Assembly: GCA_964023275.1 (NCBI GenBank)
Contig: OZ029914.1
Coordinates: forward strand, 12,072,341-12,136,340
DNA: 64,000 nucleotides
Direction: 5' to 3'
Origin: Norana najaformis
Lineage: Eukaryota; Annelida; Clitellata; Crassiclitellata; Hormogastridae
A program made the translations under genes and the position numbers. Positions 1 through 64,000 of this stretch are shown here, one piece after another (position 1 is the first letter of the stretch; each line of letters begins with the position of its first letter). The notes under the pieces are model-generated. The model saw only the letters and a program-made list of their open reading frames with translations. It did no database searches and had not been told where the DNA came from.

Positions 1-84
1 TGTGCACGTATTTACGTTTGTATGCGTAATGGCATAGGTCCCAAGTCTCGCTAAAACTGGGTACGTAGTGTGAGAGATAGATAG

Positions 85-178
85 ATATTATTATATCTGC
101 AGTCATTAGGTGCCAATATCTGATGACTTAGCATCAACCGGATGGCTCTGAGCAATTGTGAGTGAAGGACTTGCTCAA
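85..178 (-). repeat. tRNA-SINE tail fragment
   Basis: On the minus strand this stretch resembles the body and tail of the SINE at 40445-40720. Both share the segment reading 'gagtgaaggacttg' and a following 'gatg..tta' block, here reversed. Only the 3' half is present; no A or B box is visible. It abuts the LINE that begins near 160. The first 84 bases of the window hold nothing I recognise. Confidence 0.45.
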
Positions 179-1352
179 TACTTGCTATACTTTTGGAACG
201 TCTGTCTTTCTTTTGGTTTATCTGGCAACTTTCTCGATTGGTTGGCCTCCTTTCTATCCGAGGTACGCTCTGTGTTGTTTATGGCCCATCCCGTTCACCT
301 TGGGTTCCTTCCTTGTTTGGATTGCCTCAGGGGTCAGTTTTGGGTTCCTTGCTTTATATACTGTTTACTGCTGACCTTGGCTCTCTTCTAGCCGCGTGCT
401 CGGCTTCAAGCCAGTCCTATGCCGATGATGTGCAGGCCTAAGTTCATTGTTTTGCCTCTAATGCCGCAGTTGCTGTTCGAGCTATGTGTTGTGCTTCTGA
501 CTCCCTTGTGGCTCGGATGTCTTCAAATCGATTGAGATTGAATCCTTCCAAGACTCAATATATTTGGTTGGGCACTAAGCAGCAATTGGCTAAAATCAAT
601 CTACCTCTACTACTTTTAGAGTTTCCTCACATCACCTTCTCAGTCACTGTTTATGACCTTGGCATTGAGTTGGATCAGGAGCTCTCTTTTAAGGCTCAAG
701 TACATCGTCTCTGTCGTAGTTGCTACTACCAGCTACGGGAACTTCGTGTTGTCTCACGTTCTCTCTCAGTCACCTCATCTAAGACTCTGGTTCATGCATT
801 TGTCACTAGTCGGTTGGATTACTGCTCTTCTTTATATGTAGGATTCCCTGATGTACGGCTTTTGTGCCTGGAACGTGTGTTTGCGGGCAGCTGCACGGCT
901 TATTGGTGGCATCTCTAGGTTTGTTCATGTCTCTGATTTCATGCAGGATGAGTTGCACTGGCTTCCTATGAGTCAGCGCATCCACTATAGGGTCATCGTC
1001 TTTGTTTGGAACGCCTTGTTTGGTATTGCCCCCTCTAATTTGAGGGAGCTTTGCCTACCTGTCCGGTCCAGTTTGGGACGTGTTTCTCTTCGTTCCGCTG
1101 CTAGTGGTAATCTGCTAGTGCCTCGTGCTCGCACCTGGACCATGCAGCGTCGTGCTTTCTCTGTTGCTGGCCCAACCCTCTGGAATGGACATCCTGTTAC
1201 TCTACGTTTTCTCCTTCGGGATTTTACTTCTATCTTCTATTCTTCCCTTAAGACTGTTCTCTTTCGCCTAGGTTGATTTGAGAGCGCTTCTGAGTAGTTT
1301 TCTTGAAGGGGCGCTATATAAGTCCTCTGTATAAAAATAAATAAATAAATAA
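160..1352 (+). mobile_element. 5'-truncated CR1/L2-like LINE, degenerate
   Basis: Three reading frames joined by frameshifts give the second half of a non-LTR reverse transcriptase. The RT core block GLPQGSVLG with a following YADDVQ is at about 317-438. The thumb and C-terminal region (SNRLRLNPSKTQ, then RLDYCSSL, then LHWLP) runs from 515 to 1276. The element ends in a short (AATA)n tail at 1334-1352, typical of CR1/L2 group LINEs. The endonuclease and the first half of RT are missing, so this is a dead 5'-truncated copy. It is related to, but divergent from, the nested LINE at 11665-15035. Confidence 0.85.
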
Positions 1353-1418
1353 GGTCTTTATACAGTAACCGTCTCCGCGTTACAAGCTGATCGCTCTAGC
1401 CAATATCCTACCGTGCCA

Positions 1419-1419
1419 C

Positions 1420-1470
<51 letters not shown>

Positions 1471-1788
1471 GAGATAGAGAGATATATAGATAGATAGATA
1501 GACAGAGAGAGATATAGATAGATAGATAGGCAGAGAGATATATAGATAGATAGATAGACAGACAGACAGACGGATAGACGGACAGGCGGACAGACAGGCA
1601 GACAGATATACAGATATACAGATAGTTAGGTAGTTACTGTAGATAAATAAATGAATAGACTCGATAAATAGATAGACAGGTAGGTATATGGAGATAGAGA
1701 GATAGATGGATGGATGGATGGACGGGTGGATGGATGGAAGGACGGACGGACAGACGGATGGATGGATAGATGGATGGATGGATGGATG

Positions 1789-1858
<70 letters not shown>

Positions 1859-1930
1859 TAGATAGATAGATTCGTTGATTGATTGATTGATTGATTGATA
1901 AATAGATAGACAAACAGACAGACCGAGAAA
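1419..1930. repeat. Compound (GATA/GACA/GATG)n microsatellite
   Basis: About 510 bases are built almost entirely from 4-base units GATA, GACA, GGAT/GATG and GATT, in blocks. Long open frames on the minus strand (runs of Tyr-Leu-Ser-Ile) are products of the repeat and not genes. Confidence 0.95.
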
Positions 1931-1943
1931 GAAAGAGAGAGCA

Positions 1944-2095
1944 GATTAGAATCTCGGGCTAGCACAGTCCGTACACGGGGACCTTGAATAGCCCATTCTA
2001 GCTGGCAGCGGTGGTGAAGGATCTCACCCGATTAATTCATTGAAAATTGAGCAAATGGTCGCTATAGAAAAACGTGTACATTTACATTAATATTT
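1944..2095 (+). repeat. Interspersed repeat family R130, copy 1
   Basis: This is one of four related copies in the window (others near 22570, 40040 and 41962). The shared core contains 'gcagcggtggtgaaggatc', then a 'gagca..gtcg' block and ends near 'cgctata(ta)aaacg'. Copies 1 and 4 also share an upstream part beginning 'aatctcgggctag'. I see no RNA polymerase III boxes or coding capacity. It looks like a short non-autonomous repeat or a conserved LINE 3' end. Confidence 0.6.
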
Positions 2096-2417
2096 AGACA
2101 ACGATAGAAAACAGAGAAAAACATCGTGATTTTGAAATAAAATATTTTCTTGCTTGCATTATGTTTTTCCTCGCACCACCCAGCTTAGTCAGACTGCGGG
2201 CAAGCAAACAAAGCAGTAAACAGTTTAATAATGTCTTATAGGCTTACAGCGTATGAGTCTACTCAGAAGTGAGTTGAACGTACTAAGGGAAGTAGTAGGA
2301 GTAGTAATAGTTGTTGCAATAATAGTGGAACTACTACTACTACAACTTCGTTTCATTTCATTTACTTCATTTCATTTACTTCATTTCATTTGTTGCTGCA
2401 CAGAAAAAATATTACTT

Positions 2418-2450
2418 AATAATAATAATAATAATAATAATAACAATAAA

Positions 2451-2490
<40 letters not shown>
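2418..2490. repeat. (AAT)n microsatellite
   Basis: About 73 bases of nearly pure AAT repeats. The same microsatellite sits just 5' of the 'gttcaccaag' block in the related copies near 41.1-41.2 kb and 50.6 kb, so it is part of the composite repeat that was duplicated. Confidence 0.9.
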
Positions 2491-2497
2491 GAAATTA

Positions 2498-2994
2498 GTT
2501 CACCAAGAACAGTTCTATAGTTTGGAATAACCAAAGAACGCCATTTAGATGACCTAATTATTTGTTGTTAGTTATAGCTAGTTGGGGTTCACGATAGTGC
2601 AGTGGTTAGCGAAATGGACTTTACTGTGAGAGGTAGGGGTTCAAATTCCTGCCAGGGTAAAATTCATATAGAGATTTCTGATTCACTTCTGCCTCTCCCT
2701 CCACGTTTTACTTCTAAAACTAGTTCACTGATCGCACACTGTCGGTGGGAAGGTCAGGCAGCGAGGGAGAGTTATGTATAGGCGTAGGCGAAGAAAATAA
2801 GGTCGCTAACACTTCGTACCCACTCTGGACTAGCTCAGCGGGATGCTCTTCTTCTTTGCCTCCTCCTCCTTCTTCTACTCCTTTCTATTCTCTTCCTCCA
2901 CCTTATTCTCCTTCTGCTTCTTCTTCTTCTTCCGCTCATCCTCCTCCTCCTCCTCGTCCTCCTTATTCTTCTTCTTCTCCTCCTCCTCCTCCTC
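2498..2994 (+). repeat. tRNA-derived SINE composite, copy 1
   Basis: A leader beginning 'gttcaccaag' is followed at about 2590-2665 by a tRNA-like head: an A-box-like 'tagtgcagtggttagcg' and a B-box 'ggttcaaattcc', then a body with 'gtcggtgggaaggtcagg'. It finishes in a long pyrimidine tract of CTT/CCT units (2845-2994). The same order of blocks occurs at 41237-41500 and 50645-51305. The hAT element at 2995 is inserted in the pyrimidine tail. The proline/serine-rich open frame in the tail is a repeat artefact. Confidence 0.75.
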
Positions 2995-4290
2995 CAGTGA
3001 TGGGCACTTTTAACTACTGTAGTTACTAACTACTAGTTATAACTACGTTAAAGTAGTGAACAAGTAGTAAGAACTACGTTTGGTATAGAGTTGTTAAACT
3101 ACTTAAGCAATAGTTATAGCTACAGTAGTTAACTACTTTTTAGAACTACTTTCATATTTGTAGTATTGCAACATTTTATTAGACGCGAGATAGAGGTACC
3201 ACAATCTTTAATTACATTTTCTTTGCGTCTACTCCGTTTTGGAATCTATGGTGTCAAAACCGGATGTAGACCAAACTATTGTTTAGTAATCGTTTTTTTC
3301 TCCATAACTTCGCTAAAGTGACTTTATTGTGAAGATTGGTTATAAGATATCATATGTAAATCAAGGTAAGAAATTGCACTGAACATTGGAAGTTCGACAA
3401 AAATACAGACAAAATAGAGGCACCTCTAGTGAAAGCACTTTCTGCAGGTCTCAGCAAGCGATTTAACGATATGCTGGTTGACAACGAACACATTCATGTT
3501 CATACTGCAATTTATGTTGAACTTTATTCCCGAGGATTCCAGGCTAATTATGAAGTGCAAACGTGTTATTTATGTTAAGAAAGTTAAAGCTGAGCTGAAC
3601 GAGGCAGTTGTGGGTGAAAATTTGTCCAATTACAGTCAACAAGGCCAAGATACAACCACAGCCCATGATGAAGATGATCTGTACTGCTATCTTTACTCGT
3701 CTGATCAAGCTCCACAGTGGAAAAAGAAGATGACGATTATAATTTATCCTCGAAGATTGCTGTCGTCACCAGTCTGAAAGCCTTTTCAGACGTCGCCTAG
3801 GCTTTCCAAAAAGCCAATTCCACACTGTCTAGTATGGCAGCCGTCGAGCTCTTCTTCAGCGTTGCAGGCGTGATTCTTGCCCCAAGGAGGTGTAAGATGT
3901 CAGGCACCTTGTTCGACAAGATGGTGTTTTTAAGATGTAGATCTAACTAGGAAATAGTGAATATGTTTCAAAATATGTTTTGGCTAATCTTTGAACAGTA
4001 ACTTCCGATTATTAGTTTTAGTCCATATGAACATTGCTACAAATAATGTACATTACAGGCTGCAGTACTTTGTGATTTGATATAAATAGGTTAGTTGAAT
4101 ATGTTTGCCTTGTTTAACGGTGTTGTTCGTGCTTATGTAATTACGAAAGTAGTTAACAATATAACTGGTAGTTAAAGAAGTAGTTGTAACTATTTATGCA
4201 CTGAAGTAGTTAAAACTAGTTATAACTATTTTCTTAACTAGTAGTTAGAAAAGTAGTTTACCGCTGAAGTAGTTAGTGCCCAACGAGCTG
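2995..4290 (+). mobile_element. Defective hAT element with flanking 8-bp duplication
   Basis: The ends are inverted and hAT-like: the left begins CAGTGATGGGCAC and the reverse complement of the right begins CAGCTCGTTGGGCAC. Both subterminal regions (3008-3150 and 4125-4275) are packed with copies of AGTAGTTA or its complement, a common feature of hAT ends. The flanks tcctcctc and tcctcctt form an 8-bp target duplication with one mismatch. Near 3836-3945 the plus strand encodes a typical hAT C-terminal dimerisation segment (FSVAGVILAPRR, then LFDKMVFL). The rest of the transposase is not recognisable, so the copy is internally deleted. It is absent from the paralogous repeats at 41 and 51 kb. 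Confidence 0.85.
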
Positions 4291-5034
4291 TCCTCCTTCT
4301 TCTTCTGCTTTATATTCATCGATGTACTAGTAAGTAAAGAAAAAGAGACAATTGTCTTCGTAAGGCACATTACATACGGAAATTAGCTGGAATTCTGATT
4401 GTCTTGCTCTATTGGGGCGACCTCCACATATCCAAGCTGATGGCCAAGCCCATACAACATAACAACAGTTATGTCCTCGAGAACTGCGACAGCCGTGACT
4501 TTCCAAATCATCACCTCTTCACTAGATGTACACCTGGATCTAGCGTAGACATGAGCGAATAAGCAAGGTGTCTTGATTTGCATGCTTCACAATAGGCGCT
4601 ATAAAGTGATGGAGTCTTGGGAGAAGAAAGGAAGAGGTCCACTCTATGTCAATTAATAGACAGCAATTATAGTTGGCCAACAGATCCGGGTGTAGCACGG
4701 TTGGCGAGGCAAGGTCTGGACAGCTTGGTATATAATTCCTGGTAAGCAGATACAACACCTTGTACGAACTACCAGCGCGAGGAAAGTTACAGCAGGATCC
4801 TGAGGCTATTCATGCAGGCTGCCACTCAGAGATCCGGTAGGACGACCTGTTGGAGATTGACCACATGGCTCCAGGCGAAGCGGATGGAATGACTGTATCC
4901 TAAATCGGTAGTGGTTATTTAATTAAAGATAACAAGCAGAAGACGGTTGGTAGGAGATGGGAGGTAGAAAAGAGACAATGATAGACACTTAGTTGTTCTC
5001 GTTTCAGGCGCCCCATAGTTAAACAGAATGGCTT
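4291..5034. repeat. Duplicated receptor 5' flank, copy 1
   Basis: No gene was found. The sequence is clearly related to about 51306-51890 and partly to 41560-41700 and 43200-43360. Shared blocks include 'gatgtactagtaagtaaag', 'gacctgttgg' and 'atcggtagtggtta'. It marks the upstream part of the segmental duplication that carries the receptor promoters. The short minus-strand open frames here have no recognisable domain. Confidence 0.7.
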
Positions 5035-5036
5035 CT

Positions 5037-5790
5037 AGGACAATTACCCCCCCCGGACAATAACCCCCGGACAATAACCCCCGGACAATAATCCCCATGC
5101 AAATAACCCCCCAGACAGTAACCCCCTATAGATATATATTAATTATATAAATATACAAATAATGTGTATTAATCATGCAGTTTATATATTAATTTATTAG
5201 AAATATATTGGAGAACCATGCAACGTCACAGTATGAAATTAAATGTAACAGAAAATGCTGTTTATTGTTTATTAGTTTATTGAACTTAAAAGGAAAGGAT
5301 GTGAGCTATTCCACGTAGATAGTCAAGAACATTGCGCTCATTGTAGTTGCTAATGACGGCCAAAATCCGTGCATTGTGAGCATACTTCTTCCTTGGAGGT
5401 TGTGATGGGTGACCAGCCAGAAATTGGCTGCAGTGAACTTGCTGTAATGCTTGTTCTCTTTGAATAAATCCAATGAACTTCCAAATGGTTGGATGAAAAC
5501 TGCCGACGTTCGACTGAAAACTTCTGTGCCCAGTTGTCTAATAATTGTCTAATAATTAGTTTTTGATGTATGGTAAGTCTTTCATGTCTACTCTCTGCCC
5601 AATTGTCTGATAATTGTCCAATATTTAGTTTTGGATGTTTGGCCATTCTTTCATGTCCACTCTTTACTGTATCTACTGTATCAGTACAGTGGGTAGTTGT
5701 CCAGGGGGTTATTTGCATGGGGGGTTATTGTCCAGGGGGTTATTGTCCGGGGGTTATTGTCCGAGGGTAATTGTCCGGGGGGTTATTGTC
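5037..5790 (-). mobile_element. MULE-type DNA transposon with tandem-repeat ends
   Basis: Both ends consist of a head-to-tail array of about five 15-bp units (ACAATAACCCCCGG-like) in opposite orientation: 5037-5128 and about 5695-5790. The inner 560 bases encode, on the minus strand, the C-terminus of a Mutator-like transposase. The paralogous flanks at 51890 and 43355 lack the element, so they act as empty sites. The flanks 'gttaaacagaatg' and 'gttaacaacagaatg' look like a target duplication of about 13-15 bp, longer than the usual 8-11 bp of MULEs, so the exact edges are uncertain. Confidence 0.75.
5287..5499 (-). pseudogene. MULE transposase C-terminal fragment
   Basis: Read on the minus strand, this frame gives about 70 residues ending in a stop. 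They begin PTIWKFIGFIQREQ and finish YLRGIAHILSF. This pattern (W-K-FI...L-REQ, a basic middle with a Tyr, then LDYLRGIAH) is typical of the C-terminal tail of MULE transposases. No catalytic DDE core or zinc knuckle is present within the element, so it can move only if supplied with transposase from elsewhere. It supports the superfamily call for the element around it. Confidence 0.7.
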
Positions 5791-6019
5791 CTGTTAACAA
5801 CAGAATGACAGTATTCTGTAATCTGCATTTTACTAGAGTGTGGATAGACTTAAATAAAAGATAAGAAGTCGTTTGAGTAGATTAGGTTGTGTAGTCTCTT
5901 TAGAAGTCGTTACGTTGTTGCTGAGAGTAATGTAGCTAAGAAAACCTACTTGAAAAACACTCCTATGCAAAAGTACAATTAGATTGCCATTTCCTGTTGT
6001 AGTTTCCATCACAAAAGTG

Positions 6020-6033
6020 AGTTTCAGTTTCGC
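6020..6033 (+). promoter_or_regulatory. ISRE-like site 5' of gene 1
   Basis: The 14 bases match the vertebrate interferon-stimulated response element consensus AGTTTCNNTTTCNY exactly. They lie 9 bases before the gene 1 ATG, so they could be in the 5' UTR or the core promoter. The two duplicated copies (about 43727 and 52256) align here but have changed bases. IRF-type factors are known in early-branching animals; use of this site is inference, and a 14-base match can arise by chance. Confidence 0.35.
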
Positions 6034-6041
6034 TTTTAACG

Positions 6042-6102
6042 ATGGAGCATGCTCTGATACTTCTAGCTATCGGTCTACTACTGAACGTCTTTCCTAAAGT
6101 TG
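6042..6102 (+). CDS. Gene 1 exon 1: signal peptide
   Basis: Twenty codons plus one base. The peptide starts MEHALILLAIGLLLNVF and is a good secretion signal: short start, hydrophobic core, likely cleavage near the exon 1/2 join (about KV-DA). The donor is G|GTAAGT. The ATG is chosen because the same position starts gene 2 (52281) and the surrounding sequence is conserved there. In the third copy (43.75 kb) this ATG is lost. Confidence 0.85.
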
Positions 6103-6461
6103 GTAAGTTTATTAAAGTTCCTACCTTTTAATGAATTACGATAACAATTTTAAGTACGAATAACTTTGCATGTTTTCAAATAATACAGTACGTTTGATTT
6201 GCAAATAAGAAACACCTGTCGACAGAACGATCACCACTATGAACTAAGCTTAAATTTTAGGCTTAACTGAAACACATAAATATTAATTACTCAATATGAT
6301 GATGGGATCAAAAACATTAAACCACGCGTATAGTGACAAAACTGAAAGCCACTATCCCTCACTACTTAAGTGAGATTTTCATTTCACAAAAATAGTATGC
6401 GATAATTATGAAGAATGATGGGACAGAAACTATTAAATTATGTTTACTTGTGGAATTTTAG

Positions 6462-6761
6462 ATGCGGAATTGAGAGTGATTCCTCGCGACACTGAAGTGA
6501 TGGTTAATGAATTGACTTACATGAATTGTTCGACGTCTCTTGAAGCGGAGAAAATCCAATGGCGTCATGACAACAATTATGTCTACGCGGGAAGACATAT
6601 TCTAGAGCCTTATAATGTCAGGTTTTCAGTAGAAATAAACTCATCTACAGGAACAAGCAATTTAGTTATTCGATCAGTCCAACCTTCAGATGCCGGACAA
6701 TATGAATGCTTAGAGGATGAAGGGTCTGGAGAACGCAGATCGGCTCAGTTAATAGTGTTAG
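6462..6761 (+). CDS. Gene 1 exon 2: first Ig-like domain
   Basis: Exactly 300 nt, phase 1 at both sides, as is usual for Ig-domain exons. The fold is shown by the B-strand Cys in YMNCS, the C-strand Trp in IQWRH, and the F-strand signature SDAGQYEC. There are Asn-X-Ser/Thr sites in NCST and NSST. The domain is about 85% identical by eye to exon 2 of gene 2, with changes concentrated before the Trp and near the F strand. The acceptor is tttta|g with the AG at 6460-6461, and the donor is G|GTATGT. Confidence 0.88.
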
Positions 6762-7324
6762 GTATGTTTGCATTTTACCGCTTTTCAAATTTTGAAAGTA
6801 ATGTCTGCTAAGACTCGACATCAGGGTGTTAGAACACTCCCAGACATAAACTGTGTACTGTCGAAATTCTACCACAATTGCCTGCCGCTTGGTAATTTTG
6901 CCCAGTTATTTCAAAAGGATACAGTTAGTCTTAACTACTACTATGATTTATGTGCACGTTCTGCTTTTAGCTGAGGCAGCCTTTCGAGAAACAAACTCAA
7001 TTATTCGCCTTTTTTTATCAACAAAAGCTTATCATTCGAAGACTGTTAAAATCCCGCATTACTTACATTATTCTTGCAAACTATGTGGAGGAACCATTGA
7101 AACCCTATTAAATAACCAGATAAATAAACAATGTTGGCAAAATGTTTCCTATTTAAATACTTTTTAGAGAATTACTTTGATTGTGAACTTGAAAATGAAC
7201 CTTCTGAGGACAGTAGAATGTCATAATTTTATCAATGCCAAAACGTAATTCAGTTTTATGTCGAGCGATCATAGTCAAATAATCGGAAGAATCTCTAATT
7301 AATTGGAAATCTAATGTGTTTTAG

Positions 7325-7645
7325 ATGACGATCCAGTCTGCAAATCTAACCTGCATTCATGCGGAGCCATTGGACCAAACAGTTGCGGCATTCAACCAGA
7401 CGAAATCGAACTTTCATGTAGCATAACATACCACGGCAACATTTTTCCAAATCTTCAATGGAAAGCGAGCGGAGACAATCAATCCATTACAGAAGGACTG
7501 TCCAACTTTACCTCTAGCAAGAATGTCACTTACACACTAACGATGAAAAGTACACTTGATCTAAGTGACTCTTCATTTATTTGCCAGACGACGAGATCTT
7601 CCAAGAGAAACTACAGTTGTTCATCTGACGTCATAAAAATTTTAT
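7325..7645 (+). CDS. Gene 1 exon 3: second Ig-like domain
   Basis: 321 nt, phase 1-1. It contains LSCSI (B strand), LQWKAS (C strand) and SSFICQ (F strand), with extra paired cysteines near the start (VCKSNLHSC and SCGI) and end (YSCSSD). N-glycosylation sites are visible in NQS, NFT and NVT. The acceptor is tttag| and the donor T|GTGAGT. This exon has no counterpart in gene 2: the homologous stretch there is replaced by a transposon with an adjoining deletion. Confidence 0.85.
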
Positions 7646-9735
7646 GTGAGTACACCTTTTAATTTGTAGGGAAACAGAGCCAGGGCATCGAGTACAATAT
7701 TAGCTTATGTGTTGATTAGTTGTTTTACTCTTGTTAACATTAGGTAGAAATGATCCCTTGGGATTAAACTATGAGGTTAGGAGTAGACAAGTATACGAAC
7801 AAAATTTAATTTGTACATTGTCACATCATAAATGATTAACTTTCACGGATCTAGAAATTGGATTTCCTAAACTTTCAATGTTGAAACGCCCCTTTTAGAA
7901 AATTGCGGATAGTGATATATGGAGATTTAAGAATGGAACAAATAGTATAATGGCAGTGTGCAGAAGGCAGACTAACAGTGGAAGCAAAGGAGGCAATGGA
8001 ACCCGATAAACATAAGAAAGACAAACAGAAACTGTAGAAACTTTGTTATGCACACGGTTAGTACTAACAGGCGTCCTAAAACGTTTTTTAAGCGAGTGAC
8101 ATCGGTAGATCCCAGTTACTGAATGCCGGTTTTTAGGCAGATAAAATTCCTGGATGAATCGGGAATATTGCTATGCTAGTTGCTAGGAATCAGCGTAGTT
8201 GTAAATAGGCCAACGTTGTATGCAGGCCTACATAATATCATATTGCAAAACCAATTCAAGTCTTCTTATTTTGTCCGATTCCTTCCAAAAACCACTTCGG
8301 AATTAGTACCGCTCGCCACCAAGACTGTCATGACTGATTGATTGTTCGCAATGGAATACTGGGGACAAAATCAGTCTTGTTCAGTACTCCCTTTTATCAA
8401 ATAAATGTTCTCCGATGAATGAGGCAGGAATATGCAAAGCGCTCATAAAATACCAAAAGTGCATAATTATCGCATGACCTGAAAGGGAGACTAAATTTAC
8501 TTAACTGTATCATGAACTGCATGTGTAAATGAGCATCGCAAACGTTTGATACAAGTGCCTTTAATCTGCTTCTTTTTTGTGGACACCTAAATGGAAAAAT
8601 GGCTCCATTGCCCCACGCAGAACGTAGAGCAGATACTCATTCCCCGACGAATCCAAAGATCCTAGACACAAAGTATTGTAAATTTTAGATTATTTTTAAA
8701 ACAGGACATGCAGAAGACTCTACATAATGGTAAGTATAATGCCTGTAACTGCATCACAACTAAAACAAAGAGCAAGTTGTTGGCTTGTGTTCAGTCAACC
8801 GTGCACTATACCATGTGTCATATATATATATATATACACAAAGCATTTCATAAATAATACACAGTAAAACAATATAACCTTCCATCTGCCTAATAAAAAA
8901 TTAACTTGAAAATAATTCCAACAATCTTTTTTAGATACCTAGTCTCTGAATTAGTTTTCTGACATGTCATGTTCGTGTCACAACAAATGTAAACATGACT
9001 GAGAAAACCTTCACAAAATCTGAAAAGTTAATTTGCGAGAATACATGAAGGAGTCAAATGAGTCAAATTGAGTTATTGGCTGGTTTATAATACTTGTATT
9101 CATACTTTCACTGTAATTCTCTAAGTCCTTATGTAGTGTTTCGCTGTCTAAATATTTTATTTGCAAATTTATTATGATGCCATGCATCAAAACTCAAGTT
9201 AGGATATCTCCTTGGAGCCCTAATCTGAAGTCGCGTACATCAACTATAGCACAACTGACCAAGTTATGTACATATTCGTCTTAATCAGATTCTAGGCACA
9301 TTTTTAGGTGTCATGGCAACTCCCAAAACGTATGGATACGCTTCAATTAACTCATACTCATAAGCATTATCAACATATAAGCACAACGACTTCGGATTAT
9401 AGTTGTAAAGTTTTATACCCTAGGGTTTTGATTATAATCGGCTCACTTACTGACGTGAAATTTTCGAATTTCAGCAGATTCAGTTAATGCTACGTGGCGT
9501 AAATACTAGCAGTGACAAAGCCATTTGAATGCTGACGAAGATTTACAATACATTTGGCTCTCGGGGATTTTTTTACTCTTGCCACACAGTGTGGAATGTT
9601 TTAACGACTAGCATCAAAGATAAAACTCTTCCAATAGCAAGTTTTAAAAAGAAGCCTAAAACTTATATGATTAATAGATCTGCCTAGATTCCTGTGCATT
9701 CCCGTTGTTCTATAAACCATGACATTACTCGATAT
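7646..9735 (+). other. Gene 1 intron 3, left part
   Basis: No coding sequence was recognised. There is a short (TA)n at 8820-8837. The stretch 9170-9600 is homologous to 55845-56460 in gene 2, which helps place the deletion in gene 2. The Gypsy element begins at 9736. Confidence 0.6.
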
Positions 9736-9835
9736 CGTTACGTGATGGGCTGGATATCAGCCCATCCTTGTTGTAAGCACACCTGTTAAAAGGCACAGCA
9801 CTGTCAGTTGAATAAAGGACGTTAAACTCGTAACA
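9736..9835 (+). repeat. Gypsy 5' LTR (100 bp)
   Basis: It differs from the right LTR at only a few positions (the first base, one C/T near the middle, and the 'gttaaactcg' versus 'gtaaaacacg' end). It includes the inner palindrome 'gggctggatatcagccc'. At 100 bp it is very short for an LTR, and no convincing TATA box is visible in it. Confidence 0.9.
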
Positions 9836-9905
9836 CGAGAGAGACCAAAAGACACAGAGTTAAAAACTATAGAAAACCTCGATGGACTAAACAAACTTCA
9901 GATAT

Positions 9906-10242
9906 CAGAGAGAATTGTGATTTCTGCGGTCGATTCCACCCAAAGGGTAGAAATGAATGTCCAGCATCGGGACAGACATGCAGAGGCTGCGGATTTGCCA
10001 ACCACTTTGAACGAGTCTGTAAGCAACGCAGACCTAAACAAAAACTTACGGTGAAACAAATGGAAGACGACGATTCAAACTACACAGAAGAATGGGTCAA
10101 CAGCATGGAAAACCAAAAACAGTTGAAGCGTGACGTTAAATGTAAGATGTTAGTAAACGACGAAACAATTGTCACATTTCAAATAGATACAGGAGCAACG
10201 GTAAATATATATTCTACCCGTTCGATATGCACCGTATGTTAA
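9906..10242 (+). pseudogene. Gypsy zinc knuckle and aspartic protease
   Basis: One open frame gives a Cys-rich knuckle (CDFCGRFHP, then CRGCGF, then HFERVC at about 9927-10023) followed by a retropepsin start with the catalytic triad QIDTGATVNI at about 10180-10212. The frame then breaks. Only about 90 bases separate the left LTR from this region, so the capsid part of gag has been deleted. The protein remnants identify the element but cannot support particle assembly. Confidence 0.8.
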
Positions 10243-10346
10243 ACCCACGTGGAAAAAGCTAAAAGTGTGGAATGGAACACAAGCTAAACCTTTTGGAATC
10301 TGTAGAACAAGGATAAGAAATATAAAAAAACAACAAGAAATACAGC

Positions 10347-11664
10347 GTGGAATTCGTTGTTGCTAAAGACAACATGATACCATTACTGAGTTGCTCAGCA
10401 GCGGAACAGATGAATTTAATAACGATCAACCATGAAAATATGAATATAGTTGCCTCTATATCGGTGGTCGACAGATTCAAAAACGTATTTGACGAAGAAT
10501 TGGGATGTTTCGAGGGAAGTGTTAATCTAAAGGTAGACTCGTCTGTTCATCCTGTTGTCATGCCTTCTAGAAGGTTACCTATTGCAATACGAGATCAGTT
10601 GAAACTCGAATTAAATCGCATGAATAGATTGGGTATTATAACACAAGTAAACCAACCTACTCCATGGGTCAATCAAATTGTAATTGTGAAGAAGTCCGGA
10701 AAATTACGCATATGTATTGATGCAAAGAAACTGAACAAGGCCCTACAGCGGGTGAGGTATTTACTGCCCATATTAGACGACAACCTGCACGAACTGAGCC
10801 AATCGAAATTCTTTTCAAAGGCTGATTTTGCATCCGGATATTGGCACGTCCAAGTAGACACAGAGTCAAGTTATTTGACGACATTTCAAACATGCTTCGG
10901 ACGGTATCGATGGAAAAGGCTTCCATTTGGAGTCAAGGTGTCAGCAGAGATATTTGCGAAGAATCTCATTGAAGCACTTGATGGTTTGCAGGGAGTGATT
11001 TGCATCGCAGACGACGTTATAATTCACGGTAGAACAGAGAGAGAACACGACCAAAGACTGGAGGAATTTTTGAACAGATGTCAAGAAAAAAGCGTAAAAT
11101 TAAACAAAGAGAAATTACAATTGCGGATGAGATCGATAAACTTCATGGGACACCAGATCAATGATAATTGTCTAAACCCCGATCCAGAAAAGACAAGAGC
11201 AATTTTGGAACTGGAACCTCCAGAGAATATAGAAGGGTTGCGACGAATTTTAGGCATGATAAATTACCTCGCAAGATATTTACCGAAGTTAACTTTCATC
11301 ATGGAGCCTCTCAGGAATTTAACAAAACTCGAAGTACCGTGGACATGGTCGGAGACACAGGAGAAAGCATTCCAGAACGTCAAAAGACTGGTCACTGAAG
11401 CTCCAGTGTTAGCCTTCTACGATCCAGCAAAGGAACTGACGATTGAGAATGATGCGTGCGAAAATGGGATTGGCTCAGCGCTACTACAGGAAGGACGACC
11501 GGTGGCTTATGCAAGCCGAACACTGTCGGACGCGGAATCGAGATACGCTCAAATTGAAAATGAGATGCTAGCTGTTGTCTATGGACTCGAGAAGTTCCAT
11601 TGCTACGCATACGGACGCCATTCGACCATAGTAACTGACCACAAGCATTTAGTAGCTATATTGT
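10347..11664 (+). pseudogene. Gypsy pol: reverse transcriptase and RNase H, first part
   Basis: A 439-codon open stretch. RT motifs are visible in order: LGIITQVNQPTPWVNQIV, then FSKADFASGYWHV, LPFGVKVSAEIF, and the catalytic IADDV at about 11003. The tether region (LGMINYLARYLP) and RNase H (ENDACENGIGSAL and YAQIENEMLAVVYGLEKF) follow. It stops at TDHKHLVAI because the LINE at 11665 is inserted there; the frame resumes as APKRLQ at about 15040. The missing piece is only a few codons. Confidence 0.9.
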
Positions 11665-14600
11665 AATTGTAATTGTAATTGTAATCTGACATTTATAAAG
11701 CGCCACTTCAAGAATAGACTCATCAGAAGCGCTCCCGACCCGAACCAGTGAGACCACTGGCAAATAACACAGACTTCAGGCGCTTGCGAAACTGCTGAAG
11801 AGACAAACTGAGGAATACTAGCCGGAGCTCTCGGGAAAGGCGATTCCAGCTATTGGGTCCAACATAGGCAAAGCTTCTAGACTGCGCTGTAGCAGTGCGC
11901 ATACGAGGGACAGTCAGGAGTCCAAGGGAGGCCGACCGGAGAGTGCTAAGGCCTGGAACCAAGGAGACCGAAATGCAGAAGTCCCTAAGATATGATGGAG
12001 CAGAGCCAACAAGACAATTACGCATAAGCGTTAGGATCTTGAACTGGATACGCTGCTGAATGGGAAGCCAGTGCAGAGTGTCCCGTATAAAGGAAGTTAT
12101 ATGGCCATACCTGGGGACGCCTCCAATAAGACGGGCAGAAGCATTGAGATCAGACTGAAGCTTGGAAATATTGGCAAGTGAGAGTCCAGCAAAGATAGCG
12201 TTACCAAAGTCCACCCTAGTGCAGATAAGGGCATGAATTAGAGTAGTAACGGCATGAAAGGCGGATGGTACGAATCTGACGAAGGTGGTAGAAGCATGAG
12301 CGGGAGACACTGTTAACATGATCGGTCAAGGAGAGTTCCCGGTCCAGAACAACCCCAAGATCACGGACTTTGGAACAGAATAGAATGTCCGGAAACCTCT
12401 GGCGTAAGGATGATGAATCAATCTTTGCCAGCTGAGCACGACCACCAAGCCAGATGAACTGGGTCTTAGCAGAGTTCAGTCGGAGGCGATTAGAGGACAT
12501 CCAGAGACCAAGGGCAGATGTTGCGTCAAGAATCCTCTCAACGAGAGAGGAAGCCGCTTCCGCTGGGCCATGAGCGAAGGCCTGAATGTCGTCTGCATAC
12601 TGATGGACAGCAAAACCCATAGGAAGGAGAACCCGTGCCAGGTCGGCAGTGTACAGAATGTAGAGGAGAGGGGCCAGAACAGAACCCTGAGGAAGGCCAA
12701 AAGGTATAGGGGACCAGACGGAACGTGTAGGCCCAAAGATAACAGAATGAGAGCGGTCTGAGAGGAAAGACTGAAACCAAAGAAGGGCCGTATCAGTAAT
12801 GCCAAAAGATTTTTCTAGACGCTCCAAAAGGATAGAGTGATCCACAGTGTCAAAACCAGCACTAACATCATAGAGGGCAAGAAGAGTAACATGTCCACGG
12901 TCAAAAGCTCCAAAGACGTCAGCCAGGAGACGTGTAATAAGTGATTCAGTAGAGTGGAACTTCCTAAATCCGGATTGAAGAGGAGGCATGAGGGAGTTAG
13001 AGTCAAGGTAGTCGACCAGTTGGACGGACACACATCTTTCAAGAAGCTTAGAGAGGAAGGAAAGGTTAGAGATAGGTCGGTAGTTAGAGATATCATTGGG
13101 GTCAAGTCCCTGGCGCTTGAGAGAGGGAAAGACTACAGCACGTTTGTGAGAAGCCGGGAGTGAACCCTGACCCAGGGAGGTATTACATAGCAAGTGTAAG
13201 AACGGAATTAAGTCATCTATAAAATCCTTGATTAAAAATGGCGGTAATAAGTCCAGTTCACAGGACTTAGCAGGTGACTCCAGCAGGAGCCGACGAAGGA
13301 CGTCCAAAGGCAGAGGCTTCCAGCATGAAAGCCTAGATGACGTAGGAGGAAAGGAAGGAGGAGGAGAACCATCAGTGGATTGGCGGATCGAGTCGATCTT
13401 CCCGCGCATGTAGTCGAGGTAGTCGTTCGCTGTGAACGGAGGCTGGGCCGGAGAGTTAGAAGCGGTAGAACGGCCGAGGACACCGGAGAGCGAAGACCAG
13501 AGCCGACGTGGATTGCTCCTCTCCCGATCAATCAATGACTCCCAGTATGCCATTTCTTTGGCTCGAAACTCCCGGTGCATTAAGCGAAGATGGTGGATCC
13601 AGTCGAGACGATCGGCAGGATCACGTGTTCGTCGATACCTTCTCTCGTGCCGCCTGACATCACGACGTAAAGTACGGCAGGATCGGTCAAACCAAGGTGC
13701 TAACGGTCTCCGAAGGGCCCGCTGCGGACGAAGCGGAAGGAGGCCATCGATGAGGAGGCGAACTGAAGAGTCAAAGAGAGCAAAGAGCTCTTCAGACGAA
13801 CGACCAGCGAGGGAGGAGAGGTCTCCGCAGAGAGGACTATTGTTCAGACCAGCACGGAATGCCTCACGGTCCAAGTTGTTCCAACCACGTACAAGCCGAA
13901 GCGCGTATGTTGGCTGGGTACAAAGAAAAGGAACTTTGTATAGAAGAAGTCCATGGTCTGAGAGAGCTGGAGGTTCTACTATAACATCTGAGATGTTACA
14001 GTCATCACGGGTGATAATGACTTCAAGCCAGCCTCCCAGCACATGAGTAGATTCAGCGACATGCTGAATGAAGCCAAATTGGAAAAACAGATCGTTGAAG
14101 CGGACAGACTCTGGAAGATCTGGGTTCTCGAGGTGAATGTTCAGGTTCCCGGTTATGATTAGCTGGCAGTTGAAGGTGGCGAAGACTTCCAGAAGCGAGG
14201 AGAACTCGGTGTAGAAGGTCGACGTAACAGGAGAGGAGCCTGGCCGGTAGAGGGCAAGAACAGTGACTGGACCACGAGTCGTGGCGCAGGAGAGGCATAA
14301 TGCTTCGAACGTGGAAACAGGGAGAGGAAGAGGGATCTTTTTGACCCGAAAATGTTCTCGATGATAGACAACAATGCCACCATGATTTTGCGCAAGAGGA
14401 TGCGAATCACGTGAGGGATCAACCGGGCGAGGAGCATCGAGGAATAGGTAGCCCGGAGGAGCAGCGCGTCGAACCGGAACATCAGAGGAAGAGGAGTGCC
14501 AAGACTCCGTGACGACGAGAATATCCAGATCATGCTGAGAGATAGAGTTAGCGATCTCCATAAACTTATTTCCCAGTGACCGAGCGTTCAGTGTCCCAAG

Positions 14601-15035
14601 TCTAAGTCCATCACTGCCACCCAGGTCTGAGGGCAGCCGAGAGGTAGGCGACGGAGCAGAGTCCAGCGGTGTAGGCTGAGATTGGCAGGAGGGAGACGAT
14701 AATCCAGGCCGTGAAGATGCCGGTCGCCATAGATGAAGCTTGAATAGAGTCTTACGTAAGGAACGTCGAATGGTGAGAGGGGGTTGATTGTAGGTACGTA
14801 GCTCAGCGGAAGTGTACACACGAGTCGGAGGAGTGAGGGAAGGAGCGGCCATCTTGTCAACTTAATTCAAACAAAATTAAGATAACTCACGCTCGTTAAC
14901 CCAAGAACAAACAAGCCGTAGTAATCCACAAGTTAGATAGCGTAGGTATAATCCAACAGAAAACGCAAAAAACGCCCGAAGTTGACGAACACGCCGAAGC
15001 GCAAACATGACGTCATCCGCAAACATGTACTAAGC
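11665..15035 (-). mobile_element. Nearly full-length CR1/L2-like LINE nested in Gypsy
   Basis: A minus-strand element of about 3.37 kb inserted inside the RNase H of the Gypsy copy. It has a 5' leader of about 180 bases (14853-15035), one long ORF and a 3' end of (ATTACA)n type at 11665-11685. A full-length copy is unusual, since most LINE insertions in this window are 5'-truncated. I could not identify a clean target duplication. The element is younger than the Gypsy copy because it interrupts it. Confidence 0.88.
11723..14852 (-). pseudogene. LINE ORF: AP endonuclease plus reverse transcriptase, one frameshift
   Basis: From the ATG at 14852 the protein runs 878 codons to 12216. Residues about 85-300 form an exonuclease-endonuclease-phosphatase domain (LGTLNARSLGNK, VVTESWHS, SDHGLLL). 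About 480-740 form the RT, with YRPISNLSFLSKLLER, GFDTVDHSILLERL, GLPQGSVLAPLLY and the catalytic YADDIQ. The thumb (SSNRLRLNSAKTQFIW) follows. The frame is lost near 12255; the C-terminal region continues in another frame from about 12250 to 11723 (RLIGGVPRY, LHWLPIQQRI). A single indel seems to separate this copy from an intact ORF. Confidence 0.88.
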
Positions 15036-16107
15036 CGTCACATAAAGCGCCAAAGCGATTACAGACTTTGTTGCTGCGCACACAGAAGTACAGTTTTACA
15101 CTTATATACAGACCCGGAAAATCGATTCCACTAGCTGACGCTTTATCACGGGCACCACTGCCAAGCAAACCGAACGGAGGGGTATTTACTCTAAATAATG
15201 TATCATTTCTCCCGATCAAAGAGGAAAAGCTAAATGAAATTAGAAATGCAACAGAAAATGACAAAACGATGAAACTGCTGAAGAACGTAATAATCCAGGG
15301 ATGGCTGGGAGATAGATCACAACTGAGACCTGTCATCACACCATATTTTGATTATCGTGATGAATTAACAGTACAAGACGGTATCATTTTGCTAGGTGAA
15401 CGAGTCGTTATTCCAATGTCATTACGACAGGACATGAAAAAGAAAATCCATGCAGGCCACATGGGCATAAATTCATGTCTACGAAGGGCCCGTGATGTGA
15501 TCTTCTGGCCGGCATATCTAAGGAGATTAGACAAATGGTCGAAACATGCGATGTTTGTGCAACATATAGCGACAAACAGCCTCCTGAAACGATTTTCTGG
15601 CATGAGGCTAACCGACCATGGCAGAGGGTGGGCACAGATCTGTTTATAATTGAGGATCGATGTTATCTGATATCAGTTGATTTTTTCAATAGTTTCTTCG
15701 AAGTAGATTTTTTACAAGAGACGTCCAGCAAAACGGTAATAGCAAAGGTCAAACAGCATTTCGCTAGACATGGAGTTCCAGACGTGCTGGTCAGTGACGG
15801 AGGTCCGCAATATGCTTCCGGTGCGTTCAAAAGATTCAGTACAGAATGGGGTTTCAGACACGAAATCACAAGTCCAGGAAATAATAAAGCCAACGGTGCA
15901 GCAGAAGCCGCGATCAAGATAGCAAAAAGAATGATGAGACGATGTCAGGCGGTGAAAGAGGATCCATTCATGGCATTATTAAATACGCGTAACACTCCAA
16001 CGGAGGGCATGGAAACAAGCCCAGCACAGCGCATCTTTGGGAGACGCAACAAGACTTTAATTACCAACAACGGCAGGGATTTTACGCATGTCTTGAAATG
16101 TAAATAA
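15036..16107 (+). pseudogene. Gypsy pol: end of RNase H and integrase
   Basis: The RT/RNase H connection resumes at APKRLQ and continues through IYRPGKSIPLADALSRAP. The integrase HHCC zinc domain is split by a frameshift near 15535: HAGHMG lies in one frame and CDVCATY in the next. The catalytic core follows with D in GTDLFI, D in SDGGPQYAS and E in NGAAEAAIK, the DDE triad. The frame ends at 16107. A further C-terminal piece (VRIQPLAPGEGKW and RTYWRNRQFLR) lies in another frame at 16189-16350. Confidence 0.88.
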
Positions 16108-16351
16108 AGACGCAAAGATCAGAGATGCGAAACGAGCAAACGTAGCGCAACATGCAGACAAAAAAGGAGAGACCTGAGACCCTTACAAGTGGGTAGCCCG
16201 GTAAGAATTCAGCCGTTGGCGCCAGGGGAAGGTAAGTGGACACCTGCTGTCGTGACGTCACGAAGGTCCAGCCGTTCTTACGAAGTAAGAACACAAGATG
16301 GACGCACCTACTGGCGCAACCGACAATTTCTGCGACAGGCGGGGAACAGAA

Positions 16352-16451
16352 GGCTGGGAGATACATCACAACTGAGACCTGTCATCACACCATATTTTGA
16401 TTATCGTGATGAATTAACAGTACAAGACGGTATCATTTTGCTAGGTGAACG
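16352..16451 (+). repeat. 100-bp internal duplication of pol within Gypsy
   Basis: This segment repeats 15303-15402, also inside the element, with one visible mismatch (taca for taga). It sits between the integrase C-terminus and the 3' untranslated part, in the same orientation. The likeliest origin is template switching during reverse transcription. Confidence 0.9.
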
Positions 16452-16550
16452 TTGATCGTTGATAGTTTGAACTGTTGATTGTTTGAACCACTGATCGTTG
16501 GTCACTGTTAGGCACAATTTTAATAAGGCATGAAATAATTTTATTTTATT

Positions 16551-16664
16551 TAAAAGAAGAAAGGTGTTACGTGATGGGCTGGATATCAGCCCATCCCTGT
16601 TGTAAGCACACCTGTTAAAAGGCACAGCACTGTCAGTTGAATAAAGGACGTAAAACACGTAACA
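16551..16664 (+). repeat. Polypurine tract and Gypsy 3' LTR
   Basis: A purine run (aaaagaagaaagg, ending at 16564) directly precedes the LTR at 16565-16664, as expected for plus-strand priming. The 'gatat' target duplication follows at 16665-16669. Confidence 0.88.
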
Positions 16665-16745
16665 GATATTACTCGATAGGACTTTTGTAGGGTCGTTGCA
16701 CGCGCCTTTGAGGCTGTTGTTAAATGCGCGCGTATAAATGTATGT

Positions 16746-16790
<45 letters not shown>

Positions 16791-16949
16791 GTATTTGACT
16801 GTGAACTGGGGCTTAGGCATTGTTCCAAAGTTTCGCTAATGCTTCGCAGGACTGGTTGTTTGACTTCCAGCTTATGCCGGTACCAAATTTGACTACTTCG
16901 CGACAAAGAAAAGTGTGGGCAAACAATGTAACATGGAGTCTACTCACCA

Positions 16950-17030
16950 GTTTCGAACCCGCAATCTTTGCATAATAGACCAAATCCCACAACGAATCGA
17001 CCAACGTGTCGCACCCATTAGCCCATAACA
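16950..17030 (-). repeat. Degenerate tRNA-like SINE head in intron 3
   Basis: Read on the minus strand there is a B-box-like 'gggttcgaaact' with an A-box-like region about 45 bases upstream. The orthologous spot in gene 2 intron (56420-56495) holds the same sequence in better shape, so the insertion predates the gene duplication. The fold is too decayed for a functional tRNA. A short (AAT)n lies at 16748-16789, and the rest of 16665-17137 is plain intron. Confidence 0.5.
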
Positions 17031-17137
17031 ATTTATACACGAAATTGATATTTTTCAGTTGTGTTGTTTCAATAGCAGCTATGTGCGTGTATGAAGTAGT
17101 TTGATGCTTCAATGCTTTTGGTATTTAATTCAATCAG

Positions 17138-17383
17138 ACATCCTCAGCAGCAACGTCACAATTAAATTGACAATGGATGACAAAGTCAGTTGCTTCGCGA
17201 ACACCAGCCAATCATGCATTTATAAATGGAAATGGATCAGCGGCAATGATTCCATCACAGTGTCTAATGATCAGACTTTAATACCAAATAGAGTTGGAAC
17301 ACATCGTTGCGAAGCTACATGTTCTTTAGGGTACAAGTCATGTACAGTGGAGCCCATGTATGCTGATGTTTATTCAACTCTAG
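17138..17383 (+). CDS. Gene 1 exon 4: third Ig-like domain
   Basis: 246 nt, phase 1-1. It carries VSCFAN (B strand), YKWKW (C strand) and GTHRCEATC (F strand), with additional cysteines in QSCIY and KSCTV that may form a second disulphide. It is shorter than the other two Ig domains and lacks the DxGxYxC pattern, so it is a divergent C2-like set. It is well conserved in gene 2 (58968-59219). The acceptor is aatcag| and the donor G|GTAAGA. Confidence 0.82.
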
Positions 17384-17793
17384 GTAAGAATTTTTCAGTC
17401 CTATCACGGAATTTGGCTCTGAATAGCGATGGCCAACCCAATTACTAATTATTCATCTAGTTGATAACGTGCTTATCAAGATTTGTTCTTATCTTTTGCA
17501 TTTATTTTGAATTACGGAAGGCTTGATTTTTAATTTTCTCCTACCAAAAATTTAAAACGTTGGATTTCTTTCAGTTTTCTAAATTCCGAAACTCTGCGTT
17601 AAATATCGCCTGCTTTGCATGCCTTGGTACCTAGTTAGCTTTTCTAGACGAACAGAAGATTTTTACAGTTGTTATGTTTTATGCAGTCGCTTGAGCTGAA
17701 CAAGTCTATTAACGACTATTTTAATCTCTTACAATTTTGAATGACAGCACAATTTTTTTTTTGTAACGAAGTAGTATATTTTTTTTGTTTTAG

Positions 17794-17889
17794 CTCCCAT
17801 CAGACAAAATCTGTTTGCACTGTTGGTTCTGTTTGCTCTGCCAGTGATTGTACTAATCGTTGTGGTCATGTATTACTGGAGGAAAAGCC
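17794..17889 (+). CDS. Gene 1 exon 5: transmembrane helix
   Basis: 96 nt, phase 1-1. It encodes about 22 hydrophobic residues (NLFALLVLFALPVIVLIVVV) followed by the stop-transfer sequence YYWRKS. This places the Ig domains outside the cell and everything downstream inside. A pyrimidine-rich tract leads into tttag|, and the donor is C|GTAAGT. Gene 2 has the same exon at 59632, but its donor is altered. Confidence 0.88.
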
Positions 17890-18805
17890 GTAAGTATAAA
17901 CCTCGTTTATTAGAGTTTAAACTTCCTACTGTCAGTAGTTTGCATAACAAAACCATCACCTACAAAATATATAACAATAATAACAGCTTCGCCACTTTCC
18001 CATATTTGAATTTTGAATGTGAGCAAAATCGTCTACTTATAGACTTGTATTATACTCATGACGTTGCGACACATGCGACTATTTGGCGCCAACCAACGGA
18101 ATTAAGTTTCGGTTTTAAATACCGCTTCAATGAGCTAACTAGTACCATATTTCTAGAACTCCTGTTCCTAAATTTGGGGCATGAAAATTCTTTGTTAAAA
18201 TTTTGGCTTATCTTCAGGAATTTCCAATTTGAAATATTTCTTCTATATTGGACACGAAAAATTACTTTCTGTTGAAACACTATTTTGGGATCGAAAAGCG
18301 TTCCATACTTTGAGATGACCTCAGACATGCACTTGATTTGGCGTTTCGGCCCATATTTAGGAATTTATGTTTTTCAGTGTTTCTTTCTCACTCTTTGCCT
18401 TTCTCTCTGTCTATGTGTTTGTATGATCTTCTGTGTTTCTCTGTCATTATAATAATAATAATCATCATCACCATCATCACTGAGGCCATCATTGATTGCT
18501 GTATTCTATGAGTTGGCAATGTCAGACAGTTGCTTCATAAATCCTCAATGTTTTCTTATAAAATAATACGTAAAGTAGATTTGTCTGCATAACGCTACAC
18601 AGTTTTAGATTGACATAGTTTTATTTATCTGTTCATTAAAGTTAGCATTTCAGCTTGAGAAATAAGAGATCGAACAAGTTTAGGACTAGACAGAGTCGTG
18701 GTGAATGCCGATAGTAGCCAGTTTTAGCGATATCTTGTCTTATGTTATCTTTTGAAGCACAGTGACTGATAATAGTGAAATTTTCCGCATTTTCTTGCTT
18801 TACAG
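17890..18805 (+). other. Gene 1 intron 5 with start of the cassette repeat unit
   Basis: No gene. The right part (about 18150-18805) is the upstream half of a roughly 750-bp unit that recurs at 30890-31558 and, in shorter form, at 22400-22898 and 34720-35205. Shared landmarks are 'cccatatttaggaat', 'gcaatgtcagacagtt', 'aatcctcaatgttttctta' and 'ctgttcattaaa'. Each unit leads into one copy of the short cytoplasmic exon. Confidence 0.75.
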
Positions 18806-18889
18806 AAAGTGAGAAACTGCCGTATGAAGAACTAGAAGGAAAAGCGGAACGAAAACTAAAACAGGAACGGCAAATACTAATCGGTACCA
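18806..18889 (+). CDS. Gene 1 exon 6: cytoplasmic cassette 1 with ITIM-like motif
   Basis: 84 nt, phase 1-1, acceptor tttacag| and donor A|GTTAAA. It encodes a highly charged 28-residue peptide, QSEKLPYEELEGKAER and onward, rich in Glu and Lys. LPYEEL (codons at 18817-18834) fits the ITIM pattern (S/I/V/L)-x-Y-x-x-(I/V/L), which in other receptors recruits SH2 phosphatases when phosphorylated. If the donor is not used, the frame ends three codons later at TAA, giving a receptor without a propeller. The motif match is seen; signalling is inference. Confidence 0.72.
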
Positions 18890-19539
18890 GTTAAACCTAC
18901 AAATCAATGGATAACATGCTGTGATTTAGTCTATAATATATCAAAAATTTTCATCAAGTTTATTCAACATTGTCCAGTTTACTGGTCCACGATTGTGCTA
19001 ATTACCATTTTGCCTAATTAAATGCAATGCAATATTTAACAACATTATTCAAACCAGCCCAATTTAAAACTAAAACACGAAAAGTTTCGGATGGCTCAAC
19101 TAATGTCAAGCCTATCATACATGGAGATGAAGCATTGGCCTATTTGCTTTGGATGTTTACACGTATCATGAAAACAAGTTCACATTGTCTGCGAAATTTC
19201 TGAAGATTACGATAGTTTTATTCATAGATCGCAAACGTCACTATAACTTGTGTGGTGTTTTCGACAACTCAATCGAGACTCAACCTGAATTTGGCCTAGG
19301 TTGTGAACAACGAAGTTTAGAATATCCTGTCTTTACTATGGTTTTAGCGTGTGTTTTACTAAATTTCTCTTTTTTTATTTCTAAGAATACTATGCCTACT
19401 AAATAATTTCAAAAACTTTGCAAAATTTTCATGACTAATGAATAGTGCCCTTACGAAGATCAGACGGTGTTTTGCGGTATGGAGTTATGAAGACGCATTT
19501 CTGAAAGTAACGTCATTCCGCTCCGTGACCACCTTTCAT

Positions 19540-20915
19540 CGCATAACCTGTACCTTCTATTCCAATCTGCCTATCGCAAATACCAATCCACTGAAACAGC
19601 ACTACTTGCCGTTCACAATCACATAATCAACTCCTTGGACCAAGGAAAAGTAACTGCTCTCATTCCTTTTGACCAATCTGCCCCTTTCGATACTGTTGAT
19701 CACAGGATACTCCTTTGTCGCCTCGAACATTGGTTTGGTCTTTCCGGCCCTGCTCTCCGTTGGTTTGCATCTTACCTTCACCGTCGTACTCAGTCAGTCT
19801 CTATCAACCAACTCACTTCTGCGCCCACTTTCTTGAATTGTGGCTTTCCACAAGGTTCTGTACTGGGCCCGCTCGTAATCACATTGTACACGACTCCACT
19901 TGGTTCGCTACTTACTAATAGCTGTTTTGACTACCAATTGTACACTGATGTTACTCAGCTATTCCTCTCATTTGACAGTTGTACGTCTAATCGTGCTCTC
20001 CAACGACTTGCTTCAGTTTTTGATGAAGTTCAGTCTTGGATGGCTAGTAACAAACTTCTTCTGAATCCTTCAAAAACTGAATTCCTTCTTCTAGGCACTA
20101 GCCAACAACTCCATACATTTGATTACCTCAGCTGGGTGGTGTGCTTGTCAATCGCACTGACTGTGGACGCAGCGTAAGTGTAATATTTGACTCCAGTATG
20201 TCATTTTCTATTGATGTTGGCATCATGTGCAAATCAGCTTATATTAACATACAGGATATTTGTAGAATCAGATCTATGTAGCCTCATACAGTCGTTGTCT
20301 CACTAGCTAATGCATTGGTTTCCAGCATGCTTGACTACTGTAACTCACTTCTTATTGGCATTGCAATTGAGGATCTGAAGAAACTGCAAATGGTTCAAAA
20401 CTCTCTGGCCAGAGCCATAACAAAAACACCTAAGTATCAACATATCACTCCATTACTCCATTCCTTACACTGGTCACCCATCGAACAATGAATCCAGTTT
20501 ACAATCTGTTATAGTTCACAAGGTACTACTTCTGAATCAGCCGATCTATCTCTGTTCCATGCTTTATTGCACTCGATCAATCAACACAACAACTCTTGTT
20601 GTCCCTCGTACCAGGACAGTGTTGGGTTCCAGAGCATTCTGGGTTGCTGGTCCACCACGGCTTTGGAATTTGTTGCCAAGTCTTATTCGTTCGGTCATTT
20701 TTGTGATGTCATTCAGGTCTAAGCTACAAACTAATCTCTCTTAACTCGATTACGCACCGTAGCCTGGATTTCGGTTTCTCTAACCCATCGGAATTCGTCC
20801 CGGCTTCTCCAGCGGTAAATGATTTTTGACTACGATTTTGACTTGAAGCGACCATCGATTGATGCCTTGAGCATTATGATAACGGCGCTATAGAAGTCAT
20901 TAGATTAGATCCACA
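19540..20915 (+). mobile_element. Degenerate CR1/L2-like LINE in gene 1 intron 6
   Basis: RT fragments run SAYRKYQSTETALL (about 19580), FDTVDHRILLCRLEHWFGL, GFPQGSVLGPL, and a mutated catalytic box YTDV at about 19945 in place of YADD. The thumb SNKLLLNPSKTEFLLL and later the C-terminal region with VPRTRTVLGSRAF and LWNLLP follow. Multiple stops separate the pieces. It ends in 'gcgctatagaagtcattagattaga' type sequence near 20905. The flanking intron halves (19440-19520 and 20920-21110) are contiguous in gene 2 (60490-60720), confirming an insertion after the genes split. Confidence 0.85.
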
Positions 20916-21231
20916 CTTTTTTGTTGATGGCATTGAAAATGCACTTATTCGCACTCGCTGTCTGTTCTTCTTTACGTATATTTGGTTGACACTGTCTATG
21001 TAATCGTGTCTGTCTTCCTCTCGTTATGTCTCGATCACTGCCTCAGTTGTCGTCTTTCTATATGTTTGTCTGTCTCTATCATTTCCTTTCACTGCCCTGA
21101 TATCTTTCACAGCTATGATCATTATCACGAATTTTTCCTTTAATTCGAGTTCAAGTACTGGAATCAAACACTTGAAGAAACATTAGTCTTAATTTAGAAG
21201 TTTAGACCAAGATATTTGTTTGTATTTTCAG

Positions 21232-22262
21232 TTACACTTCCGGAAGAATACAAATTTGACCCAGTTTTAGTTTATACAATCTGTGAAAAAGTCACAAAAG
21301 CGGCAAAGAATTTTGTCAAAGGATTGACGATCTTAGACAAAGAATTGTTTGTTGTGAGCGATAAGAGTTCAGAAGTTAAAGTTTACGAAATGAAGAAATT
21401 CAGGTTCAATCGTGCATGGGATTTGAAGGAATTAATTCGTCCATTGGACATAGCATCCTGCAACAGAAATAAATGTCTCTACATCTTCGATTACAAAGGC
21501 GATGAGAAGTCAAATGAAATCTTGAAAGTTGATCGAGATGGAAAATTAATAAAAAAATGGTTAACAGAAAGCGATTATGGATTGTGTCTATCTGTTTCAG
21601 ATGAATCGAATGTCATTTTGACTGTTCATGAAGAGCATAAATTAAAAGAATATTCGTCAGAGGGAAAATTGATCCGTGAAATCAATCTCTCATCAGACCC
21701 AGATATTCGTTATCCATTCCAAGCTATAAAACTGATGAATGGTCATTTCGTGGTCAGTCATGCAGGTCCTGATGGCGATCGGCATGGAGTGTGTGTTGTG
21801 GAAGTAAATGGAAACAAAATAATTATTAGGAAGTCATTGGTTGGGAAACCTGGATCCATCACCGGAGAAATGAGTGGTCCGTTCCATTTGGCCGTTGATG
21901 GAAATCGATTCGTGATGATCGCTGATGCAGGAGAGAGACGAGTTGTTTTAATGAATCTAGATTTAGAATTTAAACGAGAGATTATTCCAAAAAACAAACA
22001 CGGATTAGGACGTCCTTTCAGGATTCTTCTGGATCAGATAAATCGTCGACTGTTTGTAGCTGACAAAAAGTGGGACTCTGAGGAATCAATGAAACCTGGT
22101 CCAATTTTGATCTTTGATTTAGGTAATTTTAATACGCCCCGATCTTTCACTAAAAAAATGAAAACAATACTGTTCTGCAAATCCTATCCTGATTCTTCCT
22201 ATTCGCTATATCTCTCCGCTCCAATTCGACACACCATCCACCGCACCCGTCTGCCTGCCTGA
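21232..22262 (+). CDS. Gene 1 exon 7: NHL-like beta-propeller
   Basis: The acceptor is ttttcag| in phase 1, and the open frame runs to TGA at 22262. It contains about six propeller blades of 40-50 residues, with recurring signatures LFVVSD...VKVYE, CLYIFDYK...ILKVD, VILTV...LKEYSS, GHFVVSH, RFVMIADAGERRVVLMN and RRLFVADKK...ILIFDL. These resemble NHL/SMP-30-type six-bladed propellers, which bind proteins or RNA. There is no signal peptide of its own; behind the TM exon it would be cytoplasmic. The last 45 or so residues come from a LINE fragment. Alternatively, a donor G|GTAATT at 22122 gives an 891-nt phase 1-1 exon that could join cassette 2. Confidence 0.78.
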
Positions 22263-22397
22263 CTCTTGGATATTGAACCGAACCCTGCCTGCCTATCCAT
22301 TTGGTTTTGATTCATCGCCTGCAAATTAGGTGGTCCCTCGATTTACCTTTCGTTGGGTGTTTAAGAAAACTCGACCTTATGATTACAATTACGATAA
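22130..22397 (+). mobile_element. LINE 3'-end fragment fused to the propeller exon
   Basis: Translation from 22150 (MKTILFCKSYPDSSYS) and the following non-coding part match the C-terminus and 3' UTR of the minus-strand LINE at 32625-33165 (KTLFFQKSFPDSS, then LPA and stop). It ends with 'attacaattacgataaag' near 22397. This 5'-truncated insertion replaces the normal end of the propeller gene, which in gene 2 ends with a short ILQFPK and stop. Confidence 0.75.
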
Positions 22398-22569
22398 AGC
22401 CCCCATTGATTACTTTTTTCGATGAACATGAGCAGGGAATGTAAAACAGTTGCCTAATAAATCCTCAATGTTTTCTTATAAAATAATGAGTACTAATGAG
22501 TTTAATACGTAACTACACATAAGTTTCAGAGAGACATAGTTTTGTCTGATCTGTTCATTAAAGTCCGTA

Positions 22570-22705
22570 CATGGCACCTTATATGGCGTGGCGTCCATTC
22601 AAACGGTCTGCGGAAGTGAAGATTCTCACCAGCTAAATTCATTGAGCGATGAGCAGGGTCGAGACCATACGGTCGCGGTAGAAGAATATGTAAATTTACA
22701 TTTTA
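22570..22705 (+). repeat. Interspersed repeat family R130, copy 2
   Basis: It shares 'cattcaaacgg', 'aaattcattgagc' and 'gagcagggtcgagaccatacgg' with the copies near 41.96-42.13 kb and 40.04 kb. It lies inside the second cassette unit, between conserved blocks that are contiguous in the other units, so it is an insertion. Confidence 0.6.
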
Positions 22706-22898
22706 CTTTTAAATTGTGCAGTTCAGTTTGAGAAATAAGAGAAAGGAAAAGACAAGACCTATGGAAAGTCTTTGCAAATTACGTTACAATAATGTTTTAG
22801 CCATATCTTGTCTTTCTAAAAATGAGCTTAGGTTATCTTTCAATGCACAATGACTGATAATAGTAACATTTCTCTCATTTTTTTGATTTACAAAATAG

Positions 22899-22979
22899 GA
22901 AAACCAATGCTGACTACGCCAAAAGAAAAAGATGGGGAACAAGAAACACCAAAAGAGCCGCCAAGACCAATCGATACAG
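22899..22979 (+). CDS. Cytoplasmic cassette exon 2
   Basis: 81 nt, phase 1-1, acceptor aaaatag| and donor G|GTTAAA. It encodes (R)KPMLTTPKEKDGEQETPK and onward, charged and disordered-looking like cassette 1, but the tyrosine is gone. No stop or frameshift is seen. It could follow exon 5 (TM) or the propeller exon in frame. Whether it is ever spliced in cannot be told from sequence. Confidence 0.55.
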
Positions 22980-24248
22980 GTTAAACATACAAATTCGTAA
23001 TGGCTGGTTATGTTGTAATCACTTAATCAGTAATTAATCAATAGTTCTGATCAAGTTTATTCAACATTGTCTATGTTTGTTTGTTTGTTGTCTATGATTT
23101 TGCAATTGTTATTTTACTACTTTATCTAAACTACCATTATTTTCAATATAATCGACCAAATCATTTGGATAGCTCAAACAATATGAAGCCTATCATATAA
23201 ATTATGGGGGACGGAGCCTAAACTCAGGCGGGTGCTTGGATTTGTTAAAGCAACATGCAAATGTGGTTCCTTTTCCTCTCTGTCAATTCCCAATGGTTTG
23301 AGGTTTGAATGCAAATTAAGCTAAACGTAGACTCTAGAAACGAAGAGAGACGAACAGTTATGACTGACTGGCTTATCCAATCTGCCGCTGTTATGCCTTT
23401 ATGCATGGAGGAAATGTCAAGGTAGGCCTATAGTCCGGCACAGACTCCTAATCTCTTGGGGAATGTCACTTGCATCTGTTCCTGCATAGAATCTCATGGA
23501 TTTTATTGTCTTTACAATTGACTCATCTGTGTTCTGCTGAATGCGGTACATATTGACAGCTAAACACACCAAGTTTGAAGTCACAGTGAATCGAATTCAT
23601 TCCGGAGAATGAGGTGGCATCATTGTAATATAATTAAAAGTATTCAACTAAATATATAGAGAAAACATCATGCTGTCAATGCGTACGCAGACTCTCAAAT
23701 GTCTCCGGTAATAAAGACTAATGCATAGTTCACAACATGCAAACAATTAGACCTATACGATACTGAAATATTAAAGTCTCATGCAATTAACCAGAGGTAC
23801 ACACAATTAACACAGATAACACTTCACACCCCTAGCTTGCTCTATTGATATAATATTATAAGCCTCCTGGAGGCTTAAGCTTATTTTGTAAGTTAGTTTA
23901 AAATTCAAAGGTATTTTTTAAAACAACTGAAAACATGCACTTTCAATGTACAAGAAAATTGTCAAGATAAAATGGACTGATAATGTAAATAGAAAGACCT
24001 AAACATTTACTCTATCAGTAGCATAATAATAGACAAATTTCTGTGTCTGTGCTAATTTATTATCTTACATGGAAACTTTCTAAGAATGACATCGCAGAAA
24101 GCGAACGGTACACTTTGCTGAATTATTTGAATTCACGTTATGAGTTAGGTCCACCTAACAAACTGCCCACACATACAGAATTATATCCCAAGTCAGAATC
24201 AACATACCTGGAGTGGGACCCATCGTCTGCGTGAATGTATGTATGTAT
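22980..24248. other. No recognisable gene
   Basis: Intronic or intergenic AT-rich DNA following cassette unit 2. I saw no domain, RNA gene or transposon end here. One 190-nt open frame at 24043-24234 has no recognisable features. Confidence 0.5.
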
Positions 24249-24535
24249 GGGTACACGTACTCATTCCGTACATTTAAAAGGTAATTATTCGTCTAGTGCT
24301 TCGTTGACACATGGTGTTTCGCAGGATTTAGTGCTTGGTCCTCTTTTGGTTACATTATACACCGCACCACTTAGTATACTCGACAGTCATTCACTGGGAT
24401 ATAATTTCTATGCTAATGACACTCAAATTTACATTTCTTTTGACAGTTTGTCTTGTCACTCATCTGTGCAACTATTGTTCGTTGCCTTTGAGGCGGTGCA
24501 TTCTTGGATGGCGGCTAATAAATTCCAATTACAAT
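24249..24535 (+). mobile_element. LINE RT fragment
   Basis: Plus-strand fragment encoding HGVSQDLVLGPLLVTLYTAP (a degraded GVPQGSVLGPLLF block) and FYANDTQIYI (degraded YADDTQ), then SWMAANKFQL. Both catalytic motifs are damaged. It is cut off abruptly at about 24536, where another LINE in the opposite orientation begins. Confidence 0.75.
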
Positions 24536-25374
24536 TATGGAGTAAGCAATGTATTAAAGTATGATGGAAGGCTGGTGTTATGTGCTTTAAAGGCCAAGCA
24601 TGCAGTCTTAAACTAAATACGCCATTTTACAGGAAGCCAGTGAAGTTCACGAAGGCAATCTAATGCATTTTATGAAGAAAAACATTGCAAAAGCACAGAG
24701 AATGCTGAACTCTCTGAAGCTTTTAAGATTAAAAGAGGATATACAATGTAGTACCGCATTTGCATAGTGTAGTCGAAAATCAAATGCACAAGCAACTGCT
24801 TTGGCCACGTCGTCAGTCAGAGAATGCCTGCTGTGACGAAATGTTCTGATCTAATAGAAACAAGATCTGCAAATTGAAGACACCTACGAAGTCATATTGG
24901 ACCAGTTATCAGTGGTGGCATCTAGAGGTCTAATTTTGTATGATGTCGGTTCATGCAAGGTCAACAGGTTCTTGAGAAGAGAAAGACTGCATACGCTAGT
25001 GGGTTGTAGAAAGAATTGCCTCTGACTTATCCGGGTTGATTGCAAGGTCATTGAAGCAGAACCAAATGTGAAGTGAGGACAAGCAGAGTGAGGAATCTGT
25101 GGTAGAGAGTGAGAGAGAGATAGTTAGGTAGGTAGGTAGGTATGTAGATGCTGTAGATAGACAAATACTCAATAAATAGATAGGTAGATAGGGAGGTAGA
25201 GAGATAGATATAAAGATAGATGGATGGATGGATGGATGGATGGATGGATGGATGGATGGATGGATGGATGGATGGATGGATGGATGGAATGACGGATGGA
25301 CTGATGGAAGGAAGGTTGGATGTATGGATAGATAAATCGATTGATCGACAGAGAGATAGATGGATGGATGGATG

Positions 25375-25439
<65 letters not shown>

Positions 25440-25700
25440 TTAGTTAGATGGAGTGAGAGCGAGAGAGAAAGAGAGCAATGATGAGTAGAGTTTCAAAAGC
25501 ATAATGCTGGATCATTGTATTACGAATGCGTGCAATTTGAAAAATGGACGAAATAAAGATTGAAAGAAAGAGGCGCAAGGACATGACCATGAAGTGCACC
25601 TAAACGACAGACAACAGGATAGGAGCGAGATGTGTTAATTGCACCTCGACGAGAGCTATCATTAACATAAGAAAAGCATGCATGAGAACAAAGTATTGCG
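24536..25700 (-). mobile_element. LINE split by an expanded microsatellite
   Basis: A minus-strand LINE closely related to 33579-34500: 'gaagccagtgaagttcacgaag' at about 24631 corresponds to 33800, and 'tgcgtgcaatttga' at 25526 corresponds to 34353. The RT piece SYVNDSSRRGAIN...LGALHGHVLAPLSFNLYF is at 25520-25680. Between 25085 and 25470 the related copy has only a short 'gagagagagc' run, whereas here about 380 bases of tetranucleotide repeat have grown. Confidence 0.78.
25100..25470. repeat. (GGAT)n / (GATA)n / (GTAG)n microsatellite
   Basis: Blocks of TAGG, then GGAT (about 18 units), then GATA (about 16 units). It lies within the LINE copy at 24536-25700. Confidence 0.93.
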
Positions 25701-25849
25701 TTTTCTTCTTTTGACTGGTAATTTAAGACGTGCTTTCGGGAGATCGCAGTAAAATCTTTATTTATACAATTCTGTTGTATTAACAAACGGGCGATGAGCC
25801 CATGGACTTAAAGAAAGAAATTTATATTCATGACGAAACGACGCTTGAT

Positions 25850-26050
25850 TCTATTAGGCGCCGACCAACCGACTTTGAGCATTAATGCGAAGACGAGATA
25901 CTTCATCATGGTTCAGGTGTATGAACCATCCTCAAAGGCTACTGAAGAATACATCGGCCAGTTCTATGAGGAGCTGGACTCATTCACTAAGCAAGGCCCA
26001 AAACGAGACGTCCTGCTACTGATGGGGACATCAACGGGTGTAGCGATCCT
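25850..26050 (+). mobile_element. LINE endonuclease scrap (RTE-like)
   Basis: A short open frame reads MVQVYEPSSKATEEYIGQFY...RDVLLLMGTSTG. This matches the middle of the AP-endonuclease domain of RTE-type LINEs, in which the corresponding pattern is QVYAPT...FY..L...VMGDFN. The catalytic GDFN box has become GTST. No RT follows, so it is an isolated remnant. Confidence 0.6.
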
Positions 26051-26059
26051 CCCTTCAAT

Positions 26060-26800
26060 TCGCGTTTGTATTTGTTAAGCTAAGCTGAGAACAGCTTACT
26101 TACCTACTTAGTGTATAATAGTTTAATGTAGTTTGCTTGTAGTAGCAGTTTTGTATATATAGGCTGTGGTTAGTATAGTTCGGTAAGCAGGCCAGCATAT
26201 TACAGTATTAGCTAGACTATAGGACACGGCCAATTAAAGTAGAAACATGGGCTTAATGAATTATATGAGACTGTGCCACGTCACCACGGCGGATTATAAC
26301 CTATATGACGATTTTACAAAGGAACTAACCTGATATGATGGATCAGATTTGAAAATTGAACACTGGATTATGTCATCGAGCAGACAATAATTGTAATGGA
26401 CGGTTGGCAATGTTCATGCGCAAAACAGCGATGACGTTTGGCCGCCATTGGAGAATCAAACGACTTTTACGGTATAATAGGAGGTTTCCTGAGTTCAATC
26501 AGAGAGATACGTTCGTTGGTGCCTGTTGCTATAGACGTGGAGAAACACCTTCGGAAACCTTCGTCGCGTCGTGCCGTCGCGTAATGTCGTGCTTGAGATC
26601 GAACGTTCCTTAACTTCGATTGTCATACAAGTTAAAAGTGTCCTAAGCGTACTGCAATATGGGGTTGCGCTTTGACGAGAGGATTGAAGAAGTGAATCTT
26701 GACAAGTGATTTAAATGACGATAGCTAGTTGGCAAGTCCGAGTTTTTGTGATAATCAATTACACATACGTGGAGCACAGGTCTCCCTTAGTAATTGATAT
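26060..26800. other. No recognisable gene
   Basis: Contains an open frame at 26356-26613 (arginine-rich, 85 codons) without any domain I know. Nothing else is supportable. Confidence 0.45.
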
Positions 26801-26804
26801 TACT

Positions 26805-27235
26805 TAGGGAGGTCTGCATAAACTACAAATGGTTCAAAATTCTCTGTCCATAACCATAATAAAAACACCTAAATATTAGCATATCAAGCCAATATTACAC
26901 TTAATGGTCTGGCTACCCACTGTGCAAAGAATATATTTCAAACTATGCCTTATAGTTCACAAATACATTTAAATTAGCCAACGTATCTCTGTTCCATGTT
27001 CCCTCCTCATACCAACAAATTTCGCATTCAATCAATGGACACTGTGACTCTTGCTGTGTCCAGCACCAGAATAGTGTTGGGCTCTCGGGTCTTCTCGGTA
27101 GTTTGTCCAAAGCTTTGGAATTCAATGATCGGTTCAGTTAGTTCTGTCAGGTATAAACTAAAGATGCATCTGTTTCAACTTGCCTACCTACGACTGCTTG
27201 GCTTCTGGTTTATGTGACCTATCGGAATTCGACCT
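26805..27235 (+). mobile_element. LINE 3' fragment
   Basis: The nucleotide sequence from 'aaactacaaatggttcaaaattctct' to 'cggaattcgacctgg' matches 20375-20800 of the LINE at 19540-20915. The encoded RT C-terminus is full of stops. The end runs into an ATGT microsatellite. Confidence 0.8.
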
Positions 27236-27239
27236 GGCT

Positions 27240-27355
27240 TGTATATTTGTATGTATATATGTAATAATTTATGTATGTATGTACGTATGCATGTTCGTTT
27301 GTACGTACCTATGTATGTATGCTTGTATGTATATGTATGTATGCACGCATGTTTT
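27240..27355. repeat. (ATGT)n microsatellite
   Basis: Imperfect GTAT/GTAC tetranucleotides. Open frames full of Cys-Met-Tyr-Val across it are artefacts of the repeat. Confidence 0.85.
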
Positions 27356-27359
27356 TTAT

Positions 27360-28195
27360 ACGTACTGTGACGGAACACCGGGTGCCTTTGTCCCTCTCGG
27401 AGGTTGGTCCAAATGTTGATCTGGAGGATGACCTAACCAGCTTCATCCCAAATACTTATTTGTAGCTCAAGGTTCCCGTTGTCTATAAAAAAGCAGAGTC
27501 ACTGAGGTCTTCTCGTTTCAACTTTTATTGCGCCATTACAAAATTCCATAAACTCCGGTTTGTTTTCGACGTAAACTACGAGATTGATAGTGAAGCGAAT
27601 GCAGAGTGAACCGGGAAGACTTTGCTATCGATCGTGCAGTATGTGAATCGGCCGATTGATTGTTTTGAACGATTATAGCGGTGTTTTCATCATGAAGATT
27701 ATGTGTATCATACAAAGGGTGTATAGCGTCACGTGCCTGAGGCAGCCGCATCAAACGGTCCTGACCGATTGTGCTGACAACCAAATAACTGTTTAGCAAT
27801 GTCGATACGATCGACTTTCAATTGTGTGGCTTAAGGATGTAACAATAATTTTAAGGCCCGAAACCAAGGCCGCCGGAATACGATTTCATGGTATGTTTAT
27901 TTTATGTTTTTTTGTTGTTCTTTAATGTGTAAGCTTCGAAATTAAATGCAAACAGTCTCGTTTTAAGTTTGATTGCGTGTGCCGTTCGCATTTTGGAAAA
28001 TGTATCGTTTTAGCGTCCCCGATTTATTTATTTGTGTTTTAGTACTTTTGTTTAATGTATAGGCCTAAGCTTCGAATTTAAATGCAGACAGTTTCATTTA
28101 AACGACGATAGCATGTCATGTTTTCTATTGGAACAAATTGAACATTTAATATAGACAGTGTAATTTGAACCAACAATTACCTAATTACTTATTGC
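27360..28195. other. No recognisable gene
   Basis: The flank of the P-like element. I could not identify its terminal inverted repeat here. Confidence 0.45.
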
Positions 28196-28199
28196 TAAC

Positions 28200-29320
28200 A
28201 AACAGATCGTGGTGCAAGTGAATAACGTTTCCACCTACTGTTATAGGTTTCCAAAAGATCCGAAACTCAGAAAGAAATGGCTAATCCGTGTGCATCGTGA
28301 CGACTGGGAACCTACTGATTACTTATGTATCTGTTTCGTTCACCAAGTGGGCTTTCATTGACAATTTGCAAAAGTTTCAGACAATAGAAGGTATGCGACC
28401 AGGCAACAAGCTGCATGAGAGGCATGTTCAACGGTCCAGCAGAAAATAAAAGTGAAAGTTGCTAGTACTTTAAAAAAGTTGCCAGCTCTTAGTGCTTCTG
28501 TAGCTAACGCTTTAGTGTTCTGTGAGACAACATTGAACCTGCCATAATTTGAAGGATGTGAAGCGACTGATAAGTTCATTCAAACAGTTGATCACCTGTT
28601 CGATTTGCTTAATATAGTCACAATCCTATTCCTCGTGGATACAAGGCACCAATGTGGATAACAAATGAAGCAATCTGGAGAGCTTTTGTTGCTGAAGCAC
28701 AGAAGTACTTACGCGAATTGAAATTAACTTCTGGACAACTAGTAAGCCAGAAATTAAGGTTGCACAAGGCAGCTGTTATTGGTTTCATACTGTCCAGCAT
28801 GAGTGCAGTGTCATTATTTGACACACTTGTGAAGGATGAATCTGCTTTGAAATACCTGTTGACGTATAAAGTGAGCCAGAATCATCTTGAGCTCTTCTTC
28901 AATTCTGCACGAAGCCGTGTATGATGGAACAATGACTCATCAGCGTTCCCTTTGAAAGCAGTTTGGAAAAGACTGCAGTTACAGGAAGTGAAAACTTGCA
29001 ACTGTATGTCCAGTTTTAAACATTTCATCACGAATAGAGAGACAAGAACAGTCTGATATATAAACTATTGCAACTCTACGACTCACTGATACCTTGATTA
29101 AGGTGGCCGATGAATCCATGATTCTGAAACTTATGGAGCAAAGATTGAAACTGGCACTTTGTCAAACTTTGTAGAAAATGCGGTGGCGTATAATGCTAGT
29201 TTTGTTTTTCGCAAGTTAACAAAACATCTTGCTTGCAAAGATTGTAGAGATGCCCTGTGTTTGGTCAAAGGCGGTGATGAACCGTTTCCTACAGATGTTG
29301 GACTTCTGGAAACCAAAAAC
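28200..29320 (+). pseudogene. P element/THAP9-like transposase relic
   Basis: Broken pieces appear in the order expected for P-type transposases. A THAP zinc-finger remnant lies at about 28240-28362 (YRFPKDPKLRKKWL, then PTDYLCICFVH). A middle piece follows at 28450-28620 (KVKVASTLKKLPALSASVANAL, then DHLFDLLNI). The C-terminal region is at 28640-28924 (KAAVIGFILSSMSAVSLF, LLTYKVSQNHLELFFNSARSR), and a tail lies at 29165-29290 (FRKLTKHLACKDCRDAL). The RNase H catalytic core between THAP and the middle piece is deleted and stops are frequent, so it is dead. Confidence 0.8.
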
Positions 29321-31130
29321 TGTTGAGGTCTCCTGCGACCTTCTAACGATGTTGTTATACTCTGCAAAGCTAGCGAGTCACGATTCCGAAGGAAGATGGG
29401 TCCAAAAGACAAAAACCAGTAATTGCTATAAATCTGAAAAAAGGTTCTGATAATTGTCCAAGGTTTATTACAAATTTCAGTTTGTATTCAATTTTGTATC
29501 CTCCATGTTATCCTTTCTTATTTAGCAGACGAACTGCATAAATTTAGAATGAAAGTAGAATGAAGGATGCTTGGCTTGAAGTCCATTCACCATCTTTTCG
29601 TGGTCAACTTCAGGGTGCATATCCAACTCCGATGATATGTGATTCTCCCAATAAATTATGACACAATGATCACTTCTGTCACAGGTTTGAATGAATAGAG
29701 CCCGACTCCGACAGCTAGGCTTGCATCAAAGAGAATCACCGCAGCGATGATTAGACCTCTACCAGTCAAGCAGTCTTGTTTGTGAAGGCGACGTCCAGGT
29801 GTAGGAGCAAAAGTACTGACTGACGTATAAGAATGCACTACAAAAGAAAGTTTAACAGCAGAGAACAAAAAACAACTCAACCTTCATGAAAAAATGAAGT
29901 GTTACAGCAGAGGAAAGAAAGAAAATACAAAGGCAAGGCTTCAGGGAGGTCTACTGCCATCTTCTCAACAGATAAAACCATCAAATATTTTAAAGGAAAA
30001 GTCAAAGGTTCAAAAGAACGAAAAGAAAGACAGTGATGAAGAGATATTTTGTATTGTGTGTGGCTACTTTTATAAAGAGAACAGGGTGTAGAACAAAACA
30101 TATAATCGCTGATCGCATGAAGACTGTGCAGACTTAAGCCATCTTGATTTTTACTACCGGCCAAATAATAACTTATGACGTAACTTCCTGGAATCAATTG
30201 AATGAGAAATTACATATGTTGCTTACAAATAGAAACAATAGATTTAGTTTTTCCTGCTTTTTTCTTGGGAAATGTCCTTAAAGTTGTTTAATCTTAATTG
30301 GTTGTCAGTGTTAGTGATTTATAATCCTTGTCGTTTTTTTAATGTTTTAATATGATTCGGTGGCGCAGAGAATTTGCAAGTGCGTTAAGTAAGAATCCCG
30401 AAGTCTGAAATCTGATAAAGCTGCTTTAAAACTGTAATGATTTCCATCTTCTGTTGTAGAATCAGGTAATTGTATAACATGTCTCACCCTCTACAGTGTT
30501 TATTCATATTCCACCCGTGTCAAGTAATGCATGGAATAAATAAAACTACACACCCAATTGCGTCTGTACCAGTTAATAGAATAATTCCTCAGGTGGATCC
30601 ATATTATAAGCCTCCTCCCTACTTCTTACGTAAATAACATACTATAATTTGTATTTTTTCTTCTAAGTTTCTAACAAACTTTGTTACTTTCCTTTACTGA
30701 AAACATTCACGAACAAACAAACAGAATAAATCAAAAGCATTTCCATAGTTTAACGAGACATACTGTACCATTGTACACACATGGGCTGAGTCTGCACAGC
30801 GGGTCCAGGTCGCTTAACGAATGTGGTTTTATAACGCGCAGCGTTATTTGCTGGCTGCGTTCTGTCTACATTATGTATATCATTGACAACTGCGGTTTAG
30901 GAATTATTCCTAGACCAACTTTGACTAAATTTAAAGCATGAAAGACCATTGCTGAAATGTTGGACTTTCTTTGGAAATTTTAAATTTGCAATATTAATTC
31001 TATATTGGACACTGAAAGAAATTACTTTCCGTTAAAAAAGACTGAATTTCGAAACGCTTTTTTCGAATCGAAAGGCTATCCATCTATTGAAATGATCTCA
31101 GAAATGCACTTCAATTGCCGCTTAGACCCA
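29321..31130. other. No gene; start of cassette unit 3
   Basis: 29321-30880 holds nothing I can name. From about 30890 the sequence is homologous to 18150-18380 (shared 'ctatattggacac', 'cccatatttaggaat'), marking the start of the third cassette unit. Confidence 0.55.
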
Positions 31131-31558
31131 TATTTAGGAATGTGTATTTTTTAATATTTCTCATTCTTTGCCTCTTTTTCTGTCTGTGAGTTTGTATCAT
31201 AATTTGTTTATTTCGTTATATATAATTATCATACCCAAAATCATTCGGTGGGTATTAGCAGGCAATGTCAGACAGTTGCTTTAAAAATCCATAATTTTTT
31301 AAATAAAATAATGCGTAAAACAGTTTCGTGCATAAAACAACACAATAGGTTCAGATCGATACAATTTTATTTAATCTGTTCATTAAAATTAGCATTTCAC
31401 TTTGAGACACAATTGAGACAAACAGATCAGATCCAGAGAAAGTCAGTTTTAGCCATATATTGTCTTACCAAGAATGAGTTTAGGTTACCTTTCGCTGCAC
31501 ACTGACTGATACTTTAACATTTCTGCATTTTGTTGTTTTACATAAACAAAAAATTCAG

Positions 31559-31633
31559 TGATTGAATCGATGGAAGAACCAGAACTAGAAAAAGACCCGG
31601 AAGAACAAGAGCGGGAAAGCCTAATCGGTACCG
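31559..31633 (+). CDS. Cytoplasmic cassette exon 3
   Basis: 75 nt, phase 1-1, acceptor attcag| and donor G|GTTAAA. The ancestral acceptor position (tttaca-t) has lost its AG and a site 10-12 bases downstream supplies a new one. It encodes a very acidic peptide, ESMEEPELEKDPEEQERESL, with no tyrosine. It is open in frame and joins in phase both to the TM exon and to the lectin exon at 35682. Confidence 0.5.
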
Positions 31634-31799
31634 GTTAAAACTATAATTTTTTATGGCTGTCTGTAATATAATTTAGCCTAAGTTTTGCCAAAAGTTCTAC
31701 TTAAGTTTATTCAACATTATCCAGGTTTTTCCTACGATTATGATAATTATCGTTTTGACTTCTTCAGTGCAGTATTTATGCACCTAATAATTAGGTGCC

Positions 31800-33420
31800 T
31801 GAGGATGACAAGAATGCCTTTAAAAGGACTATGAAACAGGCAGTGACAATAGCCAAGATGGGTAGTGTGCCTGAGGGACTTCAATGCAGTCCCAGGCACA
31901 GACTGTGGGCATATGATGGAACCCTTTAGAAGCTGCACAGCCAATGACAACAACGAGCGACTGATCGACTTCTGCCTTGCAGCAGGTCTCAGGATCGGCG
32001 GACCGTGGTTCCAGCTCAAAGATATACACCAACATTCGGAAGCTGCGCCCGGTGAAACCACCTTCTCACCTATAAGACTCATAAGATCCAGCGATGAAGG
32101 GAATATTATAAAGACCTCCTTAACCACGCTCCGCCTCAGTGGATCAAAGCTGTCAAACTACGGACGCTGATCCATCAATTGACTGTTTATCGTCAACGGA
32201 ACAAAAAGTGGCTGCTGAAGTACACCGGTTGAAGAATGTAAAGGCCCTAGGATTCTGCAGCATATCAGCCGAGATGCTTAAAGCTGAAGATAGGTGGGTA
32301 CAAAGTGGCTCACTGGCGTGTTTGAAGGCGTCTGTAACCCTGCCTCAGTTCCGAGTGACTGGACCAGAGGAATCGTCCTCCAATTTTTACAAAGGCAAGA
32401 GCAGCTGCTGGGACTGCAAGACCTACCGCGGCATCACCCTCCTATCGGTGCCTGGTAAGGTCTTTGCTAGCATCTTCCTTCAATGTTTAAGAGGCCCCTG
32501 CTACAGCTAAGACGAAGGTAGCAGAGGAGCTTCACCCCCGGGGTGGCTGATGGCGACAGTGGATCTAAGGTTCGGCGAGCACAGCTATCGCCCGGTATTG
32601 CACGAACATTGAGCAGCTTACAGCGAAGAATAATCGTAATCGTAAACTCGAGATTTCTACAGCGCCAGTGAAAGCTAAGTCGGGTTAGCCAACTTATTCA
32701 CAGGCGCTCTGTCAAAACAAAAATTAGGTAGGCTGAAGGGGTTCGGTTCTAGGTCAAGATCCAAGAGTTATGCAGGCAGACAATCGGACGGCCACAGTGG
32801 ATGATGTTTGAAATTGGAGCTGCAAGGCAGATAAGGAGACGATGAAGAATCAGGAAAAGATTTTTGGAAAAATAATGTTTTCAGTTTTGAGTGAAAGACC
32901 AGCGCAGAGATTGCAAGAGGCGAAGTGTTGGTGAGTTCATGTGATGGGTCAGATAATTCTCGCAATTCTGGTTGGAGTTTATTCCAAAAGGATGGAGCAT
33001 CTCTGGCAATGGAGCAATTTCCAAAGTTTAAGGATGAGGTGACGGCAGAGTGTAGATGTGTAATGGTTGCAGAGGATCGGGTTGAACGGAGTGGTTGGAT
33101 TGTAAATAACTGACGAAGATAAGAGAATTGAATTGTGTTATAAGTTAGCGAAAGGAATTTATACTTCATGGAACAATAACATCCCACTGTACACGAAATT
33201 CCGCCTGTTCAAGGCATATATAATGCCAGTCTTCCTTTACCGAGTAGAGACGCTTAACAAGGATTTGGAGACGAAATTCAACGGTTTTTAACGGTGGTGC
33301 CTTAGGAAGATGCTGTGCGTTTCCTATACAATACGTGTCACCAGCAGACGAGCGGTTACTTCAAGTATTTCTGTGACTTCAGGGTCCGCGAGTTATAAAT
33401 CCGCATAGCTCCAAGAAACA
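31800..33420 (+). mobile_element. RTE-like LINE relic, split by another LINE
   Basis: Pieces run in order: endonuclease (RDFNAVPGTDCGHM, then NDNNERLIDFCLAAGLRIGGPWF at 31875-32025), RT start (VHRLKNVKALGFCSISAEMLK and CKTYRGITLLSVPGKVFASIF at 32220-32485), and the C-terminus (LYTKFRLFKAYIMPVFLYRVETL, then WCLRKMLCVSY at 33190-33330). The catalytic RT box is missing. About 540 bases from 32625 to 33165 belong to a different, minus-strand LINE inserted in the middle. Confidence 0.78.
32625..33165 (-). mobile_element. CR1/L2-like LINE 3' end
   Basis: The minus strand encodes the RT C-terminal tail (SFWNKLQPELREL, then FHSKLKTLFFQKSFPDSS and LPA with a stop near 32768), followed by a 3' UTR ending at an (ATTACG)n-like tail at about 32630. 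The same family supplied the fragment fused to the receptor propeller at 22130-22397. Confidence 0.82.
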
Positions 33421-33578
33421 GATATTTGTATCCAGAAATCGAGTATACTTTATATCTATACTATGACGATATATATACTGTATATACATATATTTATACA
33501 TGTCATACTATATAATATACCGAGTATACTATACTCGATCGCTAAACTGACAGATCGAATATAAAGCAGCCAGAGGAA

Positions 33579-34610
33579 TTAATTATCCAGTAATTCCGGA
33601 ATTTGGTGATAACGCTTTGGTAATCCACATGATCCTACAATTGTTCTGAACCTAGATTCTTGCAACAAACCAGTATCAGAAGAACGCAAGAATCTGGGAG
33701 GGCGATATGGAGTCAGCAAAGTATTAAGACATGATGGAAAGCCGGTGTTCTGAGCCTTAAAGATCAAGCATGCGATTTTAAACTTAATACGCCACTCAAC
33801 AGGAAGCCAGTGAAGTTCACGAAGACGATCTAATGCATCTGATGAAGAAGAACATGTAACAACCATAGAAAGAGAGTTTTGAACCCTCTGGAGTTTTTTA
33901 CATTAAGAGATGATATGCCGTACAACACTAGTTGCATAGTCTAGTCGAGAACCAACAAGTCCGCATGCCACTGTTTTAGCCATGTCATTAGTAAGAGAAT
34001 GTCTGATGTGACGAAATGCCTTGATGTGGTAGAAACAAGGCCTGCAAATCGAAGATACGTGTGAAATCATAGTGAGCGAGTTATCAAGGGTGACACCAAG
34101 AGTTTTGATTTTGTCTGATAGTGAGATTTTGGTTCCTGCAAGGTTAATAGAAGAATGCGAAGTGAAAGACTGCATGTTGGTAAGTTGTGAAAAGAATTGC
34201 CTCTGACTTACAGTATCTGGATTGAAAGCAGAACCAAGTGTGAAGAGAGGACAAACAGTGTTCAAGTTCAGTTTTATCTGAGGGATCTGTTGCAGAGAGA
34301 GAGCAACTTAGAGTTGAGTATTATCAGCATATTGCTGGACCAATGTATTATGCTTGCGTGCAATTTGACAAATTGGCGAAATAAAGATAGAAAATAGGAG
34401 AGGTCCAAGGACAGAATCTTGAGGTACGCCTGAACGACAGGCAACAGGATCAGAGCGAGATGAGTTTATTCCCAGTCGGTGAGAACGATCATTGAGATAA
34501 GAAGATATCCAATGAAGAGCAGGACCAGTAATTCCAAAAGATATGTAGAGTCGAGACAGCAGAATACCATGATCTACAGTATCAAATGCGGCACTCAAAT
34601 CAAGAGATAT
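33579..34610 (-). mobile_element. CR1/L2-like LINE, 5'-truncated, degenerate
   Basis: Three minus-strand frames follow one another. The RT core is at 34598-34308 (SAAFDTVDHGILLSRLY, SGVPQDSVLGPLLFSIF, and QQYADNTQL, in which the second Asp of YADD is Asn). The thumb and connection lie at 34265-33903 (LGVTLDNSLTMISHV, GSRLDYATS), and the C-terminus at 33866-33579 (LRELHWLPVEWRIKFKI). Frameshifts and the mutated active site make it inactive. Confidence 0.85.
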
Positions 34611-34617
34611 AAGAAAA

Positions 34618-34700
34618 GATGTATGTGTGTATGCATGTATTTATGTATGTGTGTATATGTGTGTATGTGTGTATGCATGCATTTATGTATGCGTGTATAT
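34618..34700. repeat. (TATG/TGTG)n microsatellite
   Basis: Imperfect TATG/TGTG repeats at the junction between the LINE and cassette unit 4. Confidence 0.85.
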
Positions 34701-35205
34701 GCATATGCACTTGAGTTGTCGCTCAGACCTATGTTCAGGGCTGTATGTCTTTCAGTGTTTGTTTTTCACTCTGCCTCTTTCTCTGTAGGTGAAATTGGTT
34801 CATTTTCAGTCTTTGTCAGTGAATTCGGTTCATCTTCAGTGTTTCTGTTTCATTATAAGCATCACCTACACTAAAGCCCCCAATGTTTGCTTTATTCGAT
34901 GGTTTTGAGTAGGCAATGTCAGACAGTTTCTTTATAAATCCTCAATGTTTTCTTATAAAATAATGCGTAAACTAGATTTTTCTGCATAGCACTCTGCACA
35001 TCAGTTTCAGGTCGACAAAAATTTTATTTTATCTGTTCATTAAATTTAGCATTTCAGTTTGAGAAAAAAGAGAATCGAACAGATTAGGCCTAGATAAAGT
35101 TGTTGTATATGCCGTTACAATCCTGTTTTAGCCATATCTTGTCTTTGACGCACAGTGACTTTTAATAGTTACATTTTCCGTATTTTGTTGTTTTTCAAAA
35201 ATTGG

Positions 35206-35285
35206 AAAACCGATGCTCAATTCATTAGAACTAGACCTAAGGGAACGAAATCGACAACAATAGCAGCAAAGACTAATCTCTACCG
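35206..35285 (+). pseudogene. Cytoplasmic cassette exon 4, dead
   Basis: This aligns with cassette 2 (gaaaaccgatgct versus gaaaaccaatgct) and keeps the donor G|GTTAAA, but the acceptor AG has become TG. The length (80 nt) is no longer a multiple of three, and TAG appears in frame after 'cgacaacaa'. It cannot serve as a coding cassette. Its intact donor and upstream unit (34720-35205) show it was once equivalent to the others. Confidence 0.75.
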
Positions 35286-35385
35286 GTTAAATCTACAAAT
35301 TTAAAATGGTTAACTATGTGTTGTAATTTAGTCTACAATTTATCAAAAGTTCTCATAATAGTTTTCTTGTATACGATTATGCATG

Positions 35386-35680
35386 CATGTATGTATGTAT
35401 GTATGTATGTATGTATGTATGTATGTATGTATGTATTACTAAACTTGCATAGCGCTTTGTAAGTTACACAAAGGCGCTGCAGCATCGCTACCTAATGGTC
35501 TCTAAAGGGGAACGTCTTTCCATCTTTTCATCCCTACGTCCTTACGTCCTTCTTTCATTCCTTCCTTCCTTCTTTCCTTCTTTCCTTCCTTCCTTTCTTA
35601 TTTCCTTTCTTCCTTTCGTAAAGATACGTTTGTGCACCGGCGAGCACAGAAAAGGCCTGTATATTTTGATGTGGTGCGTA
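35386..35680. repeat. (ATGT)n and (TTCC)n simple repeats
   Basis: (ATGT)12 or so at 35386-35436 and a TTCC/TTTC tract at 35545-35620, separated by a LINE-tail-like 'catagcgctttgtaagttac'. An open frame that appears to start at 35495 and run into the lectin exon crosses this tract and is unlikely to be a real N-terminus. Confidence 0.8.
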
Positions 35681-35681
35681 G

Positions 35682-35900
35682 GTGAAAGCCCAGGGAGATG
35701 TTTCTACATAAAGAGTGAGCTGAACGAGAAGGTGTTAGACATCGAGAACGAGAACAAATCCCCTGGCGCCCATATCGTTATGTGGAATAAGAAGGAAAAA
35801 GCGAAAGGAGAGAATCCAGACAACCAGCTCTGGTACTTCGATGAACAGAAAATCATTCGATCCAACTTCAACGGTTTGGTCTTCGATTCTTCCGCCGATG
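35682..35900 (+). CDS. Ricin-type beta-trefoil lectin, exon 1
   Basis: 219 nt, phase 1-1, acceptor gcgtag| and donor G|GTAAGG. It encodes the first trefoil subdomain, with FYIKSELNEKVLDI, HIVMW and the first QxW-type box NQLWYF, then FNGLVFDS. Ricin-B/R-type lectin domains bind galactose or GalNAc-like sugars and are often secreted. No start codon or signal peptide is visible here, so at least one upstream exon is needed. The base composition is richer in G/C than the propeller exons. The phase matches the receptor cassettes. Confidence 0.78.
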
Positions 35901-35989
35901 GTAAGGATCCAGCATATGCGTTTCTAGCAAATACAAGGCAGTGGTAGCGGAGGGGTGGTGCTGAATATGATGGTGTTGGCAATGACAAT

Positions 35990-36300
35990 GATTATGGTGA
36001 TAACAATGGCTATAACGATGATAACGAATGATGATGACGATGTTGATCATGATCATGATGATCATGATGATAATGATGATAATGATGTTAACAACAAAAG
36101 AAGGAGAAGGATGAGCAGAAGAAGGAGCAGAAGAAAGAAGAGGAGGAGGAGAAGGAGAAGAAGAAGAAGAAGAAGAAGAAGAAGAAGAAGAAGAAATGTT
36201 CTAAAAATTACATTGTTGTTTGGGGAAGAAGAAAAAGGAGGAGGAGGAAGAGAAATGAATGGATGGATAGATAAATGGATGGATGGATGGTGGTGGTGAA
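35990..36300. repeat. Low-complexity lectin intron: (GAT)n, (GAA)n, (GGAT)n
   Basis: The intron between the two lectin exons is almost entirely simple repeats: GAT at 35990-36090, AAG/GGA at 36100-36200, GGAT at 36255-36290. Poly-Arg and Asp-rich open frames here are artefacts. Confidence 0.88.
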
Positions 36301-36330
36301 CGGTGTTGATGATGCTGATGCTGATTTCAG

Positions 36331-36524
36331 AGATCGTGATGCAGAAGTTCGTTCCGAATAACCCGAATCAAGCGTGGATCGTGAACAAAAGCTCCATCTC
36401 ACAGAAGGCCAATCCAGACATTGTCCTGGGCATCAAAGACGCCAACAAGGAGAATAGAGCACGCATCTGCGCCCGGGAAAAAGACGGAGGACTGAACCAG
36501 AAATGGAAAATCGAATTCGAGTAA
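36331..36524 (+). CDS. Ricin-type beta-trefoil lectin, exon 2
   Basis: The acceptor is atttcag| and the stop TAA is at 36522-36524. It encodes the second and third subdomains: MQKFVPNNPNQAWIVNKSS, then DIVLGIKD, and RICAREKDGGLNQKWKIEFE before the stop. Together with exon 1 there are three QxW boxes (NQLWY, NQAWI, NQKWK), the hallmark of the fold. The two exons join in frame (phase 1) into about 138 residues, the normal size of one trefoil. Confidence 0.8.
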
Positions 36525-36990
36525 ACTCCACTTGACCCTCTCGCTTTCAATGTCACTCTTCTAGGTCTACAATTTGAAATTGCTTCCTTAGCTTGTCCAG
36601 AACTTAACTTATGCTATCTGCAAAGAAAAACTTTAAGCTGTTTTGTGTGTAGTTTCGATCGGACTTCTTCAGTACTACGGTGCTACTAAGAAAAATCGAT
36701 ATGCAATTCAAATTCCAAGGTGAGTCTTGGCTTCCGACCGGACTCACCTTGAAAGTTAGCTTGCACATTGATTTTGCTTAATAACGCGATTGATTGATGC
36801 CTTTAATAATAATACAGTGTTGCCATATAAGTTCTCAGATTATTACTTCGTCGTTGTTTTTATTATTATTATTTTTTTTGCCCCGAGGTATTTATGATCC
36901 CTCATATCATCATCATCATCATCATCATTATCATCATTATTATTATCACTACATACTTTTTTGTTGATGGCCTTGTGCGGATTAAGGTTT
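36525..36990. other. Lectin 3' region
   Basis: There is an 11-bp perfect inverted repeat (caaggtgagtc, 14-base loop, gactcaccttg) at 36716-36751. A LINE-tail-like segment (gattgattgatgccttt with AATAAT) lies at about 36790-36815, and a (CAT)n at 36906-36935. No coding sequence was seen. Confidence 0.6.
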
Positions 36991-37065
36991 CCACTGAATG
37001 TTCTTCTGGATCAGACAAATAATCGACTGTTTGTGGTTGATGAGGAATCTTTGATTTTAAATAAT
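36965..37065 (+). pseudogene. Remnant of a second propeller exon
   Basis: 'acttttttgttgatggc' (equivalent to intron sequence at 20920 of gene 1) is joined directly to the last propeller blade: CGLRFPLNVLLDQTNNRLFVVDEE corresponds to HGLGRPFRILLDQINRRLFVAD of exon 7, here split by a large internal deletion. Downstream 37075-37500 aligns with the 3' flank of gene 2 (61760-62160). It marks the end of the gene 1 locus. Confidence 0.7.
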
Positions 37066-37517
37066 AAATTGAAAAAAATTAGTATACATCTTTGTGGTTT
37101 ATTGTAAATGGGACTCTGTAAAGAAGGACGGAAATTTATATGCGATTTTACATAATTGAGATATAAATTTTTTTAATGAAATCAAGGTAATTTGAATATT
37201 TTTATCAGCATACTTCATAGTTAACCTTTTAAAATTTATTATAAATCTGTAGAAGAACTTACAAGCAAAGGCTTTTCGGTTTTAGTTTAGGAAATTATAA
37301 CTTTTGCTCAGACTCGAAATCATAACCCTGCAGGGTCAAAGTGATGTCAATCTGTATTCATGCCACGTTAAATTTACTTAATTAGAGCGCTATATAAATA
37401 CTTTGAATGAGCAAATGAATGGCTTATGCCGTTCTACCAAATATTTCCACGGCTTTTCAAAAGAGTAAATTTTATATAAGAGACAAATCTATTTCAGTTG
37501 TACAGCTTCGATCTATG

Positions 37518-37518
37518 G

Positions 37519-37592
<74 letters not shown>
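37518..37592. repeat. (TA)n microsatellite
   Basis: About 37 TA units. Gene 2 has only 'tatatatg' at the equivalent position (62190), so the repeat expanded after duplication. Confidence 0.95.
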
Positions 37593-37595
<3 letters not shown>

Positions 37596-37906
37596 CTCGA
37601 CCCTCATTCTGCAAGCCACTACATAAGCTTCTCCTATAACGCATCAAATGTTGCGTGACAACACACGCGCATACACACATGCATGCCACTTGCTACCATA
37701 AAACGGTTTGAGGTCACATAATTCTTATGAGAAGAAGTTAAAGTCTATTTGAACAGATAGCCGATGCATTCAGACTGAAATCTTAGACTGAGAAACAAAG
37801 AACTATATTTTGGATTATGTTTATTGCCGAGCTCTTGCCTTCTGTCATTAACGTACCAAAGATGAGATATTGGAAATGGTTTAACCTCTAGCAGCAACTT
37901 ATATAA

Positions 37907-39561
37907 CCCTTTCAGACCTGAATTAATTTCTACAATGAAAAATATTTTCCCCACTGGTTTCAGCATTCAATACACACCGTGTAATGGGTTCAGGAAGACT
38001 TTTTGAAAAAATGTTTTGACCCCCTTTGGGGTGTCCACTCGAATGGACATTAGGTCACAAATAAAACTTGGCAATTTGAAATGCAATATGAACACAATGT
38101 GATTAATAACAACAAATTATGTTCAGTTGCTAGTGAGCTAAGTTCTCTAAACAACTAGCAGGGCCGGTCATATTTGGCATTTTCTGTGCTCCATCTTGAA
38201 GCACTTTCTGCCTGGAACAAAACTCTAATGGACGTTGCATTTATCACAGTATACATGCTTTTTGCCGGTGCATGAAGCCTGCTTGCACTTTGTAGCCTCT
38301 GTTTTGTTGTCATACTCTGGCATGTGATCTGTGCCATCTGTCAGAATGTCACTGTTTGTACAAATTTCTTTAGCACTGCGCTTGACCACTGTTGCATCTC
38401 TGGGAGTCAGTTCATTCGACGATGGGCGTCCACGTTTTCTTGAAGGTTGGGTTGCTTGATGGACGTACTGGCAAATATGCATTGCCGAGTTGAAAACGCC
38501 AGCACGACATCCACGTCCTTCTTACGCATTCCTGAACGAGCAGCATCTTGTCTGTATCCCAACCAGCTGTTCACAACTGCCAAGTCTATGCCAAGATAAA
38601 TCACTCGCAGGGTCCACTTCTTGGATGTTATGAAAGTGCCGTACACGCTTATCGACTCCGACCATAGATCTGTTGTATTGGTGTATAATTTCGGAACGTT
38701 CCACCATCACGAAAGACTCAGAGCTTTTGTCCCATTTCCTTGCTTCATCATCAGTGCCGACACCAATAAAGTTAGATGCTAGTGTGACCGATCGGTTGCC
38801 ATACCACTTGACCAAAACAACAACACCACTGCTGCTAGTTACCTGAAAGTCTCAAAATACAACATATCTTAAATGTATAATCAAGTATGTGCTTACTGCA
38901 AACCTTGCTAATAGAACATATAGGCCCTAATGCAAATTCTGATGAAACTGTGCTGGTTCAGAAGTGCTGTTCGGTACTTGTAAAGATACTGGTACCACAG
39001 GATTGCCACCTTCTTTACCGCTGGACAAATCTTCAATTTCAGTAACATTGCCACCTTGTGTCAAACACATCATATCCAGCGCCTACCATCCGGCTAAACC
39101 TAGTACACAAGAAGAAACATAATTAGCAATAGTATAATTGTACTTGGAATCACTCTGTCGCAAAATGTACTACGTCCATCCCAGACCCAATGTCCATGAT
39201 AATGGACGCCCATTCAGACCAGGTTGAGCATGTGGAGAGTACACAAGGCTGAGAAAATCACATTCCTCCTAACAATAAAAACTCTAATTTATTTGATCAT
39301 TCAAATGGTTTAACTGAAAACACATGGTTGTAAACTGATATCAGAGTTACAAAATATACTTATGCCGAGGCCGAAAACACCTTTCATCCATCTTCACCAA
39401 ATATCAGACGTCGACTGACGAAAACAGAAAAAGGTCTATGCCGTTAGGAGCGAAGTCCACAGGAATGGACAGTGGGTCTAAACTAATCAAACTGCAATGC
39501 ATTGTGAAATCAGGGAATTTAAACCTCATGTCCACTCGAATGGACATACGGTCTGAAAGGG
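37907..39561 (-). mobile_element. piggyBac-like element, defective
   Basis: 1655 bp with 12-bp inverted ends CCCTTTCAGACC. The right end is followed by TTAA (39562-39565); the left is preceded by ATAA, one base off, consistent with the TTAA target of piggyBac elements. Near both ends (38032-38050 and 39530-39548) is an imperfect palindrome 'tgtccactcgaatggaca'. The minus strand carries the end of a piggyBac transposase. The front of the transposase is deleted. Confidence 0.85.
38150..38815 (-). pseudogene. piggyBac transposase C-terminal part
   Basis: Three frames joined by frameshifts. VKWYGNRSVTLASNFIG and SEIIHQYNRSMVGVDKRVR contain the last catalytic Asp region of the family (YN..MGGVD). 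YLGIDLAVVNSWLGYR follows in a second frame. A Cys-rich tail in a third frame (CTGKKHVYCDKCNVHLSL) corresponds to the piggyBac C-terminal RING/PHD-like finger. The first two catalytic Asp regions are absent. Confidence 0.82.
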
Positions 39562-39565
39562 TTAA

Positions 39566-40028
39566 GTACCGTTGAGACACTTAGTCTGTTCCAATCCCCT
39601 TGAGTCTCATTTGACAATAGTTATTTAACTGCATGCATACACGTTTTTACATTACAGTCCTACGTAATTCTATAGGTTGTATGTAATATACGAAATGTAT
39701 TCTCATATTCAAATATTGAGAACAACAGACTCAGGTAAAAGTACATTTTTAATTAGAATGACGTAACAAAGTTGTAATATAAATTGTGTAGAAAACATGT
39801 GTAACTTGTAATAAGTCATGTAATTTACATAAACTGCCAATTTTCAACTGTGGACTACATTCGACTGTATGTGCTTTGGAGTCTGCAAATTGTAGCGTTT
39901 CTAATTATCTCAGATCTGTTTGCTTACTTATGAAATTTTTCCAATTGAACTTGAGCACCATTTAGTGTAGCGTAGGCAGCAGCTATGATTAGCTGTTCTT
40001 GAAGAAGCGTCGTACCAATTCTTATTAT
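39566..40028. other. No recognisable gene
   Basis: AT-rich intergenic sequence. The stretch before the element (about 37600-37905) and after it shows no domain or repeat I recognise. Confidence 0.5.
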
Positions 40029-40039
40029 GATTATTCTAA

Positions 40040-40175
40040 TCTTAAATGGCCTGGCGCCCATTCAAAAGAGCAGCGGTGGTGAAGGATCCCATCCGAAAAA
40101 AATCAGTGCAAAAATGAGCAGGGTCGAGGCCAAACGGTCACTATATAAAACCGATACGTTTGCATTTAATCTCAT
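40040..40175 (+). repeat. Interspersed repeat family R130, copy 3
   Basis: It shares 'gcagcggtggtgaaggatc' and 'gagcagggtcgaggccaa' with copies 1, 2 and 4 and ends near 'cactatataaaa'. Confidence 0.65.
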
Positions 40176-40444
40176 ATGCGGAGCAACTGATAGTAAGAAA
40201 GTGATACAGAAACAGTTTCTGGCCCGTTAAATTTATGTATGAAATTAATTTTAGTATGAAACAGTTTCTTTTCATTATTTCTAAAATTTCATAATTGAAG
40301 CCGTTTCATGTCAAAGTAGATTTCCAGTTTACACAGCCAGAAGAGGACTTAAGCTTGTTCGTGACAAGGCATATTTTTATGTTCACCTGGAATGAAGATC
40401 AAACGCCCTGGTGAGCTAATTCTGTGTGGGCAAAAAGATAGAAT

Positions 40445-40720
40445 TACACTCCGTGCGGGGCACGGTAGCCGATTGGTTAGAGAGCTCGGCTTGTAACGCC
40501 AAGAGTACGGGATCGAACCTCCCCTGAGATGGTTTCGGAGTAGGGACCTTGATCAAGTCCTTCACTCATAGTTGCTTAGCGCTGTCGATTGATGTTTAGT
40601 CATTAGAAAGTGACGCTTAATAAATGCCGAAATAATAATAATAAAAATAATTTATTGTAATAATAATAATAATAATAATTTATTGTAATAATAATAATAA
40701 TAATAATAATAATTTATTGT
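40445..40720 (+). repeat. tRNA-derived SINE, second family
   Basis: The head at 40455-40535 looks like a decayed tRNA gene: A box 'tagccgattggttagagagc' and B box 'gggatcgaacc', spaced as in a tRNA. A body with 'cttgatcaagtccttcactc' follows, then a LINE-like tail 'gacgcttaataaatgcc' and (AAT)n with 'aatttattg' interruptions. It belongs to a different family from the SINE at 2498. Part of the same family lies reversed at 85-178. Confidence 0.8.
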
Positions 40721-40934
40721 TGCATTTGTTCAAACAGATCTAGTGATGACGTCATCTGTGGGAAAATAAGTGGATTAGTCTGGTTAGCTGGAAAAATTTT
40801 ATGGATACGCCTTTATATTTCACATATCAGTGATGTTAAGAAAGGCCCAAATGGCACAGGCCAGGACTATCAAAGCTAAGACCAAAACACGCTAACAAAA
40901 CAGTTAAAGCTCACAGTGCGCTTATATTTCTTAT

Positions 40935-41158
40935 CTTAATAATAGTAATAATATCGATAATAGTAATAGTATTAGTATAAGCAGTAGTAGTAGTAGTAGT
41001 TGTTGTTGTTGTTGTTGTTGCAGCAATAGTAGTAATCGGAGAAATTTCGTTCACCAAGCTCAGTTCCATTGTTTGATATAACTAAAGAACGGCAGTTACT
41101 TGACCTAATTATTTGTTGTCAATGTTTTAAGTCCATAATAATAACAATAACAATAACA

Positions 41159-41194
<36 letters not shown>

Positions 41195-41220
41195 AGTAGT
41201 AGTAGTAGTAGTAGTATTAG
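40935..41220. repeat. (AAT)n, (AGT)n, (GTT)n simple repeats
   Basis: Trinucleotide blocks at 40940-41025 and 41135-41220 flank a first, partial copy of the 'gttcaccaag' leader (41050-41125). The arrangement is a local tandem duplication of leader plus microsatellite. Confidence 0.8.
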
Positions 41221-41236
41221 TAATAATCGTAAAAAT

Positions 41237-41700
41237 CTCGTTCACCAAGAACACATATTGTTTGGTGTAACTAAAGAAGGGAAATTACTTGACCTAATAA
41301 TTTGTTATTAGCTATAGCCAGTTGGGAATCGCGATGGTCCAGTGGTTAGCGCAGTGGACTGTAAACTGAGGAGTGGGATTCAAATCCCTGTCAGGGCAGA
41401 AAGCTTACGGAGATTTTTGATCCACTTGTCCTCTTCCCTCACGTTTTATTCCTCAAACGAGTACACTGACTGTTCACTGTCGGAGGGAAGATCAGGCAGC
41501 GAGGGAGATGACTTGTCACCCGCCTCATACGCCAGTTCGGTAGTACAGGGTATACGCAGACACCACACCCTGTATCAGCTGCTTAGGCAAGGAAAGTTGC
41601 AGCCGGATCTTGAGTAGCATTGGTGCAGACGTACCTCTCGAAGATCCGGTTGGATGACCTGTTGGTGCAACGCTCACAAGAATTAAGCGGATGCCAATAG
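41237..41700 (+). repeat. tRNA-derived SINE composite, copy 2, and receptor 5' flank copy 2
   Basis: Leader 'gttcaccaagaacaca', A-box 'tggtccagtggttagcg', B-box 'gattcaaatccc' and a body with 'gtcggagggaagatcaggcagcgaggga', in the same order as at 2498 and 50645. It continues into 'gaaagttgcagccggatc' and 'gacctgttgg', shared with 4785-4850 and 51600-51660. The pyrimidine tail is absent from this copy. Confidence 0.75.
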
Positions 41701-41961
41701 CCACCAAATTCTGATATAGAATGCGTCGTATTGATGCCGGCCCTACGTGTGCTGATTATTTGGAATGATTTTGGCGAGAGATGGAGAGTAAACGGTATCG
41801 ACAAAACAGTTCTATTCTTAGACACAAATTTGATTTTGTAAAGAAATATGATTTTGACGCTATTGACGCTCCTTGCCTAGGTAGCTACATCGGTAAATGC
41901 GTATGTCAGGGATCCTCTATGCGTGAAAATTCCCCGTTGGCGTCCCGATCGTCGCTTATTC

Positions 41962-42140
41962 CAGAGATTTAAATCTCGGGCTAGTACGGTCCGTGCGTGG
42001 GGATTTTAAATGGCGTGGCTCCCATTCAAACGGGCAGCGGTGGTGAAGGATCTCACCTGATAAATTCATTGCAAAACGAGCAGGGTCGAGGCCATACGAT
42101 CGCTATATAAAACGTATACATTTTTATTTTTATTTTTAGG
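41962..42140 (+). repeat. Interspersed repeat family R130, copy 4
   Basis: The best-preserved copy: 'aatctcgggctagtacggtcc', 'cccattcaaacgggcagcggtg', 'gagcagggtcgaggcc', ending 'cgctatataaaacg' and a T-rich end. Confidence 0.65.
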
Positions 42141-42564
42141 GTTATGTATTTGAAAGACAATTCAGCGTCCTGGTCACATGGACGAGTCACGATAATTTTC
42201 AGAACAGTTTTTACCCGTCCATGAGTTAGCTTTATACCAGCATGAAGTAGTTGAATCCTGCTTTTTGGATCATTTTTAGCAGACTGTTAGCCCAGCGGTG
42301 TCGAATTTCTAAGTAGTACTGCACGAGCACATGGCAATCGGGTAAAGCCCGCATCAACAGTTGTAATTAAGAACCAGGCCAGGTCCGATGGAACATAATT
42401 CATGTGCATTATTCTCTACAACCAGCCTACATTACATTGTGGTGAGTCAGTGGGTTTTCGAAAATCGGTGAATGCATTTTGTTACTGCTCAGTTGTTTGT
42501 CTCTGGAATGGGCCTAAATGAGAGAGAGAGGGAGCAAGGGAGAGAGACAGAGGGAGAGAGAGAA

Positions 42565-42608
<44 letters not shown>

Positions 42609-43740
42609 AGTGAGTGAGAGAGTGCTTGTAGCAGAGCTCAGTGCAGCTACAAATTTATGTCGTTGATTTATCCGTGCGTTAGCGATGTGACGATTCGAGT
42701 ACTGTTATCTTTGAACTTTTCAGTTAATTATAATTTCTAAAATCAATAGCTATGTGTTTTCACTCGAGTTAACGCTACGCTACGAAAAAGTGAGTCAACT
42801 GTTCCAAGCTCGATCACTGACAACTATGAAAGATTGTTTCTGTATGTGATTCTGTATTTCTGTGTGTTTCTGTAATTTTTTAAATACGTTTCTGCATGTA
42901 TGAATATGTGTGTATGTGTATGTATCCTACTGGAAATTGAAATTGGAAGAAAATGTGTAGAACACGAAAACAGGACGATACTTTGGAGGTATAGTGTTAT
43001 AGGTAATGAAAGTGTGTAAGCCTAGTCAGGTGTGTGCTGAAAGTAATAGCAAAAGTAGTAGTAGTTGTAGTAGTATTTGTTGTTGTTAATGTATTAATAA
43101 ATAAGAAAATCAAGAACAACAACAACAATAATAGTAGTAGTAGTAGTAGTAGTAGTAATAATAATAATAATAAATAAAATAATAATAATAATTTAAAATC
43201 CTGGCTCCAGAAGCAACAGATAACATGACTGTGTGTCCTATATCGGAAGTGGTAACTTAAGTAGGATAGCAAGCAGGCTATGGTAGGTGGGCGATAGAAG
43301 ATAGAAGAGAAGGAAAATGCTAGACACAATTGTTCTCGGTTCAGGCATCCTAGAGTCAAAAAGAACGAAGTTGTATGTGACCTGCATTCTGTTAGTGTGA
43401 GGATGGACTTAAATAGAATTTAAGGTAGTCTTTTCGGTAGATAGGGCTGTATAGTCGCTGGGTCTCTTTAGAAGTCGTAAGTTTCTTGATCAGTTTAATG
43501 TGACTCAGGCGATATCTAATATGTAGTTAAAAGCCACTCGTATTAAAAATACAAAATAGAAAATCATCTACATTCATTCGATGCGTTATTCTGCATTGAA
43601 TGTAGTTATCAAATTTGCATGTTACTGTAAATGACATTTATATAACACCATTGAAGGCCATTCAGAGACGCTAAATTGGATCACACATTAAATTACCATT
43701 GTCATGTGTTTTAATCAAAACACTGAGTTTCAATATCGCT
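42141..43740. other. Duplicated 5' flank with simple repeats, no gene
   Basis: (GA)n occurs at 42520-42604 and mixed AGT/AAC/AAT repeats at 43040-43190. From about 43200 the sequence is homologous to 51670-52280 and 4850-6040 ('tcggaagtggta', 'gtttaatgtgactcaggcg', 'acattcattcgat'). No ORF with a recognisable domain was seen. Confidence 0.65.
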
Positions 43741-43812
43741 TTCAACGAACCAGTAGCATTATCTGTTAGGTCTAGCTATAGCCCTACTACTGAACGTCTT
43801 TCATAAATTTGG
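43741..43812 (+). pseudogene. Receptor exon 1, third copy, start codon lost
   Basis: 'ctactactgaacgtctttcataaatttg|gtaagt' aligns with exon 1 of genes 1 and 2, including the donor. The position of their ATG reads 'aaccag' here, and the frame has an indel. Conserved intron sequence runs on to about 44040 and decays before the transposon at 44153. No Ig exon follows anywhere before 52676, so this is a 5' stub of a deleted duplicate. Confidence 0.75.
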
Positions 43813-44448
43813 TAAGTATGCTAAGTTCCTAGCTTCAACGACTTACGATAACAATTTTAAGTTCTTTCAAACTTACGTGTTTTTATGTTATATAATGCGT
43901 TTGAAGTTGTAAATAAGGAACTCTTCTCGATACAGCGATGACTGGACTTATACATAGGTCTAACTGGAACGCATGGATGTAGGCTATCAAATCTAAGTTT
44001 TAAATCAAAAGCTTTAGACCACATTTATAATAGGGTGGCCCTTATTTATATGGCGAAAATTAATTGTAAAGCAATATTAAGTCTCACCCTTTCAAGAAAT
44101 TCCTTATCATAAAAATATTATGTGCAAATTTTGAGCGAAATATTTTTAATATCACTGGTCAACATAGAAATCGTTACTGACTGGAAAAGGCCCTAATGTG
44201 TAGCATCTTGGTGTGCTGAACACGAATATAACCATAAAAATTTTTTATTGGCTCTCGTTTTGAAAATATTTCATATAGTTCATTTTTTATGTTTCACCAT
44301 GTAAATTTATGCAGTAGGACTGCGACAATATCCTAAATAAGTCTAGAATGATGTAATATTCCACCTCATTGCATAATCCCATCATGGACACATCATGCAC
44401 AGTTGATTACGTCATTTTCTGATGCAATGTAAAACTACAGCCAGTCGG

Positions 44449-44488
44449 CTGCTGACGTAAGATGACGTCAGCAGTGTACTATATAAAG
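44449..44488 (+). promoter_or_regulatory. Transposon promoter: CRE palindrome and TATA box
   Basis: A perfect 10-bp inverted repeat (ctgctgacgt / acgtcagcag, loop aagatg) contains a full cyclic-AMP response element TGACGTCA at 44463-44470 and a half site TGACGT. TATATAAAG follows at 44480-44488, and the ATG lies 114 bases further on. The same arrangement is conserved in copies B (reverse, 55592-55631) and C (56821-56860). Confidence 0.7.
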
Positions 44489-44602
44489 CGAGTCGGAACG
44501 GTTGAGCATTTACAATATTACAGACTTTGTGCGAGACAGTTTAAGTTACTGTTTTATAAAACTATTATTACTTTATCCATTTAGATACAATACAGAACAG
44601 TA

Positions 44603-46300
44603 ATGCCTCGGAAGTGCGTAAATACTGTGGACAACTTTTGTTACATTTGTGGGGAAGTGACATTTGCCAACCAGAAGAAAAGTATCACTTACATGTATCA
44701 AGTCAAGAAGGCATATCATGCTTACTTCGAATGCAAGGTTGGTGACCAAGACAAGCCATGGGCCCCGCATATATGCTGTGCTACATGTACAACACAGCTT
44801 TCACAGTGGTTGAATGGCAAAAGACCATCAATGCCGTTTGCAGTTCCCATGGTGTGGAGAGAGCAAAGCAACCACGTAGATGACTGTTACTTCTGCTTGG
44901 TTCCTCCTCTTTCCGGTGGAATAACGAAGCAAAAGAAGTCGACAATAGTCTACCCAAACATTCCGTCAGCATTGAGACCAGTTCCACATGGTGATGGACT
45001 TCCTATTCCAGAACCTCCAGCAGAATATATTTTCCTTGATTCATCTGATGAGGACAAGGGTGAGCCGACATGTTCTTCTCCTGGTCCGTCAGCGTGCAGT
45101 GATCCCGATTTTCACTGTGGTGCATCATCAACCCCACACAGAATAACACAGGAAGAACTAAATGACCTTGTTCGTGATTTGGACTTATCCAAAAACAAGG
45201 CAGAATTGCTAGGATCAAGACTCCAACAATGGAATCTTCTAGAAGAAGATGTCACAATTACTTCATATAGAAAGCGCCATCAGCAGTTGGAACCTTTCTT
45301 TATGAAGGAAGGTAATCTGGTATTCTGTTCCAATATTGACGACCTCATGAATGCCTTACAGATCACTCATGACCCACAAGAATGGAGACTCTTTGTAGAC
45401 TCTTCAACACTGAGTCTTAAGGCTGTGCTTTTGCACAATGGAAACCGTCTTCCATCTATTCCATTAGCGCATGCTGTCCACATGAAAGAGACATACGATA
45501 ACCTAAAACAGCTACTGCATTCCATTGACTATAACAGGTACAAATGGCACCTGTGTGGTGATTTGAAGGTAGTTGCCATTTTAATGGGACTGCAGCAAGG
45601 ATATACAAAATATATGTGTTTCTTGTGTGAGTGGGATAGCCGAGCAAGAGAGTTGCACTACGTGCGGAAGGAATGGACTCCCAGACAAAACATGGCAGTT
45701 GGACAGAAGAATATCCAGCACCCAGCTCTGGTCGAGGCTCACAAAATCCTACTACCACCCCTTCACATCAAACTAGGTTTGGTGAAGAACTTCGTGAAAG
45801 CCATGGACCGCACTTCGCCAGCTTTCCGATACCTGCATGAAAAATTCCCTCGACTCAGCGAAGCAAAGATTAAAGAGGGAGTTTTTGTGGGTCCTCAGAT
45901 TAGAGAACTCTTCAAAGATGACCGCTTCAACAACTTGCTGGAGGGTGATGCGAAACAAGCATGGAATGCTTTTCGTCTAGTGTCTACAGACTTTCTGGGG
46001 AATGTTAGGGCAGAAAACTACAAGGAACTAGTAGAAGACATGCTCAAGCAGTACCAGAAATTTCGATGCAATATGTCTCTGAAGATGCATTTCCTTCATT
46101 CCCATCTGGATTTCTTCCCTGACAACTGTGGTATGGTTAGTGACGAACATGGCGAACGTTTTCATCAAGATATCGCAACAATGGAGCAAAGGTACCAGGG
46201 AAAATGGTCCACTATAATGTTGGCTGACTACTGCTGGACACTCCGCAGAGATGCTCCCGAACAGCTGTACAAGAGACAGGCAAAAAAATCTAAGAACTAG
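44603..46300 (+). CDS. Putative DDE transposase, copy A
   Basis: 565 residues, intact. The N-terminal 100 residues are Cys-rich (CYICGE, HICCATC, DCYFC) and likely bind zinc and DNA. Next is a Ser/Pro/acidic linker (about 140-190), then a helical HRITQEELNDLVRDL segment. The core has D266 in LFVDSS, D320 in HLCGDLKV, a CxxC at 339-342 in MCFLCEWD, and SDEHGERFHQD with E515/E518: the spacing of an RNase H-like DDE fold with a CxxC insertion. I know near relatives as uncharacterised multi-copy proteins in many invertebrate genomes. Calling it the transposase of this element rests on the TIRs around it. Confidence 0.75.
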   Translation: MPRKCVNTVDNFCYICGEVTFANQKKSITYMYQVKKAYHAYFECKVGDQDKPWAPHICCATCTTQLSQWLNGKRPSMPFAVPMVWREQSNHVDDCYFCLVPPLSGGITKQKKSTIVYPNIPSALRPVPHGDGLPIPEPPAEYIFLDSSDEDKGEPTCSSPGPSACSDPDFHCGASSTPHRITQEELNDLVRDLDLSKNKAELLGSRLQQWNLLEEDVTITSYRKRHQQLEPFFMKEGNLVFCSNIDDLMNALQITHDPQEWRLFVDSSTLSLKAVLLHNGNRLPSIPLAHAVHMKETYDNLKQLLHSIDYNRYKWHLCGDLKVVAILMGLQQGYTKYMCFLCEWDSRARELHYVRKEWTPRQNMAVGQKNIQHPALVEAHKILLPPLHIKLGLVKNFVKAMDRTSPAFRYLHEKFPRLSEAKIKEGVFVGPQIRELFKDDRFNNLLEGDAKQAWNAFRLVSTDFLGNVRAENYKELVEDMLKQYQKFRCNMSLKMHFLHSHLDFFPDNCGMVSDEHGERFHQDIATMEQRYQGKWSTIMLADYCWTLRRDAPEQLYKRQAKKSKN

Positions 46301-46511
46301 TCTATGACCTGGTTTTTACAAATATTAACTGTAAGTGTATCACTATTGGCATGCATTGTGCGATATAAAATTACTTCATTTCAGATTACAAAAAAACTAG
46401 AGCCAATTCGGCATTTTCACTGTCATATTCGTGTTCAGCACATACAAATTGATAAGAACTGACTAATTTCATTTCAGTAACATGACTTTTGTAAAAATTT
46501 GTTGTCCAGTG

Positions 46512-46985
46512 TATTTACAGGCCGCTCAAATGGTAGAATTAAAAAATGTTTGCCATCAGTTTGACTAAGCTATGCAAGAAATCAAGCTGCAATGAAAACT
46601 ACTGTTTTATTGTTTATTTCATTATCTCACACCGATACAGAACAGTTTTTAAAATCAAACTACTGTATACTGAATGTATAGTATACAGTATGCTTTAATG
46701 GTTTCTGAAATTTCGTTAATTTTCTCGCATCGGGAAAGTTTTCCCGACTCTGTCCGATAACTTGAAGCGCATACTGCAACTGTCCTTCACCCTTAAAGTG
46801 CCCCGTCTGTGCCGTGTCTTGGATCATGGCGACACCTCACTCTGCATGATCATTGGTGACCGCTAGTGTGCTGACGATTGCCTCTGTAGCCTTGAACTCA
46901 TCTATACTGTTCCATGTATCAGGGTCTTCGGTTAGTAATCCAACCGGCAAGCCAAGCGTTCCAAATACATTTCTGCTTCATATTG
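46512..46985. other. No recognisable gene
   Basis: Contains a near-palindrome 'tcgggaaagttttcccga' at 46730-46747. It may be the 3' end of the minus-strand transposon gene that follows, but no terminal repeat could be matched. Confidence 0.4.
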
Positions 46986-46989
46986 TCAC

Positions 46990-48835
46990 GAAATCAACGA
47001 ACCTTCCGTAGCACCGTCGCCACGTCCACCTCTATGCGTTTCAATGGGTCGTTTGCTCTTTCTTTCTCTGTTGATGATTTCAGCATGGCCCATTTTGTGG
47101 TCAAATCGACCACCGGATCAAAGAGGCTGAAAACGATCAAATCCTCGGAAAGGTTCCCCAGGTGACCGCCTAGCTTGAACGAAGTAGCTGAACCGATATC
47201 GCGATCAGGATAAGCATCAAGTTGCTGCAAGAAGAGCAGGTCATTCATAGCTGCTTTGAAAGTCACAGATGCAAGGAACCAGTACTTGATGTAAAGTTTT
47301 GCGAGCAAAATGTGCACATGTATCAGTCCCCGAGATTCCCTTGCCGACAGTTTGAGCTGCGACCTGAAGAGCCAAACTTTGATACGGTATATTCCTTTCG
47401 GCATCCAACGAGCTTAATGCATCGGCCTAGGGGCTCGGAAATTTGTCCCATGATTTGGCGTTCTTCCCAATAATAGTAATATTAATAATTATTATTATTA
47501 CTACGGCATTAGTTGGAGTAATTCGCGGTAGTCCTCACCGAGTTGCTGATCCTGAAGCTGCTGCACACAGAATACGATGACTTCGTTTCGTACATCGATG
47601 GGCTCAGATGAGGCGAAATCATCAAAGAAGGCATCGTCGTACCTTTTTGTAGATGGATGACCACTGTTCTTGAAACCGTTTGAAGACAAAGACTTCTGGT
47701 CCGTGGCTAGGCCACATACATACTCCAAAGGTGGCAACCAATACCAAGTTTCATGATATGATATCGACAGCCGAAGTGTTGAAGGGATCTGCCCCATTAG
47801 CTGCTCCACATTGACGCTGGCACCTGATAGTCGGCCAGTGTTAGAGCTGGTTGTTTCAAAACACATGCCCCGGCGCCAAGCCTTCCAGCTCCCATTCTCG
47901 TATTCCGTTGTGCACAGCTTCGTCCGTCCCTGTGGATATGTTTGGAATTGATAGCAGTTTCTTCACCCCATCGTTGAAACCAGAATAGGCAACCGATGCA
48001 CTTTCTCTTTCCCTGACAAACCAAACATCAGATTGCTATCCCAGTGGACTGTCAGGATCATGTTTGGTTTCAATGCCTCTACAATGCCAGCAGCTGCTGC
48101 TTTTCGGTTTCTTTGACGTAAAAGCTGGAAGGTTGACCTGTCAAGTGCAAGCGCTTCTGGGTCTTGTCCGAGAGCGAGAGCCCAAGATGCTTCAAAGACC
48201 ATCATAATGGCGGCCCTGTCACTCAGTCCATTTCGATCAAGCATAGCTACCAGTTCTGGTGATACAACACTTTGGCGTCCTCGTTTTCGTGGCGGGTTAG
48301 CAGTACTCGTACTGGGACGAGGATCTTGATCTTCCATTCACACTGACTTTCTTCCAGGTCGGTGCTGCTCTCCAACATAACTTTCTCTAAAAAGCCGTAT
48401 TTCTGAAGTTGGAATCGCTGTCGCCTCCTTTGCAGCATCTCCTCTTTCTCCATCTGCTTCTGCTGTTGTTGGAGCAGCGCCTTGTCGATTCCTGTCATGC
48501 AGCCCGGTCGTCTCTTTTCCCGCTGTGATTCGAGGAAGAGCTTGTCTTCTTGATTCTCGATGAGCTAGCTCCATGGCGTTGGCATGCACAATGTCAAACA
48601 GTTACCCGATTCTGTCTAAAAACGTAGCTTCTTTTGCTGTTTGAGTCTGGGACTGACGACGGTTGTTCTTCAGTCCCTGCCATTCATAGAATAGTTGCTC
48701 GAGCTTTTCGATCGAGTGTTGGCGATGTTTGGTAGGATTTGTAGCACGGGACCAGAAATCTTCGACTCGCTGTATTGTGTGGGTCTCTGCCGTTCGGATA
48801 TCCTCTTTCATTACACTGTGGCGATGTATAAAGTG
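46990..48835 (-). pseudogene. Transposon-type multi-copy gene, frameshifted
   Basis: Minus-strand pieces in order: 48811-48602 (VEDFWSRATNPTKHRQHSIEKL), 48589-48338, 48337-47963 (KRGRQSVVSPELVAMLDR, LSDRAAIMMVFEAS, DRSTFQLLRQR, LTVHWDSNLM), 47866-47501 (CFETTSSNTGRLSGASVNVEQ) and 47404-46994 (SARESRGLIHVHILLAKLYIKYWF, LSEDLIVFSLFD). I recognise this as a family of uncharacterised, transposon-like proteins repeated in many invertebrate genomes. D in VHWDS and the CF(D/E)TT box resemble a DDE core. At least four frameshifts and an (AAT) insertion at 47470-47500 kill it. No terminal repeats were found. Confidence 0.65.
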
Positions 48836-50460
48836 GCCAACGACCTGCTTCTCGGACGGCAGTTTACTTCCTTCTATTCTTTTTCGCAGGGCTAACTAGG
48901 TAATCTTGCGAACGCGTTGCCATCTTCTTCGGCACAAACCGTCTCCTTTGTCTGCTGCTCCAACTGCTCTCGGTGGGTGAGTGTCGGCTCAGACCGTCTT
49001 TTTCTTCTCCTCTCCTCTTCTTCGGCTCCGTTTGTCTCTCGATGAGTGGACGTTCATCTCATCTGTTGTGGCTAGTTAACCGTCTTATATAAGAAGTCGG
49101 TTGTGTGTTCAAATGAGCCGTGTGCAACTGTGCATTGTGCAAAGGACTCGTGTGCAAAGAACCGTGTGCAAAAAAGCCGTGTGCACTGTGCATAAGAGTT
49201 TATGAAAATTCATACCATGCTGATTACATAGTAAACTCTGGTCCCCGTGAGCGACCTCTAATGCAGATCGATCTGCTTCAAATTTCACACAAATGTTCAT
49301 TACTAAAATGAAACCATTTGGGATGGTGAGAGTTAAATATTTCGAAAATCAGAAAATTATGGCCACCGTCGATTCCACAAATGTAGAAGTTGAAGAAGTC
49401 AAGTCTCAGAGGAAGATCCCCCGCCACTCGTAGTACTTCATTAACAAGACAGAGATCAAAAGAAAGGAATGGAAGAGCGATTAGCCAGACACCAGATTTG
49501 GTAGCATGCGGCCGCCAAACTTGCCCGATCTCTGGTTTCTGGCTGCAGTCAAAATACACTTCTTATCCATTTCTCCCATTGGTTTGGATTGGATTGGTCT
49601 GGTCGTTCTTTACAAGTTTGATAGAGGATCGATGTTTGATGGTTTTGAAGAAGTCATATGTTCCCATGGAATAGTGTTGAATTTTACTTCCTAGGCATTC
49701 AGAATAATAGCCCGCAAACTAAATAACTTTATACAATATGGGTTGAGGCTCACCAACACATAGACCAAGACATAGACTGTGTTAATCAGACCATGAAGCA
49801 GTTATATACAGAACATCGTAGCAATCATACAATATTATTTTTACTTTACCTAACGCGATTTTAGACTATTCAGTGAAACATAGCAAACCTTTAGAATCGA
49901 CCGATATTGTATGTGAGTACCCTTACCGATCCACAACGCGTACTTTTGGCTTTCGCATTTGACAAGAATTTATGGGGCACCAGCTGCCCATAAATGGTAC
50001 GGTATCTTTCACTGGGTATTGCAATGTGTGTAGGCCTCTTTACGCGTATTGCTTGAGACACCCGATGACGAAAAATATGCGGCCAAACTTGCTATGATTG
50101 CTAAGGAATATTTGTACATTTGTACGCATTTTTAGCATCATTTGCTGCAAAAGACGAGGCAATATACATACAATACGGGTGAGATTTGCTTTGACCTTAA
50201 AATCAGTATAATATTAGAACGTATTGTTTGATTCGCATCGGTTTATCTTATCTGATGTAATTAATTTCATTGTGAAGATTTGGATCCAGAGCTAATTTGA
50301 GTTGACTTGAGAAATTGTGTTTGGAAGCAATTACTATGGAACTCTGAGCCTTTTGCAACGTTAGCAACTTTCTCTTTCTCTTTTCTTATTTCGCAATCCA
50401 TGGCTTATCGTAAGCATTCACCCCACATTTGAGAAGTCATAAATAAGAACGATATAAAAT
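48836..50460. other. No gene; short minisatellite at 49121-49195
   Basis: At 49121-49195 the word cgtgtgcaa recurs four or five times at irregular spacing. The remainder shows no recognisable domain. The first 230 bases may be the 5' part of the broken transposon gene. Confidence 0.5.
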
Positions 50461-50469
50461 TCTAATTAA

Positions 50470-51305
50470 TTACTATGATGATGATGATAATAAAAATAAT
50501 AATGATAATAATAGTAAATAAATAAATAAATAAAAAATTAAAAAATTAAAAGAAATAATTATTATTATTATTATAATAACTACAACAACTGAAATGATGA
50601 AATATTATTGATAATAATAATAATAATAATAATAAAAGTAGCATTTTTTTCTTTACCAAGAATAGTTATAGACTTCTGGTATAACCAGAGAAAGGCAATT
50701 AGATGACTTAAGTACTTGCTATTTGTTATTACTTAATGAGGAGTGCGATAGTCAAGTGGCTATCGGACTGGACGGCCAACTGACAAGTTGGGTTTTAAAT
50801 CCCTGCCAGGGCTGAAAGATTTTGGAGATTTCTGATCCACTTGTGCCTCTTCCTCCACTTTTTGCTACTAAAACGAGTACACTGACCGTAGGCTGTCGGA
50901 GGGAAGATCAGGCAGCAAGGGAGAGGACTGACAATCGCCTCATATAAGCAGGCGAAGAAAATGAGGTCGCTAACACTTTATGCCCATGGCTGCCTTTCTG
51001 GGCTACCTCAACGGACTGCTCTTCTTTCTCTTTTCCTCTCCTCTTACTTCTTCTCTTCTCCTCTCCTCTCCTCATACTCCTTTTCCTCTTTTCTTCTTCC
51101 TTCTTCATTCTCCTTTTCCTGCTCCTTCTTCTTCCTCTTGTTCTTGTTCTTGTTCTCCTTCTACTTCTTCTGCTTCTACTTCTGCTTCTTCTTCTATTTC
51201 TAATTCTTCTTCTTTTCTTCTTCTTCTTCTTCATCATCAGCATCTTCTTGTTCTTCTTGTTCTATTTGTTCTTCTTGTTCTTCTTGTTCTTGTTGTTGTT
51301 CTTCC
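50470..51305 (+). repeat. Simple repeats and tRNA-derived SINE composite, copy 3
   Basis: AAT-type repeats (50470-50640) are followed by the leader near 50650, A-box 'tagtcaagtggctatcg', B-box 'gggttttaaatcc' (degraded), the body 'gtcggagggaagatcaggcag' and a long CTT/TTC pyrimidine tail (51010-51305). The block order is the same as at 2418-2994. No hAT is inserted here. Confidence 0.75.
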
Positions 51306-51788
51306 TCGATGTACTAGTAAGTAAAGAAACAGAGACAACTGTCTTCGTTGTGTGTATTAAATACGGAACTTAGGTGGAATTCTGCTTGTCTTCCTCTATT
51401 GGAGCGACCTCTGATTGGTATGCTTTACAATCGGCGCCATAAAAGTGATGTAGGCTGAGAGAAGGGAGGAAGACGTAGAGTCAACGTCTGTTCAAAGAGA
51501 GCTATTTTAGTATAGATCCGGGATTGACCCAGTGGACGAGACAAGGTCTGGCCAGCCCGGTATATAATTCCGGTTAATTAAGCAGACAAGGAACTAACAG
51601 AAGGATCCTGAGACCTATTCGTGCAGGTGTGCCTGTCATAGATCCGGTAAGCTGACCTGTTGGAAATGAACCCCAGGGCTCCAGAAGCCACAGATGGCAA
51701 TATTGTGTGTCTTATATCGGAAGTGTGTCTTATATCGGAAGTGGTTACTAAATTAGAGATAGCAAGCAGACTGTGGTCGGTGGGCGAT

Positions 51789-51846
<58 letters not shown>

Positions 51847-52280
51847 TAGGCATTGTTGCTCTCTGTTGAGGCGTCCTATAGTAAAAAGAATGACAGTATC
51901 ATGTGAGATGCAATCGGATAGACTGAGGATGGACTTAGATAGAATCTAAGGAAGTCTTTTCCGTAGATTAGGCTGTATAGTCGCTGAGTCTCTTCACAAG
52001 TCGAAATTTTCTTGTTCAGTTTAATGTGACTCAGGCGAAATCTAATATGTAGTTGAAAGACACTAGTATTAAAAATACAATAAAGAAAGCCATCTACATT
52101 CATTCGATACTATACTCTGCATTGAATGCAAATATCAATTTTTTTTGTTTTTATTTAATTAAATTTATATTGCAGCATTTAAGGCCATTCAAAGACGTTA
52201 AAGTAGATCACACCGAATTAAATTACCATTGTCATTTGTAGTTTTAGTCACAACACTAAGTCTCGATATTTCCTTCAACT
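51306..52280. repeat. Duplicated receptor 5' flank, copy 3
   Basis: Homologous to 4310-6041 without the MULE insertion, and to 43200-43740. (GA)n occurs at 51792-51842. The empty site of the MULE is at about 51885-51895. No gene. Confidence 0.75.
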
Positions 52281-52341
52281 ATGGCGCATGCTGTGATAGT
52301 TCTGGCCATAGTCCTACTACTGAACGTCTTTCATAAATTCG
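52281..52341 (+). CDS. Gene 2 exon 1: signal peptide
   Basis: MAHAVIVLAIVLLLNVFHKF: a strong hydrophobic signal, 61 nt, donor G|GTAAGT. It aligns codon by codon with gene 1 exon 1. Confidence 0.83.
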
Positions 52342-52675
52342 GTAAGTTCCTAGCTTTTAACGACCTCTGATAACAATTTTAAATTCTTTTAAGCTTGTGT
52401 GTTTTATAATATATAATGTGTTTGAAGTTGTTAAAAAGGAATTGTTGTGGATAGAACGATGACAGGGACTTATGCATAGGTCTAAATGAAACACATGGAA
52501 ATAGACAACCATATCTTACGTTGGTATCAAAAGCTTTAAACCACATGTTTAATGACACAAAGGTAAGCCGTCATCCGGTGCGTAGGAGATTTTCATTTCA
52601 CAGAAATAGGATGGGATAATTATGAAGAATTACGTCATATAAATTATTAAATTGAGTTCAATTGTGGAATTTCAG

Positions 52676-52975
52676 ATGCAGAGTTGAACGTGATTCCTCG
52701 CGACACTGAAGTGATGGTCAATGATTCGACTTACATGAACTGTTCGAAATCTCTTGAAGCGAAGAAAGTCCAGTGGCGTCATGGCAACAATTATGTTTAC
52801 GCCGGAAGAAATATACTAGAGCCCTACAATGTCAGGTTTACGGTTGAAATGAACTCCTCTACAGGAACAAGCAATTTAGTTATTCGATCAGTACAACCTT
52901 CAGATGCCGGCCTATACGAATGTTCAGAGGATGAAGGGTCAGGAGAACGAAGATTGGCTCAGCTTATAGTGTTAG
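52676..52975 (+). CDS. Gene 2 exon 2: Ig-like domain 1
   Basis: 300 nt, phase 1-1, acceptor atttcag|. It has YMNCS, VQWRH and SDAGLYEC as in gene 1, with replacements at positions such as E-to-K and Q-to-L around these motifs. No stop or frameshift. The donor is G|GTATGC. Confidence 0.85.
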
Positions 52976-53025
52976 GTATGCTTACATTTTGCCTCTATTC
53001 AAACTTTTTAAGTAGTTTCTGCTAA

Positions 53026-53568
53026 GACCCAACGTTAAGATGCTAGAAGAATTCCAGATATAAACTGTCTACTGTAAAAATATATACAGGGCTACCTACC
53101 GCCTAATAGTCATGTCCAGTTATTTCCAAAGGCCACAGTAATGCCTGGTTGTAATAACAGTTTTTCATTACTATTCAATTGATGTTGAAGGACGTTCTGG
53201 CTACATAAGTGTCTGCTGTTTGCTCCTAAGGAGCAAAGTCTTTAAGCAGCATGCGCGTATTGGCTAACGTCTCGTTTTACCGATATTTTATCCGACCTTT
53301 ATTTTATCTGAGGCTGCCTTCCAACCGACAAACTCAATTATTTCTTTCCTTTACCAACAACAAATTACGATCATGCCAAGACTTAAAGTCTCGCATTACT
53401 TACCTTACGCTTGCAAATTATATCGACGAAACTGTTGAAGCCATACTAAAAAGCAGCTATTCAAACTATGTGGACAAAATATTTGCTATTTAAATACTTT
53501 TCAGAGAATTACTATTCTTGTAAACTTGAAATTTCACTTGTTCAGACCAATAGGTTGCTCTGATATAT
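53026..53568 (+). other. Gene 2 intron 2, left end
   Basis: Aligned with 6800-7200 of gene 1 intron 2 ('tcagagaattact', 'acttgaaa'), and then cut by the transposon at 53569 about 120 bases before the place where the second Ig exon would start. No coding sequence is convincing here. Confidence 0.6.
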
Positions 53569-55760
53569 CACTGGACAACAAATTTTTACAAAAGTCATGT
53601 TACTGAAATGAAATTAGTCAGTTCTTATCAATTTGTATGTGCTGAACACGAATATGACAGTGAAAATGCCGAATTGGCTCTAGTTTTTTTGTAATCTGAA
53701 ATGAAGTAATTTTATATCGCACAATGCATGCCAATAGTGATACACTTACAGTTAATATTTGTAAAAACCAGGTCATAGACTAGTTCTTAGATTTTTTTGC
53801 CTGTCTCTTGTACAGCTGTTCGGGAGCATCTCTGCGGAGTGTCCAGCAGTAGTCAGCCAACATTATAGTGGACCATTTTCCCTGGTACCTTTGCTCCATT
53901 GTTGCGATATCTTGATGAAAACGTTCGCCATGTTCGTCACTAACCATACCACAGTTGTCAGGGAAGAAATCCAGATGGGAATGAAGGAAATGCATCTTCA
54001 GAGACATATTGCATCGAAATTTCTGGTACTGCTTGAGCATGTCTTCTACTAGTTCCTTGTAGTTTTCTGCCCTAACATTCCCCAGAAAGTCTGTAGACAC
54101 TAGACGAAAAGCATTCCATGCTTGTTTCGCATCACCCTCCAGCAAGTTGTTGAAGCGGTCATCTTTGAAGAGTTCTCTAATCTGAGGACCCACAAAAACT
54201 CCCTCTTTAATCTTTGCTTCGCTGAGTCGAGGGAATTTTTCATGCAGGTATCGGAAAGCTGGCGAAGTGCGGTCCATGGCTTTCACGAAGTTCTTCACCA
54301 AACCTAGTTTGATGTGAAGGGGTGGTAGTAGGATTTTGTGAGCCTCGACCAGAGCTGGGTGCTGGATATTCTTCTGTCCAACTGCCATGTTTTGTCTGGG
54401 AGTCCATTCCTTCCGCACGTAGTGCAACTCTCTTGCTCGGCTATCCCACTCACACAAGAAACACATATATTTTGTATATCCTTGCTGCAGTCCCATTAAA
54501 ATGGCAACTACCTTCAAATCACCACACAGGTGCCATTTGTACCTGTTATAGTCAATGGAATGCAGTAGCTGTTTTAGGTTATCGTATGTCTCTTTCATGT
54601 GGACAGCATGCGCTAATGGAATAGATGGAAGACGGTTTCCATTGTGCAAAAGCACAGCCTTAAGACTCAGTGTTGAAGAGTCTACAAAGAGTCTCCATTC
54701 TTGTGGGTCATGAGTGATCTGTAAGGCATTCATGAGGTCGTCAATATTGGAACAGAATACCAGATTACCTTCCTTCATAAAGAAAGGTTCCAACTGCTGA
54801 TGGCGCTTTCTATATGAAGTAATTGTGACATCTTCTTCTAGAAGATTCCATTGTTGGAGTCTTGATCCTAGCAATTCTGCCTTGTTTTTGGATAAGTCCA
54901 AATCACGAACAAGGTCATTTAGTTCTTCCTGTGTTATTCTGTGTGGGGTTGATGATGCACCACAGTGAAAATCGGGATCACTGCACGCTGACGGACCAGG
55001 AGAAGAACATGTCGGCTCACCCTTGTCCTCATCAGATGAATCAAGGAAAATATATTCTGCTGGAGGTTCTGGAATAGGAAGTCCATCACCATGTGGAACT
55101 GGTCTCAATGCTGACGGAATGTTTGGGTAGACTATTGTCGACTTCTTTTGCTTCGTTATTCCACCGGAAAGAGGAGGAACCAAGCAGAAGTAACAGTCAT
55201 CTACGTGGTTGCTTTGCTCTCTCCACACCATGGGAACTGCAAACGGCATTGATGGTCTTTTGCCATTCAACCACTGTGAAAGCTGTGTTGTACATGTAGC
55301 ACAGCATATATGCGGGGCCCATGGCTTGTCTTGGTCACCAACCTTGCATTCGAAGTAAGCATGATATGCCTTCTTGACTTGATACATGTAAGTGATACTT
55401 TTCTTCTGGTTGGCAAATGTCACTTCCCCACAAATGTAACAAAAGTTGTCCACAGTATTTACGCACTTCCGAGGCATTACTGTTCTGTATTGTATCTAAA
55501 TGGATAAAGTAATAATAGTTTTATAAAACAGTAACTTAAACTGTCTCGCACAAAGTCTGTAATATTGTAAATGCTCAACCGTTCCGACTCGCTTTATATA
55601 GTACACTGCTGACGTCATCTTACGTCAGCAGCCGACTGGCTGTAGTTTTACATTGCATCAGAAAATGACGTAATCAACTGTGCATGATGTGTCCATGATG
55701 GGATTATGCAATGAGGTGGAATATTACATCATTCTAGACTTATTTAGGATATTGTCGCAG
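53569..55760 (-). mobile_element. CACTG-ended transposon, copy B (one end missing)
   Basis: Reverse orientation. The 3' end is intact (CACTGGACAACA at 53569), but the sequence stops at 55760, corresponding to position 44320 of copy A, so the outer 167 bases with the 5' TIR are gone. The remaining 2192 bases have the same length as in copy A. At the broken end a 15-bp word (tatttaggatattgt, 55741-55755) is repeated at 55765-55779 as filler. Without both TIRs the copy should not be mobile, though its gene is intact. Confidence 0.85.
53780..55477 (-). CDS. Putative DDE transposase, copy B (intact)
   Basis: 565 residues, apparently identical to the product of copy A (44603-46300), with all Cys pairs and the D266, D320, CxxC and E518 positions. 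The CRE/TATA promoter is retained upstream (55592-55631 on the minus strand). This copy could supply transposase in trans for copies A and C while being unable to move itself. Confidence 0.75.
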   Translation of the reverse strand: MPRKCVNTVDNFCYICGEVTFANQKKSITYMYQVKKAYHAYFECKVGDQDKPWAPHICCATCTTQLSQWLNGKRPSMPFAVPMVWREQSNHVDDCYFCLVPPLSGGITKQKKSTIVYPNIPSALRPVPHGDGLPIPEPPAEYIFLDSSDEDKGEPTCSSPGPSACSDPDFHCGASSTPHRITQEELNDLVRDLDLSKNKAELLGSRLQQWNLLEEDVTITSYRKRHQQLEPFFMKEGNLVFCSNIDDLMNALQITHDPQEWRLFVDSSTLSLKAVLLHNGNRLPSIPLAHAVHMKETYDNLKQLLHSIDYNRYKWHLCGDLKVVAILMGLQQGYTKYMCFLCEWDSRARELHYVRKEWTPRQNMAVGQKNIQHPALVEAHKILLPPLHIKLGLVKNFVKAMDRTSPAFRYLHEKFPRLSEAKIKEGVFVGPQIRELFKDDRFNNLLEGDAKQAWNAFRLVSTDFLGNVRAENYKELVEDMLKQYQKFRCNMSLKMHFLHSHLDFFPDNCGMVSDEHGERFHQDIATMEQRYQGKWSTIMLADYCWTLRRDAPEQLYKRQAKKSKN

Positions 55761-55780
55761 GCAATATTTAGGATATTGTG

Positions 55781-56524
55781 TTAGCTATCAAGTTCTAAGT
55801 CTTTATGGGAATTTTGCTGTACAACTATTTTTATTTTCGATTTCGTTATGATACCGTGCAACAAAACTCAAGTTAGCATGTCTCCTGTGGGCCCTAGTTT
55901 GAAGTCGTGTACATCAATTATTACTCAAATGACCAAATCATGTAAATATTCGTCTTAACCAGATTCTAGGCAGATTTTAAAGTGATGGCAGCTTCAAAGA
56001 CGAATGGATACGCTCCATTATCCTATGCTCATAAACCTTTACAACCTATAGGCACAACGACTTAGGTCGGATCATAGTCATCATAGTTGTAGAGTTTTAC
56101 ACTGAATGGTTCTGACATATTATGTAATGTAAGAGACATTTATAAAGGGCCTGTCAAGCACCTCACAAAAGCGCAGGTCACACGGCTGTCCAAGCCATCT
56201 ATGCAAGTACGTCTTAAGGTGGACAGAAAATGAATGTTGGGTTAAACTAAGAGGTAATAAACGAATGTTTAAAGGGAGGCACAATCAGCTAACTTACTGA
56301 CGTGAAATTTTCGAATTCTTCGACAAGACCTGCTGCTTCGCAGTTGGCAAGTGGCTTAAATCCTAGCCGTGACGAAGCCATTTGGATGCTGACTACGTAC
56401 TGGCTCTTAGACATTTCTCGCACCGTCTCGAACCCGCAATCGGTGGATTTTAGAACAAGTGCGCTACTGAATATGCCAACGTGTCGCGCCCATTAGACCA
56501 TTGCCTTAAGTACATGAATGGTTA
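55781..56524 (+). other. Gene 2 intron 2, middle part with SINE remnant
   Basis: Homologous to gene 1 intron at about 9120-9600. At 56420-56495, reading on the minus strand, there is a tRNA-like head with B box 'gggttcgagac' and an A-box-like 'tattcagtagcgcac', also present in gene 1 near 16960. No coding sequence. Confidence 0.6.
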
Positions 56525-58877
56525 CACTGGTCAACATAGAAATCGTTACTGACTGGAAAAGGCCCTAATGTGTAGCATCTTGGTGTGCTGAACACAAATA
56601 TAACCATAAAATTTTTTTATTGGCTCTCGTTTTGAAAATATTTCATATAGTTCATTTTTTATGTTTCACCATGTAAATTTATGTAGTAGGACTGCGACAA
56701 TATCCTAAATAAGTCTAGAATGATGTAATATTCCACCTCATTGCATAATCCCATCATGGACACATCATGCACAGTTGATTACGTCATTTTCTGATGCAAT
56801 GTAAAACTACAGCCAGTCGGCTGCTGACGTAAGATGACGTCAGCAGTGTACTATATAAAGCGAGTCGGAACGGTTGAGCATTTACAATATTACAGACTTT
56901 GTGCGAGACAGTTTAAGTTACTGTTTTATAAAACTATTATTACTTTATCCATTTAGATACAATACAGAACAGTAATACCTCGGAAGTGCGTAAATACTGT
57001 GGACAACTTTTGTTACATTTGTGGGGAAGTGACATTTGCCAACCAGAAGAAAAGTATCACTTATCAAGTCAAGAAGGCATATCATGCTTACTTCGAATGC
57101 AAGGTTGGTGACCAAGACAAGCCATGGGCCCCGCATATATGCTGTGCTACATGTACAACACAGCTTTCACAGTGGTTGAATGGCAAAAGACCATCAATGC
57201 CGTTTGCAGTTCCCATGGTGTGGAGAGAGCAAAGCAACCACGTAGATGACTGTTACTTCTGCTTGGTTCCTCCTCTTTCCGGTGGAATAACGAAGCAAAA
57301 GAAGTCGACAATAGTCTACCCAAACATTCCGTCAGCATTGAGACCAGTTCCACATGGTGATGGACTTCCTATTCCAGAACCTCCAGCAGAATATATTTTC
57401 CTTGATTCATCTGATGAGGACAAGGGTGAGCCGACATGTTCTTCTCCTGGTCCGTCAGCGTGCAGTGATCCCGATTTTCACTGTGGTGCATCATCAACCC
57501 CACACAGAATAACACAGGAAGAACTAAATGACCTTGTTCGTGATTTGGACTTATCCAAAAACAAGGCAGAATTGCTAGGATCAAGACTCCAACAATGGAA
57601 TCTTCTAGAAGAAGATGTCACAATTACTTCATATAGAAAGCGCCATCAGCAGTTGGAACCTTTCTTTATGAAGGAAGGTAATCTGGTATTCTGTTCCAAT
57701 ATTGACGACCTCATGAATGCCTTACAGATCACTCATGACCCACAAGAATGGAGACTCTTTGTAGACTCTTCAACACTGAGTCTTAAGGCTGTGCTTTTGC
57801 ACAATGGAAACCGTCTTCCATCTATTCCATTAGCGCATGCTGTCCACATGAAAGAGACATACGATAACCTAAAACAGCTACTGCATTCCATTGACTATAA
57901 CAGGTACAAATGGCACCTGTGTGGTGATTTGAAGGTAGTTGCCATTTTAATGGGACTGCAGCAAGGATATACAAAATATATGTGTTTCTTGTGTGAGTGG
58001 GATAGCCGAGCAAGAGAGTTGCACTACGTGCGGAAGGAATGGACTCCCAGACAAAACATGGCAGTTGGACAGAAGAATATCCAGCACCCAGCTCTGGTCG
58101 AGGCTCACAAAATCCTACTACCACCCCTTCACATCAAACTAGGTTTGGTGAAGAACTTCGTGAAAGCCATGGACCGCACTTCGCCAGCTTTCCGATACCT
58201 GCATGAAAAATTCCCTCGACTCAGCGAAGCAAAGATTAAAGAGGGAGTTTTTGTGGGTCCTCAGATTAGAGAACTCTTCAAAGATGACCGCTTCAACAAC
58301 TTGCTGGAGGGTGATGCGAAACAAGCATGGAATGCTTTTCGTCTAGTGTCTACAGACTTTCTGGGGAATGTTAGGGCAGAAAACTACAAGGAACTAGTAG
58401 AAGACATGCTCAAGCAGTACCAGAAATTTCGATGCAATATGTCTCTGAAGATGCATTTCCTTCATTCCCATCTGGATTTCTTCCCTGACAACTGTGGTAT
58501 GGTTAGTGACGAACATGGCGAACGTTTTCATCAAGATATCGCAACAATGGAGCAAAGGTACCAGGGAAAATGGTCCACTATAATGTTGGCTGACTACTGC
58601 TGGACACTCCGCAGAGATGCTCCCGAACAGCTGTACAAGAGACAGGCAAAAAAATCTAAGAACTAGTCTATGACCTGGTTTTTACAAATATTAACTGTAA
58701 GTGTATCACTATTGGCATGCATTGTGCGATATAAAATTACTTCATTTCAGATTACAAAAAAACTAGAGCCAATTCGGCATTTTCACTGTCATATTCGTGT
58801 TCAGCACATACAAATTGATAAGAACTGACTAATTTCATTTCAGTAACATGACTTTTGTAAAAATTTGTTGTCCAGTG
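56525..58877 (+). mobile_element. CACTG-ended transposon, copy C (complete ends)
   Basis: 2353 bp with both TIRs (CACTGGTCAACA and CACTGGACAACA) and a 3-bp duplication TTA. Six bases shorter than copy A because of one in-frame 6-bp deletion near the start of the gene. The gene 1 intron at 17040-17075 has no insertion. It is inserted just 90 bases before the third Ig exon of gene 2. Confidence 0.88.
56972..58666 (+). pseudogene. DDE transposase, copy C, start codon lost
   Basis: The frame is open and otherwise equal to copy A, but the ATG has become ATA at 56972 and two codons (Met-Tyr, after SIT) are deleted at about 57063. The next in-frame ATG is far into the Cys-rich domain, at MPFAVPM. 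The GTG at 56999 is not a plausible animal start. The element can probably be moved by protein from other copies but makes no full-length protein of its own. Confidence 0.78.
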
Positions 58878-58967
58878 TTATTTGTTAGTTGTATTATTTC
58901 TCTAGCAGCAATGTACATATGTGAAGTAGTTTGATACTTCAAAGCCTTTGGTATTTAATTCAATCAG

Positions 58968-59219
58968 ATGTCTTCAGCAGCAACGCCACAGTTAACTTGA
59001 CACTGAATGACGAAGTCAGTTGTTTTGCGAATACCAGCCAGTTATGCAGTTACAAATGGAAATGGTTCAGTGGCGATGATTCGATCACAGTGTCTAATAA
59101 TCAGACTTTAAAACCAAATAGACTTGGATCGCATCGGTGCGAAGCGACGTGTTTTATAGGGAACAAATCATGCACAGTGGAGCTGATGTATGCTGAGGTT
59201 TATTCTACTGTACGTGGAG
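58968..59219 (+). CDS. Gene 2 exon 3: Ig-like domain equivalent to gene 1 domain 3
   Basis: 252 nt, phase 1-1, acceptor aatcag| and donor G|GTAAGA. It contains VSCFAN, YKWKWFSG and GSHRCEATC, and the extra cysteines of the gene 1 domain (QLCSY, KSCTV). It is two codons longer at its end (VRGG). Joined to exon 2 it keeps frame, so the loss of the middle Ig exon is tolerated. Confidence 0.82.
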
Positions 59220-59631
59220 GTAAGAGTTTTTTTAAGTTCTATCACAAAATTTGGCTATGAATTGCTATGGTCATCGCAATTTCTTATCTTGCATGTTGTT
59301 GAGAGTTGTTCATCATAATTTGCAGCCATCGCTATGGTTTATTTTGAATTATGGATGCTTTCATATTAAAATTTCTCACGTGAAAATTTCTACATGGATG
59401 GGTCACTTTCAACTTTCCATTCCAAAACTATGCATTTAAAATCGACTGTTTTGCATGCTTTAGCACGTAGCTAGCTTTTTCTACACCCGTGGGAGATTTT
59501 TATAGTTGGTGTGTCTATAGCAGTCGCTTGAGCTGGACATGTATGTTGCAGAATATTTAAATCTATAACACAATTTATGAATTGCAATACAATTTTCTTA
59601 ATTTAACGAAGTTGTATATTTTTTGTTTTAG

Positions 59632-59759
59632 CTATCAGCGAAAATTATTTGTTGCCATTTTTGGTTCTTTTTACTCTGCCAGTGATTGCACTAATCGCTG
59701 TGGTCATATATCTCTGGAGGAAAAAGCAGTATGTAAAAACTTGGTTTACTAGAGTTTAA
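59632..59759 (+). CDS. Gene 2 last exon: TM helix and short tail
   Basis: PFLVLFTLPVIALIAVVIY is the membrane helix, followed by LWRKKQ. In gene 1 the donor CGTAAGT follows at this point; here it reads CAGTATGT, so the phase-1 donor is lost. Reading on gives YVKTWFTRV and a TAA at 59757-59759. A GTATGT one base further could still act as a donor but in phase 2, which would throw a phase-1 downstream exon out of frame. Confidence 0.65.
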
Positions 59760-60871
59760 ATTTCCTGTTTTCAGTAGTTTGCCTCTCCAACAATGCAACA
59801 CCAACGAAACTGATATCAACCAAGACACCTTAAGCATTTCCCTGAATCCATTTTGAATAAATATGTGGGTGTGTGCATGCTATAAAGGTAACGGAAGTTG
59901 GTAGGAAGAGGAAGACAGTTCGGTCGTGCAGGACAAATCGCTAATGAATGACGAACTCAAACAATTGTACACTTAAGGGTTGTTGTTGAACACACGGTTG
60001 ACAAGGTCGAGTTTCAAAGTGATTAGTGATGATTGATAGACTTGCAAGTGATTTCGTTGCTACACTATAAGTTGATAAGTTTTTACATGTTCTTAATTTA
60101 AAAAAAATTTGTACCCATTGCACTTCAGTCTTATTACGACCTTACTGTGCAAACACGATCTGCATTCGTTACAGGCGTCGGTATATACTGTAGAGATAGT
60201 TTTTGAAACATAATTTCACCTCTAACTCTGGAACATTATCTCCTGTTTCTCTGCATTCCACATCTCTACACTAGATTATGGTAGGTTCATATGAGGCTAG
60301 TCTGTATATAGCCTGGCTGGGTTTTCATTGGACCGCAAGCCTGCAACCTAATATTTTACTCCAAAAGTTAAATATGCTGTTCTGTAATACAATTGCTGAA
60401 TCTTCTTCAAACCCGAAGATCGTGAATGAAACGATTTAAATTATGCATACAATACAAGAGCTTAATATACATTATTTGGTGCTGTGTTGTGGCGTTTTGA
60501 AAACGCATTTCTGAAAGTAACGGCTTTCTATACGTTTTTGTTGATGGCTTGTTCGCAGTCCCTGTCTGTTGTTTTGTATATATCTTTGAATTACACTTTC
60601 GATATAATAGTGTCTCTCTTTCTGCCGTTCAGACTTTGCCTCAGTTGCTGTCTCTGTATGCTTGTCCATTGGTAGCATTTCCTTTCGCTGCCTTTGTCTC
60701 TTTCGCAGTTGTGATCACAACCACCACATTTCTCTCAATAGAGTTTAAATATACAAATTAAACAGTTAAAGAAACATTTCTTTTATTTTATAAGTGGGGA
60801 ATAATGTTATTAATTTGAAAAATAGCAGTATAAAATTTTAAGTACATTTCGGATTTATTTGTATTTTCATA
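59760..60871. other. Former intron, no cassette exon found
   Basis: 60485-60725 matches gene 1 intron 6 on both sides of its LINE. I found no match to the cassette unit (for example 'cctcaatgttttctta'), so gene 2 appears to lack cassettes. Confidence 0.55.
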
Positions 60872-61738
60872 TACACTTCCTGAGAAATACAAAACGGATC
60901 CAGTCTTAGTTCAGACGATCAAAACAAAAGCCGCGGAAGAGGGAAAAAATTCATCAAGGGTTTGAATATCTTGGAGAAAGAATTGTTTGTTGTGAGTGAA
61001 AGGAGTTCAGGGGTTGAAGTTTACGATTCGATGAAATTCAGTTTCAGTCGTCGATGGATTTTGACTGATTTAATTGATCCAAAGGACTTAGTATCCTGCA
61101 ACAAAAATAAATGTCTCTACCTCTCCAATCACAAAAACCACGGTCAGTTGAGTGAAATCTTGAGAGTTGATCCGAATGGAAAATTAATAAAGAATTGGTC
61201 AACAGGAGAAGATTGTGGTCATTTGTCTGTTACAGATGAATCGAATGTCGTTTTACCGCTTTTTCTTGAAAATAAATTAATTGTATATTCGCCATAGGGA
61301 CAATCGGTCCGTGAAATAAATCTCTCGTCAGACTCAGGTATTCGTCATCCATTGCATGCCATAAAACTGATCAATGGTCATTTTGTGGTCAGTCATGGCT
61401 ATGATGGTAAAGATCTGCATAGACTGTGTGTAGTGAATGGAGATGGACAACTTAAGAAGTCATTCGGTGGAAAATTTGGATCGACCATCCGACAAATGGA
61501 TCTTCCAGTCTATTTGGCCGTTGATGGAAATGCATTCGTGATGGTCGCTGATCGATGGAACAGACGAGTTTTGTTATTGGATTCAGATTTGAAATTTAAG
61601 AGAGAAATTCACTCAAATGAGGACTACAGATTTCTACTTCCTTCGCGAATTCTTCTGGATCAGATTAATGATCGACTGTTTATGGCTGACAAGGAATCGC
61701 ACGATCACTCGATTTTGATTTTACAGTTTCCTAAGTAA
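60872..61738 (+). pseudogene. Gene 2 propeller exon, inactivated
   Basis: Clearly homologous to gene 1 exon 7 (LFVVSERSSGVEVYD, GHFVVSHGYDG, FVMVADRWNRRVLLLD, RLFMADKE). Three faults: the acceptor AG has become AT (ttttcat), an indel shifts frame near 60945 in an A-run, and TAG interrupts at 61295-61297 where gene 1 has TCAGAG. The end is informative: it finishes ILQFPK and stop without any LINE fusion, showing the ancestral C-terminus. Confidence 0.85.
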
Positions 61739-62087
61739 AACATAATAACAATGATGATTTATTTTACATCTTTGTGGCTCACTGTGAATGTGACTCGGAA
61801 AAAGATGGACGGATTTTTTCTGCCATATTATATAATTGAGATTAGAATTTGTACTCCAAATCAAGGTAGTTTTAATAATTTTATCAATACACTGTACAAT
61901 TAACGTTTTTAAAAATTAATTATAAATCTGTAATCAAATGTCTTTATGTTTTAATTTAGGAAATTATTATAATTTGCTCAGAATTACTTCAGACTTGAAA
62001 TCATAACCATAGTGGGTCTATATGATGTCTAGCCGTTTTCCTGTCTAATTAAGTTTTATCACGTATATAAGTGCTTTGAATGAGTGA
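61739..62087. other. 3' flank of the receptor duplication
   Basis: Homologous to 37075-37430 ('catctttgtggc', 'aaattat..a.ttttgctcag', 'tttgaatgag'). No coding sequence. Confidence 0.7.
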
Positions 62088-62468
62088 ATGAATGGCTTTT
62101 TCAGTTCTGCTACGCATTTGCACGACTTTTTAAGAGTTAATTTTGAAAAGCCAAATCTATTTGAATCGTATTGCTACGAGATTTTACTTCTATATATGCG
62201 GTTGGCTCCCCATTCTGCAAGCAAACACGACAGAAACAGGTTGCTCATACAGAGGAGGCTGAGAAACTGCTTCAGGCACATTCAGACAATGAATTGGAAC
62301 AAGCGACTGAATGTGGAAAATATGAAAATATTCATTGGACAGGAACGTAGAGCAGTTGGTGTTATTCAAGATTATATTGATCAGCTGAAGACAATCTTAC
62401 GTAGCATGTATCGAAACCAAAATACTCTAAAATTTGAACACTCGGCTTCTCGTGAATTTGTGTTTTAA
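62088..62468 (+). CDS. Unrecognised 126-codon open frame
   Basis: Open frame from ATG to TAA with a basic middle (NRLLIQRRLRNCFRH). The first 40 codons overlap the duplicated 3' flank, where the counterpart at 37420-37600 is not open in this frame, so the ATG is doubtful. The second part (62225-62400) is not found elsewhere in the window. I do not recognise any domain; it may be chance or a degraded exon. Confidence 0.2.
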   Translation: MNGFFSSATHLHDFLRVNFEKPNLFESYCYEILLLYMRLAPHSASKHDRNRLLIQRRLRNCFRHIQTMNWNKRLNVENMKIFIGQERRAVGVIQDYIDQLKTILRSMYRNQNTLKFEHSASREFVF

Positions 62469-62559
62469 CCTTTAGAGCTAAAGAGAAACTTTTTGTCCTA
62501 AGCTGATATCGTCTATTGTAAAGCCTTAAATAACCATTTGTTCTTTGACTCTTTATTGA

Positions 62560-64000
62560 TCCCAAAATTCAACATATCAGGTTACACATAAAACATACAG
62601 TTTGCCAGGATGCAAAAGGCAAACCCAGAAGGGACACAGTCCCGCTTAAATAGGGTCACCTATTAACATCAGTAATGTAGGATGGCAATCGAAATGTAAA
62701 CAAAGCAAGTATCATTACATAAGTAAACTAAATAAGTTATGTACAATCCGTACACAAATGAAACTAAAAATAAGAGGATATAGAAGTCCGATGCAATACA
62801 CAGTCCTATATATATAAAAAAAAAGAAAATTAGCAGTCAAACAAGTGTTATTAAATAGTGGCGCATCTGCCTTTTAAACAATTTCAAACTTGGCAACATA
62901 CGATTGCTCAGTGGTAAAGCGTTCCAAATCGAAGGGCCAGTACATTTAATATTGAATAATCGAGTGTTGGTACGAGCAAAACTGGCATAATAATTACCGT
63001 GAATCCTGGTAAAATATGAGTGATGATCGATGATGTTGAAGTAGCCATCAAACTTCGATGGCAATAATTTATGTTGATATTGGTACATAAATACAGAGAT
63101 CTGAAACTTATTAATGGAATTAATTTTTAAAATATTTAGATTGGCAAAACAGGGCTCAATATCATTCACTTGGAAAGTTTTTGTAATTATCCTAAGAACA
63201 CGGCGCTGTAAAACAGATAAACATTTTATAAGCGAAGGATAATTAGAGGCCCATAAAAGGTTACAGTAGGATAAGTAAGGATAAATCAATGAATAATACA
63301 AATTAATTAATATCTGTTGGGGTAGGATATGACGAATACGTGACAATATACCAGAACATTTAGCAATTTTACTTGATATATGAGATATATGCTCTTTCCA
63401 CATTAAATGAGAGTCAATATAGACTCCCAAGAAATTTACATGAATTTACTTGAGTAATCTGTTGATTATCAATAAAAATATTAATAGCTGATTTACAAAG
63501 AACCTTCCGATGTGATCTAAATAATATAAAATTAGTCTTAAGTAAATTCAAGGATAGCCTATTAGCACGAAACCAGTCAGCAACTGATACAAGTTCGTTA
63601 TTGACAGACTCAATCAGAGCATCTAACGATTTATTAGATAAGAAAACATTCGTATCGTCGGCAAACAGTATAAAATGAAGTGACTTAGATGAGGTCGGAA
63701 GGTCATTTATGTACAACAGAAACAAAAGTGGGCCTAGAATAGAGCCTTGCGGAACTCCACAACGGATGGATCTGATGCTAGACAGGGCCCCATTACACAA
63801 GACTTGCTGATGCCTGTCATGGAGGTAGCTCTTAAACCAACAGAGTGGGAGTCCTCGTACTCCATAAAATTCAAGCTTCCTCATCAAGATAGCATGATCT
63901 ACAGTATCAAAAGCTTTTGCCAAGTCAAGAAAAATTCCAACAGAGAACAGATTGTCGTCAATAGCCTGGGAAATGTTATCGTGTAGATCCAAAAGCGCCA
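62560..64000 (-). mobile_element. CR1/Jockey-group LINE, cut by window edge
   Basis: Minus strand. The 3' UTR spans about 62560-62836, and the coding part 62837-63992 in two frames. The RT core has FLDLAKAFDTVDHAILMRKL, CGVPQGSILGPLLFLLYIND and catalytic FADDTN at about 63660, then the thumb (RLSLNLLKTNFILF). The C-terminal frame follows with LGVYIDSHLMWKEHI-like and YPYLSYCNLLWASNY. A single frameshift near 63425 separates the frames; otherwise the copy is well preserved. The endonuclease, if present, lies beyond position 64000. It is a different family from the YADDIQ LINEs elsewhere here. Confidence 0.85.

Follow-up and report, generated by a model that had tools for sequence, protein, structure and literature searches.

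CARD-coiled-coil signalling proteins are known from the CARD9/CARD11 type, and the Alr proteins of Hydractinia carry cytoplasmic tyrosine motifs; we know of no propeller in Alr proteins. The Alr complex is an invertebrate family of Ig-TM genes with 41 members (PMC11999971), and neither "propeller" nor "NHL" occurs in the main text of that review. Passages of PMC8195603 describe expanded Death-fold/TRADD-N families of marine invertebrates as large, species-specific and provided with fast-evolving variable C-termini that include beta-propellers, and suggest that they are sensors of invaders. According to the same source, Crassostrea virginica has proteins of the form ectodomain-TM-DED/TRADD-N whose variable C-termini can include propellers; the word NHL is absent from its main text. 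NHL domains bind RNA through their top surface, as stated in a passage of PMC9070667.

The 64-kb window (the whole stretch of DNA that was analysed) holds a gene, gene 1, which encodes on phase-1 exons a signal peptide, three Ig domains, a TM helix, a linker and a propeller, in the order proposed by the initial annotation. Its family and the Alr complex are both Ig-TM gene families, and its propeller has the fold of the TRIM-NHL proteins (TRIM2/3/71, Brat, Mei-P26, Thin). Unlike these, the predicted receptor is membrane-anchored with an Ig ectodomain, its propeller is 11-18% identical to 17 solved NHL chains, and Pfam showed neither RING nor B-box in its Ig and propeller exons, to which the scan was confined. 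No Death-like or TRADD-N domain was found by Pfam in the same exons, CARD being found in separate loci only. Whereas the receptors of PMC8195603 are described there with a cysteine-rich ectodomain and a DED-TRADD-N core, Ig-Ig-Ig-TM is here joined to an NHL-type propeller directly or by a short linker. Protein searches returned no protein joining Ig and propeller, and among the matches listed from titles and abstract beginnings of open-licence PMC papers none reports a single protein that combines NHL with either Ig or CARD; an Ig-TM-propeller receptor is possibly undescribed in print.

All exons of gene 1 lie on the plus strand. Exon 1 (6042..6102) contains the start codon and signal peptide (MEHALILLAIGLLLNVFPKV), ends in the donor gtaagt, and is kept in three (pA, pB, pD) of the five further loci treated below. 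Exon 2 (6462..6761) encodes Ig1, which passes four Pfam Ig cut-offs (Ig_3, 6.7e-9), with profile matches to contactin, Robo, NCAM and DCC. Ig2, on exon 3 (7325..7645), is a degenerate Ig (Pfam Ig_3 E 0.028, below cut-off) whose best profile match in the PDB is an antibody light chain (E 0.09). Exon 4 (17138..17383) encodes Ig3, a predicted Ig-like beta-sandwich (AF2 pLDDT 84.9) with no Pfam match and no PDB match at E <= 0.001; its fold matches are weak and mostly Ig-type, the best (0.0028) being an entry titled "membrane protein G", followed mostly by Ig-type chains (JAM-A complex 0.0036, BTLA) and some non-Ig ones. With at least one clear Ig domain, a signal peptide and a single TM, the latter two showing as hydropathy peaks, gene 1 qualifies as an Ig-superfamily receptor in which Ig2 and Ig3 are weak. 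Compared with shuffled sequence, sequons are in excess in 13 of 14 Ig exons, and not clearly so in the propeller. Exon 5 (17794..17889) encodes the TM helix followed by basic residues (19-residue hydropathy 3.4, and 2.9-3.5 across gene 1 and pA-pD), exon 6 (18806..18883) a charged cytoplasmic linker (tail A), and exon 7 (21232..22122) the propeller.

The initial annotation had described seven exons, all in phase 1 with consensus splice sites, and an open frame of 712 residues. Exons, phases and a single open frame were recovered; the computed length is 710 residues, and the linker donor departs from consensus. With score matrices of approximate frequencies, this donor (tcg|GTACCA) has 0.08 bits, and 39% of the GTs in the window do as well or better; the remaining five internal donors have 4.8-9.5 bits. 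The linker donor is kept as GTAYCA in all five copies (gene 1, pA-pD). The tyrosine motif attributed to the linker is not a family feature: Tyr is present in one of five paralogues, and no conserved cytoplasmic motif of ITIM/ITAM or Alr type occurs in their linkers, which hold no conserved counterpart of the Alr motifs. The family propeller ends in ..IFDLGN*, where six of the seven subfamily members examined stop. In gene 1 this stop was removed by a 4-nt deletion, and because of its loss the frame runs on into a LINE-like 3' extension (22123..22262, +). The roughly 46 residues past the lost stop fall in sequence 69.6% similar to 32898-32631 (-), have no Pfam match, and are read from the sequence as a LINE tail; they are not a family feature.

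The product of 21232-22122 is predicted to fold as the six-bladed NHL-like propeller that had been expected (AF2 pLDDT 81.7, pTM 0.85, 24 strands), and its 17 best Foldseek matches in the PDB are all NHL domains (TRIM2: E 3.6e-12, TM 0.75/0.80); by sequence, phmmer finds the NHL domain of Thin (E 1.4e-7). No Pfam NHL repeat exceeds the cut-off (20 bits) in the gene 1 propeller itself. It is exceeded in the relatives P0001 (29.8 bits), P0003 (36.2), P0028 (26.9) and P0029 (26.3), with P0032 (19.3), L021 (17.2) and L022 (15.6) below it. Since the propeller frame has no ATG among its first 52 residues, and the propeller follows a phase-1 AG acceptor in all eight loci compared (the decayed L021 and gene 2 are without it), the propeller needs an upstream exon. 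In P0032 a single 622-residue frame joins a region that reads as coiled-coil-like to the propeller, in line with a cytosolic location of the latter. The N-terminus of P0032 was also considered as a CARD and rejected: in the PDB it matches an ATAD2 domain (E 0.07) best and then the Apaf-1 CARD (E 0.12), neither significantly, and Pfam finds no CARD.

The same genome has five further loci (pA-pE) with the order Ig1-Ig2-Ig3-TM-propeller on one strand, the Ig1 exon of pC lying just outside the DNA fetched for comparison. Every compared exon of pA-pD is open, and all length changes are divisible by three. A scan for hydrophobic exons gave a single phase-1 TM exon in pE, where no linker motif was found; direct splicing from TM to propeller therefore also fits. 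The TM exon keeps its GT donor in gene 1, pA-pD and pE, and so needs a downstream exon. The order kept at pA-pE and the open exons of pA-pD support the earlier proposal of one transcript, and on this genomic evidence the Ig-TM-propeller architecture is very probably encoded by a single transcript. The original argument had been that gene 2 (52281..59728, +) keeps the same order. It is weak because gene 2 is decayed: signal peptide (52281-52341), Ig1 (52676-52975), Ig3 (58968-59219) and TM (59632-59728) are present, no Ig2 or linker is detectable in it, and its propeller (60871..61738, +) has AT in place of the acceptor AG, a frameshift and in-frame stop(s). L021 is also visibly decayed and pF looks incomplete. 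Two remnants lie between the genes, both on the plus strand: a propeller C-terminus with the following 3' region, homologous to the gene 2 3' end (36979..37529), and a copy of the 5' end around the signal-peptide exon, 79.6% similar to gene 2 (43375..44031).

The linker exon region occurs four times in the window, which at first suggested a terminal tail whose stop codon is conserved. For tail A this was rejected: the stop is lost in pA and pC and the donor GT is conserved, so that tail A looks internal. Its length changes are +15/-12. The other copies, also on the plus strand, are tail B (22899..22984), tail C (31559..31638; poor acceptor, score -4.1) and the degenerate tail D (35205..35290), which by reading has no AG acceptor and an in-frame stop. 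Tail B remains a candidate, and a possible alternative short C-terminus: it lies 3' of the propeller in gene 1 and in pA-pD, with its TAA kept in five of five. The same Ig-TM front might be spliced either to linker and propeller or to a short tail of the tail B type (DTG*), the propeller belonging to one isoform only. Either join would stay in frame because the junctions are in phase 1. Of the 48 Ig1 exons in the main cluster, moreover, only 21 are followed by a scored propeller ahead of the next Ig1 and 27 are not, so that many Ig genes may be without a propeller. We consider such alternative C-termini a serious possibility, if somewhat short of an even chance; they are compatible with an Ig-TM-propeller receptor and do not exclude it.

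The Ig domains are under purifying selection (omega 0.392 over four loci, 2dlnL 42.9 against omega = 1). The propeller yields omega 1.47 with five sequences (2dlnL 6.0) and 1.37 with seven (2dlnL 4.9), an excess over 1 that is modestly significant and uncorrected. Entropy across 59 propellers is 2.06 bits in top loops, 1.25 in bottom loops and 1.13 in strands and other positions (0 of 20,000 permutations); within the group of the four closest paralogues, the excess in top loops does not reach significance (p 0.08). By our assignment of the faces, the propeller varies mainly on its top face, the one by which NHL domains bind RNA in the passage of PMC9070667. Drift in tolerant loops of a propeller that is a plain scaffold, free of positive selection, might produce the same picture: variability of the exon (18.7%) is not significantly higher than in its 1.4-kb flanks (16.9%, 17.2%), codon positions 1-3 vary alike, and the likelihood-ratio test for omega > 1 is weak. 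Such relaxed constraint is a real possibility and in our judgement less likely than not, as the top loops far exceed the bottom loops within one and the same domain, and highly variable residues are found again and again where the inner strand of blades 1-4 and 6 begins (positions 29, 71, 117, 160/162, 260/262). The 500-bp flanks of the closest copies had suggested that the exon diverges faster than the introns, which the 1.4-kb flanks did not bear out. Overall the selection evidence is moderate, and that the propeller is a variable recognition module stands, for us, at an even chance.

The propeller exons that were scored all fall in a 14-Mb part of one chromosome (132 of 825 propeller, 150 of 400 Ig1 and 150 of 507 CARD candidates were scored). 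An Ig1 or CARD exon is found within 25 kb upstream on the same strand for 67 of the 132, against two on the opposite strand; as the arrays run in tandem along a single strand, this control is generous. The other 65 have no Ig1 or CARD within 25 kb; they include 12 of the 14 propellers between 4.0 and 5.3 Mb and all 8 between 10.1 and 10.9 Mb. The cluster at 10.9-12.95 Mb has all 24 scored propellers and its 48 Ig1 exons on the plus strand, with an Ig1 within 25 kb upstream of 23 of the 24. In this Ig cluster 11 of 14 DNA-matched propellers are at most 22 kb from an Ig1, versus 5.4 for random positions (p 0.0025). Elsewhere on the chromosome two CARD exons lie upstream of one propeller of the same family, a sister architecture of CARD, CARD, coiled-coil-like exon and propeller that resembles the CARD9/CARD11 type with a variable propeller added. 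As the link between the Ig-TM and propeller halves is genomic, and family propellers also follow CARD exons, gene 1 could instead be a pair of adjoining genes, the first for an Ig-TM receptor, the second for a cytosolic propeller protein of CARD or coiled-coil type whose upstream exons were missed. We find this very improbable: none of the 150 CARD candidates scored, out of 507, falls in the 10.9-12.95 Mb cluster, the N-terminal part of P0032 matches nothing in the window credibly (best E 4.1), and the conserved TM donor needs an exon downstream.

That the locus is a decaying relic whose propeller is free of selection, as omega near or above 1, the state of gene 2, L021 and pF and the lost stop of gene 1 might suggest, is hardly credible given that five propeller exons with at least 286 substitutions between them contain no stop (12.8 expected if neutral, P ~3e-6), that none of three gap runs in the exon breaks the frame while in the flanks 46 of 52 do (six pairs, compared pairwise and not independent), and that only three of the 132 scored propellers carry a stop inside the match, 129 having none.

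Our preferred reading, which we hold to be reasonably probable, is that tandem expansion produced a family of type I receptors with a conserved Ig ectodomain and a variable cytosolic NHL-type propeller as recognition module, coupled to CARD-type signalling. It builds on the order and phase of the exons and their conservation in five further loci, on the linkage, on the predicted fold and on the CARD-associated propellers. Gene 1 would be one of its members, a type I membrane receptor whose three Ig domains face outward and whose single TM helix leads through a short charged linker to a cytosolic propeller. The conserved Ig part may bind a constant partner, the surface of self, neighbour or microbe. 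The propeller varies on the face with which RNA is bound in NHL domains and would be the specificity module. It would recognise a fast-changing cytosolic partner, either a molecule of an invader or a propeller-type protein that matches it, and this recognition would couple surface contact to CARD-type signalling. As no conserved tyrosine motif and no enzyme domain was seen in the exons examined, signalling would run through the binding partner of the propeller. The architecture, taken by itself, slightly favours a role in immunity or allorecognition.

The sharing of this propeller family with CARD-bearing genes suggests a large, possibly undescribed immune-type recognition system. Tentatively, one complex of about 14 Mb might comprise two matched arms, surface Ig-TM receptors and cytosolic CARD-CARD-coiled-coil proteins, which both end in interchangeable phase-1 exons of one hypervariable propeller family and place diversity on the cytosolic face of the receptor. 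If so, diversity would be intracellular and not on the ectodomain, an inverted logic with respect to antibodies, KIRs and Alr proteins, and the propeller, as a modular recognition domain diversified in the germline, would be the analogue of the LRRs in NLRs. A conserved Ig ectodomain with a diversified intracellular propeller would represent a new animal route to recognition diversity, and such a receptor class would open an immune or allorecognition complex in an invertebrate-like genome to direct tests.

The gene at 6042-22262 on the forward strand (gene 1) comprises seven exons, joined in phase 1 at all junctions into a single open frame of 710 residues that runs from signal peptide through Ig1, Ig2, Ig3, TM and linker to the propeller. 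The exons, phase and open frame of the initial annotation therefore stand, but not its length of 712 residues nor its consensus splice sites throughout, as the linker donor is non-consensus: of the six internal donors, five score well (4.8-9.5 bits), and that of the linker, GTACCA, reaches 0.08 bits, equalled or bettered by 39% of all GTs in the window. Ig1 is a clear Ig domain by Pfam, with profile matches to contactin, Robo and NCAM. Ig2 falls under the Pfam cut-off, and Ig3, which had no match in a Pfam scan, is a beta-sandwich in the predicted model, with weak, mostly Ig-type fold matches. In the TM segment, hydropathy over 19 residues peaks at 3.4, and the residues WRKS come next. The exons are widely spread partly because retroelement frames lie inside intron 3 and the pre-propeller intron. 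The intron 3 element (9826-16455) carries RT and RNase H domains, reads as Ty3-like, and is split by an opposite-strand LINE-like element with an open frame of 881 residues (RT, endonuclease).

The propeller exon product (296 residues) was modelled together with three other rows, giving a predicted fold of 24 strands (pLDDT 81.7, pTM 0.85). The best 17 Foldseek matches in the PDB are all NHL domains (TRIM2, Brat, Thin, Mei-P26, TRIM3, TRIM71), bearing out the NHL-like propeller first proposed; Thin is also matched at the sequence level (E 1.4e-7). The gene 1 propeller misses the Pfam NHL cut-off, which is reached by four of the scanned relatives. A propeller profile search found 53 proteins at E <= 0.01: 52 strong matches (P0001, P0003-P0053) and a distant propeller, P0054 (E 1.6e-4). 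Six further propeller loci (L002-L007) stop after IFDLGN, the stop being retained in L007 despite a TAA to TGA change. In gene 1, a 4-nt deletion at this stop extends the frame by about 46 residues; the C-terminus initially annotated is therefore not a family feature. The extension sequence, 69.6% similar to 32898-32631 on the minus strand, had no match in a Pfam scan of its frame and probably represents a LINE tail; it also lies beyond the stop in the four closest paralogous loci (pA-pD).

The genome is represented by 608 Mb in 17 contigs. In pA-pD the exon order is kept, all exons are on the plus strand, every compared frame is open, AG and GT are found at every compared boundary, and all length changes are divisible by three. 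The DNA compared for pC starts at Ig2, and an Ig1 exon with 93% identity lies just upstream (C2:11166032). A more distant fifth locus, pE, has a propeller 55% identical, the signal peptide, Ig1 and Ig3, an intact Ig2 beside a decayed copy, and one phase-1 TM exon that was picked up in a scan for hydrophobic exons; a search of this locus for the linker motif found none. Gene 2 (52281-61738), L021 and pF (Ig2 cut off, Ig3 match incomplete) are decayed or look incomplete, so the architecture is kept in six (gene 1 and pA-pE) of the nine Ig-type loci whose exons were looked for. The proposed Ig-Ig-Ig-TM-propeller order is thus retained as genomic exons at pA-pE, and the support once drawn from gene 2 is weak because of its decay. 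Three copies of one element (44153-46516, 53569-55760, 56525-58883; 99.5-100% identical, one inverted, two within gene 2) each hold an open frame of 569-571 residues, without a Pfam match in the one copy scanned; from their identity, they appear very recent.

The linker exon (18806-18883) has lost its stop codon in pA and pC and has TGA in pB, and its donor GTAYCA is kept in all five copies (length differences +15 and -12); because of this, we read it as an internal linker. Its tyrosine occurs in gene 1 only (1/5), and the annotated tyrosine motif is not a shared trait. A second copy of this tail, 3' of the propeller (22899-22984), keeps TAA in 5/5 and could encode a short alternative C-terminus. 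Between a fourth copy (35205-35290) and a propeller remnant lies a Ricin-B-type beta-trefoil lectin-like coding region (35639-36521), read as two pieces, the first slightly below the Pfam cut-off.

Genome-wide counts are lower bounds, from the scoring of 150 of 400 Ig1, 150 of 507 CARD and 132 of 825 propeller candidates. All 132 scored propellers lie on C2 at 4.0-18.3 Mb (3 carry a stop); stops occur in 4 of the 150 Ig1 exons, and all 150 CARD exons are above the cut-off, 99 on C2. Within 25 kb upstream on the same strand, the closest module is Ig1 for 26 propellers and CARD for 41, and 65 have neither. An opposite-strand control gives 2/132; this control is generous, since the arrays run in tandem along a single strand. 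For 40 DNA-matched propellers with a 30-kb limit, the figures are 15, 9 and 16. Of 14 such propellers in the Ig cluster, 11 lie within 22 kb of an Ig1, versus 5.4 at random positions (p 0.0025). At 10.9-12.95 Mb all 24 scored propellers and all 48 Ig1 exons are on the plus strand, 23 of the 24 propellers come after an Ig1, and no CARD was found among the 150 scored of 507 candidates. Against linkage, a scored propeller precedes the next Ig1 for only 21 of these 48 Ig1 exons, and neither module is near 12/14 propellers at 4.0-5.3 Mb or 8/8 at 10.1-10.9 Mb. Some Ig loci on C2 have two propellers 9-11 kb apart (e.g., 12025629/12036749 and 12646660/12655348), of unequal identity to that of gene 1; these are possibly alternative cytoplasmic domains of one receptor. 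More distant Ig1-type exons (~39-58% identity), most of them on the minus strand, form another large array at C2 0.2-3.4 Mb; no propeller was found below 4.0 Mb among the 132 scored of 825, and these Ig genes may be without one. Close Ig1 copies (86-88%) also occur at C1:42615919, C8:2939355 and C8:2983861, chromosomes with no propeller among the 132 scored of 825.

L022 (C2:5324100-5334000) carries, all on the plus strand, a pair of CARD exons (E 1.3e-8 and 1.7e-7), an exon resembling the coiled-coil part of P0032, and a propeller of the family whose acceptor is in phase 1. P0032 itself is one 622-residue frame joining a region that reads as coiled-coil-like to a propeller; its N-terminus, tried as a CARD, had no significant similarity. 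Together they show that the propeller exon is also joined to other fronts, and fit a cytosolic propeller. At least 98 CARD exons (150 of 507 candidates scored) flank the Ig cluster on both sides (C2 5.2-10.9 and 13.0-16.6 Mb), and C8 has an additional CARD exon array.

Pooled pairwise dN/dS rises from 0.30, 0.44 and 0.45 in Ig1, Ig2 and Ig3 to 0.74 in TM, 1.04 in the linker and 1.26 in the propeller. Codon models give omega 0.392 for Ig1-3 (2dlnL 42.9 versus omega 1) and, with modest, uncorrected significance, 1.47 (n=5, 2dlnL 6.0) and 1.37 (n=7, 4.9) for the propeller. Its frame is clearly kept, with 0 stops versus 12.8 expected and frame-breaking gap runs in 0/3 versus 46/52 in the flanks. 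Variation is similar at codon positions 1/2/3 (0.195/0.188/0.177). Evidence on exon versus intron divergence is mixed: against 500-bp flanks the exon is more diverged in the closest three copies, but against 1.4-kb flanks it is not (18.7% versus 16.9% and 17.2%, p 0.26-0.30). Across 59 propellers (seven loci and 52 proteins, species unstated), with blades and faces assigned by us from the strands of the predicted model, top-face loops have an entropy of 2.06 bits, against 1.25 for bottom loops and 1.13 for the remaining positions (permutations as large, 0/20,000); the top-face excess persists in 43 near full-length rows, and is not significant in the four closest copies (p 0.08). Top loops hold 18 of the 30 most variable sites and bottom loops 1; several others fall where the inner strand of blades 1-4 and 6 begins, a position that by our assignment would lie at the channel mouth. 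The portion of PMC9070667 consulted describes the top face of NHL domains as their RNA-binding side.

Beyond the architecture, linkage, predicted fold, frame keeping and shared module established here, the receptor would have type I topology, with an outer Ig part for constant recognition, a cytosolic propeller for variable recognition, and coupling to CARD signalling. The exons examined have no enzyme domain or conserved tyrosine motif, which argues for signalling by way of bound partners. Nearest in logic, in the part of PMC8195603 consulted, are marine-invertebrate expansions combining Death-like domains with variable C-terminal propellers, the oyster members including ectodomain-TM forms. 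The present family combines Ig-TM with NHL and shares its propeller with a CARD arm, and neither feature was encountered there or among the literature matches listed.
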